Shown here: piece by piece, positions 1 to 64,000 of the stretch
How positions within the stretch are numbered: position 1 is the stretch's first letter
How the letters are laid out: every line of letters begins with the position of its first letter
From: Isoetes taiwanensis
Taxonomy: Eukaryota > Streptophyta > Lycopodiopsida > Isoetales > Isoetaceae
Direction: 5' to 3'
NCBI GenBank assembly: GCA_021234155.1
Contig: JAJEKV010000072.1
Span: 4,999,620-5,063,619 of the forward strand
Length of the DNA: 64,000 bases
The notes under the pieces: generated by a model
What the model saw: the letters and a program-made list of their open reading frames with translations, nothing else
What the model was told of the DNA's origin: nothing
Database searches by the model: none
Position numbers and translations under genes: made by a program

Positions 1-326
1 TATTTGATCCGATTTCGCCACATTGCGAGGTTTCTGACGCTATTTCTGCCTTCTCAATTCTTGATTTTAGAGCTGTGAAACGGGCACAAAATCCTTTTTG
101 TTGATCCGATTCAGTTCATTTACTTTCTCATATTTATAATCACGTTAGGAGCTCCGTCAGAAAGATTGAGCAACAACAGGAGCATGTTGCTGATGTCCGT
201 CCATTTGATGCAGAATTGAAAGGACAAGTAAGTTTTAGGAAGAATATTGGCCGCTGTTAGAAGTTCTTATTGATCTTGGCAAAACTTTTTTAATCTTTAG
301 GTCTGTTGATAGATTGAGAAAAAAAA

Positions 327-1037
327 ATGACAAGCGCCAGGCAAACGCTGCACAAAAGGGAGCCAAATCGATTCGGAAGCAGAAAAAGAATCGTTGATCT
401 GACAGGGAGCAATTTGATCCACAGGCCTACGGCAGTGCGGTGCGAAAAGGGTGTAAGATGCTGGAGCCTAAGAACCCTAGTCGGAATAATGGTACCCTGT
501 TGTGGATGCAGCACCATAGAAAAATTTCAGCAGGATGCTGAATCTGTGCAAGGATCCACCATTATTTGCACAATCTTTGGATATAGAAAGGGCAAGGTAA
601 ATTTGTGTATCCAAGAAGATCCTCGTGGTGCACCTTTCTTGATCCTGGAACTTGCTATGCCGACATATCTTCTGGTAAGAGAAATGTCTTCCGGATTGCT
701 CAGAATTGCTCTTGAATGTGAAAAAAGAAAAGAAGAAAATAGGCCTCTATTTGCCGAGCCAGTTTGGTCCATGTTTTGCAATGGCCGAAAGGTCGGATTT
801 GCCATGAAGCGCCACTGTACAGATAGCGATCAGATGATTTTAAGCTTAATGCAGCTTGTGACTATGGGCGCCGGAGTAATCCCGATCCAAGAAGGCAAAA
901 AGGAAGAAGAGGAGATCATGTATATGCGAGCTACTTATGAGCGGGTTGTGGGTTCTGCAGATTCAGAGTCTTACCATATGATCAACCCAGGAGGATCCCC
1001 TGGCCAAGAACTCAGCATATTTTTCATCCGAGCTTGA
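327..1037 (+). CDS. MIZU-KUSSEI1-like (DUF617) protein, copy 1
   Basis: Single-exon open frame of 236 aa. From about residue 75 to the end it follows the DUF617/MIZ1 domain: an FGYRKGKV segment, CIQEDPRGAP, LLRIALECE, the PVWSMFCNGRKVGFA block, TDSD, MGAGVIP, MYMRATYERVVGS and DSESYHMINPGG, ending GQELSIF. The founding member, Arabidopsis MIZ1, acts in root hydrotropism; most family members are uncharacterised plant-specific proteins, so only family membership is claimed. The basic N-terminal 70 residues are variable in the family. The first in-frame ATG follows an A-run and gives a length normal for the family. Two closely related same-strand copies lie at 23549 and 39827, so this is the diverged member of a local array. 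No break is visible. Confidence 0.88.
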   Translation: MTSARQTLHKREPNRFGSRKRIVDLTGSNLIHRPTAVRCEKGVRCWSLRTLVGIMVPCCGCSTIEKFQQDAESVQGSTIICTIFGYRKGKVNLCIQEDPRGAPFLILELAMPTYLLVREMSSGLLRIALECEKRKEENRPLFAEPVWSMFCNGRKVGFAMKRHCTDSDQMILSLMQLVTMGAGVIPIQEGKKEEEEIMYMRATYERVVGSADSESYHMINPGGSPGQELSIFFIRA

Positions 1038-2269
1038 AATCTCTCTGTTAATACCTGTGCAGTGAAGGTCTTCTTTATGTACTTGCAGATTCAAACGCAA
1101 TTTAGGTGCACATTTGTCCCAGAAAGCAAATTTCTTGTGATACTTCTTCAGATGATTAAATTGTGGGAAAAAAATATATAGATTTGTCTGAGAAAGATCC
1201 TTGGCAAGCGCATTGTCTGAAATGTTCTTCCAAAAGGCATAGTTTTGTAGAAGTTCCTTGTTGCAAGCAGAATGGGAATGGATTTTGTTACTTGATTTGA
1301 ATAATAAATTGCTTACACTCACATTGCAAAATGAATTTGTGATTGTGACTTCTATGCTGCAAAATCTTTTTGGGTTTTGTAGGGAATCAAAGCTCCAACC
1401 TTTGTATTTCGGAAGATGCAAATTCTTTGGATTCTGATTTTGATTCTGATGTAGTAGAGTAGAGAGCAGTTGAAGAACGAACAAATTTGATGACAATTCC
1501 TAGGTTTAAGTGCAATAATGTCTTTGCTATTAGTAAGCAATCAGTCGTCTCCTCAAAGCAGAGCTAATTAATGTTCTAATCAATGTACAGAATCAAAGAA
1601 ACTGAAGCATTACAGTTTCTTTTAGGTGGTTTCTTTTATAATAGATTAAAGTTTTTGACAGTCCTGATACTGTAAATTAGCAATCGAAGTGGGCAATGCG
1701 CTAAATTTTGTAAAATCTACAGAAATCTGGCAGCAATGTGGCATGATTACAGCCGATTGGCAGAGGATTGAGGATGGAGAAAATGGATGGATCGATGATG
1801 AAAGAGATGAGCACGAGAAGCAAGGCGAAAAGGCAGAGAAAGCAAGCAACAATAAAAACAAAAGCTGGGCAAATCCAGAGATGGCCGGAAGTCCGGCAGA
1901 GAGGCATGGAAGAGTGGGTGGGTTGAATAATAATGAAAGTGCCATGCTTCAGCTCGTGGGCAACTCCATCATGGCATGCCTGTGTAACGGTCCTGTGTCT
2001 GTGGCGTGGCGGATACAGGGAGCCTCTATCCGCCCCCCTTGTGACTTGTCCTTTAGCATTTTGTTTTTGTCCTCCATTTTGGAGCATGGCACGGTTGGCC
2101 TGCCCACTTGCCCATTACTCCACGTGTTGTGTGCCGCTTTTTATCCCCACATTACAACTTGTTCACTCGTTTCATTACAACTTGTTCACTCGTTTCATTA
2201 CGGCCATATTACTGTTGATCGCATATTCTGTCCAATGCTGTTGGATGTACCTCTTCCACGGCCCACATT
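1038..2269. other. Intergenic, no recognised gene
   Basis: AT-rich sequence without a recognisable protein. A 215-codon plus-strand open frame from 1689 has no family resemblance, and its acidic-basic low-complexity start is not convincing. A 23-bp tandem duplication lies at 2151-2173 and 2174-2196. Confidence 0.5.
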
Positions 2270-2460
2270 CGTAAAGTTAGGGGGGAGGATATTTCCCCAT
2301 ATTACAAGCCATCTTAAAACTTATAATCTGCTGTAGCTCGCTTCCTGTCCTCCGATGCTGGCTTCATCTCCTCCCATACTGGCTGATAACGGAGTAATCA
2401 AATTTTTGTGGCTACGATGGCGCCACGTGGCAAGAAATATCCTCCCCCCTTAACTTTACG
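2270..2460. repeat. Inverted repeat, about 25-bp arms (MITE-like)
   Basis: The left arm, 2270-2294, starts CGTAAAGTTAGGGGGG. It is repeated inverted at 2435-2460 with one extra base. The arms enclose about 140 bp and no coding sequence. I see no clear target duplication, so the class is not assigned. A second, GC-rich perfect hairpin begins 8 bp downstream. Confidence 0.7.
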
Positions 2461-2467
2461 TTAGAAA

Positions 2468-2563
2468 ATGTTCGCCCGCAGGCCCTTACGCGGGGTGCGG
2501 ACCCGGCTCGCCCTGCCGGGCTCGCCAGGTCCTTACCCCGCGTAAGGGCCTGCGGGCGAACAT
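2468..2563. repeat. Perfect 28-bp inverted repeat with 40-base loop
   Basis: Arm 2468-2495 (begins ATGTTCGCCCGCAGG) and arm 2536-2563 are exact reverse complements. The loop itself contains CCCGGCTCGCC-type short repeats. The arms are far more GC-rich than their surroundings and free of mismatches, so the structure is either young or maintained. It could be a foldback element or the end of a non-autonomous DNA transposon. Confidence 0.85.
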
Positions 2564-4889
2564 TATCTCTAACAAAATAAGCTGCATTATGTGGCTTGCA
2601 TAAGAGTTCTTGCCATTGATTTAGTAACAGGTAAAGGCCGCTGAGGCCATTATTTTGGCGGAAAAGGCCTGGTGGCGGCGACCAGGCTCGCTGTATGCCC
2701 CATTTCGGCCAGCTATATGCCACATCAGCAAACTATATAAAGTTTTTTTTTCTCCTTTCTTCCAGCGATACTTCCGTTGCCATAGCCATGCACAGAGCTA
2801 TGGCGATATCTGTTTTGACATGGGCACTTGCCTTTTTTCTATTGCCATAGCATTTGTGCATGGTTTACCAGTTGCCATAGCAGAGTTTTTTGCGGATCAC
2901 CATACTTTTGGGGTTGTTCTTTATGTTCTTGTGGATTTTGCATTTCAGCAATCGCCATGGCTGGTTTTCAGAGTTTTTCTTGGAGTTTGTGTCGCTAAGC
3001 TCAGGTAAGAATGCAAAGCTGTTAATCTTTTATTAACAGAGCCTTGAGACCTTACTTTAACTGGTTTTTCGTAGATTTGGAAGGATCTTTTGTGAAGATT
3101 TGACAAGGTAACTTCATTTGCATGCCTTTCTGAAGATTATTTACTCTGTTTGCGTCTCTAACGCATTTCTTTGTGTATTTAGGTGCCTACATTTACATGG
3201 ATGAGCTATGGAGTCAGTTAGACTGTTAGATTCACTGTTAACAGTTGCTTCAAGAACATGCCTAGCTTATTTCTATGCCAGTTGCTTCAAGAACATGTTC
3301 GATGCCAGTTGCTTCAAGAACATGTGCAAATTGTCATTCTGATGGGGACGCTTTAGAATCATGGAACACAAGGCCTCAAAAAAATAACTTTTATTAATTT
3401 TTTGCAGCAATTTTTGCATGAAACCACTATAATAAAATAATATCATTTTGTGGGTTAATATGTTGAATAACTATGAATGGTTATAAAGAGTGGTTTATTA
3501 TAACTATGGTATTTTTATGGTAGTTAAGTAATTAGTTTAATATATGATTTTAGTAGTGCTTTGTTAGCAATTAGTGATGTGGGTCAAAAAACTAGCAATA
3601 GTTTTTTAATTGATTTTTTGTGCAGCCTCTGGTGGTTGCATAATAAAGTTGTTCATATCTTTTTATATAAACCAAATATTGTTCCATATAATAAATTGTC
3701 AATGTTGTTATCGAGTTATTTTAGAGCATACACTGGTATCAGTTTATACACATATGTGATAATTTCTAGAGTTTTTTCACTAGAACGTGTGGTTGTAAAG
3801 CAACAAGAATTGATATCGATTGTCTAATAAACCAAGTGAGTGCATATTTAGTGCATATAAAGAGTGCCTTGGTATTTCCAATTGACACATCTCTATACAA
3901 ATTATATATCATCATTAAACTCTGGACCAATTAATTAACCCATCCCCATACAAACTATATGTCATCATTAAGTTCTGGACTCTCATCCCTGCACAAAATT
4001 AAAGAACACCACTATAATTACTAAAACATAAAACTATTGATCGCCAAGCCATCAATTAGATATAACTGCATAAAAGGCCTTCAATAAAAGTATGAAGCAA
4101 CTACAATAGAATGAATGAACAAGAGCCTCTATGGTCTACTGCAAAAGGATAAGAGAAGCTCCAAAACATAGAAAACAAAAGACCTCACATGCAAGCCCAG
4201 ATACATGCTGATGATGCAAATCCAGTGCTCAATCCCGTATCAAAACATGATTCACATATATATTTTTCAAATAAGGCATAACTTTTGTATTTTTTTCTGT
4301 TCTTTTCTTTATCTACGAAGATACAGTAGTGGAATGATAGATCTGCACACATCGAAGATACAATAGTGGAATGATAGATATGCACACATCATGGCAGTGA
4401 CCACATCATTGGCATTAATTCCAAATTCTTGTGGTGCTCAGGAAAAGGGACAATAACAAGAAGGCTTTAGGGCAAACAACAAATGCAAGGAAAACGATTA
4501 TCGCTGGCTTTGGTTTAAGTTTACAATTCAAGATCATGACTCGAGGCATTGGCAATGGCAGATACATAGAAGATATATAAGCAAATAGCAGCCCAAAAAT
4601 GATGAGTTTAGCTTTTTCCCAGGTTAGAAAATTATTATGGATCATACAAAGACAATTTAGAGGAAAGCCAGTAAAGTAGAAAACCTCTCTCATGCAGAGG
4701 ATGCCAAGAATTTTCTTTTTCAATTCTGAGAATTCCGCACTAGAAGAGTGATGCATTGTGCCCCTCCCAGCAGCGTACCATATTATATGATCCAACATCA
4801 CTTGATTCTGAAGATTGCATGCTAGACACTTAATTCTGAAAATTGCATGCTAGAAGTTCCAGCAACCTACCAACAATATACAAAGAGAA
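2564..4889. other. Gene-poor sequence with short tandem repeats
   Basis: No recognisable gene. It holds three near-copies of a 23-bp unit with core GTTGCTTCAAGAACATG between about 3242 and 3323. A 37-bp tandem duplication lies at 4316-4352 and 4353-4389 with two mismatches. A short duplication around GCATGCTAGA lies just before the LINE 3' end, near 4810-4855. Confidence 0.5.
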
Positions 4890-7107
4890 TAGAATAGAAT
4901 AGAATTTTTATCGTCCACGGAGACCAATTGGCCTATGGGACCCAACAAGAGGCGCAACAAGCATATTACTACACGGGTTAAAAAAAACCCCCTCCCCGCC
5001 CTAAAGGGTTGTTTGGGGATAGAGGCAATGGATCTATGCTTTTTCATGGGTAGATGAGTGCGGAGGTAGCATTGCGGGCCCCCCTCCAACCTGGGATTTA
5101 TGTGGCGTTGATAATGTGTCGTCTTGGCCTGTTCAAGGGTGCTGGCATTCCATAGCTTACTGAGGAAGCATGCGTCAAGGTACTGTCTGAGACTGCAACG
5201 GTCTGCCTCCGTTTGCATTTGGATGCACCTGTGACAAAAGCACAGGTTCTTCTAGTATCTTGAATAGGTGCGATTGGTGGGCCCAATCATACAGCTTCGC
5301 CTTGTAGCTATTGTTCTCCATTGCATAGAGTGCTTTCCAATCTGCTATGGCTCGCAGCCGAATAGAATTGTCCCAGTTCATGGCCGACATGAACTCCACC
5401 CCCAAATATTTGTAAGCGGACACCACTTCAACATTTTGGCCACGATAAGTGAGGATTGGAGGCAATGGCTGGCGTGCAGACGATATCAGGACCACCTTGG
5501 TTTTGGCTAAGTTGACACGCATGTTAGTCACCTGGCAAATGTGTCCAGGGCATCGACATGGCGTTGCATGTCCGCCCGAGTGTGTGCTAGGAGGTGCACA
5601 TCGTCAGCATAGATTAGCTGCCTGATGATCTGGTGTAGGAGGTGGGCCCCAATGCCTCCATTATCAGCTTGCCAGCTCTCCAACTGATCAATATATAGGC
5701 CAAATAGTATGGGAGAGAGAGGGCACCCTTGACGGACCCCGACACTGCTCTCAAATGGTCGGCCCGCTGGTTGCAACCGGCCGGTACATGTCTCATATAA
5801 TCTGTAGCAGTTCGGCAGGGATGTTTAGCTGCTGCAATCTTGCCCACAGCTTTTCCCGAGGCACAATGTCAAAAGCCTTGGCGAAGTCTACGAAGCAGTA
5901 ATACAGATCCTGCCGATAGTTCCTGCTGTCCTCAACCAGAGTCCGCAGCGTGAAGATATGATCTTTGGTTGAGTGCCTCGGCCTGAATCTTGCCTGTGTG
6001 AGTGCCCGCACTTCTGCTGCTTCTGCCCATCCTGTCAATTGCCGCTCGAGGATCCCAGCAAGGAGCTTTGCAAACATTGAACTGATCATGATGGTCCGAT
6101 AATTGGCCAGGCAATGCGGGTCTCCTGCCTTGTAGATTGGGACAACCCTGCTAGTGGTCCATTGCGGGGGAAAGCCTTCCCGTAATGCCTTGTTGAACAT
6201 GTCCGTCAGTACCGGTGTTATGGGTGGCCCTGCTCACTTGAGTAACTCTGCCTGCATGCCATCAAGGTCTAGTGCTTTTCCATTGGCTAGACGTTGCAGC
6301 CCCTGCGTTACCTCTGCCTCTGTGATTGCTAGTACTGGGCCCTGCTGGGGGGGTAATGCTGCCCGTGCACCCTCCGGGTTGTAGAGCTGTTGTAGTTATT
6401 GCCCCCACTGGTCTAGAGTGATGTTTCCCGTGGGCGGTACTGATCTCCTAAGTACTCTCCGCCAGAAGGTCCTGGGATGACGTTCCAGGAGGAAGAACAT
6501 TTCCTGTTGATGCCGCAATGTACCGGGCCTTTCTAGTCTTGAGGAAAGTGTGGTATTGCTTGACTGCATCCGGGCATAGCGCAGGGTCTGTGACTTGGCG
6601 AAGCCAGCGTTTGCGTTCTTTACACTCGGCATCGAACCACTGGTTACGTGGAAAGGCTGTAGCTCTTGAGGTTTGTCGGGGGCGACTTCTCCCAAAACAC
6701 CTCTCTGCTCCAGCGTTGAGCATTGTGAGATGCTTGCCAGATCCTCTGTAAGCATCTGGGAGTAAGTGGGAGCGCGCTCATAGTCCAGTCTGAGTTGGGG
6801 CATTCGAGGGGATGTTGGATAGGCGTCTGGGGCAACCTGGCAAGCAAGGTGCAGGTAGAGCAGCAGGTGGTCTGAGTCCACCTCCTCATCCCTACCAGCT
6901 GTTCCCACTTGAAAATATTTGACGAGGTGCATGTTCTGCTCGGCCATCAAAACATAGTCTACTACGTTGGATCCACCCCCCTGGTTCTCCTGCATGCAAG
7001 TGTGCTGGCTGGAGGACGACCGTTGTGCCGGCCCATTGCAAATCACTAGGTCAAAGATACTGCAGAGCATCAACAGCTGCCTCCCATAGCGCGAGACCCG
7101 AATGTCA
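4890..7107 (-). mobile_element. Non-LTR retrotransposon (LINE), degenerate
   Basis: Read on the minus strand, the fragments follow LINE ORF2 order. The C-terminal part of an endonuclease (EEP fold) covers about 7107-6640, with a SNVVDYVL segment and the SDH motif. Reverse transcriptase covers about 6200-5530, with the FVDFAKAFD block, GVRQGCPLSPILFGLYID and the YADD catalytic box near 5605. A post-RT region (KTKVVLIS, YKYLGVEF) runs to about 5180. The 3' end carries GTGGACGATAAAAAT followed by a TTCTA repeat at about 4885-4910. Stops and frameshifts break every domain. The zinc-knuckle region seen in the related copy at 13250 is deleted. The 5' side stops against Ty3 sequence at about 7107. 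Confidence 0.88.
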
Positions 7108-9850
7108 GCTAATGCTCATGGCCAAGCTAGAAGATCTAAGATCTTGGTATCATCAGATAAGAATAAATGAGGAAGACATTCATAAAACTACCTTTAAAAC
7201 GCGGTATGGGCAATGTGAATTCACGGTATTGCCCTTTGGTCTATCAAATGCTCTCGCAACCTTCATGCGGCTAATGAATGAAGCATTTAAAATCTTCTTG
7301 GATGAGTCAATGGAAGAGCATATAGTCTATTTGAGAATCATATTAGAAAAGAAGAGACGACACCACTTTTTTGGTAAGCTTTCGATGTGTCACTTTGCAA
7401 CATCTAAGGTGAAGTATTTGGATCACACGGTGTCGGTAGAGGGAATTTCCATCGACCCATCAAAGATAGAAGCAATACTCGATTGGCTGCACCAAAGAAT
7501 GTCTCAGAAGCAAGGAGTTTTTTTTTAGTCTTGCAGGGTATTATAGGAGATTTATGAAAGACTTTGTTAAGTAGACAACCCCTCTTTCAGACCTCACTAA
7601 GCATAACAACGTCAAGGATTGGAACACACATTGGATCTAGAATGTCCAAACTTCATTTGACGATGAATAATGTGACAGCATTAACCAATCCATGACCAGG
7701 AGCTCCTCGGCATCGTAAGAGTTTTAGGAATTTGGAGGCAGTATTTGCTTAGTAGGAAGTTCTAGCTAGATACTGACCACCGAAGCCTCCAATATATTAT
7801 GATGCAATCACTCCTCAATTTGAGGCAAAGACGTTGGATGGAGTCTCACAAAGAGTATGACTTCGAGATAGTCTATAGGCCAGGGAAGTTGAACGTGGTT
7901 TTAAATGCACTTTCTCGATGGCACTTGGAGACGAGAGTGCATTGTGACGCCATTTGGGCCTTGGTTAGTAAATTTAGTAAGAAGATTGAAGAAGTCGTTC
8001 CTTCAGACCTTGAATGTAAGGACATATGTGCTAGTCTTTACAAGAAGTCAAGGACGGACAAAGAAAAAGAGGCCTTCAAATATTTTATAAGGAAGGTAAT
8101 GTCTTATATCATAAAGATAACTTATGCATAAGAGAGTAAGAAAGTTAATTCTCCATGACACGCATAATATCCCAATTTCTGGCCACATAGGATTTATGAA
8201 AACCTACTTCAAAATTAGTAGTTACTTCTGGCTAGGCATGAGGAAGCATATAGCCCCAGGGGATGCACCTAAGCTATAGGGGACACGTCATCTGCATGCA
8301 TGCACAGGGTCAGAAGAAACCCCCCTGTATACACTTTTCGTTGTAGAAAACCCCTTCTCATAAGGTCTCATATGAATACTGATTTCAAATATACTAGGAA
8401 ATATATCTAACAAGGTAGAAACCCAAATCCAATAATCCCTCTTCGCATGCATAGATAAAAAAAAGCCCTTCCATACACGTATAATTTATTCTTCTCCTGC
8501 CAACTTCCCCCTCACGACTTTGGATGGTATGAAATGCAAAAAACCAAACTTGCATATGACGTATATGGATGTTTTCATAAAAAATAAATCCCCTGAAGGT
8601 CATTCGCTAGTGTTGTATGGCCAGTATAATATGAATCCCCCTTGCATATAGCAAGGTACATTCAAGAGTGCCAGATATGTCAGACGAAAGTGGAGCAACT
8701 TCGAATTCTAGGAACTTTTAAACCCTTGGCTGTGCCAAATGCCAAATAGAAAATTGTGATCATGGACTTCATAACGGGTCTTCCGAGAACAACAAGTAGT
8801 AATCGACAAGTTGTCGAAGATGGCACATTTTCTGTTGTGTCGCAGCACAAATATAACTTTGGATATCGCCTTGCTCGTCACAAAGGAGATCTTTAGATTG
8901 CATGGAATGCCAAGAGAAATCATCACTGACAAGGATCTGAAGTTCATTGGAGGGACCTATTCGATACAATTGGGAGAAAGCTAAGTATGAGCACATCATA
9001 TCATCCCCAAAAATATGGTCAAACAGAGTGGACCGACCAGATATTGGAGGAAAATGTTGAGGAACTGTGTGGAATAAGCAATCAAGATGGGAAGACTATA
9101 TTCATTTGGTGGAGTACCAAGCAGTCTCCCTTCATGATAAATTATAGCTATCAATATCTGACACTAGATACCTGACACAATCATGTGTCCAAGGTAGAAG
9201 TTTTTCAGCTATTGTTGAGAGATATGCAGTAATTGGTGGAAGAAGTGCGAGGGTATCTTCTAGCCATAAGAAGGCATCAAACGAGCTTAGCAAATAAGCG
9301 CATGACCTTACGAGAATTCCAAGTAAGGGATAGAGTTTGGCTTAAGAAAAAAGTTACATAAGCAAAGCTCCGCATCGACAACTGCAAGAAGCTTGCTCCA
9401 AGGTGGGCGGGACCATTCAGAATTGTTCAAATAGTAGGCAACCAACCTACAAATTGGATCATCTCACTTACTTGAAGGTCTTCTACGTAAGCGTTCTTAA
9501 GAAGCATGCTTCGAACCCGAAGGAGATATTGGTGACTCCAACTACGTTGGAAATGTCAGAGGAACAACTTGAGATTGTTTTGGAGGCCCTAGTTGATAGG
9601 GCATATAAGAAAATAAGGTGGTCTCAATTCCTCCAATACCTGGTCAGTGGAAGCACTTGCCGTGGAAGATGCTACATGGGTGCTCAAATCAAATTTAGAG
9701 AAACATTGCCCAGAGTTCATGGAGCAATGCCAAGATAAGTTCATCACCAACGGAGTCGACAACGAGCTCGAGGGCGTGCGAGGTAGGATGGGGCCCCCAA
9801 TCCAACAGGGTTGGGTGGAAATGAGAGTGCATGCATTCATCTTAGAATAG
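7108..9850 (+). mobile_element. Ty3-type LTR retrotransposon remnant (pol)
   Basis: In order: RT from about 7120 (YHQIRINEEDIHKTTFKTRY, VLPFGLSNA) with the YLDD catalytic segment deleted; RNase H tail at about 7790 (RQRRWMESHKEYDFEIVYRP, GKLNVVLNALSR); integrase zinc region and core at about 8130-9175 (MDFITGLPR, STSYHPQ); and a C-terminal chromodomain-like tail near 9480-9720. Many stops and frame changes show it is dead. gag, protease and clear LTRs are missing. A 390-bp insertion interrupts the integrase at 8254-8643. The left breakpoint of the large duplication falls at 9033, so the integrase end is present again at 25645. Confidence 0.88.
8254..8643. mobile_element. hAT-type MITE inserted in Ty3 integrase
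   Basis: A 390-bp insert lies between two copies of the 8-bp sequence GCATATAG (8246-8253 and 8644-8651). The 8-bp target duplication is typical of hAT elements. The ends are imperfect inverted repeats: the left begins CCCCAGGGGATGCA and the right, read inverted, begins AAGGGGGATTCA. Removing the insert and one duplication restores an uninterrupted integrase reading frame across the site, which independently supports the boundaries. No transposase is inside, so it is non-autonomous. Confidence 0.82.
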
Positions 9851-12800
9851 GGATCATGGATAGAATGCATGATTGGAAACCCTCTAGAGTCTATGTCCAT
9901 TAGAGGATAGGCCACCTCCTATGCCAAGGGCAACAAAGAGTGTAGGCATTAGACATGCATTCATTTGTTTAGGCATGATATGACATATTTTCCACTGGCC
10001 ATTATGGGAGAAGCATCTTCTCCTCATGTCGGGAAATGTTGCATCCATATAGGTTAAATTAATTAGAGGGGGTGGACCCTTAAAACCACAATTTATTACT
10101 TAAACTAATATAATGTGCTACATGCAGGCCAATAGATGGGAGGCAGCAAAGGGAAGAAGCGCATCACTAAGGAAATAGAAATAGATTTTGTCTTTAATTA
10201 TGTACTTATTTAAAATGTATTTGGGGCTTTCCCCTCATGCTGACGCTAACGCTTTTTCCAGCAGTTATAGTGCTGAATTTTGAATTTTTGGCCAAAGAAG
10301 AAAAAAAAAAAGTAACAATTCAATACTCATTTAGGCTTTTTTTTAAGGTGAGATATGGTCTGTTGTTTCATCGGTCGATCCTCTTTGCAACAAGAATAGA
10401 GATCGTTGTAAGAGGCAAATGTTTAATGGGCAAAGGTAAATTAACTCGTGCAAATGGCGATTTTAGCCGGGAATTGAAAAGTTTTGATATGTCTCCACCT
10501 CGCCACCATGATCAAGTTTGCTCAAGCTTCTTCTTTGGAAGTAAAGGTTTTCTCAGTTAAGCTCTGTCGAAGCTCTTTACTTCAAGCCTCTTCTTTGAGA
10601 TTTTAACATGTTTTCTCTCCGTGTTTTTAGGAAAAAGATCGATATTCCGATGTCTTGAAGCAGATCGGATCTCTCTTGGCGGCCATCTTCTTATGAAAAG
10701 TCATTATATTAGGGTTACTTCTGAAAATATTTGCATCGAAGGACGACATTTGGCTGCTGCAATTTGTGGCATTTCGAAGCATCAAGAATGATATTTGGCG
10801 GGGGGTTCGTGGGCAAAGATGTTCTTTTGAAATGCTCTCGCAACTTGTGAAAATCTCTGGCATTTCCATTAATATACTGGTTTTTTTGGCAAACTTTGTG
10901 GATTATTATTTTTCGTACTTCTTACAACAACCTTAAAGTTTGAAAATTGATTTGAACTATAGTAGACTTTACGAAATAATTGATCTGATTTTCATCTTAT
11001 AATTGTTTTTTTGTAGGCTCTTAAGGCTGAACCGCATGCTTTGAGCTTAAGATTGTGTCGTTTACTTTCTATACAATGTATGCTAATGTTTTTAATTTGC
11101 TCTATTGCTACCTGAGTCTTTCTTGAGTCTATCACAGTCTCCAGTTTTCTTCCATTCTCTATTGCAACTGAATTATTGAATGAATTCGGTTTATGGATTA
11201 AGGTTGTTTGTGCTAAACAGGCACTTAGGTGTTTGAGAGAAATCCAAATTGGGATGCGATGGCTTAAAATGCAATGAATCTTTTTGTTATAGTTTGAGCA
11301 TGGCGCAAGCTAGATTGTCTTGGACAGTATGGAAGTACATTGGTCATTTAAAAGTGCTCTGCTCTTTGTTGCTTATCCGTTTTGCTACGTTTGTTTTGAT
11401 TGCCTGATATGTGAACCTTGGGGTCTTCCAGGTATTGTCTCAAATTTGTGAGACTCTTTTGCTTTCAGTCTTTAACATCACTTTCAATTATCAAGTCTAA
11501 TATGATGCATCGTTCTAATCATTCAAATACTTCCAGCAATCTGATTCTGATAGAAATTCATGGCATTGTGTGCAAATAGAATATACACTTCTTTTTCTGC
11601 AGCCTTAATCTTATGTGTTTAGATGGGACTTCAATGTAAGGGTGGCCCTCCTTACAGCCTTAATCCTCCTTTATATGTGCAAATAGAATATACACGTCTT
11701 TTTCTACAGCACATTATGGCAATTACTTGCTATTTATTGTTATCCTTTGTTAACTTGATTTTATTTGTAGTTCTCAATTACAATGTCATCAAGAAATATG
11801 TCATCGCCATTGGAATCTAGACATTGGTTGTGAGAGCACTAATAATGCGTACACATGTTTCATTCTCTGTCTTTTAGCTGATGTTTAATTCGTCTGTTAA
11901 AATGCATGGGAGCTTAATTGAGACAAAATCAGGCATTTGAAAGTGTCCTGGTCCCATGCAAGCATACATGGAGAGCCAAATCTGGGCCCATGCCAACCTT
12001 GGCTAAGGAAATTATGCCCTTAAATTGCATCTTCTAACACAAATAGAAAGTTTTAATGGCAGCAATTATGTGCTGGATTTGAAGGGTTGCAGAATAGCAT
12101 TGCATCTTGGATATGGAAGATCTTATCCATAACAATATTATTGACACTAGAATCCACGATGATGTAGGCATTTAGAAGGCCATGTCACATACAACATGGG
12201 CAAATTATCCATGAACAGATTTGGAGAAGTACTGTAAGCATGAATTTTGTGGTTAATGCCATTATTTCTATGTTAATTCGAGCATAGTAGCTTGCAAGAG
12301 ACAATTTAGGTGTCAATTTATTAATGCCAGATATTGTTTTCTGGTACTATTTTCTGGGGTGCAATTGCCAAATGAAAATCATATTGCTTTAGTCTTTTTC
12401 AGAAACAAAGCAGGGGGGTGGGTATAAAAATAAATGATCCTATATGTTTGAGCATTTTGCAAGCATATGGAAGATTGAAAGCTATTAAACAGGGCAGAAT
12501 GTTACACAAATTTGGCAGAAATCATAAGGTTTGGTAGAAAATGCGGTAATGCCATGTACATAGGCGGTGGTGGCATAGGGGAGGCACGCAGTATTTTAAA
12601 TAACTTAAGTATTTGCAACATAGTATCTTGTAACACAAACACTGCAGGGCATTGCAGCTAATCGTGTTTGGTAATTTACTTGATGTTGTTTCTTTGAGTG
12701 TAATGATAACGGGATGTGGCCAGCATGGTGACGAGAGATTTGCTATGGGTGGCATGAAGCTAGTGTCACCTTTATTGGGAGTGCACCTTTATAAGGTGCA

Positions 12801-13249
12801 CTCGTATAGGCTTAGTATTAAGGCCACATGGTATCTTAGATACATGGAAGAAACATCATTTATTGAGCATGTAAAATGCAAAGTCCATTAATGCAGATCC
12901 ATCTGGCATTTCGCTTCACTGCCAAATGTCATGTCTTAATTAATGTATTTTTTGACTAGATTATAGATGGATTACAAAGTGATAATGTAGAAGTGCTATT
13001 GGCATTGCTAAATTCATCACTTCCCAACGTCTCACAAAAAAATTAATATATCACAACATTCCATGTAGAGTTTCTTACTTTTTCCACAAATAATTATGCG
13101 TCTTGCATATTATGAATGATGGACATTGTAGGGCAGCTTTTTGCTAGCTTTGCGTTTCCTCCCATATCAAATTCTGCTGCAGGAGACGGGTTTTTTGCCT
13201 CTTCAGAGGGCGGCCCTTAATTGCCACATTATCTATTTTCAGAAGGTGG
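9851..13249. other. Unit A sequence without recognised genes
   Basis: AT-rich DNA following the Ty3 tail. I see no conserved protein and no clear LTR. Its copy in unit B is at 26460-29840. The short open frames here are not conserved in reading frame between the two units. Confidence 0.5.
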
Positions 13250-14071
13250 TCAATATAGACGATGCTCGTCTCCCTAACCTAGCTTATATCATGGCAATGG
13301 AGCCGCAACACCTCAAAGCCTGGTGGAGGAAAAAGAGAGCTCAATGGTTGGTTAGATAGAATGTGCAGGAGTGATAGGTGCATATATGTGGAAATAGAGG
13401 CAGATCGCCATAACTTGAGGCAATATCTTGACACTTGCTTCCTCAACAAGCTCTCGGATGCTAATGCCTTTGAACATGTCAAGATAACACACTACCAGCG
13501 CCATATAAATCCCACATTGGAACGAGGCCCGTAATGCTACCTACATACCCACTTACCTATAAAAAGGCGCAGACTCATTGCCTCTATTCGCACATAGGTA
13601 CACCATCTTCGAATTGAGTCGGGAAGATGGATTGGTGAGCCACGCCAGGACAGGCTTTGTCAATGCTACCAAATGGGAGTCATTAAGGATGAATCTCATA
13701 CCCTTCAAATCTGCCCAGCATATGATCAAATTCGGACGCGCTATGCTGAGTTGGTCAGGCCTGGCCAGCCGCTACATGTGACATTGAGCACGACTTCCAT
13801 ACGGATGCTCCGATCATACCTTCAGGAGGTCATGGATATGCGAGATCAGCTATGTCCTCGGGCACACACTTGACATGTATATATACATATATTTCATGAT
13901 GATATATACTTGTACAGTTTGACAACATTCTTATTACTGCCACAGTTTTTCCCTCGAAAATCCTTCGGGGCGGGGTTTTTTTAACCCGGACAAGAATAAG
14001 TTTGTTGCGCCCTTCTAGGTCCCATAGGCCGATTGGTCTCAGTGGACAATAAAAATCATTCTTTCTTTCTT
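13250..14071 (+). mobile_element. LINE 3' end fragment (unit A)
   Basis: A plus-strand relative of the LINE at 4890-7107. It has the RQYLDTCFLNKLSDANAFEH and THYQRHINPTLERGP segments, then a cysteine/histidine knuckle region (IESGRW, DRLCQC, DESHTLQICPAYDQIRTR) near 13610-13750. The end shares CCCATAGGCC and GTGGACAATAAAAAT with the other copies but finishes in a TTTC repeat (about 14056-14070). It is truncated 5' of the post-RT region and broken by stops. Confidence 0.82.
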
Positions 14072-16040
14072 AGACCTATATCATTTTGAAAGGCTATATT
14101 AATCATAATTTAAACTATATAGAAATTAGGCATAATGCCTTCAAACAAAAATAGAGAAGATCTTTGATGTACATGTATCAGGGAAAATTTTAAGGGACCT
14201 ATAATTTTGTATAAGTATAATGAATTGGCCATTCCTTGTAAAATATGCCCCCAAAAGTGTAGCCCGAATCGCCAATTTTCCTATTTTTTTTTCTAATGTG
14301 GTCGCAACCCAATTGGCGATTTTTGAACCAAATATCTAATAATGTGTAGCTCAAATGGCGATTTTTAGCTAGATTCTTATTAAAAATAGAGCTTGTTGCC
14401 CAAACATAAAGAAATCGCTACCCTATATAAATGTGTTTAAGTTACATGTTGTATTTAATTTGAATTCAAAGATGCATTCTTCGGTAGGGAGAATCAGAAA
14501 TTGGATGCCAGAGTCTTCGTAAAGAGGATTGAAAACTGCCTCGACATTTGATTTTCCAAAAGAGGGGGATTATTCTTAGTTGGTAGATATATTTAGGAAT
14601 AAAAATTTCTAATAATGTTGGCCCCCCATAAATGACGAATTTATGAGGGGGCTCTTAATGAAGTTAAGATTTGGCTTAACTTAAGGCATTACAAGATTTG
14701 GCCAAGTGGCCTAAATGGCCATTCCATTGGTATATCTAGTTCTAACTTGGGACTAAATTGGCCCCAAAGTCGATACCACTCCAATTAGCAAACATCTAAT
14801 TGGCCATTCTAATGTCGTAATCGGCAATAAAGTGCCATGAAATGGCAAATGGGCAGTAGTCCGTCAGTAAGGCATCCTACTCAAGCCGGCCGTCACATTA
14901 CGCCTAAACCTGTAATTTGTGGCCAAATGGCCCGCCGGGGCCACTAAAATTTTCGCTGAATGTATAATCATCCCACAACAAAACCAAGTGCCTATCAGGC
15001 TGAATCCACAATTGCCCACCTGTCGGATAGGAAGCAGCAATGGACCAAAATTGGGCATGAAAAAAAACAAATCTGGTCAAGGAAACGTTCAGTGGACGAC
15101 TTCCGTGATAGAAGGAAAATCTGGGAAGGAGTGGGTAGCAGAAGGAGCCATTATGTGGGAAGGTCACTAGATAATTTCAACAACAAAAATAATTGCAAAG
15201 ACAAATAACGTCAATTCTTGCAAGCATCAACCTGCGCGGCTGTCGAAAGTTGCACATATGCAGATTAAAAGCTGAGTAAAAACACAAGTCATGACAGTTA
15301 TTCTTATTATTTATCATGTTGTGTTGATATCTATATATGATATTGGTTGATCTCATGTTTACACCTGTTGTGTATTGGGAAGTGGGGTAGAGATCTAGTA
15401 GCCATTAAGATGATGCTCCTAGTTTAGATTATATACGGCATGTGCATAGAGCCCACCAGACTACAGAGGCTATGGAGTGACTGAGCACCACACAATGGGG
15501 TCAGTGGCAAACTAGAGGGAGGTTCCTGCTGAGCACGGCTACTGAGAACACATAGCGGGTTAGGCTTATAGCCGGCCACTTTGTGAGGACCGGGATATCC
15601 GTCACTTCCTGGGTCAATGGTGTTGCTCTGACTCCCAAGAGTTGCAGGTGTTTGCCTAGCTCTTGTTTTGGAGAGTTTAGTCGGGAAAGGACACGTGTTG
15701 CCACGATCCTCTAGCTGCCCGTGGAACCACTGCACTCTGGGAAAGGAAGATGCAACCTTTCTACCTCATTGGACCGGGGAGATGCAGCCAGGAGTATTCT
15801 CGTTGGGTAATACCACGAGACTGGATCTCCTATAGGTTATAGTCATGACAAAGCCTGATTTTGCCCATCTGCAAAGTGTGCACAGGAGGAGTAGATAGAG
15901 TGATCAACCCTAGCCATTGTCTATTGTCAGTCCAAATCATTATCAAAGCTGTTCAACCACAACCAAGCTATCATGCAAGAAGTGGCACAAGTTTTTATCA
16001 CTGCCTTCTTCAAGTTAAAGATTGCATGGCTCCTCAACAC
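14072..16040. other. Unit A sequence without recognised genes
   Basis: No gene recognised. 15424-15840 is more GC-rich than its surroundings and could be part of an LTR or other repeat, but I see no terminal repeat. Several small differences from unit B at CAG/CTG sites lie at 14265-14310, 14455-14495 and 14845-14870. Confidence 0.4.
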
Positions 16041-16965
16041 CAGTGTTGTCAGGTACGTTTAGTACGGTACGGGTATTATACGTACGTAACGTATTAATAC
16101 CGTATGCATACCTCTCATTTAAAAAGTACTTTAAATACGTTTTTTGGAATTATAAAGTACTTATTATACGTAAAATACGTACTTTACGTACTATACGTTA
16201 AGTACTTTCTGTAATTTTTAGAACTATTATTTCTTGTATTGCACTTGAAATAGTTGCAATAACAACTAGTATGAAGAACTTCAAGTTTTAAATAATGAAC
16301 CGGAATATATTACTTTAGAAAATTAAGTATTTCTTAAAGTTTTCAATCCAGAGTTATATATTCTAGTCTGCAATCTACATTCACAGACAAATAAATTCAA
16401 GTAATTGTTGCTCATTTGTTGCATCTGAAGCTATTAACTGCCACTGACCTCTGTATTTCTTTCCTGGCATGAATGCAAGCTATTAAAGTATTAAAGAGAA
16501 GGTTTGCCTCCTACCATGACAAAACAAGGAGAAAGGTGGGTCTGCATCTCCATCTCCATTCCGGTTCAACAGCCAGGGTAAGAGGAAAGAGGGGGAAAAT
16601 GCAGGGGGTTTGGGTTTTTATTTGCAAGAAGATTATGTGCTTTTTTTTCTTTTTTACTACAATTCTATAATTTTCCTAATGTCTAAAAACTCCTAATGTG
16701 TTTTTTACACCTATTCTATAGTATATAATAATGTATTTTTCCTAATGTATAATTTTACCAATTCTTATTGGTCTAATGTCATTTGGACGATTTTTTTTAT
16801 ATAAAGTACGTATCATACGTACTGTACGTATTAATACGTTAAGTACGGTATTAATAAAACAAGAGCTTAATTTGACCTGTCAACTTATAGGTATAGTACG
16901 TATAGTACTGTGAGGAAGGTACGGGACGTACATAAACGTAAAATACGGGTACGTAAACAACACTG
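16041..16965. mobile_element. hAT-type MITE with TACGTA-rich ends (unit A)
   Basis: A 925-bp element flanked by a perfect 8-bp duplication, CTCAACAC, at 16033-16040 and 16966-16973. Both ends begin CAGTGTTGT when read inward, as in hAT terminal repeats. The 150-200 bp inside each end are packed with TACGTA, ACGTAC and AATACGT words in both orientations, like the subterminal transposase-binding repeats of hAT elements. No transposase is present. Confidence 0.87.
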
Positions 16966-16973
16966 CTCAACAC

Positions 16974-18385
16974 ATTGAAGACTTAACAATATTAGACATG
17001 CTTTGGTGTATGAGCAAGAGAAACAAGGTGCTGCGCACGGAGGGTTGCCCTCTGTGGCCTGAGGATGAAGTGGCTTATATCATACTTCAATATCATGTTT
17101 TCACAATCAATCAAAATTGCTACTTCAAAACAATACAATACTTGATACCATGACATTATAAAAGTACAGCTCCGAAGATTGTGGATGGAGTGAATTGCAG
17201 AAATTTAGCTTAAATTTGAATTTACAAAACTGATTTCAAGATCATAATAACTGTTACACTGATTTCAAGACAACAGATGTTTAGCTTTGTATAGAATGGT
17301 TACATGAGTTCATTGCCAGACTCTTAAAATGGCAAGAAATGTCTTATGCTTTTGCATTTACTTCTGTCTTAATTTTTGAACTGCAAAAAAATAGAATAAA
17401 GAAATATTCTGAAGATTATCGTGATAATCCTTAATGATTATTGTGATAATCTTAGGAATATTCTAAGATGATCTAAGTTATGGATTTTAACCCTAATTAG
17501 ATCTAACGGTCATCAACGGTTGGATCATTGTAAACTTCGAGCCCTATGGTTTAAGATGCATCGACAACAATCTTAAAGTCAAGTACAGTGTAGGGCCTAG
17601 TGTTTTCCAAAACGACATTAAAGTCCTAGAAGCACTATATTTGCCTGGGTAAAAACCCTAGAATGTAAAGCTGATACAAAGGTTTAGAATTGTAAGCCTG
17701 ATGAGATCTCACCAAAAGGTGATACAAAAACGTAGTATGCCCAATTGTAGGTCTGAGATCTAATTCAAGCTCACCAACTTATCCACGATACAACAATAAG
17801 AGCAATACTTTAATGATATGAATTCACAAAGGTCTAACCTTACAAAAACATATTTAAATTAAAATCCCATTTTAAGAGATCTAACATGGTCATTCAACAC
17901 TTTACGTCCACCTTATCACCGACCTCAATTGCTCTTACATCTACATTATTGCCTACCTTATCACTATCATAACATCACCAACATTGATTGTGCTTCAATC
18001 AGTAAAAAAGCAACAATAATATAATGTTAACTTAGGCCGATACAAATATTTATACAATATCAGAACATGGTAATGTGTGTCCCTTCAAAACTACCGAGAC
18101 ACACACATGTAGTACTGGCCGGCCATGGAATATGAGTACTTGAAACAGTATGGCAAGAGCGTGACGGGTTGATTTTCTTCAACACCTTAAATTCCCTCCT
18201 AGAACTTATACCCAAACCCAAGTAATTACATGTACCGCTCCTAGCAAGAAAGATAACATGGATCATTAAGTAAACCTCTTTTACAGATATAGCCCAAAGC
18301 AATAGATTGAAACTTATGGAACAAACAAAGTGAACCATAAAGATATTGTTGAGTAAATAACACAAGCATTTCACAACAATCACAC
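16974..18385. other. Unit A sequence without recognised genes
   Basis: AT-rich, no recognised coding sequence. The catalytic C-terminal exons expected downstream of the histidyl-tRNA synthetase remnant are not visible here. Confidence 0.5.
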
Positions 18386-19368
18386 CTCAAATACAGTTCC
18401 GGTGTAGTAGGCAAAGCCTCTGATCACTGAAGCGTCAAATTCTAACCAGTCAGCATATCCATAATGTGCAGCCAACTTAAAGAGCTCCTTCAGCAAAGCA
18501 TCGCATTTGGTCCAATCAAGACTGCCAATTTAGAGAAAGGTTTAATGGAACTCAACGCGATTCAGCCGCAAAGCATATTGAAACACCTTAAAACCTAGAG
18601 TAGTTCTATAAGATCTTTAAAAAAAATTCTAGATACTTATAGAGCATCAGATATTTCTTGGTAGAAGTATTCAATTCGTTTTATACCATGGTGGCAAATA
18701 TACTAGGCATGTAAGATCTATCCTTAACTCTACACACCCATTCATGACTGCAGGCATTTTTATACCATTGAGTATATGTCAATATCAATGCAGCTCCATC
18801 ACCTTCTTTCTTTCTTTTATGCATATAGAATGTAAATATTTCAATGGCCGGCTGGGCAAAAGTAAAAGCAAATGCAAGCCCAATGTGTTTTCAAATTGAA
18901 ATGCAAAATCTTTCAATATACATACGTCCAATCTTCAAGACAACTCTAGAAACCCCACTTTTGCAAAAAAAAATGCATTCCAATTGTTTTCCAAAAGATT
19001 TGATGAGCAAACATAGAACTTTCCAATTCCCAAATTTTCCACACTGAATTATTACGAAGAAACTGTAATAAAGAAACACAATAACCACCTTCCAGTTTAT
19101 CCAGTGAACTTAATGAGACAACATCTAATATGCCTTGAATGGCATCATCAAACAACCCCCAAAGACGTAGCTCCGCCTCAATCTCCTCCTTGAACACTTT
19201 CTCAACCTACAGTAGAATAGAATAGTTGCAAAAAGGAATCAGAAAGCCCTTGGAGCATTAGTATTGGCATTTGTTGCTGGGCAAGTTCTACCTTTTCGAC
19301 AATAATACAAACTGCGGAAAAGATTTCCTGTGTTACACTATATTGATCGAGAACCGCTTTCATGAGAA
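18386..19368 (-). pseudogene. Histidyl-tRNA synthetase, partial (unit A)
   Basis: Three consecutive exons of a class II histidyl-tRNA synthetase of organellar/bacterial type. Exon 19368-19292 contains AVLDQY and VCIIV. Exon 19206-19089 contains VEKVFKEEIEAEL and AIQGILDVVSL. Exon 18521-18386 contains [13 protein letters not shown] and [13 protein letters not shown], which is the histidine-specific motif region. Introns have GT-AG ends. The N-terminal exons with class II motifs 1 and 2 and the downstream GGGRYD region are not found, so this is a fragment of a gene. At 19350-19365 this copy reads CTCATGAAAGCGG where unit B reads CTGCGAGCAG, which fits the conserved protein better. Confidence 0.8.
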
Positions 19369-19901
19369 CTTGAAGAAGGCAAATAATGGTCAGAATTTCC
19401 ATGGCAATTCTAGCAAACTAGATTACATGAATAATAGCTTTAAATATACTTGCCACTATTGCAATATGGTATTCACTCATTCATTGAACAACACTATAAT
19501 GCACGCCATCTCTTACCTTCAATCTGGCAGGCTTCTCACTTAGCCTCTCGTGTAACAATCAACCATAGATTCCATTTTAAAATTTTTGGGCGAGAAGTTT
19601 ACTTATCGCTCCTTCCAGTTGCCCTACTATGAATGTGATGTCCAGAAGAAAGCTAGTACTATGAATAGTATAGTGACTTTTTTTATGCATGATCTAGATT
19701 ATCTCTACTACTTTCAGGCATAGCTCCTTTAAATGGCCAGGTGATCAAAAGTCCAGTCTGTTTGGGCAGAAAATGCTCTGTCCAAGTTTTCTTTTTTCCG
19801 TCCAAGTTGACAGTGCATGTTCGTCTGAGCTCATGGCTAAAAATAGATGAAATCCTAGACCATTCACAGCATTGGAGAGACCAAAACCTGCTGCTACATA
19901 C

Positions 19902-20610
19902 CTTCCAGTAGGTAATCCCTTGTAGGAATTACGAGATGTTTAATGCCTTCATTATGCATTCCAACTTCCAACTTGTTTTAGCCATATGTAGAATGCTCAA
20001 ATGTGATACGCCGCAAGAGCACCTTATACAGTGATACGTGCACCAAAGTTTCACAGGACTCATTCAAAGTTACTACAGCTTTTACGCTAAGACTTCTTAA
20101 GTGAGCCACATCCCTAGGAAATGGCACTACACCGAGCAACAAAAACTTGCACAAAACAAAAGCCATAACAATTAGGTTAATCTAAAATTATTAGTTGCAA
20201 GTGTATAATCGTAACCTTTAACATTCATATATTTTCAGAGACAATCCTGATAATAAAAAATAACATTAACCCCTGCACTTTAACATTGAAAATAATGAGA
20301 GTCACTAGACCTCAGACATGCAAAGAAGCACTTGTGTTGTTAGGGTTTTCAAAAAATTTGCATAAATACAAAAACTTGCACATACCAGAAAAAGATTCTT
20401 GTGAACAAAAGACAAACTTGGTCTATTTCATCTCACCAATGATACTCTGCTTCAAGTTTATTCTGAATGATATTATACAGTAAAGTTGGATAAAACAGTG
20501 CTCTAGCTCCAGCACCAACAAACAGTCGTTTTGCCTCCTGCTTATAAATTTTGAGACTAGAAACCCCAAAGTCATCTGCCTTACCTCATAGCGTGTCCAC
20601 CTTCATTTTC
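19902..20610 (-). pseudogene. PTPMT1-type PGP phosphatase, partial (unit A)
   Basis: Three exons match plant PTPMT1 (dual-specificity phosphatase acting on phosphatidylglycerophosphate). The first (about 20610-20418) has LFVGAGARALFYPTLLYN, then a TGA where the family has the second Trp of HWWDE. The second (20145-20023) has FLLLGVVPFPRDV and VVTLNES. The third (about 19950-19902) has HLVIPTRDYL. The exon with the CX5R catalytic loop (HCKAGRGRS) is absent. The in-frame stop occurs in both units. Introns are retained, so it is a decayed genomic copy and not a processed one. Confidence 0.82.
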
Positions 20611-21378
20611 TTTTCACTACAGAAACTTCTTCCACAGTCTTCTTTCCCTGAAAAGTCAAGTGTGCCAAATCAAATATGGCCTGCAATCAAAGCGCATTTA
20701 TTAAAGTTACCCAATATACTAAAATCAAATAACAACCCCTACGAAACCATTGTTACCCGCTTCATTACATCTCACTCACAGAAACAGTTGTATTGTTCTT
20801 GCACATGTGATTAGTTACTTTGCACACAAGCATTTAGGTCTAAAAGAACTAAATTAACAATTTTCTTGGAAAATCTTACATCATTCTGTCGTTCCTCCAA
20901 CTGCTTTGCCTGATAGTGTCGAAGTCATTCAATATCAACTCAATGGAGAGAAAATGATCTCAGTTACAATAATTCACTACATATCTGTAGAAAGTAATGG
21001 AGCAGCAAAGGTGCAGATCATCAGAGGACAAATGTAACCAAAAGGAAAAGGTGAATCTAGTTATTTACAATGCAATTATCATGATCATCACTCTGTGCTG
21101 CTGCAGAACATGATATACTCATCGAAGGCAAGATGGCCAAAAGATTGAAAAATATTGCAAGTGTTAGTAGAGTAGTAAGGAAGGTGTAGTTGTCAATCAC
21201 TTAAGTTTCTGCACATCATGAACAAGAAGCTGTACATGAATGTAGAAGATGATGGCAGAAAACCCTTCTGCAAATAACAAGCCGAAGTGGAGGAATTATA
21301 GTGTTCAACAGCACTTGGAAAATTTAAATTAGCACGGCATCAAACATGGCCAATTTTTCAGAGGAAGCCAGTCTGCTT

Positions 21379-21905
21379 CTAGACTGCGTTGCGAACCCGG
21401 CTTAGATCCCTTCCTTTCAGAGTCCGGTCTGCGCCTTCATACACAAAAAAAGTCATCTGACTCCTTGCACATTCTCTAGCAACTAGTTCATGAGGAGGTA
21501 GTTTTTCCTGATCATCGTCATTTGTATCAAAATCCAAACCATTCCGCCTCATATCCTTCTTATTTGAACCGAAAATCTTAGACCAATCTGGCACATTCAT
21601 AGGAGCAGATTGATGCATAATAGGTATTCCTGCATCAAACAACCGGAAGAAGATTGGGGAATGGTCTAGAGGCAGATATAGACGACATCCCCGTCTCCAT
21701 ATGAATCTTTGTCGAGACCAAGCCATCTTCTTCCAGTTGAAAGAAATTTATGATGATCCGTGCCTTCTATGTATTCTTCCAGATAACCCTCTTCAGGCAG
21801 AGGTCTTAAATCCGAACCCCAAATGTCGTCTTCTTTTAGATCATTCATATCCGAAAAGTCATGAGATGTTGGTGCAGACCACAAATGATAATCCATCAGT
21901 CCGTT
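21379..21905 (-). pseudogene. S40-type senescence regulator (DUF584), disrupted (unit A)
   Basis: The N-terminal part reads MDYHLWSAPTSHDF and DDIWGSD. After a one-base frame change near 21670-21720, the C-terminal part reads NVPDWSKIFG, LPPHELVARE and RTLKGRDLSRVRNAV, the three conserved S40/DUF584 blocks. The family continues WKQTGF; here the Trp codon reads TAG, so the last residues are cut off. S40 proteins are small nuclear proteins linked to senescence in cereals and Arabidopsis. The frameshift is shared by both units, whereas the C-terminal sequence differs between them at CAG/CTG sites, so some damage may be sequencing error. Confidence 0.75.
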
Positions 21906-23548
21906 AGACGGTTCGAACAAATGACCCCCCAACCACGTGGGTGACCGCCCGGTTCGCCAAGACAAGTTTTAGTACTTTTTTCAGATATTCTAGGAATATA
22001 CCGGCATATATCAAGAATATATTGAAAACCCATACAAGCAAGGGATTGCCCCTAGGGGCAACCCAAAAAAAGAAAGAAAGAAAGAACAACACCACTTAGG
22101 ATCAACATCACAAGAAAGGTCAATGTTCATCTTTGTCTCTTATGGTGAATGGGTCTTTCTGCATCTATTTAATCCTACGCATCTATGAAGCTCATGGGAA
22201 GCACGTAAATAACTTTTCCTTTTGAAGATGAAGAAGATGAGTCTATCTCTAAGAAAGAAGGGAAGGGAAAAGAAAAAAAAAAGAAAAGAAAAGGAAAGCA
22301 CTATATCAATCCTAAAGGAACATTCATGAGTCACTCAAATATTAATCCCAATTTGTTTGGAGATCAAACCACATTTTTTTTAGCACAATTATATTTGCAA
22401 TAAATTAGCAAAATCATAAAACTACATCAAAAGAAGATATGACCTTATTTATTAGTATTTTTGGATTCTTAACACGAATATTAACTCATTTATGTAGGTC
22501 AACCATTACTTTCATTTATGTGTATTATAATTCGCTACTTTCATCAACTAAATCTTAATTAAATCATTTGGAGTGACTTGGACAGAGACCTGCGAGATGC
22601 TTCTCATATAAAGAAAGACAGTGTGCAACTGCATGACAACCTGGTCACCAATGATCAAGAGCTTATTTGCCGTATTGACAAGAAAGAGTTATGAAGTGTG
22701 TAGGAAATTGCAGACGACAATATTTAGGATGAAACAACATGACAACTAATACCCGATGGCTAAGTCAGATTAGATGTTGACTATTGGTCATTGTTTTAGT
22801 ACATATTGTTCTAGCTTTTGCCCATACTGATCTTTAAAGCATATACAATCATCTTTTTAGGATACTGATTGAGGCCAAGAGTTGGAATGATGCTATGGAC
22901 CACATGCACAAGATAAAAAAGGATTCTTCATAGTGATTAACCTTGGAAAGTTGATTATCTTTTAAAAAACCACATGTTTTAGAACTTGAAAATAAGGGCA
23001 TAAGTTTTACAATCATTTTGAATTTACTAGTGTTTTTAAATATTATTTCGTAATATGGTGATGTGGTTTTCATTTAGTTATTTTGAGTGGCTTTTTCTTT
23101 AAATACAGGGAGCAACAAATTCTTTTTTATGGGCATTTCTAACTAAAGGTGCCTTTGAAAAAGGAGGGGTGTATAGATTCCTAAGTTGCATTAAGGACAT
23201 TAATATTGTCGGACGGAAAGGCGATCTCTAAATTGACTCTTTTGAAAGTGAGATTTTTAATTTATTCTTAATAGTTATCACTTAAAAGAAACGCCCGTTA
23301 TCGCCACAAACCGGGGTCTCTCTTGCATAGTCGCTGCAACAAGCCTCTCCGATGGGGAAGATCTTCAGCTCTGCTCTTGATTAGGTTTTAGAATCGCCAT
23401 TTTGTCTGAGAACAAATTCCGGCATTCAAGACAAGTAGATCAAATCTGCCATTTGAGGAAAAAAAGCTCGGCATTTGGAGGGCTTTAAATCAAATCCGGC
23501 TTTTGGGTAAGAGCCCAGAAAAATTTCGCATTTCTTCCTTCAGCTTTA
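21906..23548. other. Unit A intergenic between S40 and MIZ1-like genes
   Basis: Divergent intergenic region: S40 leads left and MIZ1 leads right. It contains a purine-rich AAGAAAG tract around 22235-22295. No further gene is recognised. The last 200 bp are the probable 5' leader and promoter of the MIZ1-like gene. Confidence 0.45.
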
Positions 23549-24253
23549 ATGGCGGACAGCCCTGTGAACAGGAAGGAGCCAAATCGGCTAGGAAGCAGAA
23601 AAAGAATCGTAGATCTGACAGGAAATAATTTCATCCACCGACCCACAACTGTGCGGTGTGAAAAAGAAGTAAAATCTTGGCTTTCGCTAAGGACTCTGTT
23701 AGGAATCATGTTGCCTTGCAGCAGGATCAACAGAGCCACAATGCAAGATGATGCAGAATCTGTACAAGGATCGACCATTACATGCACCATTTTTGGGTAC
23801 AGAAAGAGCAAGGTAAACATGTGCATTCAAGAAGATGCTCGAGGAGCGCCGCTTCTGATGCTGGAGTTGGCTATGCCTACCTATATCCTGGTAAGGGAAA
23901 TGTCTTCTGGTTTACTCAGAATTGCACTTGAATGTGAAAAAAGAAAAGGGGAAAACAGACCACTGTTTGCTGAGCCAGTATGGTCCATGTTTTGCAATGG
24001 CCGGAAGGTTGGATTTGCCATAAAGCGCCATTGCACAGATAATGACAGAGCTATTTTGAGTCTGATGCAGCTTGTAACTATGGGTGCTGGGGTTATTCCT
24101 CTTGAAGAGGGGAAGAAGGAAGAAGATGAGCTTATGTATATGCGAGCTACTTATGAGCGAGTTGTGGGTTCTCCAGATTCAGAGTCTTACCATATGATCA
24201 ATCCTGGTGGTTCCCCTGGCCAAGAACTTAGCATATTTTTGATTCGAGCTTAA
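23549..24253 (+). CDS. MIZU-KUSSEI1-like (DUF617) protein, copy 2 (unit A)
   Basis: Intact single-exon frame of 234 aa, very similar to copy 1 throughout (KREPNRFG versus KEPNRLG near the start, and nearly identical DUF617 blocks: PVWSMFCNGRKVGFA, MGAGVIP, MYMRATYERVVGS, DSESYHMINPGG). The function is expected to be that of the MIZ1 family, not shown by sequence alone. The start ATG follows TTCAGCTTTA and gives MADSPVNRK. A third copy at 39827 is this gene's duplicate and is frameshifted. Confidence 0.88.
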   Translation: MADSPVNRKEPNRLGSRKRIVDLTGNNFIHRPTTVRCEKEVKSWLSLRTLLGIMLPCSRINRATMQDDAESVQGSTITCTIFGYRKSKVNMCIQEDARGAPLLMLELAMPTYILVREMSSGLLRIALECEKRKGENRPLFAEPVWSMFCNGRKVGFAIKRHCTDNDRAILSLMQLVTMGAGVIPLEEGKKEEDELMYMRATYERVVGSPDSESYHMINPGGSPGQELSIFLIRA

Positions 24254-25114
24254 GCATCTCCTTAGTGCATAATGCAGTGCAGATCTGTCTGAGAAAAGTC
24301 TTGGCAGACATGTAGATAAATTAAAAAGAGGAACAAGTTTCTTGCAGCATTACTTTGACCATGTTCCAAGATGCACAGCTATTGATTCATATGTTAGGCA
24401 CCTTTCATACAGGGAACAGTGTACGTTTTCTATACATTGCAAAATGAATATGATGTGGATTTCATCAGTACGCTTCTGTCTATATGAAGTAATAAATATT
24501 GCTAACATAACTAACTGCATGTGCCAATCCTTTGTTTCAATGGATTGCTGCTCACAGCATTAGAAATTTAGTGCAGTGATTGTGTTGACAAGCTTGCAGT
24601 ATATCTCTTAACTGTAATCCATAGCCATGCTTGCCTTGTTCTTCATTGTAATTGAAGTTATTCCATGTCAAGTTTTTTTTTCAAATCTCTATGTGGTTTC
24701 TTATGTGTCATCTTCCTTTGCCATGCATGGCTTCTTAACCATGGTCACGATTTTGGTTCAAGCTTAGTGGTTTTATAGATGTTTTCCTTCTGTTTGCTTC
24801 TGAATCTGTTTAAGCAGATCACATAACTTTCAAGGAGCTTCACAAGAGAGTCAGAATTTAGGTGTACTAGAATTGTTCTCTAACTCATTGCAGGTTTGCT
24901 ACTTCCTTAGTGTTCACATCTGTTCAAGAAACGAAATACTAGCCATTAAATAATCCCATGCAACCAAGTGAACAAGTTGTGTTAGATCCATAAACTTTTC
25001 TTGTTAACATATTAGAAACCGGAAAACAAATATTGCCTGAATTATCTTCCCTTTTCCGGTGGGGAAATATAGGCGCCGTTATCACCAGCAAATTCTCAAT
25101 CGAGAAGGGAAAGC
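24254..25114. other. Spacer between MIZ1-like and J-domain genes
   Basis: Likely 3' UTR of the MIZ1-like gene followed by the promoter and leader of the J-domain gene. No other gene seen. Confidence 0.4.
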
Positions 25115-25494
25115 ATGGCCATGGCCCTGGCGCCGCCCAGTTCATTGTACGATAGAGTGGGTTTATATGTTGGCATTTCAACACCTGCATGGCCTTCTTC
25201 ACGAAGCAGCGCCAGTTTCTGCTATCAAAATTGGACGGAGATTGCCAGTTATAGGCGAATTAATTATTCCTATTTTCAGGGGATCAGAAGAATACACCGA
25301 ATTGAAGCCAAGTCTTCTGGTTGGGCCGCTCCAGAATCCCCTTATGACACTCTTGGTGAGCTCAATTTTCTTGTCTATATACCATAACTTGTTCTTAGCT
25401 TGTCCCTTTTCCTTTGCAGGTGTTGAAAAGGATGCTGATGACGAAGGAATAAGAAGTGCATACAGACGAATGGCAAAGCTTTTCCATCCTGATG
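25115..25494 (+). pseudogene. Truncated J-domain gene, exons 1-2 only (unit A)
   Basis: Exon 1 (25115-25355) and exon 2 (25420-25494) are identical in structure to the complete gene at 41392. The duplication breakpoint at 25643 cuts intron 2, so exons 3-5 are lost and Ty3 sequence follows. The retained part ends just after the HPD motif and lacks helix IV of the J-domain and the C-terminal region. With its promoter copied too, it may still be transcribed into Ty3 sequence. Confidence 0.88.
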
Positions 25495-25644
25495 GTACTT
25501 TTACTATTATCACCTTCAAGCTAGTGTTTTAAATTCAATGTCATCTTCCAGTAGCTGAAGCAGTTCTATTGTATCTACAATTTAAAACCTTTGCTTTAGT
25601 TTATCAATTCTAAGTGTAATCCCTCATTATCTGATAAAAAAGCC

Positions 25645-26459
25645 GACCAGATATTGGAGGAAAATGTTGAGGAACTGTGTGGAATAAGCAATCAAGATGG
25701 GAAGACTATATTCATTTGGTGGAGTACCAAGCAGTCTCCCTTCATGATAAATTATAGCTATCAATATCTGACACTAGATACCTGACACAATCATGTGTCC
25801 AAGGTAGAAGTTTTTCAGCTATTGTTGAGAGATATGCAGTAATTGGTGGAAGAAGTGCGAGGGTATCTTCTAGCCATAAGAAGGCATCAAACGAGCTTAG
25901 CAAATAAGCGCATGACCTTACGAGAATTCCAAGTAAGGGATAGAGTTTGGCTTAAGAAAAAAGTTACATAAGCAAAGCTCCGCATCGACAACTGCAAGAA
26001 GCTTGCTCCAAGGTGGGCGGGACCATTCAGAATTGTTCAAATAGTAGGCAACCAACCTACAAATTGGATCATCTCACTTACTTGAAGGTCTTCTACGTAA
26101 GCGTTCTTAAGAAGCATGCTTCGAACCCGAAGGAGATATTCGTGACTCCAACTACGTTGGAAATGTCAGAGGAACAACTTGAGATTGTTTTGGAGGCCCT
26201 AGTTGATAGGGCATATAAGAAAATAAGGTGGTCTCAATTCCTCCAATACAGTGGAGTGGAAGCACTTGCCGTGGAAGATGCTACATGGGTGCTCAAATCA
26301 AATTTAGAGAAACATTGCCCAGAGTTCATGGAGCAATGCCAAGATAAGTTCATCACCAACGGAGTCGACAACGAGCTCGAGGGCGTGCGAGGTAGGATGG
26401 GGCCCCCAATCCAACAGGGTTGGGTGGAAATGAGAGTGCATGCATTCATCTTAGAATAG
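25645..26459 (+). mobile_element. Ty3 integrase end and chromodomain-like tail (unit B)
   Basis: Copy of 9035-9849. Here the tail reads without a stop for 148 codons from 26013, because the join near 26248 reads ACAGTGGAGTGG where unit A reads ACCTGGTCAGTGG at 9637. Neither copy gives a full integrase. Confidence 0.82.
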
Positions 26460-29400
26460 GGATCATGGATAGAATGCATGATTGGAAACCCTCTAGAGTC
26501 TATGTCCATTAGAGGATAGGCCACCTCCTATGCCAAGGGCAACAAAGAGTGTAGGCATTAGACATGCATTCATTTGTTTAGGCATGATATGACATATTTT
26601 CCACTGGCCATTATGGGAGAAGCATCTTCTCCTCATGTCGGGAAATGTTGCATCCATATAGGTTAAATTAATTAGAGGGGGTGGACCCTTAAAACCACAA
26701 TTTATTACTTAAACTAATATAATGTGCTACATGCAGGCCAATAGATGGGAGGCAGCAAAGGGAAGAAGCGCATCACTAAGGAAATAGAAATAGATTTTGT
26801 CTTTAATTATGTACTTATTTAAAATGTATTTGGGGCTTTCCCCTCATGCTGACGCTAACGCTTTTTCCAGCAGTTATAGTGCTGAATTTTGAATTTTTGG
26901 CCAAAGAAGAAAAAAAAAAGTAACAATTCAATACTCATTTAGGCTTTTTTTTAAGGTGAGATATGGCTATTGCCTACTGTCGATCCTCTTGCAGCGCAAT
27001 AGAGATCGTTGTAAGAGGCAAATGTTTAATGGGCAGCAGGTAAATTAATCTGTGCAAATGGCGATTTTAGCCGGGAATTGAAAAGTTTTGATATGTCTCC
27101 ACCTCGCCACCATGATCAAGTTTGCTCAAGCTTCTTCTTTGGAAGTAAAGGTTTTCTCAGTTAAGCTCTGTCGAAGCTCTTTACTTCAAGCCTCTTCTTT
27201 GAGATTTTAACATGTTTTCTCTCCGTGTTTTTAGGAAAAAGATCGATATTCCGATGTCTTGAAGCAGATCGGATCTCTCTTGGCGGCCATCTTCTTATGA
27301 AAAGTCATCATATTAGGGTTACTTCTGAAAATATTTGCATCGAAGGACGACATTTGGCTGCTGCAATTTGTGGCATTTCGAAGCATCAAGAATGATATTT
27401 GGCAGCTGGGGTTCGTGGCAAAGATGTTCTTTTGAAATGCTCTGCAACTTGTGAAAATCTCTGGCATTTCCATTAATATACTGGTTTTTTTGGCAAACTT
27501 TGTGGATTATTATTTTTCGTACTTCTTACAACAACCTTAAAGTTTGAAAATTGATTTGAACTATAGTAGACTTTACGAAATAATTGATCTGATTTTCATC
27601 TTATAATTGTTTTTTTGTAGGCTCTTAAGGCTGAACCGCATGCTTTGAGCTTAAGATTGTGTCGTTTACTTTCTATACAATGTATGCTAATGTTTTTAAT
27701 TTGCTCTATTGCTACCTGAGTCTTTCTTGAGTCTATCACAGTCTCCAGTTTTCTTCCATTCTCTATTGCAACTGAATTATTGAATGAATTCGGTTTATGG
27801 ATTAAGGTTGTTTGTGCTAAACAGGCACTTAGGTGTTTGAGAGAAATCCAAATTGGGATGCGATGGCTTAAAATGCAATGAATCTTTTTGTTATAGTTTG
27901 AGCATGGCGCAAGCTAGATTGTCTTGGACAGTATGGAAGTACATTGGTCATTTAAAAGTGCTCTGCTCTTTGTTGCTTATCCGTTTTGCTACGTTTGTTT
28001 TGATTGCCTGATATGTGAACCTTGGGGTCTTCCAGGTATTGTCTCAAATTTGTGAGACTCTTTTGCTTTCAGTCTTTAACATCACTTTCAATTATCAAGT
28101 CTAATATGATGCATCGTTCTAATCATTCAAATACTTCCAGCAAAATCGATTCGATAGAAATTCATGGCATTGTGTGCAAATAGAATATACACTTCTTTTT
28201 CTGCAGCCTTAATCTTATGTGTTTAGATGGGACTTCAATGTAAGGGTGGCCCTCCTTACAGCCTTAATCCTCCTTTATATGTGCAAATAGAATATACACG
28301 TCTTTTTCTACAGCACATTATGGCAATTACTTGCTATTTATTGTTATCCTTTGTTAACTTGATTTTATTTGTAGTTCTCAATTACAATGTCATCAAGAAA
28401 TATGTCATCGCCATTGGAATCTAGACATTGGTTGTGAGAGCACTAATAATGCGTACACATGTTTCATTCTCTGTCTTTTAGCTGATGTTTAATTCGTCTG
28501 TTAAAATGCATGGGAGCTTAATTGAGACAAAATCAGGCATTTGAAAGTGTTCTGGTCCCATGCAAGCATACATGGAGAGCCAAATCTGGGCCCATGCCAA
28601 CCTTGGATAAGGAAATTATGCCCTTAAATTGCATCTTCTAACACAAATAGAAAGTTTTAATGGCAGCAATTATGTGCTGGATTTGAAGGGTTGCAGAATA
28701 GCATTGCATCTTGGATATGGAAGATCTTATCCATAACAATATTATTGACACTAGAATCCATGATGATGTAGGCATTTAGAAGGCCATGTCACATACAACA
28801 TGGGCAAATTATCCATGAACAGATTTGGAGAAGTACTGTAAGCATGAATTTTGTGGTTAATGCCATTATTTCTATGTTAATTCGAGCATAGTAGCTTGCA
28901 AGAGACAATTTAGGTGTCAATTTATTAATGCCAGATATTGTTTTCTGGTACTATTTTCTGGGCTGCAATTGCCAAATGAAAATCATATTGCTTTAGTCTT
29001 TTTCAGAAACAAAGCAGGGGGGTATAAAAATAAATGATCCTATATGTTTGAGCATTTTGCAAGCATATGGAAAATTGAAAGCTATTAAACAGGGCAGAAT
29101 GTTACACAAATTTGGCAGAAATCATAAGGTTTGGTAGAAAATGCGGTAATGCCAGGCGGTGGTGGCATAGGGGAGGCACGCAGTATTTTAAATAACTTAA
29201 GTATTTGCAACATAGTATCTTGTAACACAAACACTGCAGGGCATTGCAGCTAATCGTGTTTGGTAATTTACTTGATGTTGTTTCTTTGAGTGTAATGATA
29301 ACGGGATGTGGCCAGCATGGTGACGAGAGATTTGCTATGGGTGGCATGAAGCTAGTGTCACCTTTATTGGGAGTGCACCTTTATAAGGTGCACTCGTATA

Positions 29401-29840
29401 GGCTTAGTATTAAGGCCACATGGTATCTTAGATACATGGAAGAAACATCATTTATTGAGCATGTAAAATGCAAAGTCCATTAATGCAGATCCATCTGGCA
29501 TTTCGCTTCACTGCCAAATGTCATGTCTTAATTAATGTATTTTTTGACTAGATTATAGATGGATTACAAAGTGATAATGTAGAAGTGCTATTGGCATTGC
29601 TAAATTCATCACTTCCCAACGTCTCACAAAAAATTAATATATCACAACATTCCATGTAGAGTTTCTTACTTTTTCCACAAATAATTATGCGTCTTGCATA
29701 TTATGAATGATGGACATTGTAGGGCAGCTTTTTGCTAGCTTTGCGTTTCCTCCCATATCAAATTCTGCTGCAGGAGACGGGTTTTTTGCCTCTTCAGAGG
29801 GCGGCCCTTAATTGCCACATTATCTATTTTCAGAAGGTGG
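26460..29840. other. Unit B sequence without recognised genes
   Basis: Copy of 9851-13249; nothing recognised. It contains some of the densest inter-unit differences (26965-27060 and 27395-27445). Confidence 0.45.
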
Positions 29841-30663
29841 TCAATATAGACGATGCTCGTCTCCCTAACCTAGCTTATATCATGGCAATGGAGCCGCAAC
29901 ACCTCAAAGCCTGGTGGAGGAAAAAGAGAGCTCAATGGTTGGTTAGATAGAATGTGCAGGAGTGATAGGTGCATATATGTGGAAATAGAGGCAGATCGCC
30001 ATAACTTGAGGCAATATCTTGACACTTGCTTCCTCAACAAGCTCTCGGATGCTAATGCCTTTGAACATGTCAAGATAACACACTACCAGCGCCATATAAA
30101 TCCCACATTGGAACGAGGCCCGTAATGCTACCTACATACCCACTTACCTATAAAAAGGCGCAGACTCATTGCCTCTATTCGCACATAGGTACACCATCTT
30201 CGAATTGAGTCGGGAAGATGGATTGGTGAGCCACGCCAGGACAGGCTTTGTCAATGCTACCAAATGGGAGTCATTAAGGATGAATCTCATACCCTTCAAA
30301 TCTGCCCAGCATATGATCAAATTCGGACGCGCTATGCTGAGTTGGTCAGGCCTGGCCAGCCGCTACATGTGACATTGAGCACGACTTCCATACGGATGCT
30401 GCGATCATACCTTCAGGAGGTCATGGATATGCGAGATCAGCTATGTCCTCGGGCACACACTTGACATGTATATATACATATATTTCATGATGATATATAC
30501 TTGTACAGTTTGACAACATTCTTATTACTGCCACAGTTTTTCCCTCGAAAATCCTTCGGGGCGGGGTTTTTTTAACCTGGACAGTAATAAGTTTGTTGCG
30601 CTCCTTCTAGGTCCCATAGGCCGATTGGTCTCAGTGGACAATAAAAATCATTCTTTCTTTCTT
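29841..30663 (+). mobile_element. LINE 3' end fragment (unit B)
   Basis: Copy of the LINE fragment at 13250-14071, with the same knuckle region and the same TTTC-type tail. It is part of the duplicated block and not an independent insertion. Confidence 0.8.
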
Positions 30664-32629
30664 AGACCTATATCATTTTGAAAGGCTATATTAATCATAA
30701 TTTAAACTATATAGAAATTAGGCATAATGCCTTCAAACAAAAATAGAGAAGATCTTTGATGTACATGTATCAGGGAAAATTTTAAGGGACCTATAATTTT
30801 GTATAAGTATAATGAATTGGCCATTCCTTGTAAAATATGCCCCCAAAAGTGTAGCCCGAACTGGCCAATTTTCCTATTTTTTTCTAATGTGGCTGCAACC
30901 CAATTGGCGATTTTTGAACCAAATATCTAATAATGTGTAGCTCAAATGGCGATTTTTAGCTAGATTCTTATTAAAAATAGAGCTTGTTGCCCAAACATAA
31001 AGAAATCGCTACCCTATATAAATGTGTTTAAGTTACATGTTGTACGAATTTGAATTCAGCACAGATTGCTGGTAGGGAGAATCAGAAATTGGATGCCAGA
31101 GTCTTCGTAAAGAGGATTGAAAACTGCCTCGACATTTGATTTTCCAAAAGAGGGGGATTATTCTTAGTTGGTAGATATATTTAGGAATAAAAATTTCTAA
31201 TAATGTTGGCCCCCCATAAATGACGAATTTATGAGGGGGGCTCTTAATGAGTTAAGATTTGGCGAACTTAAGGCATTACAAGATTTGGCCAAGTGGCCTA
31301 AATGGCCATTCCATTGGTATATCTAGTTCTAACTTGGGACTAAATTGGCCCCAAAGTCGATACCACTCCAATTAGCAAACATCTAATTGGCCATTCTAAT
31401 GTCGTAATCGGCAATAAAGTGCCACGAAATGGCAAATCTGCAGGTAGTCCGTCGGTAAGGCATCCTACTCAAGCCGGCCGTCACATTACGCCTAAACCTG
31501 TAATTTGTGGCCAAATGGCCCGCCGGGGCCACTAAAATTTTCGCTGAATGTATAATCATCCCACAACAAAACCAAGTGCCTATCAGGCTGAATCCACAAT
31601 TGCCCACCTGTCGGATAGGAAGCAGCAATGGACCAAAATTGGGCATGGAAAAAAAACAAATCTGGTCAAGGAAACGTTCAGTGGACGACTTCCGTGATAG
31701 AAGGAAAATCTGGGAAGGAGTGGGTAGCAGAAGGAGCCATTATGTGGGAAGGTCACTAGATAATTTCAACAACAAAAATAATTGCAAAGACAAATAACGT
31801 CAATTCTTGCAAGCATCAACCTGCGCGGCTGTCGAAAGTTGCACATATGCAGATTAAAAGCTGAGTAAAAACACAAGTCATGACAGTTATTCTTATTATT
31901 TATCATGTTGTGTTGATATCTATATATGATATTGGTTGATCTCATGTTTACACCTGTTGTGTATTGGGAAGTGGGGTAGAGATCTAGTAGCCATTAAGAT
32001 GATGCTCCTAGTTTAGATTATATACGGCATGTGCATAGAGCCCACCAGACTACAGAGGCTATGGAGTGACTGAGCACCACACAATGGGGTCAGTGGCAAA
32101 CTAGAGGGAGGTTCCTGCTGAGCACGGCTACTGAGAACACATAGCGGGTTAGGCTTATAGCCGGCCACTTTGTGAGGACCGGGATATCCGTCACTTCCTG
32201 GGTCAATGGTGTTGCTCTGACTCCCAAGAGTTGCAGGTGTTTGCCTAGCTCTTGTTTTGGAGAGTTTAGTCGGGAAAGGACACGTGTTGCCACGATCCTC
32301 TAGCTGCCCGTGGAACCACTGCACTCTGGGAAAGGAAGATGCAACCTTTCTACCTCATTGGACCGGGGAGATGCAGCCAGGAGTATTCTCGTTGGGTAAT
32401 ACCACGAGACTGGATCTCCTATAGGTTATAGTCATGACAAAGCCTGATTTTGCCCATCTGCAAAGTGTGCACAGGAGGAGTAGATAGAGTGATCAACCCT
32501 AGCCATTGTCTATTGTCAGTCCAAATCATTATCAAAGCTGTTCAACCACAACCAAGCTATCATGCAAGAAGTGGCACAAGTTTTTATCACTGCCTTCTTC
32601 AAGTTAAAGATTGCATGGCTCCTCAACAC
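30664..32629. other. Unit B sequence without recognised genes
   Basis: Copy of 14072-16040; nothing recognised as a gene. Confidence 0.4.
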
Positions 32630-33544
32630 CAGTGTTGTCAGGTACGTTTAGTACGGTACGGGTATTATACGTACGTAACGTATTAATACCGTATGCATAC
32701 CTCTCATTTAAAAAGTACTTTAAATACGTTTTTTGAAATTATAAAGTACTTATTAAATACGTAAAATACGTACTTTACGTACTATACGTTAAGTACTTTC
32801 TGTAATTTTTAGAACTATTATTTCTTGTATTGCACTTGAAATAGTTGCAATAACAACTAGTATGAAGAACTTCTAGTTTTAAATAATGAACCGGAATATA
32901 TTACTTTAGAAAATTAAGTATTTCTTAAAGTTTTCAATCCAGAGTTATATATTCTAGTCTGCAATCTACATTCACAGACAAATAAATTCAAGTAATTGTT
33001 GCTCATTTGTTGCATCTGAAGCTATTAACTGCCACTGACCTCTGTATTTCTTTCCTGGCATGAATGCAAGCTATTAAAGTATTAAAGAGAAGGTTTGCCT
33101 CCTACCATGACAAAACAAGGAGAAAGGTGGGTCTCCATTCCGGTTCAACAGCCAGGGTAAGAGGAAAGAGGGGGAAAATGCAGGGGGTTTGGGTTTTTAT
33201 TTGCAAGAAGATTATGTGCTTTTTTTTCTTTTTTACTACAATTCTATAATTTTCCTAATGTCTAAAAACTCCTAATGTGTTTTTTACACCTATTCTATAG
33301 TATATAATAATGTATTTTTCCTAATGTATAATTTTACCAATTCTTATTGGTCTAATGTCATTTGGACGATTTTTTTTATATAAAGTACGTATCATACGTA
33401 CTGTACGTATTAATACGTTAAGTACGGTATTAATAAAACAAGAGCTTAATTTGACCTGTCAACTTATAGGTATAGTACGTATAGTACTGTGAGGAAGGTA
33501 CGGGACGTACATAAACGTAAAATACGGGTACGTAAACAACACTG
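32630..33544. mobile_element. hAT-type MITE with TACGTA-rich ends (unit B)
   Basis: Copy of the element at 16041-16965 with the same CTCAACAC duplication at 32622-32629 and 33545-33552. It is 10 bp shorter because of small internal indels. The shared flank shows that the insertion predates the tandem duplication. Confidence 0.86.
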
Positions 33545-34964
33545 CTCAACACATTGAAGACTTAACAATATTAGACATGCTTTGGTGTATGAGCAAGAGA
33601 AACAAGGTGCTGCGCACGGAGGGTTGCCCTCTGTGGCCTGAGGATGAAGTGGCTTATATCATACTTCAATATCATGTTTTCACAATCAATCAAAATTGCT
33701 ACTTCAAAACAATACAATACTTGATACCATGACATTATAAAAGTACAGCTCCGAAGATTGTGGATGGAGTGAATTACAGAAATTTAGCTTAAATTTGAAT
33801 TTACAAAACTGATTTCAAGATCATAATAACTGTTACACTGATTTCAAGACAACAGATGTTTAGTTTTGTATAGAATGGTTACATGAGTTCATTGCCAGAC
33901 TCTTAAAATGGCAAGAAATGTCTTATGCTTTTGCATTTACTTCTGTCTTAATTTTTGAACTGCAAAAAAATAGAATAAAGAAATATTCTGAAGATTATCG
34001 TGATAATCCTTAATGATTATTGTGATAATCTTAGGAATATTCTAAGATGATCTAAGTTATGGATTTTAACCCTAATTAGATCTAACGGTCATCAACGGTT
34101 GGATCATTGTAAACTTCGAGCCCTATGGTTTAAGATGCATCGACAACAATCTTAAAGTCAAGTACAGTGTAGGGCCTAGTGTTTTCCAAAACGATATTAA
34201 AGTCCTAGAAGCACTATATTTGCCTGGGTAAAAACCCTAGAATGTAAAGCTGATACAAAGGTTTAGAATTGTAAGCCTGATGAGATCTCACCAAAAGGTG
34301 ATACAAAAACGTAGTATGCCCAATTGTAGGTCTGAGATCTAATTCAAGCTCACCAACTTATCCACGATACAACAATAAGAGCAATACTTTAATGATATGA
34401 ATTCACAAAGGTCTAACCTTACAAAAACATATTTAAATTAAAATCCCATTTTAAGAGATCTAACATGGTCATTCAACACTTTACGTCCACCTTATCACCG
34501 ACCTCAATTGCTCTTACATCTACATTATTGCCTACCTTATCACTATCATAACATCACCAACATTGATTGTGCTTCAATCAGTAAAAAAGCAACAATAATA
34601 TAATGTTAACTTAGGCCGATACAAATATTTATACAATATCAGAACATGGTAATGTGTGTCCCTTCAAAACTACCGAGACACACACATGTAGTACTGGCCG
34701 GCCATGGAATATGAGTACTTGAAACAGTATGGCAAGAGCGTGACGGGTTGATTTTCTTCAACACCTTAAATTCCCTCCTAGAACTTATACCCAAACCCAA
34801 GTAATTACACAGCCGCTCCTAGCAAGAAAGATAACATGGATCATTAAGTAAACCTCTTTACCTGTATAGCGCCCAAAGCAATAGATTGAAACTTATGGAA
34901 CAAACAAAGTGAACCATAAAGATATTGTTGAGTAAATAACACAAGCATTTCACAACAATCACAC

Positions 34965-35944
34965 CTCAAATACAGTTCCGGTGTAGTAGGCAAAGCCTCT
35001 GATCACTGAAGCGTCAAATTCTAACCAGTCAGCATATCCATAATGTGCAGCCAACTTAAAGAGCTCCTTCAGCAAAGCATCGCATTTGGTCCAATCAAGA
35101 CTGCCAATTTAGAGAAAGGTTTAATGGAACTCAACGCATTCAGGCTGCAAAGCATATTGAAACACCTTAAAACCTAGAGTAGTTCTATAAGATCTTTAAA
35201 AAAAATTCTAGATACTTATAGAGCATCAGATATTTCTTGGTAGAAGTATTCAATTCGTTTTATACCATGGTGGCAAATATACTAGGCATGTAAGATCTAT
35301 CCTTAACTCTACACACCCATTCATGACTGCAGGCATTTTTATACCATTGAGTATATGTCAATATCAATGCAGCTCCATCACCTTCTTTCTTTCTTTTATG
35401 CACATAGAATGTAAATATTTCAATGGCCGGCTGGGCAAAAGTAAAAGCAAATGCAAGCCCAATGTGTTTTCAAATCGAAATGCAAAATCTTTCAATATAC
35501 ATACGTCCAATCTTCAAGACAACTCTAGAAACCCCACTTTTGCAAAAAAAAATGCATTCCAATTGTTTTCCAAAAGATTTGATGAGCAAACATAGAACTT
35601 TCCAATTCCCAAATTTTCCACACTGAATTATTACGAAGAAACTGTAATAAAGAAACACAATAACCACCTTCCAGTTTATCCAGTGAACTTAATGAGACAA
35701 CATCTAATATGCCTTGAATGGCATCATCAAACAACCCCCAAAGACGTAGCTCCGCCTCAATCTCCTCCTTGAACACTTTCTCAACCTACAGTAGAATAGA
35801 ATAGTTGCAAAAAGGAATCAGAAAGCCCTTGGAGCATTAGTATTGGCATTTGTTGCTGGGCAAGTTCTACCTTGTCGACAATAATACAAACTGCGGAAAA
35901 GCTTTCCTGTGTTACACTATATTGATCGAGAACTGCTCGCAGAA
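34965..35944 (-). pseudogene. Histidyl-tRNA synthetase, partial (unit B)
   Basis: Copy of the unit A remnant with the same three exons. The first exon here reads through VLRAVLDQYSV and VCIIVDK, closer to the family than unit A. The N-terminal and last exons are missing, as in unit A. Confidence 0.8.
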
Positions 35945-36345
35945 CTTGAAGAAGGCAAATAATGGTCAGAATTTCCATGGCAATTCTAGCAAACTAGATT
36001 ACATGAATAATAGCTTTAAATATACTTGCCACTATTGCAATATGGTATTCACTCATTCATTGAACAACACTATAATGCACGCCATCTCTTACCTTCAATC
36101 TGGCAGGCTTCTCACTTAGCCTCTCGTGTAACAATCAACCATAGATTCCATTTTAAAATTTTTGGGCGAGAAGTTTACTTATCGCTCCTTCCAGTTGCCC
36201 TACTATGAATGTGATGTCCAGAAGAAAGCTAGTACTATGAATAGTATAGTGACTTTTTTTATGCATGATATAGATTCCAACTTCCAACTTCCAACTTGTT
36301 TTAGCCATATGTAGAATGCTCAAATGTGATACGCCGCAAGAGCAC

Positions 36346-36933
36346 CTTATACAGTGATACGTGCACCAAAGTTTCACAGGACTCATTCAAAGTTACTACA
36401 GCTTTTACGCTAAGACTTCTTAAGTGAGCCACATCCCTAGGAAATGGCACTACACCGAGCAACAAAAACTTGCACAAAACAAAAGCCATAACAATTAGGT
36501 TAATCTAAAATTATTAGTTGCAAGTGTATAATCGTAACCTTTAACATTCATATATTTTCAGAGACAATCCTGATAATAAAAAATAACATTAACCCCTGCA
36601 CTTTAACATTGAAAATAATGAGAGTCACTAGACCTCAGACATGCAAAGAAGCACTTGTGCTGTTAGGGTTTTCAAAAAATTTGCATAAATACAAAAACTT
36701 GCACATACCAGAAAAAGATTCTTGTGAACAAAAGACAAACTTGGTCTATTTCATCTCACCAATGATACTCTGCTTCAAGTTTATTCTGAATGATATTATA
36801 CAGTAAAGTTGGATAAAACAGTGCTCTAGCTCCAGCACCAACAAACAGTCGTTTTGCCTCCTGCTTATAAATTTTGAGACTAGAAACCCCAAAGTCATCT
36901 GCCTTACCTCATAGCGTGTCCACCTTCATTTTC
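36346..36933 (-). pseudogene. PTPMT1-type phosphatase, partial (unit B)
   Basis: Contains the exon with VGAGARALFYPTLLYN (about 36933-36741) and the exon with LLLGVVPFPRDV (36468-36346). The exon with HLVIPTRDYL present in unit A is removed by the 253-bp deletion around 36270. The in-frame TGA after the first Trp of the HWW motif is shared with unit A. Confidence 0.8.
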
Positions 36934-37734
36934 TTTTCACTACAGAAACTTCTTCCACAGTCTTCTTTCCCTGAAAAGTCAAGTGTGCCAAATCAAATAT
37001 GGCCTGCAATCAAAGCGCATTTATTAAAGTTACCCAATATACTAAAATCAAATAACAACCCCTACGAAACCATTGTTACCCGCTTCATTACATCTCACTC
37101 ACAGAAACAGTTGTATTGTTCTTGCACATGTGATTAGTTACTTTGCACACAAGCATTTAGGTCTAAAAGAACTAAATTAACAATTTTCTTGGAAAATCTT
37201 ACATCATTCTGTCGTTCCTCCAACTGCTTTGCCTGATAGTGTCGAAGTCATTCAATATCAACTCAATGGAGAGAAAATGATCTCAGTTACAATAATTCAC
37301 TACATATCGTAGAAAGTAATGGAGCGACAAAGGTGAGATCATCGAGGACAAATGTAACCAAAAGGAAAAGGTGAATCTAGTTATTTACAATGCAATTATC
37401 ATGATCATCTCTGTCTTTGGCTTTGAGAACATGATATACTCATCGAAGGCAAGATGGCCAAAAGATTGAAAAATATTGCAAGTGTTAGTAGAGTAGTAAG
37501 GAAGGTGTAGTTGTCAATCACTTAAGTTTACGCACATCATGAACAAGAAGGCGTACATGAATGTAGAAGATGATGGCGTAAAACCCATACGCAAATAACA
37601 AGCGAAGTGGAGGAATTATAGTGTTCAACAAACACTTGGAAAATTTAAATTAGCACTGCATCAAACATGGCCAATTTTTTGAGGAAGCGGTCCGCTTCTA
37701 GGCTGCGTTCTTAACCCGGCTTAGATCCCTTCCT

Positions 37735-38222
37735 TTCGGAGTCCGGTCTAGCCTTCATACACAAAAAGTCATCGACTCCTTGCACATTCTCTAGCAACTA
37801 GTTCATGAGGAGGTAGTTTTTCCTGATCATCGTCATTTGTATCAAAATCCAAACCATTCCGCCTCATATCCTTCTTATTTGAACCGAAAATCTTAGACCA
37901 ATCTGGCACATTCATAGGAGCAGATTGATGCATAATAGGTATTCCTGCATCAAACAACCGGAAGAAGATTGGGGAATGGTCTAGAGGCAGATATAGACGA
38001 CATCCCCGTCTCCATATGAATCTTTGTCGAGACCAAGCCATCTTCTTCCAGTTGAAAGAAATTTATGATGATCCGTGCCTTCTATGTATTCTTCCAGATA
38101 ACCCTCTTCAGGCAGAGGTCTTAAATCCGAACCCCAAATGTCGTCTTCTTTTAGATCATTCATATCCGAAAAGTCATGAGATGTTGGTGCAGACCACAAA
38201 TGATAATCCATCAGTCCGTTAG
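37735..38222 (-). pseudogene. S40-type senescence regulator, disrupted (unit B)
   Basis: Copy of the unit A S40-like gene with the same central frame change. The C-terminal third is further damaged: ARSQM reads ARSR then stop, and the TLKGRDL codons are altered (CTG to CCG). All of these extra changes fall on CAG/CTG trinucleotides. Confidence 0.72.
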
Positions 38223-39826
38223 ACGGTTCGAACAGCGGCCCCCCAACCACAGGGGTGACCGCCAGTTTACTGCCAGTAGCAAGTTTGTAGCAGTTTTTCG
38301 TATATTCTAGGAATATACTGGCATATATCAAGAATATATTGAAAACCCATACAAGCAAGGGATTGCCCCCCTAGGGGCAACCCAAAAAGAAAGAAAGAAA
38401 GAACAACACCACTTAGGATCAACATCACAAGAAAGGTCAATGTTCATCTTTGTCTCTTATGGTGAATGGGTCTTTCTGCATCTATTTAATCCTACGCATC
38501 TATGAAGCTCATGGGAAGCACGTAAATAACTTTTCCTTTTGAAGATGAAGAAGATGAGTCTATCTCTAAGAAAGAAGGGAAGGGAAAAGAAAAAAAAAAG
38601 AAAAGAAAAGGAAAGCACTATATCAATCCTAAAGGAACATTCATGAGTCACTCAAATATTAATCCCAATTTGTTTGGAGATCAAACCACATTTTTTTTAG
38701 CACAATTATATTTGCAATAAATTAGCAAAATCATAAAACTACATCAAAAGAAGATATGACCTTATTTATTAGTATTTTTGGATTCTTAACACGAATATTA
38801 ACTCATTTATGTAGGTCAACCATTACTTCCATTTATGTGTATTATAATTCGCTACTTTCATCAACTAAATCTTAATTAAATCATTTGGAGTGACTTGGAC
38901 AGAGACCTGCGAGATGCTTCTCATATAAAGAAAGACAGTGTGCAACTGCATGACAACCTGGTCACCAATGATCAAGAGCTTATTTGCCGTATTGACAAGA
39001 AAGAGTTATGAAGTGTGTAGGAAATTGCAGACGACAATATTTAGGATGAAACAACATGACAACTAATACCCGATGGCTAAGTCAGATTAGATGTTGACTA
39101 TTGGTCATTGTTTTAGTACATATTGTTCTAGCTTTTGCCCATACTGATCTTTAAAGCATATACAATCATCTTATGGACCACATGCACAAGATAAAAAAGG
39201 ATTCTTCATAGTGATTAACCTTGGAAAGTTGATTATCTTTTAAAAAACCACATGTTTTAGAACTTGAAAATAAGGGCATAAGTTTTACAATCATTTTGAA
39301 TTTACTAGTGTTTTTAAATATTATTTCGTAATATGGTGATGTGGTTTTCATTTAGTTATTTTGAGTGGCTTTTTCTTTAAATACAGGGAGCAACAAATTC
39401 TTTTTTATGGGCATTTCTAACTAAAGGTGCCTTTGAAAAAGGAGGGGTGTATAGATTCCTAAGTTGCATTAAGGACATTAATATTGTCGGACGGAAAGGC
39501 GATCTCTAAATTGACTCTTTTGAAAGTGAGATTTTTAATTTATTCTTAATAGTTATCACTTAAAAGAAACGCCCGTTATCGCCACAAACCGGGGTCTCTC
39601 TTGCATAGTCGCTGCAACAAGCCTCTCCGATGGGGAAGATCTTCAGCTCTGCTCTTGATTAGGTTTTAGAATCGCCATTTTGTCTGAGAACAAATTCCGG
39701 CATTCAAGACAAGTAGATCAAATCTGGCATTTGAGGAAAAAAAGCTCGGCATTTGGAGGGCTTTAAATCAAATCCGGCTTTTGGGTAAGAGCCCAGAAAA
39801 ATTTCGCATTTCTTCCTTCAGCTTTA
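38223..39826. other. Unit B intergenic between S40 and MIZ1-like genes
   Basis: Copy of 21906-23548; no gene recognised. A small deletion relative to unit A lies near 39170. Confidence 0.4.
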
Positions 39827-40530
39827 ATGGCGGACAGCCCTGTGAACAGGAAGGAGCCAAATCGGCTAGGAAGCAGAAAAAGAATCGTAGATCTGACAGG
39901 AAATAATTTCATCCACCGACCCACAACTGTGCGGTGTGAAAAAGAAGTAAAATCTTGGCTTTCGCTAAGGACTCTGTTAGGAATCATGTTGCCTTGCAGC
40001 AGGATCAACAGAGCCACAATGCAAGATGATGCAGAATCTGTACAAGGATCGACCATTACATGCACCATTTTGGGTACAGAAAGAGCAAAGGTAAACATGT
40101 GCATTCAAGAAGATGCTCGAGGAGCGCCGCTTCTGATGCTGGAGTTGGCTATGCCTACCTATATCCTGGTAAGGGAAATGTCTTCTGGTTTACTCAGAAT
40201 TGCACTTGAATGTGAAAAAAGAAAAGGGGAAAACAGACCACTGTTTGCTGAGCCAGTATGGTCCATGTTTTGCAATGGCCGGAAGGTTGGATTTGCCATA
40301 AAGCGCCATTGCACAGATAATGACAGAGCTATTTTGAGTCTGATGCAGCTTGTAACTATGGGTGCTGGGGTTATTCCTCTTGAAAGGGGAAGAAGGAAGA
40401 AGATGAGCTTATGTATATGCGAGCTACTTATGAGCGAGTTGTGGGTTCTCCAGATTCAGAGTCTTACCATATGATCAATCCTGGTGGTTCCCCTGGCCAA
40501 GAACTTAGCATATTTTTGATTCGAGCTTAA
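39827..40530 (+). pseudogene. MIZU-KUSSEI1-like copy 3, frameshifted (unit B)
   Basis: Near-identical to copy 2 but with three one-base indels. A T is lost at about 40068 and an A is gained at about 40090, so a short stretch around GTERAK is out of frame. A base is lost at about 40384, which changes the last 60 residues and ends the frame early at 40474. Two of the three are homopolymer-length changes. They could be real decay of the duplicate or consensus errors. If they are errors, the gene is a full second copy of 23549-24253. Confidence 0.8.
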
Positions 40531-41391
40531 GCATCTCCTTAGTGCATAATGCAGTGCAGATCTGTCTGAGAAAAGTCTTGGCAGACATGTAGATAAATTA
40601 AAAAGAGGAACAAGTTTCTTGCAGCATTACTTTGACCATGTTCCAAGATGCACAGCTATTGATTCATATGTTAGGCACCTTTCATACAGGGAACAGTGTA
40701 CGTTTTCTATACATTGCAAAATGAATATGATGTGGATTTCATCAGTACGCTTCTGTCTATATGAAGTAATAAATATTGCTAACATAACTAACTGCATGTG
40801 CCAATCCTTTGTTTCAATGGATTGCTGCTCACAGCATTAGAAATTTAGTGCAGTGATTGTGTTGACAAGCTTGCAGTATATCTCTTAACTGTAATCCATA
40901 GCCATGCTTGCCTTGTTCTTCATTGTAATTGAAGTTATTCCATGTCAGTTTTTTTTTTCAAATCTCTATGTGGTTTCTTATGTGTCATCTTCCTTTGCCA
41001 TGCATGGCTTCTTAACCATGGTCACGATTTTGGTTCAAGCTTAGTGGTTTTATAGATGTTTTCCTTCTGTTTGCTTCTGAATCTGTTTAAGCAGATCACA
41101 TAACTTTCAAGGAGCTTCACAAGAGAGTCAGAATTTAGGTGTACTAGAATTGTTCTCTAACTCATTGCAGGTTTGCTACTTCCTTAGTGTTCACATCTGT
41201 TCAAGAAACGAAATACTAGCCATTAAATAATCCCATGCAACCAAGTGAACAAGTTGTGTTAGATCCATAAACTTTTCTTGTTAACATATTAGAAACCGGA
41301 AAACAAATATTGCCTGAATTATCTTCCCTTTTCCGGTGGGGAAATATAGGCGCCGTTATCACCAGCAAATTCTCAATCGAGAAGGGAAAGC

Positions 41392-43280
41392 ATGGCCATG
41401 GCCCTGGCGCCGCCCAGTTCATTGTACGATAGAGTGGGTTTATATGTTGGCATTTCAACACCTGCATGGCCTTCTTCACGAAGCAGCGCCAGTTTCTGCT
41501 ATCAAAATTGGACGGAGATTGCCAGTTATAGGCGAATTAATTATTCCTATTTTCAGGGGATCAGAAGAATACACCGAATTGAAGCCAAGTCTTCTGGTTG
41601 GGCCGCTCCAGAATCCCCTTATGACACTCTTGGTGAGCTCAATTTTCTTGTCTATATACCATAACTTGTTCTTAGCTTGTCCCTTTTCCTTTGCAGGTGT
41701 TGAAAAGGATGCTGATGACGAAGGAATAAGAAGTGCATACAGACGAATGGCAAAGCTTTTCCATCCTGATGGTACTTTTACTATTATCACCTTCAAGCTA
41801 GTGTTTTAAATTCAATGTCATCTTCCAGTAGCTGAAGCAGTTCTATTGTATCTACAATTTAAAACCTTTGCTTTAGTTTATCAATTCTAAGTGTAATCCC
41901 TCATTATCTGATAAAAAAGCCTTCAAGTGCTGAAAATGATTGTCATCTGTCTTTCCGAAGTTTTTAGCTTAATATCCTACCAACCAAAATGTGATAAAGT
42001 TGTATAAAAAACAAGAGCACAAACTTAAAATAAGGAATCCTTGTCAATTTTTTGTGATGAAAACATGCCCTTGGATGATAAGGACTTGGAGAATGTGAGT
42101 TTCTGTGGTAATTCACGCTTTCAACATGGAGAAGGCAATTGGTAGTAGTTGCTAGCCAATTTTGAATAGTAGCATATTATTTATATTTCTCATATTAAGT
42201 ACCTCCCTCCTGTTTGGTACTATTATTATTGCTTCTGAACACTAAAATCAGCAACTAATTAAAAAGGAACAGTCTTTCAGTTTATAATGGCAGTGAAGAA
42301 CTGGAGGAGGGAGAGACAATAGAGAGTCGCTTTATCAAGATTCAGGCGGCCTATGAATTACTTATGGACAGAGAAAAGCGCAGGGAATATGACATTGAGA
42401 ATTCTAGTAATCCTATGAAGGTTAATATTAGAGTTATTGATGAATTATGATATAGCATTCCACACTGTTACCTTATCTTTCAAATCATGGCGATATAGGC
42501 TTAACAAGAATATGCATGATGACCAGGCATCTAAGGCATGGATGGAATGGGTAATGAAGAAAAAGAAGGCATTTGATCAGCGAGGTGATATGGCTATATC
42601 TACATGGCAAGAGCAGCAGCAGAGAGACATGAATCTAAAAGCTCGTCGTCTTTCCCGGAACAAGGTAAGATATCAATTTATTTTTATACCTTGTGGATAT
42701 AGAATATAGTAGAAAGTAAAAGCTTCCATATGATACCAAAATTTACACTTACAAACTGCTTGGCTGATGTAATAGTAGAAAGTAAAAACTAAAGGTAATG
42801 CTGGACAGCAAATGTGACCATTACCAAGCATAACTATCTGTCTAGAACCCTTAGCCAAATTCAATGTCTTTTCTGCATGGTCTTTTAAAATATGCCCATC
42901 CTATGTGTTTGCATGATTTGTTCTTTATCCTTTTGTTTCCATTGCTGAGGCTTTTATGTTACCTATTGTTTAAGCTTACACTAATTTCTGGCAGATATTC
43001 CTTCATTTTCTGTCCTATGTATCCCTGTAGTCGAGTTTCTATATTTCTTATTAACATCTTGAGATTATTGCAGGAAGATCCAGAAGAGGAGAGAAGGCTT
43101 CTAGCAAAGGAAAGACAGGCTTCTACTACCAACATAGGGACTACCTTGAAACGACATAGTTTGGTGTTAAGAAAACGCGATCTCGTTAGAAAACGGGCAG
43201 AAGAGGAGGCGAATAAAAAACTGATACAACAACTTTTGGCTGAAGAGGGCCTAGAGCTTGATGACGATCGGTTCACATAA
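41392..43280 (+). CDS. Plastid-type J-domain (DnaJ) protein, five exons
   Basis: Exons 41392-41632, 41697-41771, 42281-42420, 42527-42664 and 43074-43280 join to 801 nt (266 aa) with GT-AG introns and no stop. Residues 1 to about 70 are Ser/Arg-rich and poor in acid, like a chloroplast transit peptide. The J-domain follows (SPYDTLGVEKDADD, AYRRMAKLFHPD with the HPD motif at the exon 2 end, then FIKIQAAYELLMD and REKRREYD). Exon 4 has AWMEWVMKKKKAFDQRGDM. The charged C-terminus (TLKRHSLVLRKRDLVRKRAE, QLLAEEGLELDDD) is typical of a conserved plant J-protein family. It is expected to stimulate a stromal Hsp70. Its 5' part is duplicated at 25115. Confidence 0.9.
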
Positions 43281-45339
43281 TTTAGCTGCACGACTTGAAT
43301 ATCATGTAAGCCTGTAAAGTTGTACGTGTTGTTTGGACTGTAGAAATTGTGGTTATTTGAATAGAAAATTTACTCATTTTTTGCCAGGTTTTGGCAAAGT
43401 CATGGTCAAGAAGGATAGGATAGAAATAAGCAATCTCTTGCATGTTATGTAGTGATTTTTTTTTGGGCGGGCCCGGGTTTGAAAAGTCAATTGTCTTTTG
43501 GGTATTATGACATTCAACGAATTACTTATGAAAGGATGGTACTTACTAATATGGAGATGAAACAATATAAGAAATTGTGAGGTATGGTTGCCTCCTCTCG
43601 CGCATGGACCCTTTAGTGCTCACTCCCCCTCCTTTGTAACATATATTCTAGGCTGTTAGGATAAAAAATCAATGGCTAAGATTTGATGTGCACTACTATA
43701 GCATGGCCCAAATACCATAATTTGGGATGCAACTGCGCGCGATGGGTGGGCTCTCACAAAAACCGTGATAATCTCTCTTTTCCATTTCTCCTTAGCACAC
43801 ATACATGTGCATGGGATAGCTACTTTGTATGGTTTTCTCTTGATTTTGGCGTTTTCCACGTTTCCCTCTTAATACTCCTTGAAGAGCTTCAAACGCAAAC
43901 ATGGAGATCGGCCTCACAGAGGGCAGGAGAGCCGCGTCACAGAGGGGGCCATCAAACCCCCTTCTCTTCCACCTATTGTAGTTTTTTAGAGGTATTACAC
44001 AATAAGACGCTTTTGAGTTCATGTGAAATGCAATCATAATCTGCTCTTTAACTGCGCGGAACATGGAGACTATACCCTATAAATTTTGCTATGATTCCAC
44101 AATTGTTCTAGATGATGCAACTCAATTTGCTCCTATAATGTCTTTAACTAGATACGAATTGTCATCATCATAGAACCAATAATTCTTGCCTCGAAGGAAC
44201 ATAAGGGGAGGAAATTACATGCCTATAATTGTGCCTATCAGCCACAATTGTACTTTCTTGTAGGTATTACAGAATAAGACTCTTTCGAGTTCCAATTTCA
44301 AAAACATAGTTTTATCCAATTTTGACTTTGATTGTGTATCCATTTTCATAATTTGCTCTTAATTGCATGGAACATGGAGACCATGTCCTATATAACAAAA
44401 AATATTTCTTGTGTTTGCACAATTGTTCTAGATAATGCAACTCAATTTGCTCCTATATACAAATTTTCAATGTGCTCTGTAATGTCTTTAACCATATACG
44501 AATTTTCATCATCATAGAATCAATAATTCTTGCCCTTGAAGGAACATAATTGCCCTTAAAGGAATATAAGGGGAGGAAATTACATGCCTATGGTTGTGGC
44601 CTATACGAATTTTCATCATCATAGAATCAATAATTCTTGCCCTTGAAGGAACATAATTGCCCTTAAAGGAATATAGGCCACAAGGTGGGTTAGGATAGAT
44701 ATTATTTTAACATCCACAGAGATCACAGAGGACCATGGGGCGAAACTATATATAGTGTGGCTCTAAGTGATCTCGAAATCGAGACATAGTTGTTCTCGGA
44801 CTAGTGTGTTACCATTAGATCAAAGTCCCAAGCACAAACCTATACAATTACAAATATTTGGAGATCTTTCTTTAAAACAAAATCCTTTTTAATAGAATAG
44901 AATAGAATAGAATAGAACAACTTTTATAATCTTGGAGGTGGGGTGAAAGATTGTGTTAATAGGAGATGTTATTTTTTTTGTTTAAAAAAGAAAATTCAAA
45001 AACAAAAAATAGGAGATGATTTTTGATACAAAAAAATGATAGGAGATGATTTTCTTTTTTAAACAAAAAAAAATTTGTGTTAATAGGAGATGATTTTTTT
45101 ATTAATAGGAGATGTTTTTGATACAAAAATCTTTCCAATATCTTCATAAAAGCTTACTGCACTCCTAGAATGATTAGCTGGGCAGAGGATCAACTAGTGG
45201 GGCGTGAAATACTACCAAATCCGCCCGAAAATTTGATGTATTCTTCCAAAAAACTTAACCAAATATGTGCATATCGTATATCATCAAAAAGATCCTTGAG
45301 AGAGCTTTCTAAAGCAATATAAGGTAGAAGGTGTACTTA
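43281..45339. other. Gene-poor region of diverged tandem repeats
   Basis: After the J-domain gene's 3' UTR I see no gene. Between about 43980 and 44680 a unit of some 300 bp is repeated in diverged, partial form: markers GGTATTACA, GGAACATGGAGAC, CAATAATTCTTGCC and AAGGAACATAA recur at 43990-44200, 44260-44590 and 44600-44680. An AATAG repeat lies at 44890-44920. Confidence 0.6.
44960..45125. repeat. Degenerate minisatellite, TAGGAGATG core
   Basis: TAGGAGATG occurs five times in about 165 bp. The copies are separated by T- and A-rich spacers that include TTTTTGATACAAAAA twice. Confidence 0.7.
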
Positions 45340-46030
45340 AGCTTTAAAGGAAGAATTGGGAGTGAAAAGTCAAACATCATACTTTATTCTTTTAGCAAAA
45401 ATTGGCATGTTGCACATACACAAGAGTTGGACATATCCAAATTACTACACTTGGGCTCATGAAGACTCAAAAACTTGTCGTTGGTATAGAAAGCTGATTA
45501 TACGTGCTGAAAGTTGGGGCATTCAAGAGAGGAAGCCAAACACAGATGTGGACATTAGGGATCTTATACAAAGCAAGGTGCTTGAAAAGATGTGGAAACA
45601 AATAGGCACAAAAGTGAATTTCCATAAGACTAAAGTAAATCCTTTGCTTGTGTTGGTGGAACAAGAATACACCTGTTCTGATGTCTCTGAGAAGGGCAAT
45701 TGTCAGATATCGTACAAGTTCTCATAGATTAAATATTAAGCCAGGTAGATGTCATCCTTGCCACGAGAAAACTGTAGAGTATGTAATTCAGGACAGGCTG
45801 AGGATGAACATACTTTTTCATTGAGTGTGAACAATACCAAGACATACGAGACCGACAGGCAATGACTGAAGATGTATTTTTCTCGTTACTACAACTTGAC
45901 GAAAGCAAGTTAGATGAATAAATCTTTGTATATTGTCACTTCTTGACTTTAAAGGTCTTACGTGACATGAATCAATATCTTCTTCTTACATATATAAAAT
46001 TATTAGTTAACTTTTTGGCTTCCAAAAATA
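45340..46030 (+). mobile_element. LINE C-terminal fragment of a second type
   Basis: A 123-codon frame from 45356 (WYRKLIIRAESWGI, IRDLIQSKVLEKMW) leads in shifted frames into IVRYRTSSHRLNI, then a cysteine knuckle with AEDEH, then CEQYQDIRDRQ and FFSLLQLDESKLDE. This order (R.SSH.L.IE.GR, C..C, EDE.HFL..C..Y..IR) is the post-RT tail of LINE ORF2 proteins of the kind common in animals. At least two frameshifts are present. No RT domain is retained upstream. It is distinct from the other LINEs in this window. Confidence 0.6.
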
Positions 46031-47508
46031 AACAAAAAAAATTCCAAAATGTTTACATTTGGAGCCGAATTTTGTTTTTCCAGCATTGCCCATTTGTGTG
46101 CAGGAGATAGCCACCCTGCCCGCCGTGAAATTTGCATATCATGAGCTCTCTGAGACCAAAAAGCTTCTAAAGGGTAAGCTAAGATATGCATTATATATTT
46201 CTCTTCAAGTTTTACACTGGCCTGATTCCGAACAATTGATATGTTTTGTTGAATCGATCTATAGGTTTGTGTCAGAAAGAGATAGTAATTTTGCCCGATG
46301 AAATATGGCTTGAGAATGCTAGAGAATATTAGGATGCAGGAACATACTGTAAAATGGACGGAATAGGGGTGACCCTGAGTGATTCGATGCTGGGCTAGAA
46401 AAATTAGATATAAAGCTGTAGCAAGCAGGCAAATTGTATAGGTATAGTTTTTTGTGTCACAAAGACAGAGCATCCTGATTTTATCCGGATAGATAAGTAG
46501 GTTTTGCACCCTATGCAATGGAATCGATGGATATATATTTACTGGCAATGGATTCTGGCAATGGAATCGATGGATATATATTTACTTCCTTTTCTGATTA
46601 TGTCGTTCTCAAAGGGTTCAATATTTTCTTTTTTTGATGCAAGCATTGCTTGCTTTATGCTCTATTTATGAATTGCAGATAAGAATTTGTTGGATAATTC
46701 ATTGAACAAACAGTTTTTTTTGCTGGCAATTTCTTCAAAGGTCAATTCCTACATTCAAAATATTTGCTACACAACATGTAAGCATGGACTGCTGTCGAAA
46801 GAGTTGTGGCTCTTATGTGCTTGCAGAAATGCACCATGCAGTGAAAGTCTAAGGGTTAATGTGAGAGACAATGCTTTGTCGTCTAGGGATCTGCACTATT
46901 TTGATTGAGGTTCAATTCTTTCATAGGGTTTGCCAATGCCTTTTCCATTAGAACGGTCTGCTTCCTTTGCTCTTTCAATTCTTATCTTCTATGGATTTGT
47001 TGTTTCATTGTGATCTCAAATTACAACTTAAGGTTTGCCAAACAACTCTCATCTTTCAAATTTCAGCAAATGTAGCCTCTTATCTTTCAAATCTCATCAA
47101 CTGTGATTTGTTGTGTGCATGTGTTTTATGTATATAGTATAGTGGGCTTTCCTGCTGTGGAAACAAGGCGACGCGCGGCAGCGCGGAGCCGTGTTGACAC
47201 AGCAGGAAAGCCTACTAAATGGGCTTCCCTATAACGTGGAGGACAATTAGGTGATGTTCTGTGCCACGTGTCAACCATCCGACGGCTGGAGCAGAGAATC
47301 GCCACAAAAAACAATGAGTAATTTTGTTACTATACTTCCCTGGAAATGAATGTCCCCTAAAAATTGCCACGTGGCGACATAGGGTTGGACGAGAGGGCAG
47401 AACAGCACCTAACTGTTCTTCACGAGCTAGATGAAGTATCGACCCACATGTTTGAAACCATTGAGAGCCTTATGCCAGCGTGAAACCATTGAGCCGTTAA
47501 GGTTGGGA
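46031..47508. other. Gene-poor region with small repeats
   Basis: No gene supported. A 29-bp direct repeat (core GGAATCGATGGATATATA) lies at 46515-46543 and 46558-46586. An exon-like stretch at 46101-46170 has an AG before it and a GTAAGC after it (VKFAYHELSET), but it has no confirmed partner exons. Confidence 0.45.
47141..47216. repeat. Short inverted repeat, 19-bp arms
   Basis: AGTGGGCTTTCCTGCTGTG (47141-47159) pairs with 47198-47216 at 18 of 19 positions. The loop is GC-rich (GACGCGCGGCAGCGCGG). A further AAATGGGCTTCCC copy of the arm follows at about 47217. Probably a tiny foldback or MITE relic. Confidence 0.75.
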
Positions 47509-47826
47509 TAAACTATGCGGGGAATTTTATCTGGAGGGTTTTTTTTTAGATGGCTTGGAGGGTTCCATGGGAGAATATTCTTTGGAATATTCTATTGTGG
47601 CATGTCGCACCACTTGCCATTTTTTTTCCCATCTAGCAAAAGTCACTATAAGACCTTTTAAAATAAAACAATTTTGCGTTCATCTAATGAACATGTGTAT
47701 TGTGAAGGTTATAACATATACCATAGTGAGATCAGTTTGAGTCAACATTTAGCGAAATTGCTGATTACCACACTACTAACTATTATAATTTGATATGGAA
47801 ATCTTCCTACCAAGAACTGTTTTTCC

Positions 47827-50800
47827 TCAGGCGAGGACCCTTTGGAGAACAACCTCTGTCAATACAGGCTGAATGATGTCCAAGAAAAACCTGGGGTCGT
47901 GGTTCAGGACTTTCGCAAATACGTACATCAGATGTTTGCATGGAATGTATATCCTTTTCAGTTCTCTACCCATGAAATCCGGGCATGTGCAGGTGGGATG
48001 CTTACATACCCTCACTGTATAAGTTTCATCTGGTCGACGCAACTCGTAAGCAACATCCCTATTGGTGATATTGACCTTTACAGACTCAATATCACACTCC
48101 AGTTGTAAAGCTTGATTAAGCTTTGTTTCAGCTTCTACACAAAGCTTCCCTCGTCTGTTCATGCGCTTGCCAAAACGTTCCATGAAGTGGACAGAGCTGG
48201 TCAAAGTAGAACAATTCACACTAGCCATATCGGGCATTGAGTTCCGTGGGGTAATCCCTCTAACGGAATAGTTCTCCCTCTCCAATGTTTCCAACTCTGC
48301 ACTAGTTATATTTATTCCTTTTGCCACAGGCCAATCTGCTGGACGAGTTGGTATGGCTATGATGCCTGCAGCTGGATAGTAAGTATGCTGCACATTTTGA
48401 GGACAAAACCAAAACCTTTGTGTGACTTCTCTCCCATTTACTTTCCTTTGTCCAGTGAAGCATGGTGCAATAGTAGACTCTGTACGAACTTTATTAATTT
48501 CAGCATTGCATCTTCGACCATTGGACTTTATTCTACCTTGACATCTTATTTTACTACCAGGCTCTGTTCTTCTAATAGCCCATTCCCCTAGCAGCAAATC
48601 ATACTCCTGTACAAGGTATGTAGCATCATCAAAGATTATATTCCGCTTTGCTGAAGCATCTACCCTAACTCTAGACCGAGTATGGGCCCTCTTGTCTGGA
48701 CGATGGCTACCGGAACCCACATCCTTGTTATATTCCGTTCTATCTCTGGTCCTTTTTAGCACAGTCTGATTGTTTCCTTTTGAACCTGCATGAATGGGCC
48801 TTAAACCACTATGTAAAACTGTCGAGTTGACTGCGCTGACACAAGCAGATGGAGTAACGTTACTAGTAACTGGAGTGCCCATTCTGCACATTAAGGTATC
48901 CATCCCTGGACCTATTCTAACAAAATTGTGTTCTCTATGTGCTTTGCACTTTGTACTTTGCAGCACAGCTTCTGTCAGATCGTACAAGCATGCATCGTAC
49001 AAGGATAATTTATTCACGTACCCTCTTGATGCTAGCCAACTAGCATGCACAGATTCTGATAGATTAGTGTTAGGGATTTGAGCTCTGCACAAATTTAGAT
49101 GCTCTTGTCTATGCTCTTGGAATATGTACTTATTTGTGTGTCGTTGAAGACATTGTTCCCAATGGAACTTACAGCCACGTTCCTTTCCTTCCATGGGCTG
49201 GCCATCATTGAACACAACCCGAATTGCATTCCAATTAGCCTGAGCTTCGTCTGCCATGAATCCTTTGAACTGAGCAGGTGGTGAGTTCCTTAGTATCATA
49301 ACTTTGTTTAGCTTTGTCCAGAACTTTATCTGAGCTTCCGTATCCTCCGTTTTCATGTCACATGTTGCTATTGTAAGAAGGCAACGCATACTGCACATTT
49401 CAAAAATTACAGTAAGTAAATAAGTAGTTTGAAATGGCAAGTGAAAAACATGACAGATAAGAATATCACCTTGGGTCATACACATGACATGCTAAAGTAG
49501 TCCACTCAACAGTGCGTTTTACGTGGTCAAAATGTACCCAAGAGTTTTCTAAATCTCCTCCTGGACGCATTCGATTGACGAGTTCCACTCCAGAACCTGC
49601 TCCTGTTGTGGACATTTTGAAGATATAGCATCGACCATTTTCTTCATCATGAAGTTGGTATGGAAATTTGGAACCGTGGAAGAATTGGTATTTGCAGTGC
49701 TGTTTTAAGTATATGATCTTTCCAACTTCATCTTTTTGGTGGACTTTATTTTCAAGACTCTTATTTATCCATTGACGTATCCTACAAAAGAACCAATTTT
49801 TAGAAAATAAAGAGCATCAAGTAGTTACAATTTAAACTTGAGCATAAGAATACTTTCTTTTGTTGCAAAGAGGTTGAAGTTGCTTCAAAAGATTGTCTAT
49901 TTTATCTCTCCCCCACAACTGTATGTCATCACAATCAGTAGTTGTTATCAAGTTGTTGACAGTGAGCTCCATAGCTACCTCCATCTGTATCTGTTTTGCA
50001 CCCTTCTTGCTTCCTATAGAAGCATTAACTCTACTATTGACCATCTGGTGCAGCAAATGTATTTCTTCACGAGTTGGAGGAGTTCTGATAGGATGATCAT
50101 GTAAACCAACATGAATGGATAATCTTGTGTGTATGGCTTCGTCAGGTATAACATAATATATCACGCAACTGCATAGTGCGAGACACGTTGGCTGTTCCTC
50201 ACAGTACTCACAAGCTAGAATTCCATGTGAACGGGATATAGGACCAAGTGCAGGTAGCTGCTTCATAGTTCGCTTCCACTGGACATCATTTGGCACACTT
50301 CTGGAAAGAAAATAGTCACATGTTGGATTCATGCACCTTAAATGACCACAGCACTTGGAATATTTAACTATGCCATCGAATGAATGACTTGTCTTCTCGG
50401 GCTTCGTCCAGAGATGTGGATCAAACTTTCTTTCCATGCCTGCCATAGAATTCAAGTCATCTGGAGGTAGCTCAAATACCACATTGCCATTGTAATTAGA
50501 GGGTAGACATCTCACTGATATTGGTGCAGTAACAGATGAACACAATCTCTTAAGTTTGCTAGATCCAAAACTACCAACAAGTGTTTGAAACGTGGAAACA
50601 ATGTTTACAGTACTCTCACGAATATGCTGGATCGGACTGTCAACAATTATTGGTGCATGAGGAGTGCTGACCTCAAGAATAATAGGCGTGCCTTCGACTG
50701 TGACAAAGTTCCCATTATAGGCTAGGGCCACATACACACTCTGCCCCTCTTGATTCACAACTTCGTCAAGAAGAATTGTCATTCCTCTACCACTCTTAGA

Positions 50801-51070
50801 TTGCACAACACACAATTTTTCATTACGAAATTGGAAACTCTCACACAACCATTTCCTAGACAGTTGATATTCTCCATTCACAAAAGAGCATACCATTCTC
50901 AATGTTTTACCAGGTGATGAGATTATCACGTCATTTGCAGTGAAAGAAAGAATCTCACAGTCGTTTGCAGCCATTGCAACAACAAATAACTTCGTGCTAC
51001 ACAGAACTCTTCCGCAGGAAACTAGACTACTAAAACTAGAATAGCTAACTTGAATACGTTGAACAATCAA
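47827..51070 (-). CDS. MULE-type transposase with WRKY/GCM-like and SWIM zinc fingers
   Basis: Exons 51070-49854, 49781-49470 and 49390-47827 have GT-AG introns and join to 3093 nt, an uninterrupted 1030 aa; an internal start at 50974 (MAANDCEILSF) is also likely. Residues about 225-345 form a WRKY/GCM-like zinc region (KCCGHLRCMNPTCDYF, CEYCEEQPTCLALC, HVGLHDHP). Exon 2 and the start of exon 3 give the first catalytic region (FDHVKRTVEW, CHVYDP, CDMKTED). FMADEAQANWNAIR holds the probable second Asp, followed by the C-x2-HW motif (GCKFHWEQCLQRH) typical of MULE transposases, then TNLSESVHASWL with a candidate Glu. The C-terminus has a SWIM finger (CTCPDF, then IPCKHLMYVF). It should bind element ends and catalyse cut-and-paste transposition in the nucleus. 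Intactness suggests recent activity. Confidence 0.85.
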
Positions 51071-51492
51071 TTGAGGTCCTCAAAATAATTAATTACTGTC
51101 ACGAATATTCATAATTAATGAATTGCACGCCAACAATTTCGTATGCTAATTACAAAATGCAATAATTTCAGCCGGTTTAAAACGTTTAAATATTTTAGGG
51201 CGTGTGAAAATGTAGGCGTTAAAAAATAATGTATAAGAGAAGCAAGAATTTGAATAATGCCTTTGCAACCTCTTTTGCTTTTGAAAAAATAGATGTTTTG
51301 TTGTTCGTGAAATCTGTATGGGAATTAATGATTTTTTAACCTCTATTGTTTTTTTAAAGTTAATTTTCGAAAAAAACCTCGAAACATTCCTCTGTACGTC
51401 GGAAAATATCTCTGTACCTGTGTTTTTTCAAAATACCTCTCCCAAAATCGTTCGAAAATCATCTGTTCTTGGAAATTTGTCTACCCATTACA

Positions 51493-53637
51493 GACCTAGT
51501 GCGGCGGCGCACTCCATCCAGCAAGGTAGGCTCGATTTGAATAAGCTGCATGATTTGCATGATTACCATGATTTCCACGATGTTTTCCATGTTTTTTCCA
51601 GCTGCAATCCGACCTAGTGCTACTGCTACTGCTTCAATCCGACCTAGTGCGGCGGCGCACTCCATTCAGTAAGGTAAGATCTGTTTTGGAAAAACACATG
51701 TCTGTGATTTGTGAGGGCAAACTTCTGAGAGATTTACCATGCCTATTTTCAGCTGTATTCATATCTAAATCCTTGCTCCAGTTATGTAAGCTGCTCAAGC
51801 CTTTCATACCTCTGGATTTAATAATCAGTTTATACGGTTTCATGCCCCAGCTCAGAGTTTCATGCCCCAGCTCAGAGTTTCATGTCTCCATTAGTGTAAA
51901 TATACTGGAGATATTTACCGCCCATGCTTGCTTTGTAAAGCCATGCAGCTCCCCATAACAGTTCATCCTGTACATGAATAATCTCAGTATTAGGGCAAAG
52001 TTTGCTTGATCAAACATGTAAACAACTTCGCCAGAGTAGTCATACCTGAAAACCTGAGTAAGAAGTGTACAGAACGGAGAACATTGATGTAGCTACCTCT
52101 GAATTTGTCTGCAAACTCAAACATCTGCCATAGCCAGGTTAAAGTTAGCTAGGTGCAAGGAAAAAAAAGGAAGAAAAAACTAGTTTATGATGTGGTTTTA
52201 GCAAAAGCAATGAGATATATACCGCCTAGCTTGACCGGTGGAGTCTGTTGGAGTAAGAAGGGTCACATTGTTCGAAAATCATGGATGCAAAGAAAAGGGG
52301 GCGGTTTGCCTCGGAAGCAACATCTGAACCAGGATTTTCTTCTTTGACTTTATAAGCAGTTCTTGGAGTATCCATATCTTTTGGTCTCTCTCAGCATTGG
52401 TGATCAGAGTTAGGATCTCCAACCTGAAATAAGTGAGAAAGAAGTGCATTAGAGAAATGCATGGATTGATTTGCTCAAGCATTTTTTTGTTTCTACAAGA
52501 ACTTGCTTACCTGAACCCAGAGCTCAGTTGGACTTGTGTATGCTTTGAGAAAATAGTCACTGGCCCACCTAACTGCAGCTTGTGCATGACCCAATTCTCC
52601 TTCTTTTGAAAGCTGGTTTCCATAGCTCCATGATAGCATTGTTGTTGTAAATGCCATTGGAAAACCAAACTTAATGTTGTGCCCAGAATCATAATATCCT
52701 CCAGTCAAATCTACCTGCAAAATGTTTGGTGGTTATTTCAGTTACTTCTAATCCTTTACAAATCATTGGCTTAAAGATAGCTGAAATCAGTTTTTCTTTT
52801 TTTTCCTTTTTTTTCCCCTTACATTTTGAAAATGTCCATCTGTGAGTCCAGAATCACACCTCCAATGCATTCTTTGCTCTGGAGGAAGCTTTTCTGATCC
52901 CATTCCCTCATATAACAATATGCTCTTTGAAAGGGCATATGTCATGCGTTTGCTATTTTAAATTTTTGAAGACCTTAAATTTTGATGCTCAGAATCTGAT
53001 GGCAGAAGACAAATTTTGAAGTCATGGCAACAGACTGCAGACCTAGTGCGGTGGCGCACCTCTTAGATTAAGGTAAGCTATCTGATTCACATTTTGATGT
53101 CTACGTTATCAAATTCTGTTTATGTAAGCTGCTCAAGCCTTTCATACCTCTGGATTTAATAATCAGTTTATACGGTTTCATGCCAAGTGCCATGTTTGTA
53201 TTATGGTTGCCATGTCTTATTATATGGTTGCCATGTCTTCATCCCTTCCCTTACCAAACGTTTAGCACTGGTTACTAGTAAATTCACTGGTTACTAGTAA
53301 GACTTGAATACTAGTATTATTGTTGTGCCAAAGATCATATGATGTTTAGATAGAGAAGGCATAGTTTATCGTGGTACAGGGAAACCATTTGCCAAGTATT
53401 ATATCTAGATAAAAGAAGCAAGTGAATCCAAGTATTAAATCCAAGTATTATATCTAAGATAAAAGAAGCAATCATAATAAGGCAAATGAAGCCTAGTGCC
53501 ATGTCTGTATTATTGTTGCCTTATTATATGCCATATTTGTTGTTGTTGATAGTGGTGTCTCTTATAATGCAGAAGACAACAGACTACAGACACTAGACTG
53601 CAGACCCAGTGTGGCGGCGCACCTCTTCCAAAAAGGT
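51493..53637 (+). promoter_or_regulatory. Four copies of a hairpin leader motif ending in splice donors
   Basis: The motif GACCTAGTGCGGCGGCGCAC occurs at 51493-51528, 51641-51679, 53040-53076 and 53603-53637. Each copy is followed 10-18 bases later by AAGGTAGG, AAGGTAAG, AAGGTAAG or AAGGTTGG. GTGCG and CGCAC pair around a GCGG or GTGG loop; the one stem change (GTGTG) keeps pairing as G-U. A half copy lies at 51611. The first downstream acceptor that fits is TGTGCAG at 53723-53729, just before the ParB-like gene's ATG (53749). I infer repeated, perhaps alternative, untranslated first exons. A further 60-bp segment is shared at about 51785-51845 and 53126-53182. Confidence 0.6.
51870..52960 (-). 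pseudogene. GH9 endoglucanase fragment, captured and decayed
   Basis: Minus-strand exons in correct GH9 order. About 52945-52823 has [26 protein letters not shown] and LTDGHFQN. 52714-52511 has [30 protein letters not shown] and [13 protein letters not shown]. 52423 to about 52265 has VGDPNSDHQC, then a TGA where the family has Trp, then ERPKDMDTPRTAYKV. About 52130-52050 has FEFADKFRGSY. About 51945-51880 has DELLWGAAWLYKAS. Introns with GT-AG ends are kept, so genomic DNA was copied. The N-terminus, the catalytic Asp/Glu C-terminal half and intervening exons are missing. It sits between leader repeats inside the proposed MULE, as expected for transposon gene capture. It is not functional as a cellulase. 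Confidence 0.85.
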
Positions 53638-53729
53638 TGGTTCTTTCATTCATAATGTTTGTTTGTTAAACCAAAAAAATGTTCATTGCATTCATTTTAT
53701 ATCTATTGATCACTTTCGGTGTTGTGCAG

Positions 53730-56700
53730 AATAGGGACATGGTTTGTTATGGTTCACACTAGAAACAAAACTCCCATCCCATTTGTTCCTATAGCGTACA
53801 CACCACCAAAGCGAAGGCGAGAGAAGCATTCATATTCACTAGAGGTATCCAAAGAAGAAGCAAAATCTATAGCCCTTGACAAAGCGTTAACTGAATCAAC
53901 AATGACCAAAGATATCGAAAGTCCGATGTCAGAGAAAGACAAACCAAATGATGTTCAGGATATGACTGCCACTGATCCAGAATTTGCCCAGGTGAGTGGT
54001 TCTCAAATTGGATCATTTTCTTTTTCTCCTTGTGAAATATTTAATCATGAACTTTGTATAGGTTTTTGCTCATGAGATGGTGGCTGACATAATGAGCAAA
54101 TGTCGCATTGAGAGAGGAACAGAACCTCCCAAGATTCCCCTTTGTCGTGTTTTACGAAATGAAGCCGTGCGTGCAGTGTCAAAATCTGATACTAAAATGA
54201 GAGATATTCTTCGTAATGACGGATATTTACCTGAGAAAGGAAAGTTTGTACTATCCATGAAATCCATTAAGGGATGTGATGTTTCAGTTACAGATTCTAT
54301 TCGCTCTAAATGGGATGATTATTGGAATGAAGTTAACGATGACTTTGAGAAGGAACTTGAAGCTTCCGAGGAGTGGAAGGACTTGTCAGGTAAAATGTTC
54401 CTTTGTTGGGATGGTAACCATAGAACAGTAGCGTGGATGGAGGAGATACGTTACAACCATCAATTCTGTTATGAGAAGAGCAGGCACATTCGAGTCGAAG
54501 TGTCTTTCATTGATGTGGAGAAGTGCCATGTTCAACAACTCATTTCGGCCCTCAACAGAGTTAACGAGTAAGTGGGTTGCATGTTTTGCATTGTTATGGT
54601 TTTGAATTTTGTTGATGATTTTCATGTGCATTTTAGGTTGAATGAAGATGGTGTTGTTCAAAACACAATGAAGGATACAATATACAGTGTCCACAAAATT
54701 GTTACAGCAAATCCAGAGCAATATTTTTCCAAACTGGATCCGCAATACCTGGCTACATTGAAGATTAAAGATAATGCTTCTTCCAGCACTGGCACGGAAC
54801 AATGGTATCAACTACCACGTCTGGCTTACTGCAAGATACTATTCCAGGTTACATGACATACTTGTTTATTAAACCTTTTGAATTTATTTGTCCTCATTTG
54901 TGTGCTCGTAACAAAATGGATTGTCCTTGTAATTGACATAGAGGCAAATGGATAAGGAGATAGCAGTTGAATTGGCAGCAGCAAAAGATAATGATGACAA
55001 AGAGGCCTTGCGAACAGCAGCCACAAGAAGGGTCCAAGATAAATGGGTACAGAAAATGGGAAAGTTGCTTGCCATAGTCAATACTGCATTGGGTCCAAGT
55101 TGGTTAGATGCTGTTACTAGAGCTGATTTTGACACCAAAACATCACGATTGTCCATTGAAAAGTTGCTTGAAATGGTGAAGGCTAAGGTACCCAATGACA
55201 TAAGAGATCGTTGGGTGCATTGGATGTCGTCTGGGTCTGCTATCCACAGCACGTATGGGATCCCTAAGGGTGACAAAAGCTTTAAGGACTGGATAAAAAA
55301 GGAAGTTTGGTTGGAGCACTTGGTTGAGAAGTCTTGTGAAGTCTTCACTGAGACTTCTTCAACATATCACTTGCAGATTCAAGTTCCACATGGTGCAGAC
55401 CTGGAAAGTTGGTTCCGGGCCTTCAAATTAAAGAACAGAGCCAACATGTTCAAGCCATATCACAAACATATGTCTGCAACTACAGCTCCTGTCTCTTCCT
55501 ATGAGATAGATAGAAGTTCAAGAAGAGTAGCCTATAGGTATAATAGCTATTTCATTTATTTCTCTTGTAAGAATCCGTCTAAATGTTATGTGCAATTTTG
55601 CAGATATTACAAGCACATTCTCCGTGAAAATTTTTTAGCAAATCTTCCAATTGAATTGGAATGTTGGAAGTCCACAGATGAAAATTCAATGTACTCAAAG
55701 AAGGGGAACTTGGATAGGCCAGGTGGTCTAAGTGATTATGAAGCTCAAAATTGTCCTTGGTGGATAGATCTTGCTAGTGGAGAATATCCATTAAGTGAGG
55801 AGGAAGAGTATAAGGCAAATGTCAAAGTTTCAAAGCTCAAGAGCAAAGTGGATTATAATGAAACGATAAAAAGAAGTTTGGATGCTCCAATTGATAAAAG
55901 AGATGTGAAAAGAAAGAGAAAAAATCAAGAAAAGTCACAAGCGTCTGGTAAATAATTTCAATTATTTTTTTGCATTCATGTGAATATAGATCTTGAATAA
56001 ACGTGTGACACTTTCTTAAACATGTGGCATTCTCATGCGAAGAATTGATTTGGATTTATCCGAGGCTACTTCAGAGGAAGATGTCCAACATTTTGACATT
56101 GCCAAGGTGATTACAAACACTTCGCTTGAATTGCATTGTGGAGATATTCAGCGTACGTATGAACAATATTCAAGGAAGGTAGAAGCTCCAGTTTTCCAAA
56201 ATGTTAGAGATTTTGCAAAGAGAAATGCAAGGAAGTTGCATGAGTACAAGAGAGGTGGTAATGTCAAGGATTGGGGGTTTGACTTAATAATTATTGATTT
56301 CCCTACAAATAACATGTCATGCGGGGAAGATTTTGAGATTCCTCCATGGAACGTATGCAACACTTCTTTAATCCAAGCTTTGTTTCTCGTTGGCACATTG
56401 TGCCTTGATGATGATGGTTTGGTTGGTCTCTATTTCTTGGTTGAACAAGCAAGAATAGTGGAGAAAGAGGCAAGATTAAAATGCTTGGAGCCCTTTAGAA
56501 CTTACTACTTGCATCGGGATGCCCTTTTGGATACATGAAGGACGAGGTGGGAAGTTCACAAGCAGCGTGTTGCTAGTGACTTTATGGTCAAGAAAGGGTA
56601 CTTCACCAAGCATTCAGAGTAATGTTCAATTCTCAAGTAAGTGATCTTCAATTCTATCTATTACATTATAAGCTATCTTATTTGATGTATATTGATTTTA

Positions 56701-57328
56701 TGTTTATCTTAGTTTTACTATATCTGGTTTCATGTTTTATTAATATTTGTCCATTTCAGACAAACGTCTTTCAATCTCCAAGCAATCTCTTGATCATTTT
56801 TTCATGGAAGGCAGTAAACTTACAGCAAGTCCTACTACGCCTGGTAGGAAATCCACCGAGAAGTCCATTTCATTCATGGAGTTTATTATTGAGAATTTTA
56901 GTCCAAAAGAAGGCTTGGTATTGGACCTACTTAGCTATGAGGTTGGCATTGGTAGCATCTGCTATTTTATCTCGTCACTGCTATGGATTGGACAATGATA
57001 AACTGTTAGTGGAACATGTAAAGGCATCTCGTCTTTCAGCCTTAGCAAGTGTTTCACAAAAGTTTGATGAAAGGATTATTGATCATCCCGAGGATTCAGA
57101 CGACGAAGTGGCAGAGGAAGATGAAGAACCTACATAGTATGTTTGTTTTTTTCTACTGTAATTTTTTAGCATTTGTGTCAATGCTACTTATCTTTTTTAC
57201 GTATTAGCATTCTACCTGTGTATGCAGAATCAGTAGCATCACTAATGTCAACAAGGGAATCCCCAATTCAAGTGGAAAGGAGACGTCGACGTTGTCTGCT
57301 TGTAGATGATGAGTGTGAAGAAGGATGA
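53730..57328 (+). pseudogene. ParB-like plus N4/N6 DNA methyltransferase-like gene, disrupted
   Basis: Exons 53749-53991, 54062-54567, 54637-54847, 54942-55537 and 55604-55947 join in frame for 633 codons. Exon 2 holds a ParB-like segment: CWDGNHRTVAWMEE, then IRVEVSFIDVEKC and LISALNRVNE (compare DGxHR and the later ALN of ParB/Srx folds). Later exons resemble a beta-class methyltransferase in the order motif IV then motif I: FDLIIIDFP near 56275-56300 where DPPY/W is expected, GLYFLVEQ, then GLVLDLL near 56920 and RHCYGLDND near 56980, and an acidic tail. Breaks: in-frame TGA at 56536-56538, a one-base frame change near 56945-56960, and uncertain phasing of the exon 5/6 and 6/7 joins. The altered motif IV questions catalysis. 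The final exon (57231-57328) encodes an RRRRR stretch. Confidence 0.62.
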
Positions 57329-57730
57329 CGACTTCTTGTGGCTGTATTTTCATAACATTATTGTTTCTCATAGTGTTTTGGCTTCCGTTGTTTACTTCAA
57401 ACAATTTGCTTTACAATGCTATCTTTTTCTATGCTTATACTGTGGATATGATAATAACAGTATGAACACTAAGGCAATTATATTTATTATAATAGTATGG
57501 GCAGTATGATGTATGGACATAACATAGTAAGGAGTATGGTGTATTTAGTATAATGGTATGAACAATATACTACTTTCGTGTAGTTGTATTTATTATAATA
57601 TGTAGTCTAGAAGTGCATCTTTTATACCTCAGAACCATTGACAAAATTAAAAAAAAAAAAGAAGACACAATCTAATAAACCCTCTAAACCCTTCCCAGAA
57701 AAACCCTCCAAAAATTCGCACTCAACTATG

Positions 57731-58036
57731 CCAGCATTATTCTAGGTCGTCAAAACAACACAAAAGCAAAAAAACATAGAATAGAAACAAATTGAAACTA
57801 TTCATGCTTATAGTTATTACGTGCTAACCATAAAAGAGCATATACACTTGGTTCAGACAATTTTTTGGCATTGCCATTTAGGCACATTTGAGTAACTCCT
57901 GGTGCTTTAGACACAATCACTTTTAGAACTGAACAATTGCAGTTATTTCAATCAATACACTGGAGATTGCATTTGAGTTCTACTGCCAGGCCTGCATAAG
58001 GCGTCGCGCTAAATTCTTGTATTATTGTTATTGTTA

Positions 58037-58067
<31 letters not shown>

Positions 58068-58209
58068 GACATAGACAGATCAATATAACCTTGAAAGCAT
58101 TCTGGTTAAGACACTATAACGATACATTTTGATGTTATTTGAACTAGAGATCATTGCTGTATTCAAATTGCCCATTATTAGGGTAATTATACTTAAAAGT
58201 GTGTAGGTT
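57731..58209. other. Spacer beyond the proposed MULE, with a TTA microsatellite
   Basis: AT-rich; no gene seen. It contains TTG/TTA trinucleotide repeats at 58021-58067. Confidence 0.7.
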
Positions 58210-59170
58210 TCTCCTCTGGATGTCAAACTAGAGGCTCTAAGACCCAATTTCGAATGCTGTTATCGAACTGCTCATATAATCGTAACAGATGTGTGTAGAA
58301 CTGCTTCAGACTACCAACACTAATAATGGAAATATCCATTGCCTGCACTTCTTTGTACAGAAGGGTTGCAGATACAAGCCCGAACATATATAGAGAATTG
58401 CCAACCTCACTCTGTTCATCAAGGGCACAGGGCACTAGTTGCTTCATATAGGAGGACCAACCTTGGATGGGAAAGCGACAATCCTAGGGACAGCTCGTTG
58501 GACCAAGCAACTTTGGAATCCATCTCAGAAGTTAAAGGACCTAGCTGCACTCTTTCCAGAATCTCAATCAACTAAATATCAGCAGGCTGGCTCCGGCTTT
58601 CATCAATAACTTGCTCTCAGCCCCCATCCGTGGTTTATACTGCATATCTGAAACATGGATTTGTTATTTTATTACTGACCTTTAAAATGCAATGCTGTCA
58701 TGTAAAAGTAGAACACCAGCATTGGTATAGTTTTCACTATCTCCTTTATTGACGCTCCAAGTGAGATACAGCCGCTGCTGGCATAGTGATTCTAATATCA
58801 GATATGGCCTTTGTGGCAAAAAGAAAATTTCTTTGCCTGCAATGTATGTTGTCAAATTTTCTTCCAATTGCAAAACCGACCCATTGTTATCGTTTCCAAT
58901 TTCTCGTAGTTTATCGCCTGATTATGCCACTTCCTCAGCACCATAATCCAGTAATTGCTCTTAAAAGTGATGTCTTACCAGTTCCACTTGAACCCATTAT
59001 CTGTAACAATCAAATTGTTTTCATCATTGGTTCAATCTTCACTCTCCAATTGATGTACAGAAAACTTACCAACAACTGTTCTCCAACCACCAACATCATC
59101 ATGCCTCGGGAAGTCAAAGTTCTCAATTTGCAAAATACTTACACGATGCTGGTCATCACCAGATATTGAT
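58210..59170 (-). pseudogene. ABCD-type half-transporter, ATP-binding domain remnant
   Basis: On the minus strand the pieces follow an ABC subfamily D nucleotide-binding domain. The P-loop is MGSSGTGKTSLLRAITG (about 58997-58945). EIFFLPQRPYLIL (about 58810) is the Q-loop region. ERVQLGPL precedes a truncated signature (NELSLGLSLSHPRLVLLYEA, about 58530-58450), where GEQQR is missing and the Walker B Asp reads Tyr. SALDEQSE is next, then SIISVGSLKQF and a C-terminal YEQFDNSIRNWVLE ending at 58223. The sequence resembles plastid/peroxisome ABCD2-type proteins. Frameshifts, stops and lost motifs make it non-functional. Intron-like gaps remain, so it is not a processed copy. No transmembrane domain is seen. 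Confidence 0.8.
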
Positions 59171-59637
59171 GGGAGTACCAATGTCGAGAAGAGAGAGAAG
59201 ACAGAAGAAGTTTTATAGAAGAAAAATACTATTTATCTCGGAAGAAACGTAGGCTAATCAAGTTAACGAGGGATGTTTTGCTGAAAACAATTTGGAACAT
59301 ACTGGAGCAGTTTGAGTGGATAAAAATAAAGCCCCTTTCACCAATGTAACCCACCTGCTTATTGTACAGATGTTAACTGTTGGCATCCTTTGGCACAAAG
59401 CAGTTCCATTCCCTTTCCAACAACATTTAACAGCATACAATTTGTGCAACAAAAAATGGAGTGCTATTTCTCCAAAGTGAATTTGAGAACCATCGTCAAT
59501 AAAAGCCTCAAGCACAATTACATTGCAGTTTGTGTCAAAGTGGGGGCAAAAAAACACCTGGGATGCCCTCACCATAAACACCAACAATCAGGGTTTGACA
59601 TGGTTACATTGCAGGTTTACAAAAATATTAAGCTAAC
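59171..59637. other. Spacer downstream of eL43
   Basis: Contains the probable eL43 3' UTR; no other gene recognised. Confidence 0.4.
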
Positions 59638-60269
<632 letters not shown>

Positions 60270-60340
60270 TTCGAGGCGAAGACGAAGACGAAGGGCAAGA
60301 TGCGGCTCTGCTCAAGAGTGGCAAAAAGCACTTACAAGGG

Positions 60341-60349
60341 AACCCTAAT
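60341..60349 (+). promoter_or_regulatory. Telo-box in the eL43 promoter
   Basis: AACCCTAAT lies about 70 bp upstream of the eL43 ATG (the gene is on the minus strand). Telo-boxes of this type are characteristic of plant ribosomal protein and translation-factor promoters. A CT-rich leader (TCGTCTTCGTCTTCGCC, read on the minus strand) lies between it and the ATG. Confidence 0.6.
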
Positions 60350-60451
60350 CTACTTAAAAAGAGACCTAACCTAATCTACTTTAAACGTTTGTTGCACCCC
60401 TCGTGCCGGTGACGATTTTACACGCTTTAGTTTTGGAGCTATAAAAAAAAA

Positions 60452-62423
60452 GGGAAAATTTCAAAAATACCCCTCTATTTTGTGTTATTTGTGATGTGAA
60501 AATGCCCTTATATTCTTGCACTGCGACTCGCATGAAACTAACAAAGCGCCCGCAGATAGGCTTCTCATTCATCTCAGCAGATTTCTACAATGGTGGACAG
60601 TGGATAGCCGCACACATGCGAACTACCCATGAAAAATAAAGGGAAAATCCAATTATAACATTTGGACCCCAAAAACAAATACAATGCTAATAGATGAGTG
60701 GCTGATGTACCTGCCGAAAGCTTATCACCGGGATTAAAAAACCCCGCCCTTTCGGGTTTTCGAGGAAAAACCCTAGTAATAAGCCTTTGAGGGGGCTTAG
60801 ACAAACGTAAAGGCATAGAATCGCCCCAAAAACCCCGCGCATGGAGAAGTCAAAAGCGGATGGCTTCGCCAACCAACTGCGCACGCACATCACCAACAAC
60901 AAACGAGAAACATACCAAAGAATAGCATCACCCGGTGAGTGGAAAAAAACATCACCCACCGGGTGGAAAACATGATAAACGTAACTTGTACAAAATATAG
61001 TAAACAAAGAAGGGGGAGGGTGGGTTCAAAGAGAATAAGGATGCTGAGAGAAGAGGAGCCTTACCGATGAAACGTCGATGAAGAACTCGCAATAAGTAGC
61101 AAACGCCTAACCCGACGAACGGCCCAAAACGCATGCGATGCGTGCATGCGACGATGTACAATGCATGCATGCTCGTCTTGGAGCAAGAATGCCGATTCGC
61201 TACGCGAATCGACGACATTCTTGCACTGCGACTCGCATGAAACCAACAAAGCGCCCGAATACCAAAGGACTTCCTTAACAAACTAGGATCGAGGACGAAG
61301 GTCACAGGATGAAGGCTAAAGGCCTAAAAAAGGACAAAGAGGAAAGCAACGCCAAATTAGCCAAACCAGTGTGAAGAAGCCCCTCCCCCCGCCGGAAACA
61401 ATTCAAAGAGAATAAGGTGCTGGCGAGAGAGAAGAGGAAGCGCCGATGAAACGTCGATGAAGAAATCTGCAATAAGTAGCAAACGCCCAACCTGACGAAC
61501 GGCCCAAAACGCATGCAATGCGTGCATGCGACGCATGCAATGCATGCATGCTCGTCTTGAGCAAGAATGCCGATTCGCTACGCGAATCGACGACATTTTG
61601 AGATGTTATCAAAATGCCCCTGATACTGATATGGCTACGAAACTACTAGTAGCTAGAGATAAGAAGAATGATTGGAATGAGTTTCAGGCAACGGATGGCT
61701 TTGGCATAGGGCGAGATCACTACTATGGAGTGATAAATTGGAGCTGATGATTTGGGCTTTTAATCAGATATGGAAAATGATGATGATCCGGTTATGGAGC
61801 TTGCAAACATTTCAGTTTCGAGCAGGGCCAGAAGCAACAGGTTGAGAAAACCCTTCTTGGGGCAGAGTAAGTTTCTCTTTTGTTTTTTGTTGTAGGTTTT
61901 GAGCAATGGCTCCAATTCTCAAGAAGCTGTCAAATTCTCCACTTGTTGTACAAATTACTAGCAAAATCCATCTACAATAGTGCTTTGAACTTCCTATTGG
62001 TTGCCGGATATATGCAACCTAGAAGCAACTCGCATGCATGCCACAATTACCTCCGAAAAAACACTGAAGGAAAGCTCTGTGGGCCTGCCACAATTATCTT
62101 CAAAAAAACTCTGGAGGAAGGCTCTGCAGCTCTGGGCATATCTTTGTCTAGTTTTGGATCACTCTGCTCTTATTTTAAAGCATAGACTGCAAATTCACAG
62201 GGCAGAAAGGTCTGGCATTGCACCAGTGGATACCATACTAACCGATTTTTGTGAAAATCGCCAAATTTTGAGTTGCTACTGGTAGATTGTTTGTTAGATT
62301 CAAAGCTAGCGCTACAGGGATCATCTGAAAGCTATAGATCAAGGGGTATTTCGACAATATATCAAAATACAGGGGTATTTTGATAAATACCTCAAAATAG
62401 AGGGGTATTTTTAAAATCTTCCC
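60452..62423. mobile_element. Non-autonomous MULE-like element (1.97 kb)
   Basis: Terminal inverted repeats of 31 bp, 60452-60482 and 62393-62423, match at 29 positions (GGGAAAATTTCAAAAATACC and onward). They are flanked by A-runs (60443-60451, nine As; 62424-62434, eleven As) that could be a 9-bp target duplication but are low complexity. The right end carries three tandem copies of an AGGGGTATTT unit (62342-62410). The inside holds a LINE 3'-end relic, the direct repeats at 60510-61610, and an exon-like stretch at 61762-61868 (MENDDDPVMELANISVSSR) before a GTAAGT. No transposase. Confidence 0.62.
60510..61610. repeat. Direct repeats with a palindromic core
   Basis: Two copies of about 145 bp, 61060-61210 and 61442-61595, run from CGATGAAACGTCGATGAAGA to CGATTCGCTACGCGAATCG, with GCATGC-rich sequence between. 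CGATTCG-CTACG-CGAATCG is a 7-bp-stem hairpin. A third segment, TTCTTGCACTGCGACTCGCA plus the following 25 bp, is shared between 60512-60554 and 61215-61258. A relic of a LINE 3' end (CCCCGCCCTTTCGGG) lies near 60745-60765. Confidence 0.75.
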
Positions 62424-62632
62424 AAAAAAAAAAACTAGCAAAAACGCAAGCTTTTGGCAAGGTAAAATATGTTAGGTTTATGGTTGTTCATATGTTTGTG
62501 ACTTTTTTATTCATTGTTCTTGTTTTTTGTTTTTGAGGTAGCAGTTTGAAGGACCTCGCTTAGCTTACGTGCTTTTGCATAGTTGATGTGCATGTGATAC
62601 ATTTGATATGTTTTTTGTCATGTCATTGAACA

Positions 62633-63362
62633 AGATAAGATAAGATAAGATAGATTTTTACGTCCACGGGAACCCAACAGGCTATGGGACGGCACATGCA
62701 AGGGCAACAGCCCATCTAAAACCTGGGGACTAGGCCCCATCACCAAACACAATAACCAAATATTAAAAGGCTACCAAGAATAAGATAAGATAATGCTAAT
62801 GCTAGTAGTAAATTTATGCTTCTAAAATTATCTAGACATAGCCAGTCCAAGGATTGGAAGGCCATTGATCTAGAATAATTGCTGCGCCTCCCCTGTACAC
62901 TGCCCCTTTCTTTTGCAGGCGGGCTGCCCTCACCTTGCAGAGCTCCTCCTTACGGTTACACAATTGAAGAGGGGAGAGGTCCTCCTGTACTGAGAAACTA
63001 GTCCCTCTGAGATGGTTTCCATGCTGAAGAACATGTAAGCGGCTAAGAGTGTCTTGAAACCGAACCAAAAGATGGCGAGGACGATCAGGTCTTGCCGCTC
63101 CCACCCTAGTAGCGGAGACAACTCCACCAGCCTTCACATGCATGACATCAGTGAAAAAATGCAAAGCAGCATCCATATCAGAAAGGGCATCATCTTCTGC
63201 CTCTGCAACCCCTATAATACGCAAGTTCAGGCTCCTAGTAACAGAAGATACTGAGGTAGCCTGCTCCTGTTTGCTAGCGCGGCACTGCGACTCCTGGTCC
63301 CCTTGGGATTGTGGAGATGCCTGTACGCCCACCGCAACATATTCCCTTTCCAATGTCTGCAC
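62633..63362 (-). mobile_element. LINE copy with ORF1-like protein only
   Basis: A minus-strand 176-codon frame (63362-62832) resembles LINE ORF1/L1-type RNA-binding proteins: NLRIIGVAEAEDD, RVGAARPDRPRHLLVRFQD, FSVQEDLSPLQL and RKEELCKVRAARL. About 190 bp after its stop comes the 3' end shared with the other LINEs here (CCCATAGCCTGTTGGG, CCGTGGACGTAAAAAT), finishing in a TTATC repeat (62633-62652). No endonuclease or RT lies between them, so this is an ORF1 plus 3' UTR copy. The reading frame is open. Confidence 0.75.
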
Positions 63363-64000
63363 TTCCGCTTCAACATAATGTATAATAATTTACATTTGTC
63401 CAAACTAAACGATGTCAATAAAGTCATTGGCAATTCATCTACATATACTAGTCCATCATTGCTTGTATATAGAAAAATTGATTTGTGTTTATGATTGTCC
63501 ATGCTTATTAATGTTGTTGATGATATGCAAGAGACCTCGGGCAAATATAAACATTACAGCATTATCTGAAGTGCAATGCTCGGCAGGCAAATCCAAGCTT
63601 TGCGGAATCAATACTATAACTAACTAGCTCTCAACAATCCAAGCTCGATAATGCTTATGCCAGGTTATTTGGGTGTAAGAACTTGGTTGTGGCCAAATAA
63701 GCACATGCTGTAAGTCAAATTTTAGTTCTGACTGACTGGCAGACTATATATCTTGACAATAAAAAATACTTGGACGGACATGAATCCATCCAAGCTTAAA
63801 TAAACCATGTTTATCATGGATATCAAAGAGTTCCTCCTCGTTGACCGTTTGGCACTATACAAGAAAGAGATTACAAGATCAAGAATCAACATGACAATAT
63901 TAGCAAGAAAGGTATCAATCTATTGTAAAAAACTTACTGCATTTGAGGTCCCTCCCTGCTTAAGGATTGATCAGGTAACTATAATGTGTTCAAACAATTT
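63363..64000. other. Window end, no recognised gene
   Basis: AT-rich sequence that may include the 5' part of the LINE copy. No conserved coding sequence recognised. Confidence 0.4.

Follow-up and report, generated by a model that had tools for sequence, protein, structure and literature searches.

A two-gene DNA transposon in an Isoetes taiwanensis assembly that couples a transposase to a divergent gene with a methyltransferase fold

Plants silence transposons via cytosine-5 methylation. Here we describe a 10-kb element from Isoetes taiwanensis (GCA_021234155.1, contig JAJEKV010000072.1, 4,999,620 to 5,063,619; this 64,000-nt stretch is called the window, and positions below are its own), which on balance we read as a DNA transposon with two genes and with a land plant as its probable host; the second gene (gene 2) would be an epigenetic accessory encoded by the element itself. 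The plant assignment is based on DUF617 genes, members of a plant family. A bacterial-type methyltransferase fold that selection has long preserved in a transposon lineage suggests that such elements respond by marking DNA themselves. The ends of the element are as follows.

47511..47518, no strand: left target-site duplication AACTATGC, same as the right one and single in the empty site
47519..57723, no strand: whole element, 10,205 bp, with sharp ends in genomic copies and an empty site
47519..47564, plus strand: left terminal inverted repeat arm, GGGGAATTTT..., imperfect
57678..57723, minus strand: right terminal inverted repeat arm, reading inward GAGTGCGAATTTTT...
57724..57731, no strand: right target-site duplication AACTATGC, identical to the left one

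The sequence-only reading had proposed a transposon bounded by an inverted repeat at 47518 and 57721. Copies with the same ends, target duplications and an empty site confirm the transposon, and the inverted repeat stands, while the exact positions were off by 1–2 bases. The repeat is imperfect, about 45 bp long, and its ends are asymmetric (GGGGAATTTT on one side, GAGTGCGA on the other). Its score at the ends first proposed was equalled in 5 of 2000 dinucleotide shuffles, and of the 7685 pairs at equal distance across the window, only the element itself scored as high. The true left end is 47519 (GGGGAATTTT...), where 39 of 40 genomic left-end matches begin at query base 1–4, and the true right end is 57723 (...AAAATTCGCACTC), with 30 of 43 right-end pieces ending at query base 474–475. 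The flanking 9-bp repeat noted before (TAAACTATG/TCAACTATG, one mismatch) was slightly misplaced; the corrected ends yield a perfect 8-bp target duplication, AACTATGC, instead. Joined, the flanks match an empty site at C1100:3168228-3168426 with 197 identical bases except for one 2-bp indel, and this site holds a single AACTATGC. The 10-kb element is an insertion of the cut-and-paste type. The empty site, the exact duplication and dozens of same-ended copies refute the notion of two unrelated old neighbour genes beside a chance inverted repeat, to which we give practically no credence.

Inside these ends lie two divergent multi-exon genes sharing the centre, as had been recognized from the start, with 2774 bp between their start codons. 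The exon borders of both were predicted from splice signals and reading frames.

49854..50974, minus strand: transposase exon 1, conserved in the relatives L048 and L049; it contains a Cys/His cluster
49470..49781, minus strand: transposase exon 2, with HFDHVKR, first Asp candidate
47827..49390, minus strand: transposase exon 3, with MADEAQANW, CxxH, NLSES and a SWIM-like C-terminus; open in the window, with relatives in L048 and L049
49080..49088, minus strand: in-frame gap site of the transposase, about 60 residues missing in the window copy relative to other copies
50975..53748, no strand: centre separating the start codons of the two genes, containing repeats, among them the palindrome AGTGCG-GCGG-CGCACT
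53749..53991, plus strand: gene 2 exon 1
54062..54567, plus strand: gene 2 exon 2, putative ParB-like part (LCWDGNHRTVAW), ParB identity by motif only
54637..54847, plus strand: gene 2 exon 3
54942..55537, plus strand: gene 2 exon 4, linker without known domain match
55604..55947, plus strand: gene 2 exon 5, where the methyltransferase region begins
56035..56629, plus strand: gene 2 exon 6, motif IV (DFPTN), frame broken in the window copy
56757..57138, plus strand: gene 2 exon 7, carrying the SAM-site motif I, within which the window copy's frame is broken

Is this pairing a property of the family or of one insertion? Other genomic copies again carry both genes inside these ends, flanked by target duplications. 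Twenty W-type copies were compared, the window's and 19 others. Among the 15 with both flanks read (window included), target duplications were exact over 8 bp in seven and over 9 bp in two, near matches in four and absent in two; L049 has an exact 8-bp duplication and L048 no clear one. Six of the 20 W-type copies lack any gene-2 remnant within the stretch examined. All six have the left end in common, three also the right end, and in a fourth the right-end match ends 9 bases short; these copies look like internal deletions. Genome searches returned 436 candidates for gene-2 exon 2 (150 scored, 41–100% identity) and 400 for exon 4 (150 scored). For 34 of 76 transposase places no scored gene-2 place lay within 25 kb, and 2 of the 42 transposase/gene-2 pairs were not divergent. 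L047 showed no methyltransferase half within 2 kb past exon 4. These cases weigh against the favoured reading. Among the copies with mapped ends, no transposase copy bounded by other ends and excluding gene 2 was seen; since the searches scored part of the candidates only, single-gene elements may exist. The transposase and gene 2 are kept together in divergent relatives. Transposons do capture genes, and this general fact is what would speak for gene 2 as a passenger acquired by one element in the manner of a Pack-MULE; for the family such a capture is refuted by a partner and layout that stay constant across divergent lineages, by selection and by hundreds of candidates, which leaves it a very small probability.

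The transposase of the window copy is open over 998 aa in three minus-strand exons (50974-49854, 49781-49470, 49390-47827). We take MADEAQANW in exon 3 to hold the second Asp and NLSES to be the candidate for the third acidic residue. In several copies the alignment is interrupted at 49084/49085, and L048 and L049 have the residues missing here. A SWIM profile scored 13.7 bits, below its cut-off of 19.6, and had no match in L049. The initial label of a Mutator-like element is unproven: the MULE transposase domain PF10551 had no match in profile scans at E≤10, and none of the 150 canonical MULEs scored, out of 1020 genome candidates, coincides with these elements as judged by eye. When alignment A5 was compared with 8 canonical MULE domains by hhalign, the second Asp fell in register at a probability of 5.4% (E 0.0072).

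For gene 2, a ParB architecture had been suggested. What supports it is a WDGNHRT motif and analogy; the profile library had no match for this half and its AlphaFold model is poor (pLDDT 37). The suggested similarity of the divergent gene to DNA methyltransferases found support. The N6_N4_Mtase profile reaches 36.9 bits in L048, above its cut-off of 26.7; L049, at 16.6 bits, and the exon of the window copy, at 13.1 bits, stay below it. The structural model, of which the core alone was used, has a mean pLDDT of 44 and values of 69–86 across parts of that core. A viral fold library returned phage and giant-virus methyltransferases, with an entry named ParB/Sulfiredoxin at rank 7, a likeness at fold level only. 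Motif IV precedes motif I, as read in L049. In copies read without requiring the motif, 11 of 15 sequences, L048 and L049 included, have GTGS as their SAM motif I; C1049, C1042 and C1050 have variants, and in the window copy the frame is broken at this motif. Apart from the window copy, 12 W-type copies were read for the longer form LDLLSGTGS, which nine of them have. The fold of gene 2 is that of the beta-class amino-methyltransferases, and its SAM motif is mostly intact.

The canonical catalytic motif of the beta class is (D/N/S)PP(Y/F/W). It was not found in 12 sequences read; motif IV is D[FL]PTN in 11 of 12 and GFPTN in C1056, which makes enzyme activity of the gene-2 protein doubtful as far as its sequence tells. 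This consistent alteration raises the question of whether we are looking at an enzyme or at a SAM-binding reader. Motif IV deviates alike in W-type copies, L048 and L049 alongside the retained GTGS, as might be expected of a non-catalytic anti-silencing factor, SAM-binding or merely DNA-binding, through which host proteins would be recruited or blocked at the element, VANC-like in function and of other origin. A precedent is VANC of VANDAL itself, described in PMC6446971 as an anti-silencing protein that induces hypomethylation. Against a non-catalytic factor, motif IV keeps its first Asp (11 of 12) and its second Pro, and the exon that holds it shows pN of 0.37–0.41 versus pS of 0.72–0.76. 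In both genes amino-acid changes are held far below silent ones across the divergent relatives and, by this comparison of sequences, purifying selection covers the motif-IV exon. We regard the non-catalytic factor as a serious possibility, if a less than even one. Somewhat more doubtful, and put forward tentatively, is the idea of a large and ancient transposon clade, resident in a land plant, whose members encode a DNA-targeted amino-methyltransferase with a novel catalytic motif (DxPTN) and so write 4mC or 6mA on the plant's transposons themselves.

The centre offers another angle on function. The palindrome AGTGCG-GCGG-CGCACT lies near 51499, 51647, 53046 and 53609, two of the four being imperfect, and rows of it were seen only in the W-type copies tested, where the terminal half-site AGTGCG recurs within it. 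Together with divergent promoters in a shared centre, which permit co-regulation, this could fit methyl marks set by gene 2 and read by the transposase, so that transposition is limited or timed, as a control of copy number, instead of host silencing being countered. The palindrome is absent in L049, and L047 and L048 have single imperfect sites only, which speaks against such control; we consider it unlikely.

In the epigenetic-accessory reading that we favour, a DDE-type transposase with a SWIM-like tail would cut at both element ends, and the gene-2 protein would bind element DNA via its N-terminal part. Its methyltransferase half would act on the element as an epigenetic accessory, either by writing N4-methylcytosine or N6-methyladenine on it or by using the SAM fold without catalysis. 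This might serve to maintain the element's capacity for expression or to set when it transposes. In the window copy itself, gene 2 is broken, with damage beyond exon 5 (55947) up to 57138, and a piece of the transposase is missing. Given a near-identical empty site despite this heavy coding damage, it was probably mobilised in trans by another copy.

Relatives were also sought elsewhere. Among 5.8 billion predicted proteins (E≤0.01) there were none, whether the query was the read-through product of gene 2 (7994 scored candidates), exons 4–5 (2018) or alignment A1 (6781); this collection says little on plant distribution, because the window's own protein is absent from its matches. The viral_contigs and genome_contigs sets held no confirmed relative. 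By tblastn, 25 of 50,697 phage records matched, all of them mycobacteriophages, and among the 20 phage matches listed only the motif-I stretch was covered (13–16% of the query). A sequence search of the PDB gave none and profile searches chance matches only; Rfam had no match, and Pfam scans found no KDZ family.

How does the element compare with known systems? With the beta-class amino-methyltransferases CcrM, M.HpyAVI, M.RsrI and bdelloid N4CMT, gene 2 has the fold, the IV-before-I order and the GTGS motif I in common; it differs in having DxPTN instead of (D/N/S)PP(Y/F/W), at 9–17% identity by fold alignment. KDZ transposons carry TET/JBP genes, likewise DNA-modifying enzymes on a DNA transposon, but oxidases where ours is methyltransferase-like. 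MULEs such as MuDR and VANDAL have accessory ORFs (mudrB; vanB/vanC) and target duplications of 8–11 bp (PMC6446971). Our element resembles them in its duplication length, terminal inverted repeats and accessory gene, perhaps also in its SWIM-like tail, which scores below cut-off, and is unlike them in that PF10551 is unmatched and that the main text of PMC6446971 never mentions a methyltransferase. The claim that no MULE with this partner had been described agrees with our literature searches, which gave none, and was too strong in one respect: algal transposons carry ParB plus methyltransferase (PMC12477816). There, Sola1-1_Ec32 of Ectocarpus is described with ParB-like and N4/N6 methyltransferase accessory genes, and red and green algal cases are cited (Iyer 2011; Petroll 2025). 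Compared by that description, both are large DNA transposons in which a 4mC/6mA-type methyltransferase and a ParB-like partner, putative in Isoetes, run on the other strand from the transposase; in Isoetes, too, the methyltransferase sits in gene 2 of the same element in this algal-type layout. Sola1-1_Ec32 has a Sola1 transposase, whereas the Isoetes element has 8-bp duplications, a SWIM-like tail, a probable land-plant host and many copies. In the sources consulted, the combination of ParB and methyltransferase on a transposon is described for algal transposons only; here it is extended, with a putative ParB half, to a different type of transposase and to a host that is probably a land plant.

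The transposon family to which the window's element belongs is large and old. In the host genome (1,658,258,908 bases in 1110 contigs, with the window on C1081), gene 2, which joins a putative ParB-like N-terminal part to a methyltransferase half, was sought by exon 2 (150 scored of 436 candidates, 41–100% identity) and exon 4 (150 of 400), and the scored candidates of both exons combine into 197 loci. A query with transposase exon 3 gave 126 matches from 78 scored among 1389 candidates, which were reduced to 76 places. A gene-2 locus lies within 25 kb at 42 of these 76 places, where chance predicts 0.45; the two genes are divergent in 40 of these pairs. Sorted by transposase identity, the paired places comprise 19 of 35 at ≥80%, 15 of 29 at 50–79% and 8 of 12 below 50%. 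For the other 34 no gene-2 locus was found within 25 kb among the scored candidates; partial scoring and deletions can explain them, and elements lacking gene 2 may be among them. The transposase of the far relative L049, used as query, revealed more members of the lineage (74 scored of 1356 candidates), which were left out of the pairing count.

The two divergent genes claimed in the sequence-only reading are present in the window copy, as modelled by splice signals and frames only:

Minus strand: transposase, three exons, 998 aa, open
Plus strand: gene 2, with five clean exons followed by frame breaks in the two exons that bear the methyltransferase motifs

Since about 60 residues of its relatives' transposases are missing in frame, the transposase of the window copy is probably defective. 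It contains a first Asp (HFDHVKR), a second Asp (MADEAQANW), a CxxH 26 residues on and a Glu candidate (N[LM]SES), and its tail is SWIM-like; we take this layout to resemble that of MULE transposases. Pfam MULE gave no match to it, the canonical MULEs of the genome, of which 150 among 1020 candidates were scored, are different elements when compared by eye, and a profile comparison with eight canonical MULEs was weak (probability 5%, E 0.0072), with the second Asp aligned. We call the transposase MULE-like in layout only.

The proposed inverted repeat is there as well, imperfect, about 45 bp long and stronger than chance would give (5 of 2000 shuffles score as high); among 7685 same-distance pairs in the window its score is reached by the element alone. 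Many copies of both ends, which the same reading had suggested seeking, occur in the host genome (left end, 40 scored of 143 candidates; right end, 40 of 182, in 43 pieces). Left-end matches begin at query base 1–4 in 39 of 40 cases and 30 of 43 right-end pieces stop at base 474–475; these sharp borders therefore set the element at 47519–57723. Taking right ends as 40 of the 43 rows, with second pieces left out, 25 of 40 left ends have a same-orientation right end at most 40 kb away, compared to 0.02 expected. Directly outside the left end, a GC-rich inverted repeat seen by eye at 47140–47220 (GGGCTTTCCTGCTGTG ... CACAGCAGGAAAGCC) is possibly another small element.

With these ends, the flanking repeat noticed earlier is a perfect 8-bp duplication, AACTATGC. 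We examined 20 W-type copies, that is, the window copy and 19 fetched ones akin to it, 15 of which have both flanks readable. Read from the flanks, these show seven exact 8-bp duplications (window included), two exact 9-bp ones and four near matches; in two of the 15 a duplication is absent. When joined, the flanks of the window copy align for 197 bases with C1100:3168228-3168426, where a 2-bp indel is the sole difference and AACTATGC stands once; this is an empty site. The junction is also spanned by seven of 12 other matches outside the window's own flanks (72–87% identity), so the element was inserted into repetitive sequence. That the empty site is nearly identical while the coding region is heavily damaged suggests that the window copy moved recently with the help of another copy.

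The remainder of the window holds a tandem repeat of about 16 kb at 9033–41921 (9033–19700 against 25643–36276 at 98.8%; 19959–25644 against 36282–41921 at 98.0%), together with genes presumably of the plant MIZ1 family and reverse transcriptase traces:

318–1034: DUF617 gene (PF04759), 236 bits
23489–24250: DUF617 gene (PF04759), 232 bits
39767–40471: DUF617 gene (PF04759), 144 bits, matching positions 1–117 of 159 only, apparently frame-damaged
5793–6230 and 6923–7525: reverse transcriptase remnants (PF00078), both strands

Remnants of both genes occur in 14 of the 20 W-type copies, and seven (the window copy, C1018, C1042, C930, C1062, C1034 and C1056) retain pieces of every tested exon, many with stops or shifts. 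Motif I of gene 2 reads LDLLSGTGS in nine of the 12 other W-type copies where it is readable, varies in C1049, C1042 and C1050, and is frame-broken in the window copy. No gene-2 remnant was found in the stretch examined of six copies: C1007a, C1007b and C2, whose fetched stretch includes the right end; C1067b, with a right-end match ending 9 bases short; C1065, whose gene-2 match lies outside the fetched part; and C1007c. At L023/L024 (C2) and L017/L018 (C1007) both ends are present, gene 2 is missing and the middle is partly unlike the window element; these are possible non-autonomous or gene-carrying derivatives.

Three far relatives were examined in 10-kb stretches. L048 and L049 share the layout of the window element, with 53% and 46% identity in gene-2 exon 2 and 56% and 37% in transposase exon 1, respectively. 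L049 has open exons, measures 8,655 bp and is flanked by an exact 8-bp duplication, TTATGCCA; its terminal words are of the same two kinds as in the window element, GAGTGCGA and a G-run then AATTTT, with sides swapped. L048 has stops in the transposase and a GGGGAATTTT left end, and no clear duplication was found there. L047 (71% in gene-2 exon 2) retains transposase exons 1–2, with exon 3 beyond the stretch, and gene-2 exons 1–4. No methyltransferase half was found within its stretch, which is either evidence against a universal fusion or the mark of a broken copy. Between the window copy, C930 and these three, pS is 0.71–0.85 and pN 0.17–0.46 in gene-2 exons (w 0.17–0.28 where dS is computable), and 0.66–0.80 and 0.06–0.45 in the transposase. 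As silent sites approach saturation, the pN/pS contrast alone is informative; with pN well under pS, this sequence comparison shows that gene 2 is kept as a protein.

The shared centre of the window element carries four palindromes of the AGTGCG-GCGG-CGCACT type (51499, 51647, 53046 and 53609), and C930, C1034 and C1056 have six, seven and eight such sites (shuffles 0.2–2.1). The half-site AGTGCG recurs at the right terminus, and elsewhere in the window five sites of this type occur over 47 kb. Among the copies tested, rows of palindromes are limited to W-type copies; as L049 has no site and a single imperfect one occurs in each of L047 and L048, the palindrome is at most a candidate binding site of one subfamily. 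The centre also contains an exact 65-bp direct repeat (51782–51846 and 53120–53184), which by eye adjoins repeated exon-like stretches ending AAG|GT.

The best-supported reading is a cut-and-paste element of two genes, the second encoding a protein with a methyltransferase fold that would be directed at the element's own DNA; methylation by this protein is in doubt because the motif is altered. Close to the idea of a transposase paired with a ParB/DNA-methyltransferase-like gene comes a study on Ectocarpus (PMC12477816), in which the large DNA transposon Sola1-1_Ec32 carries a 4mC/6mA-type methyltransferase and a ParB-like partner, encoded on the other strand from its transposase. In the literature searched, with most subscription papers outside its reach, no MULE or land-plant case of such an accessory gene was found.
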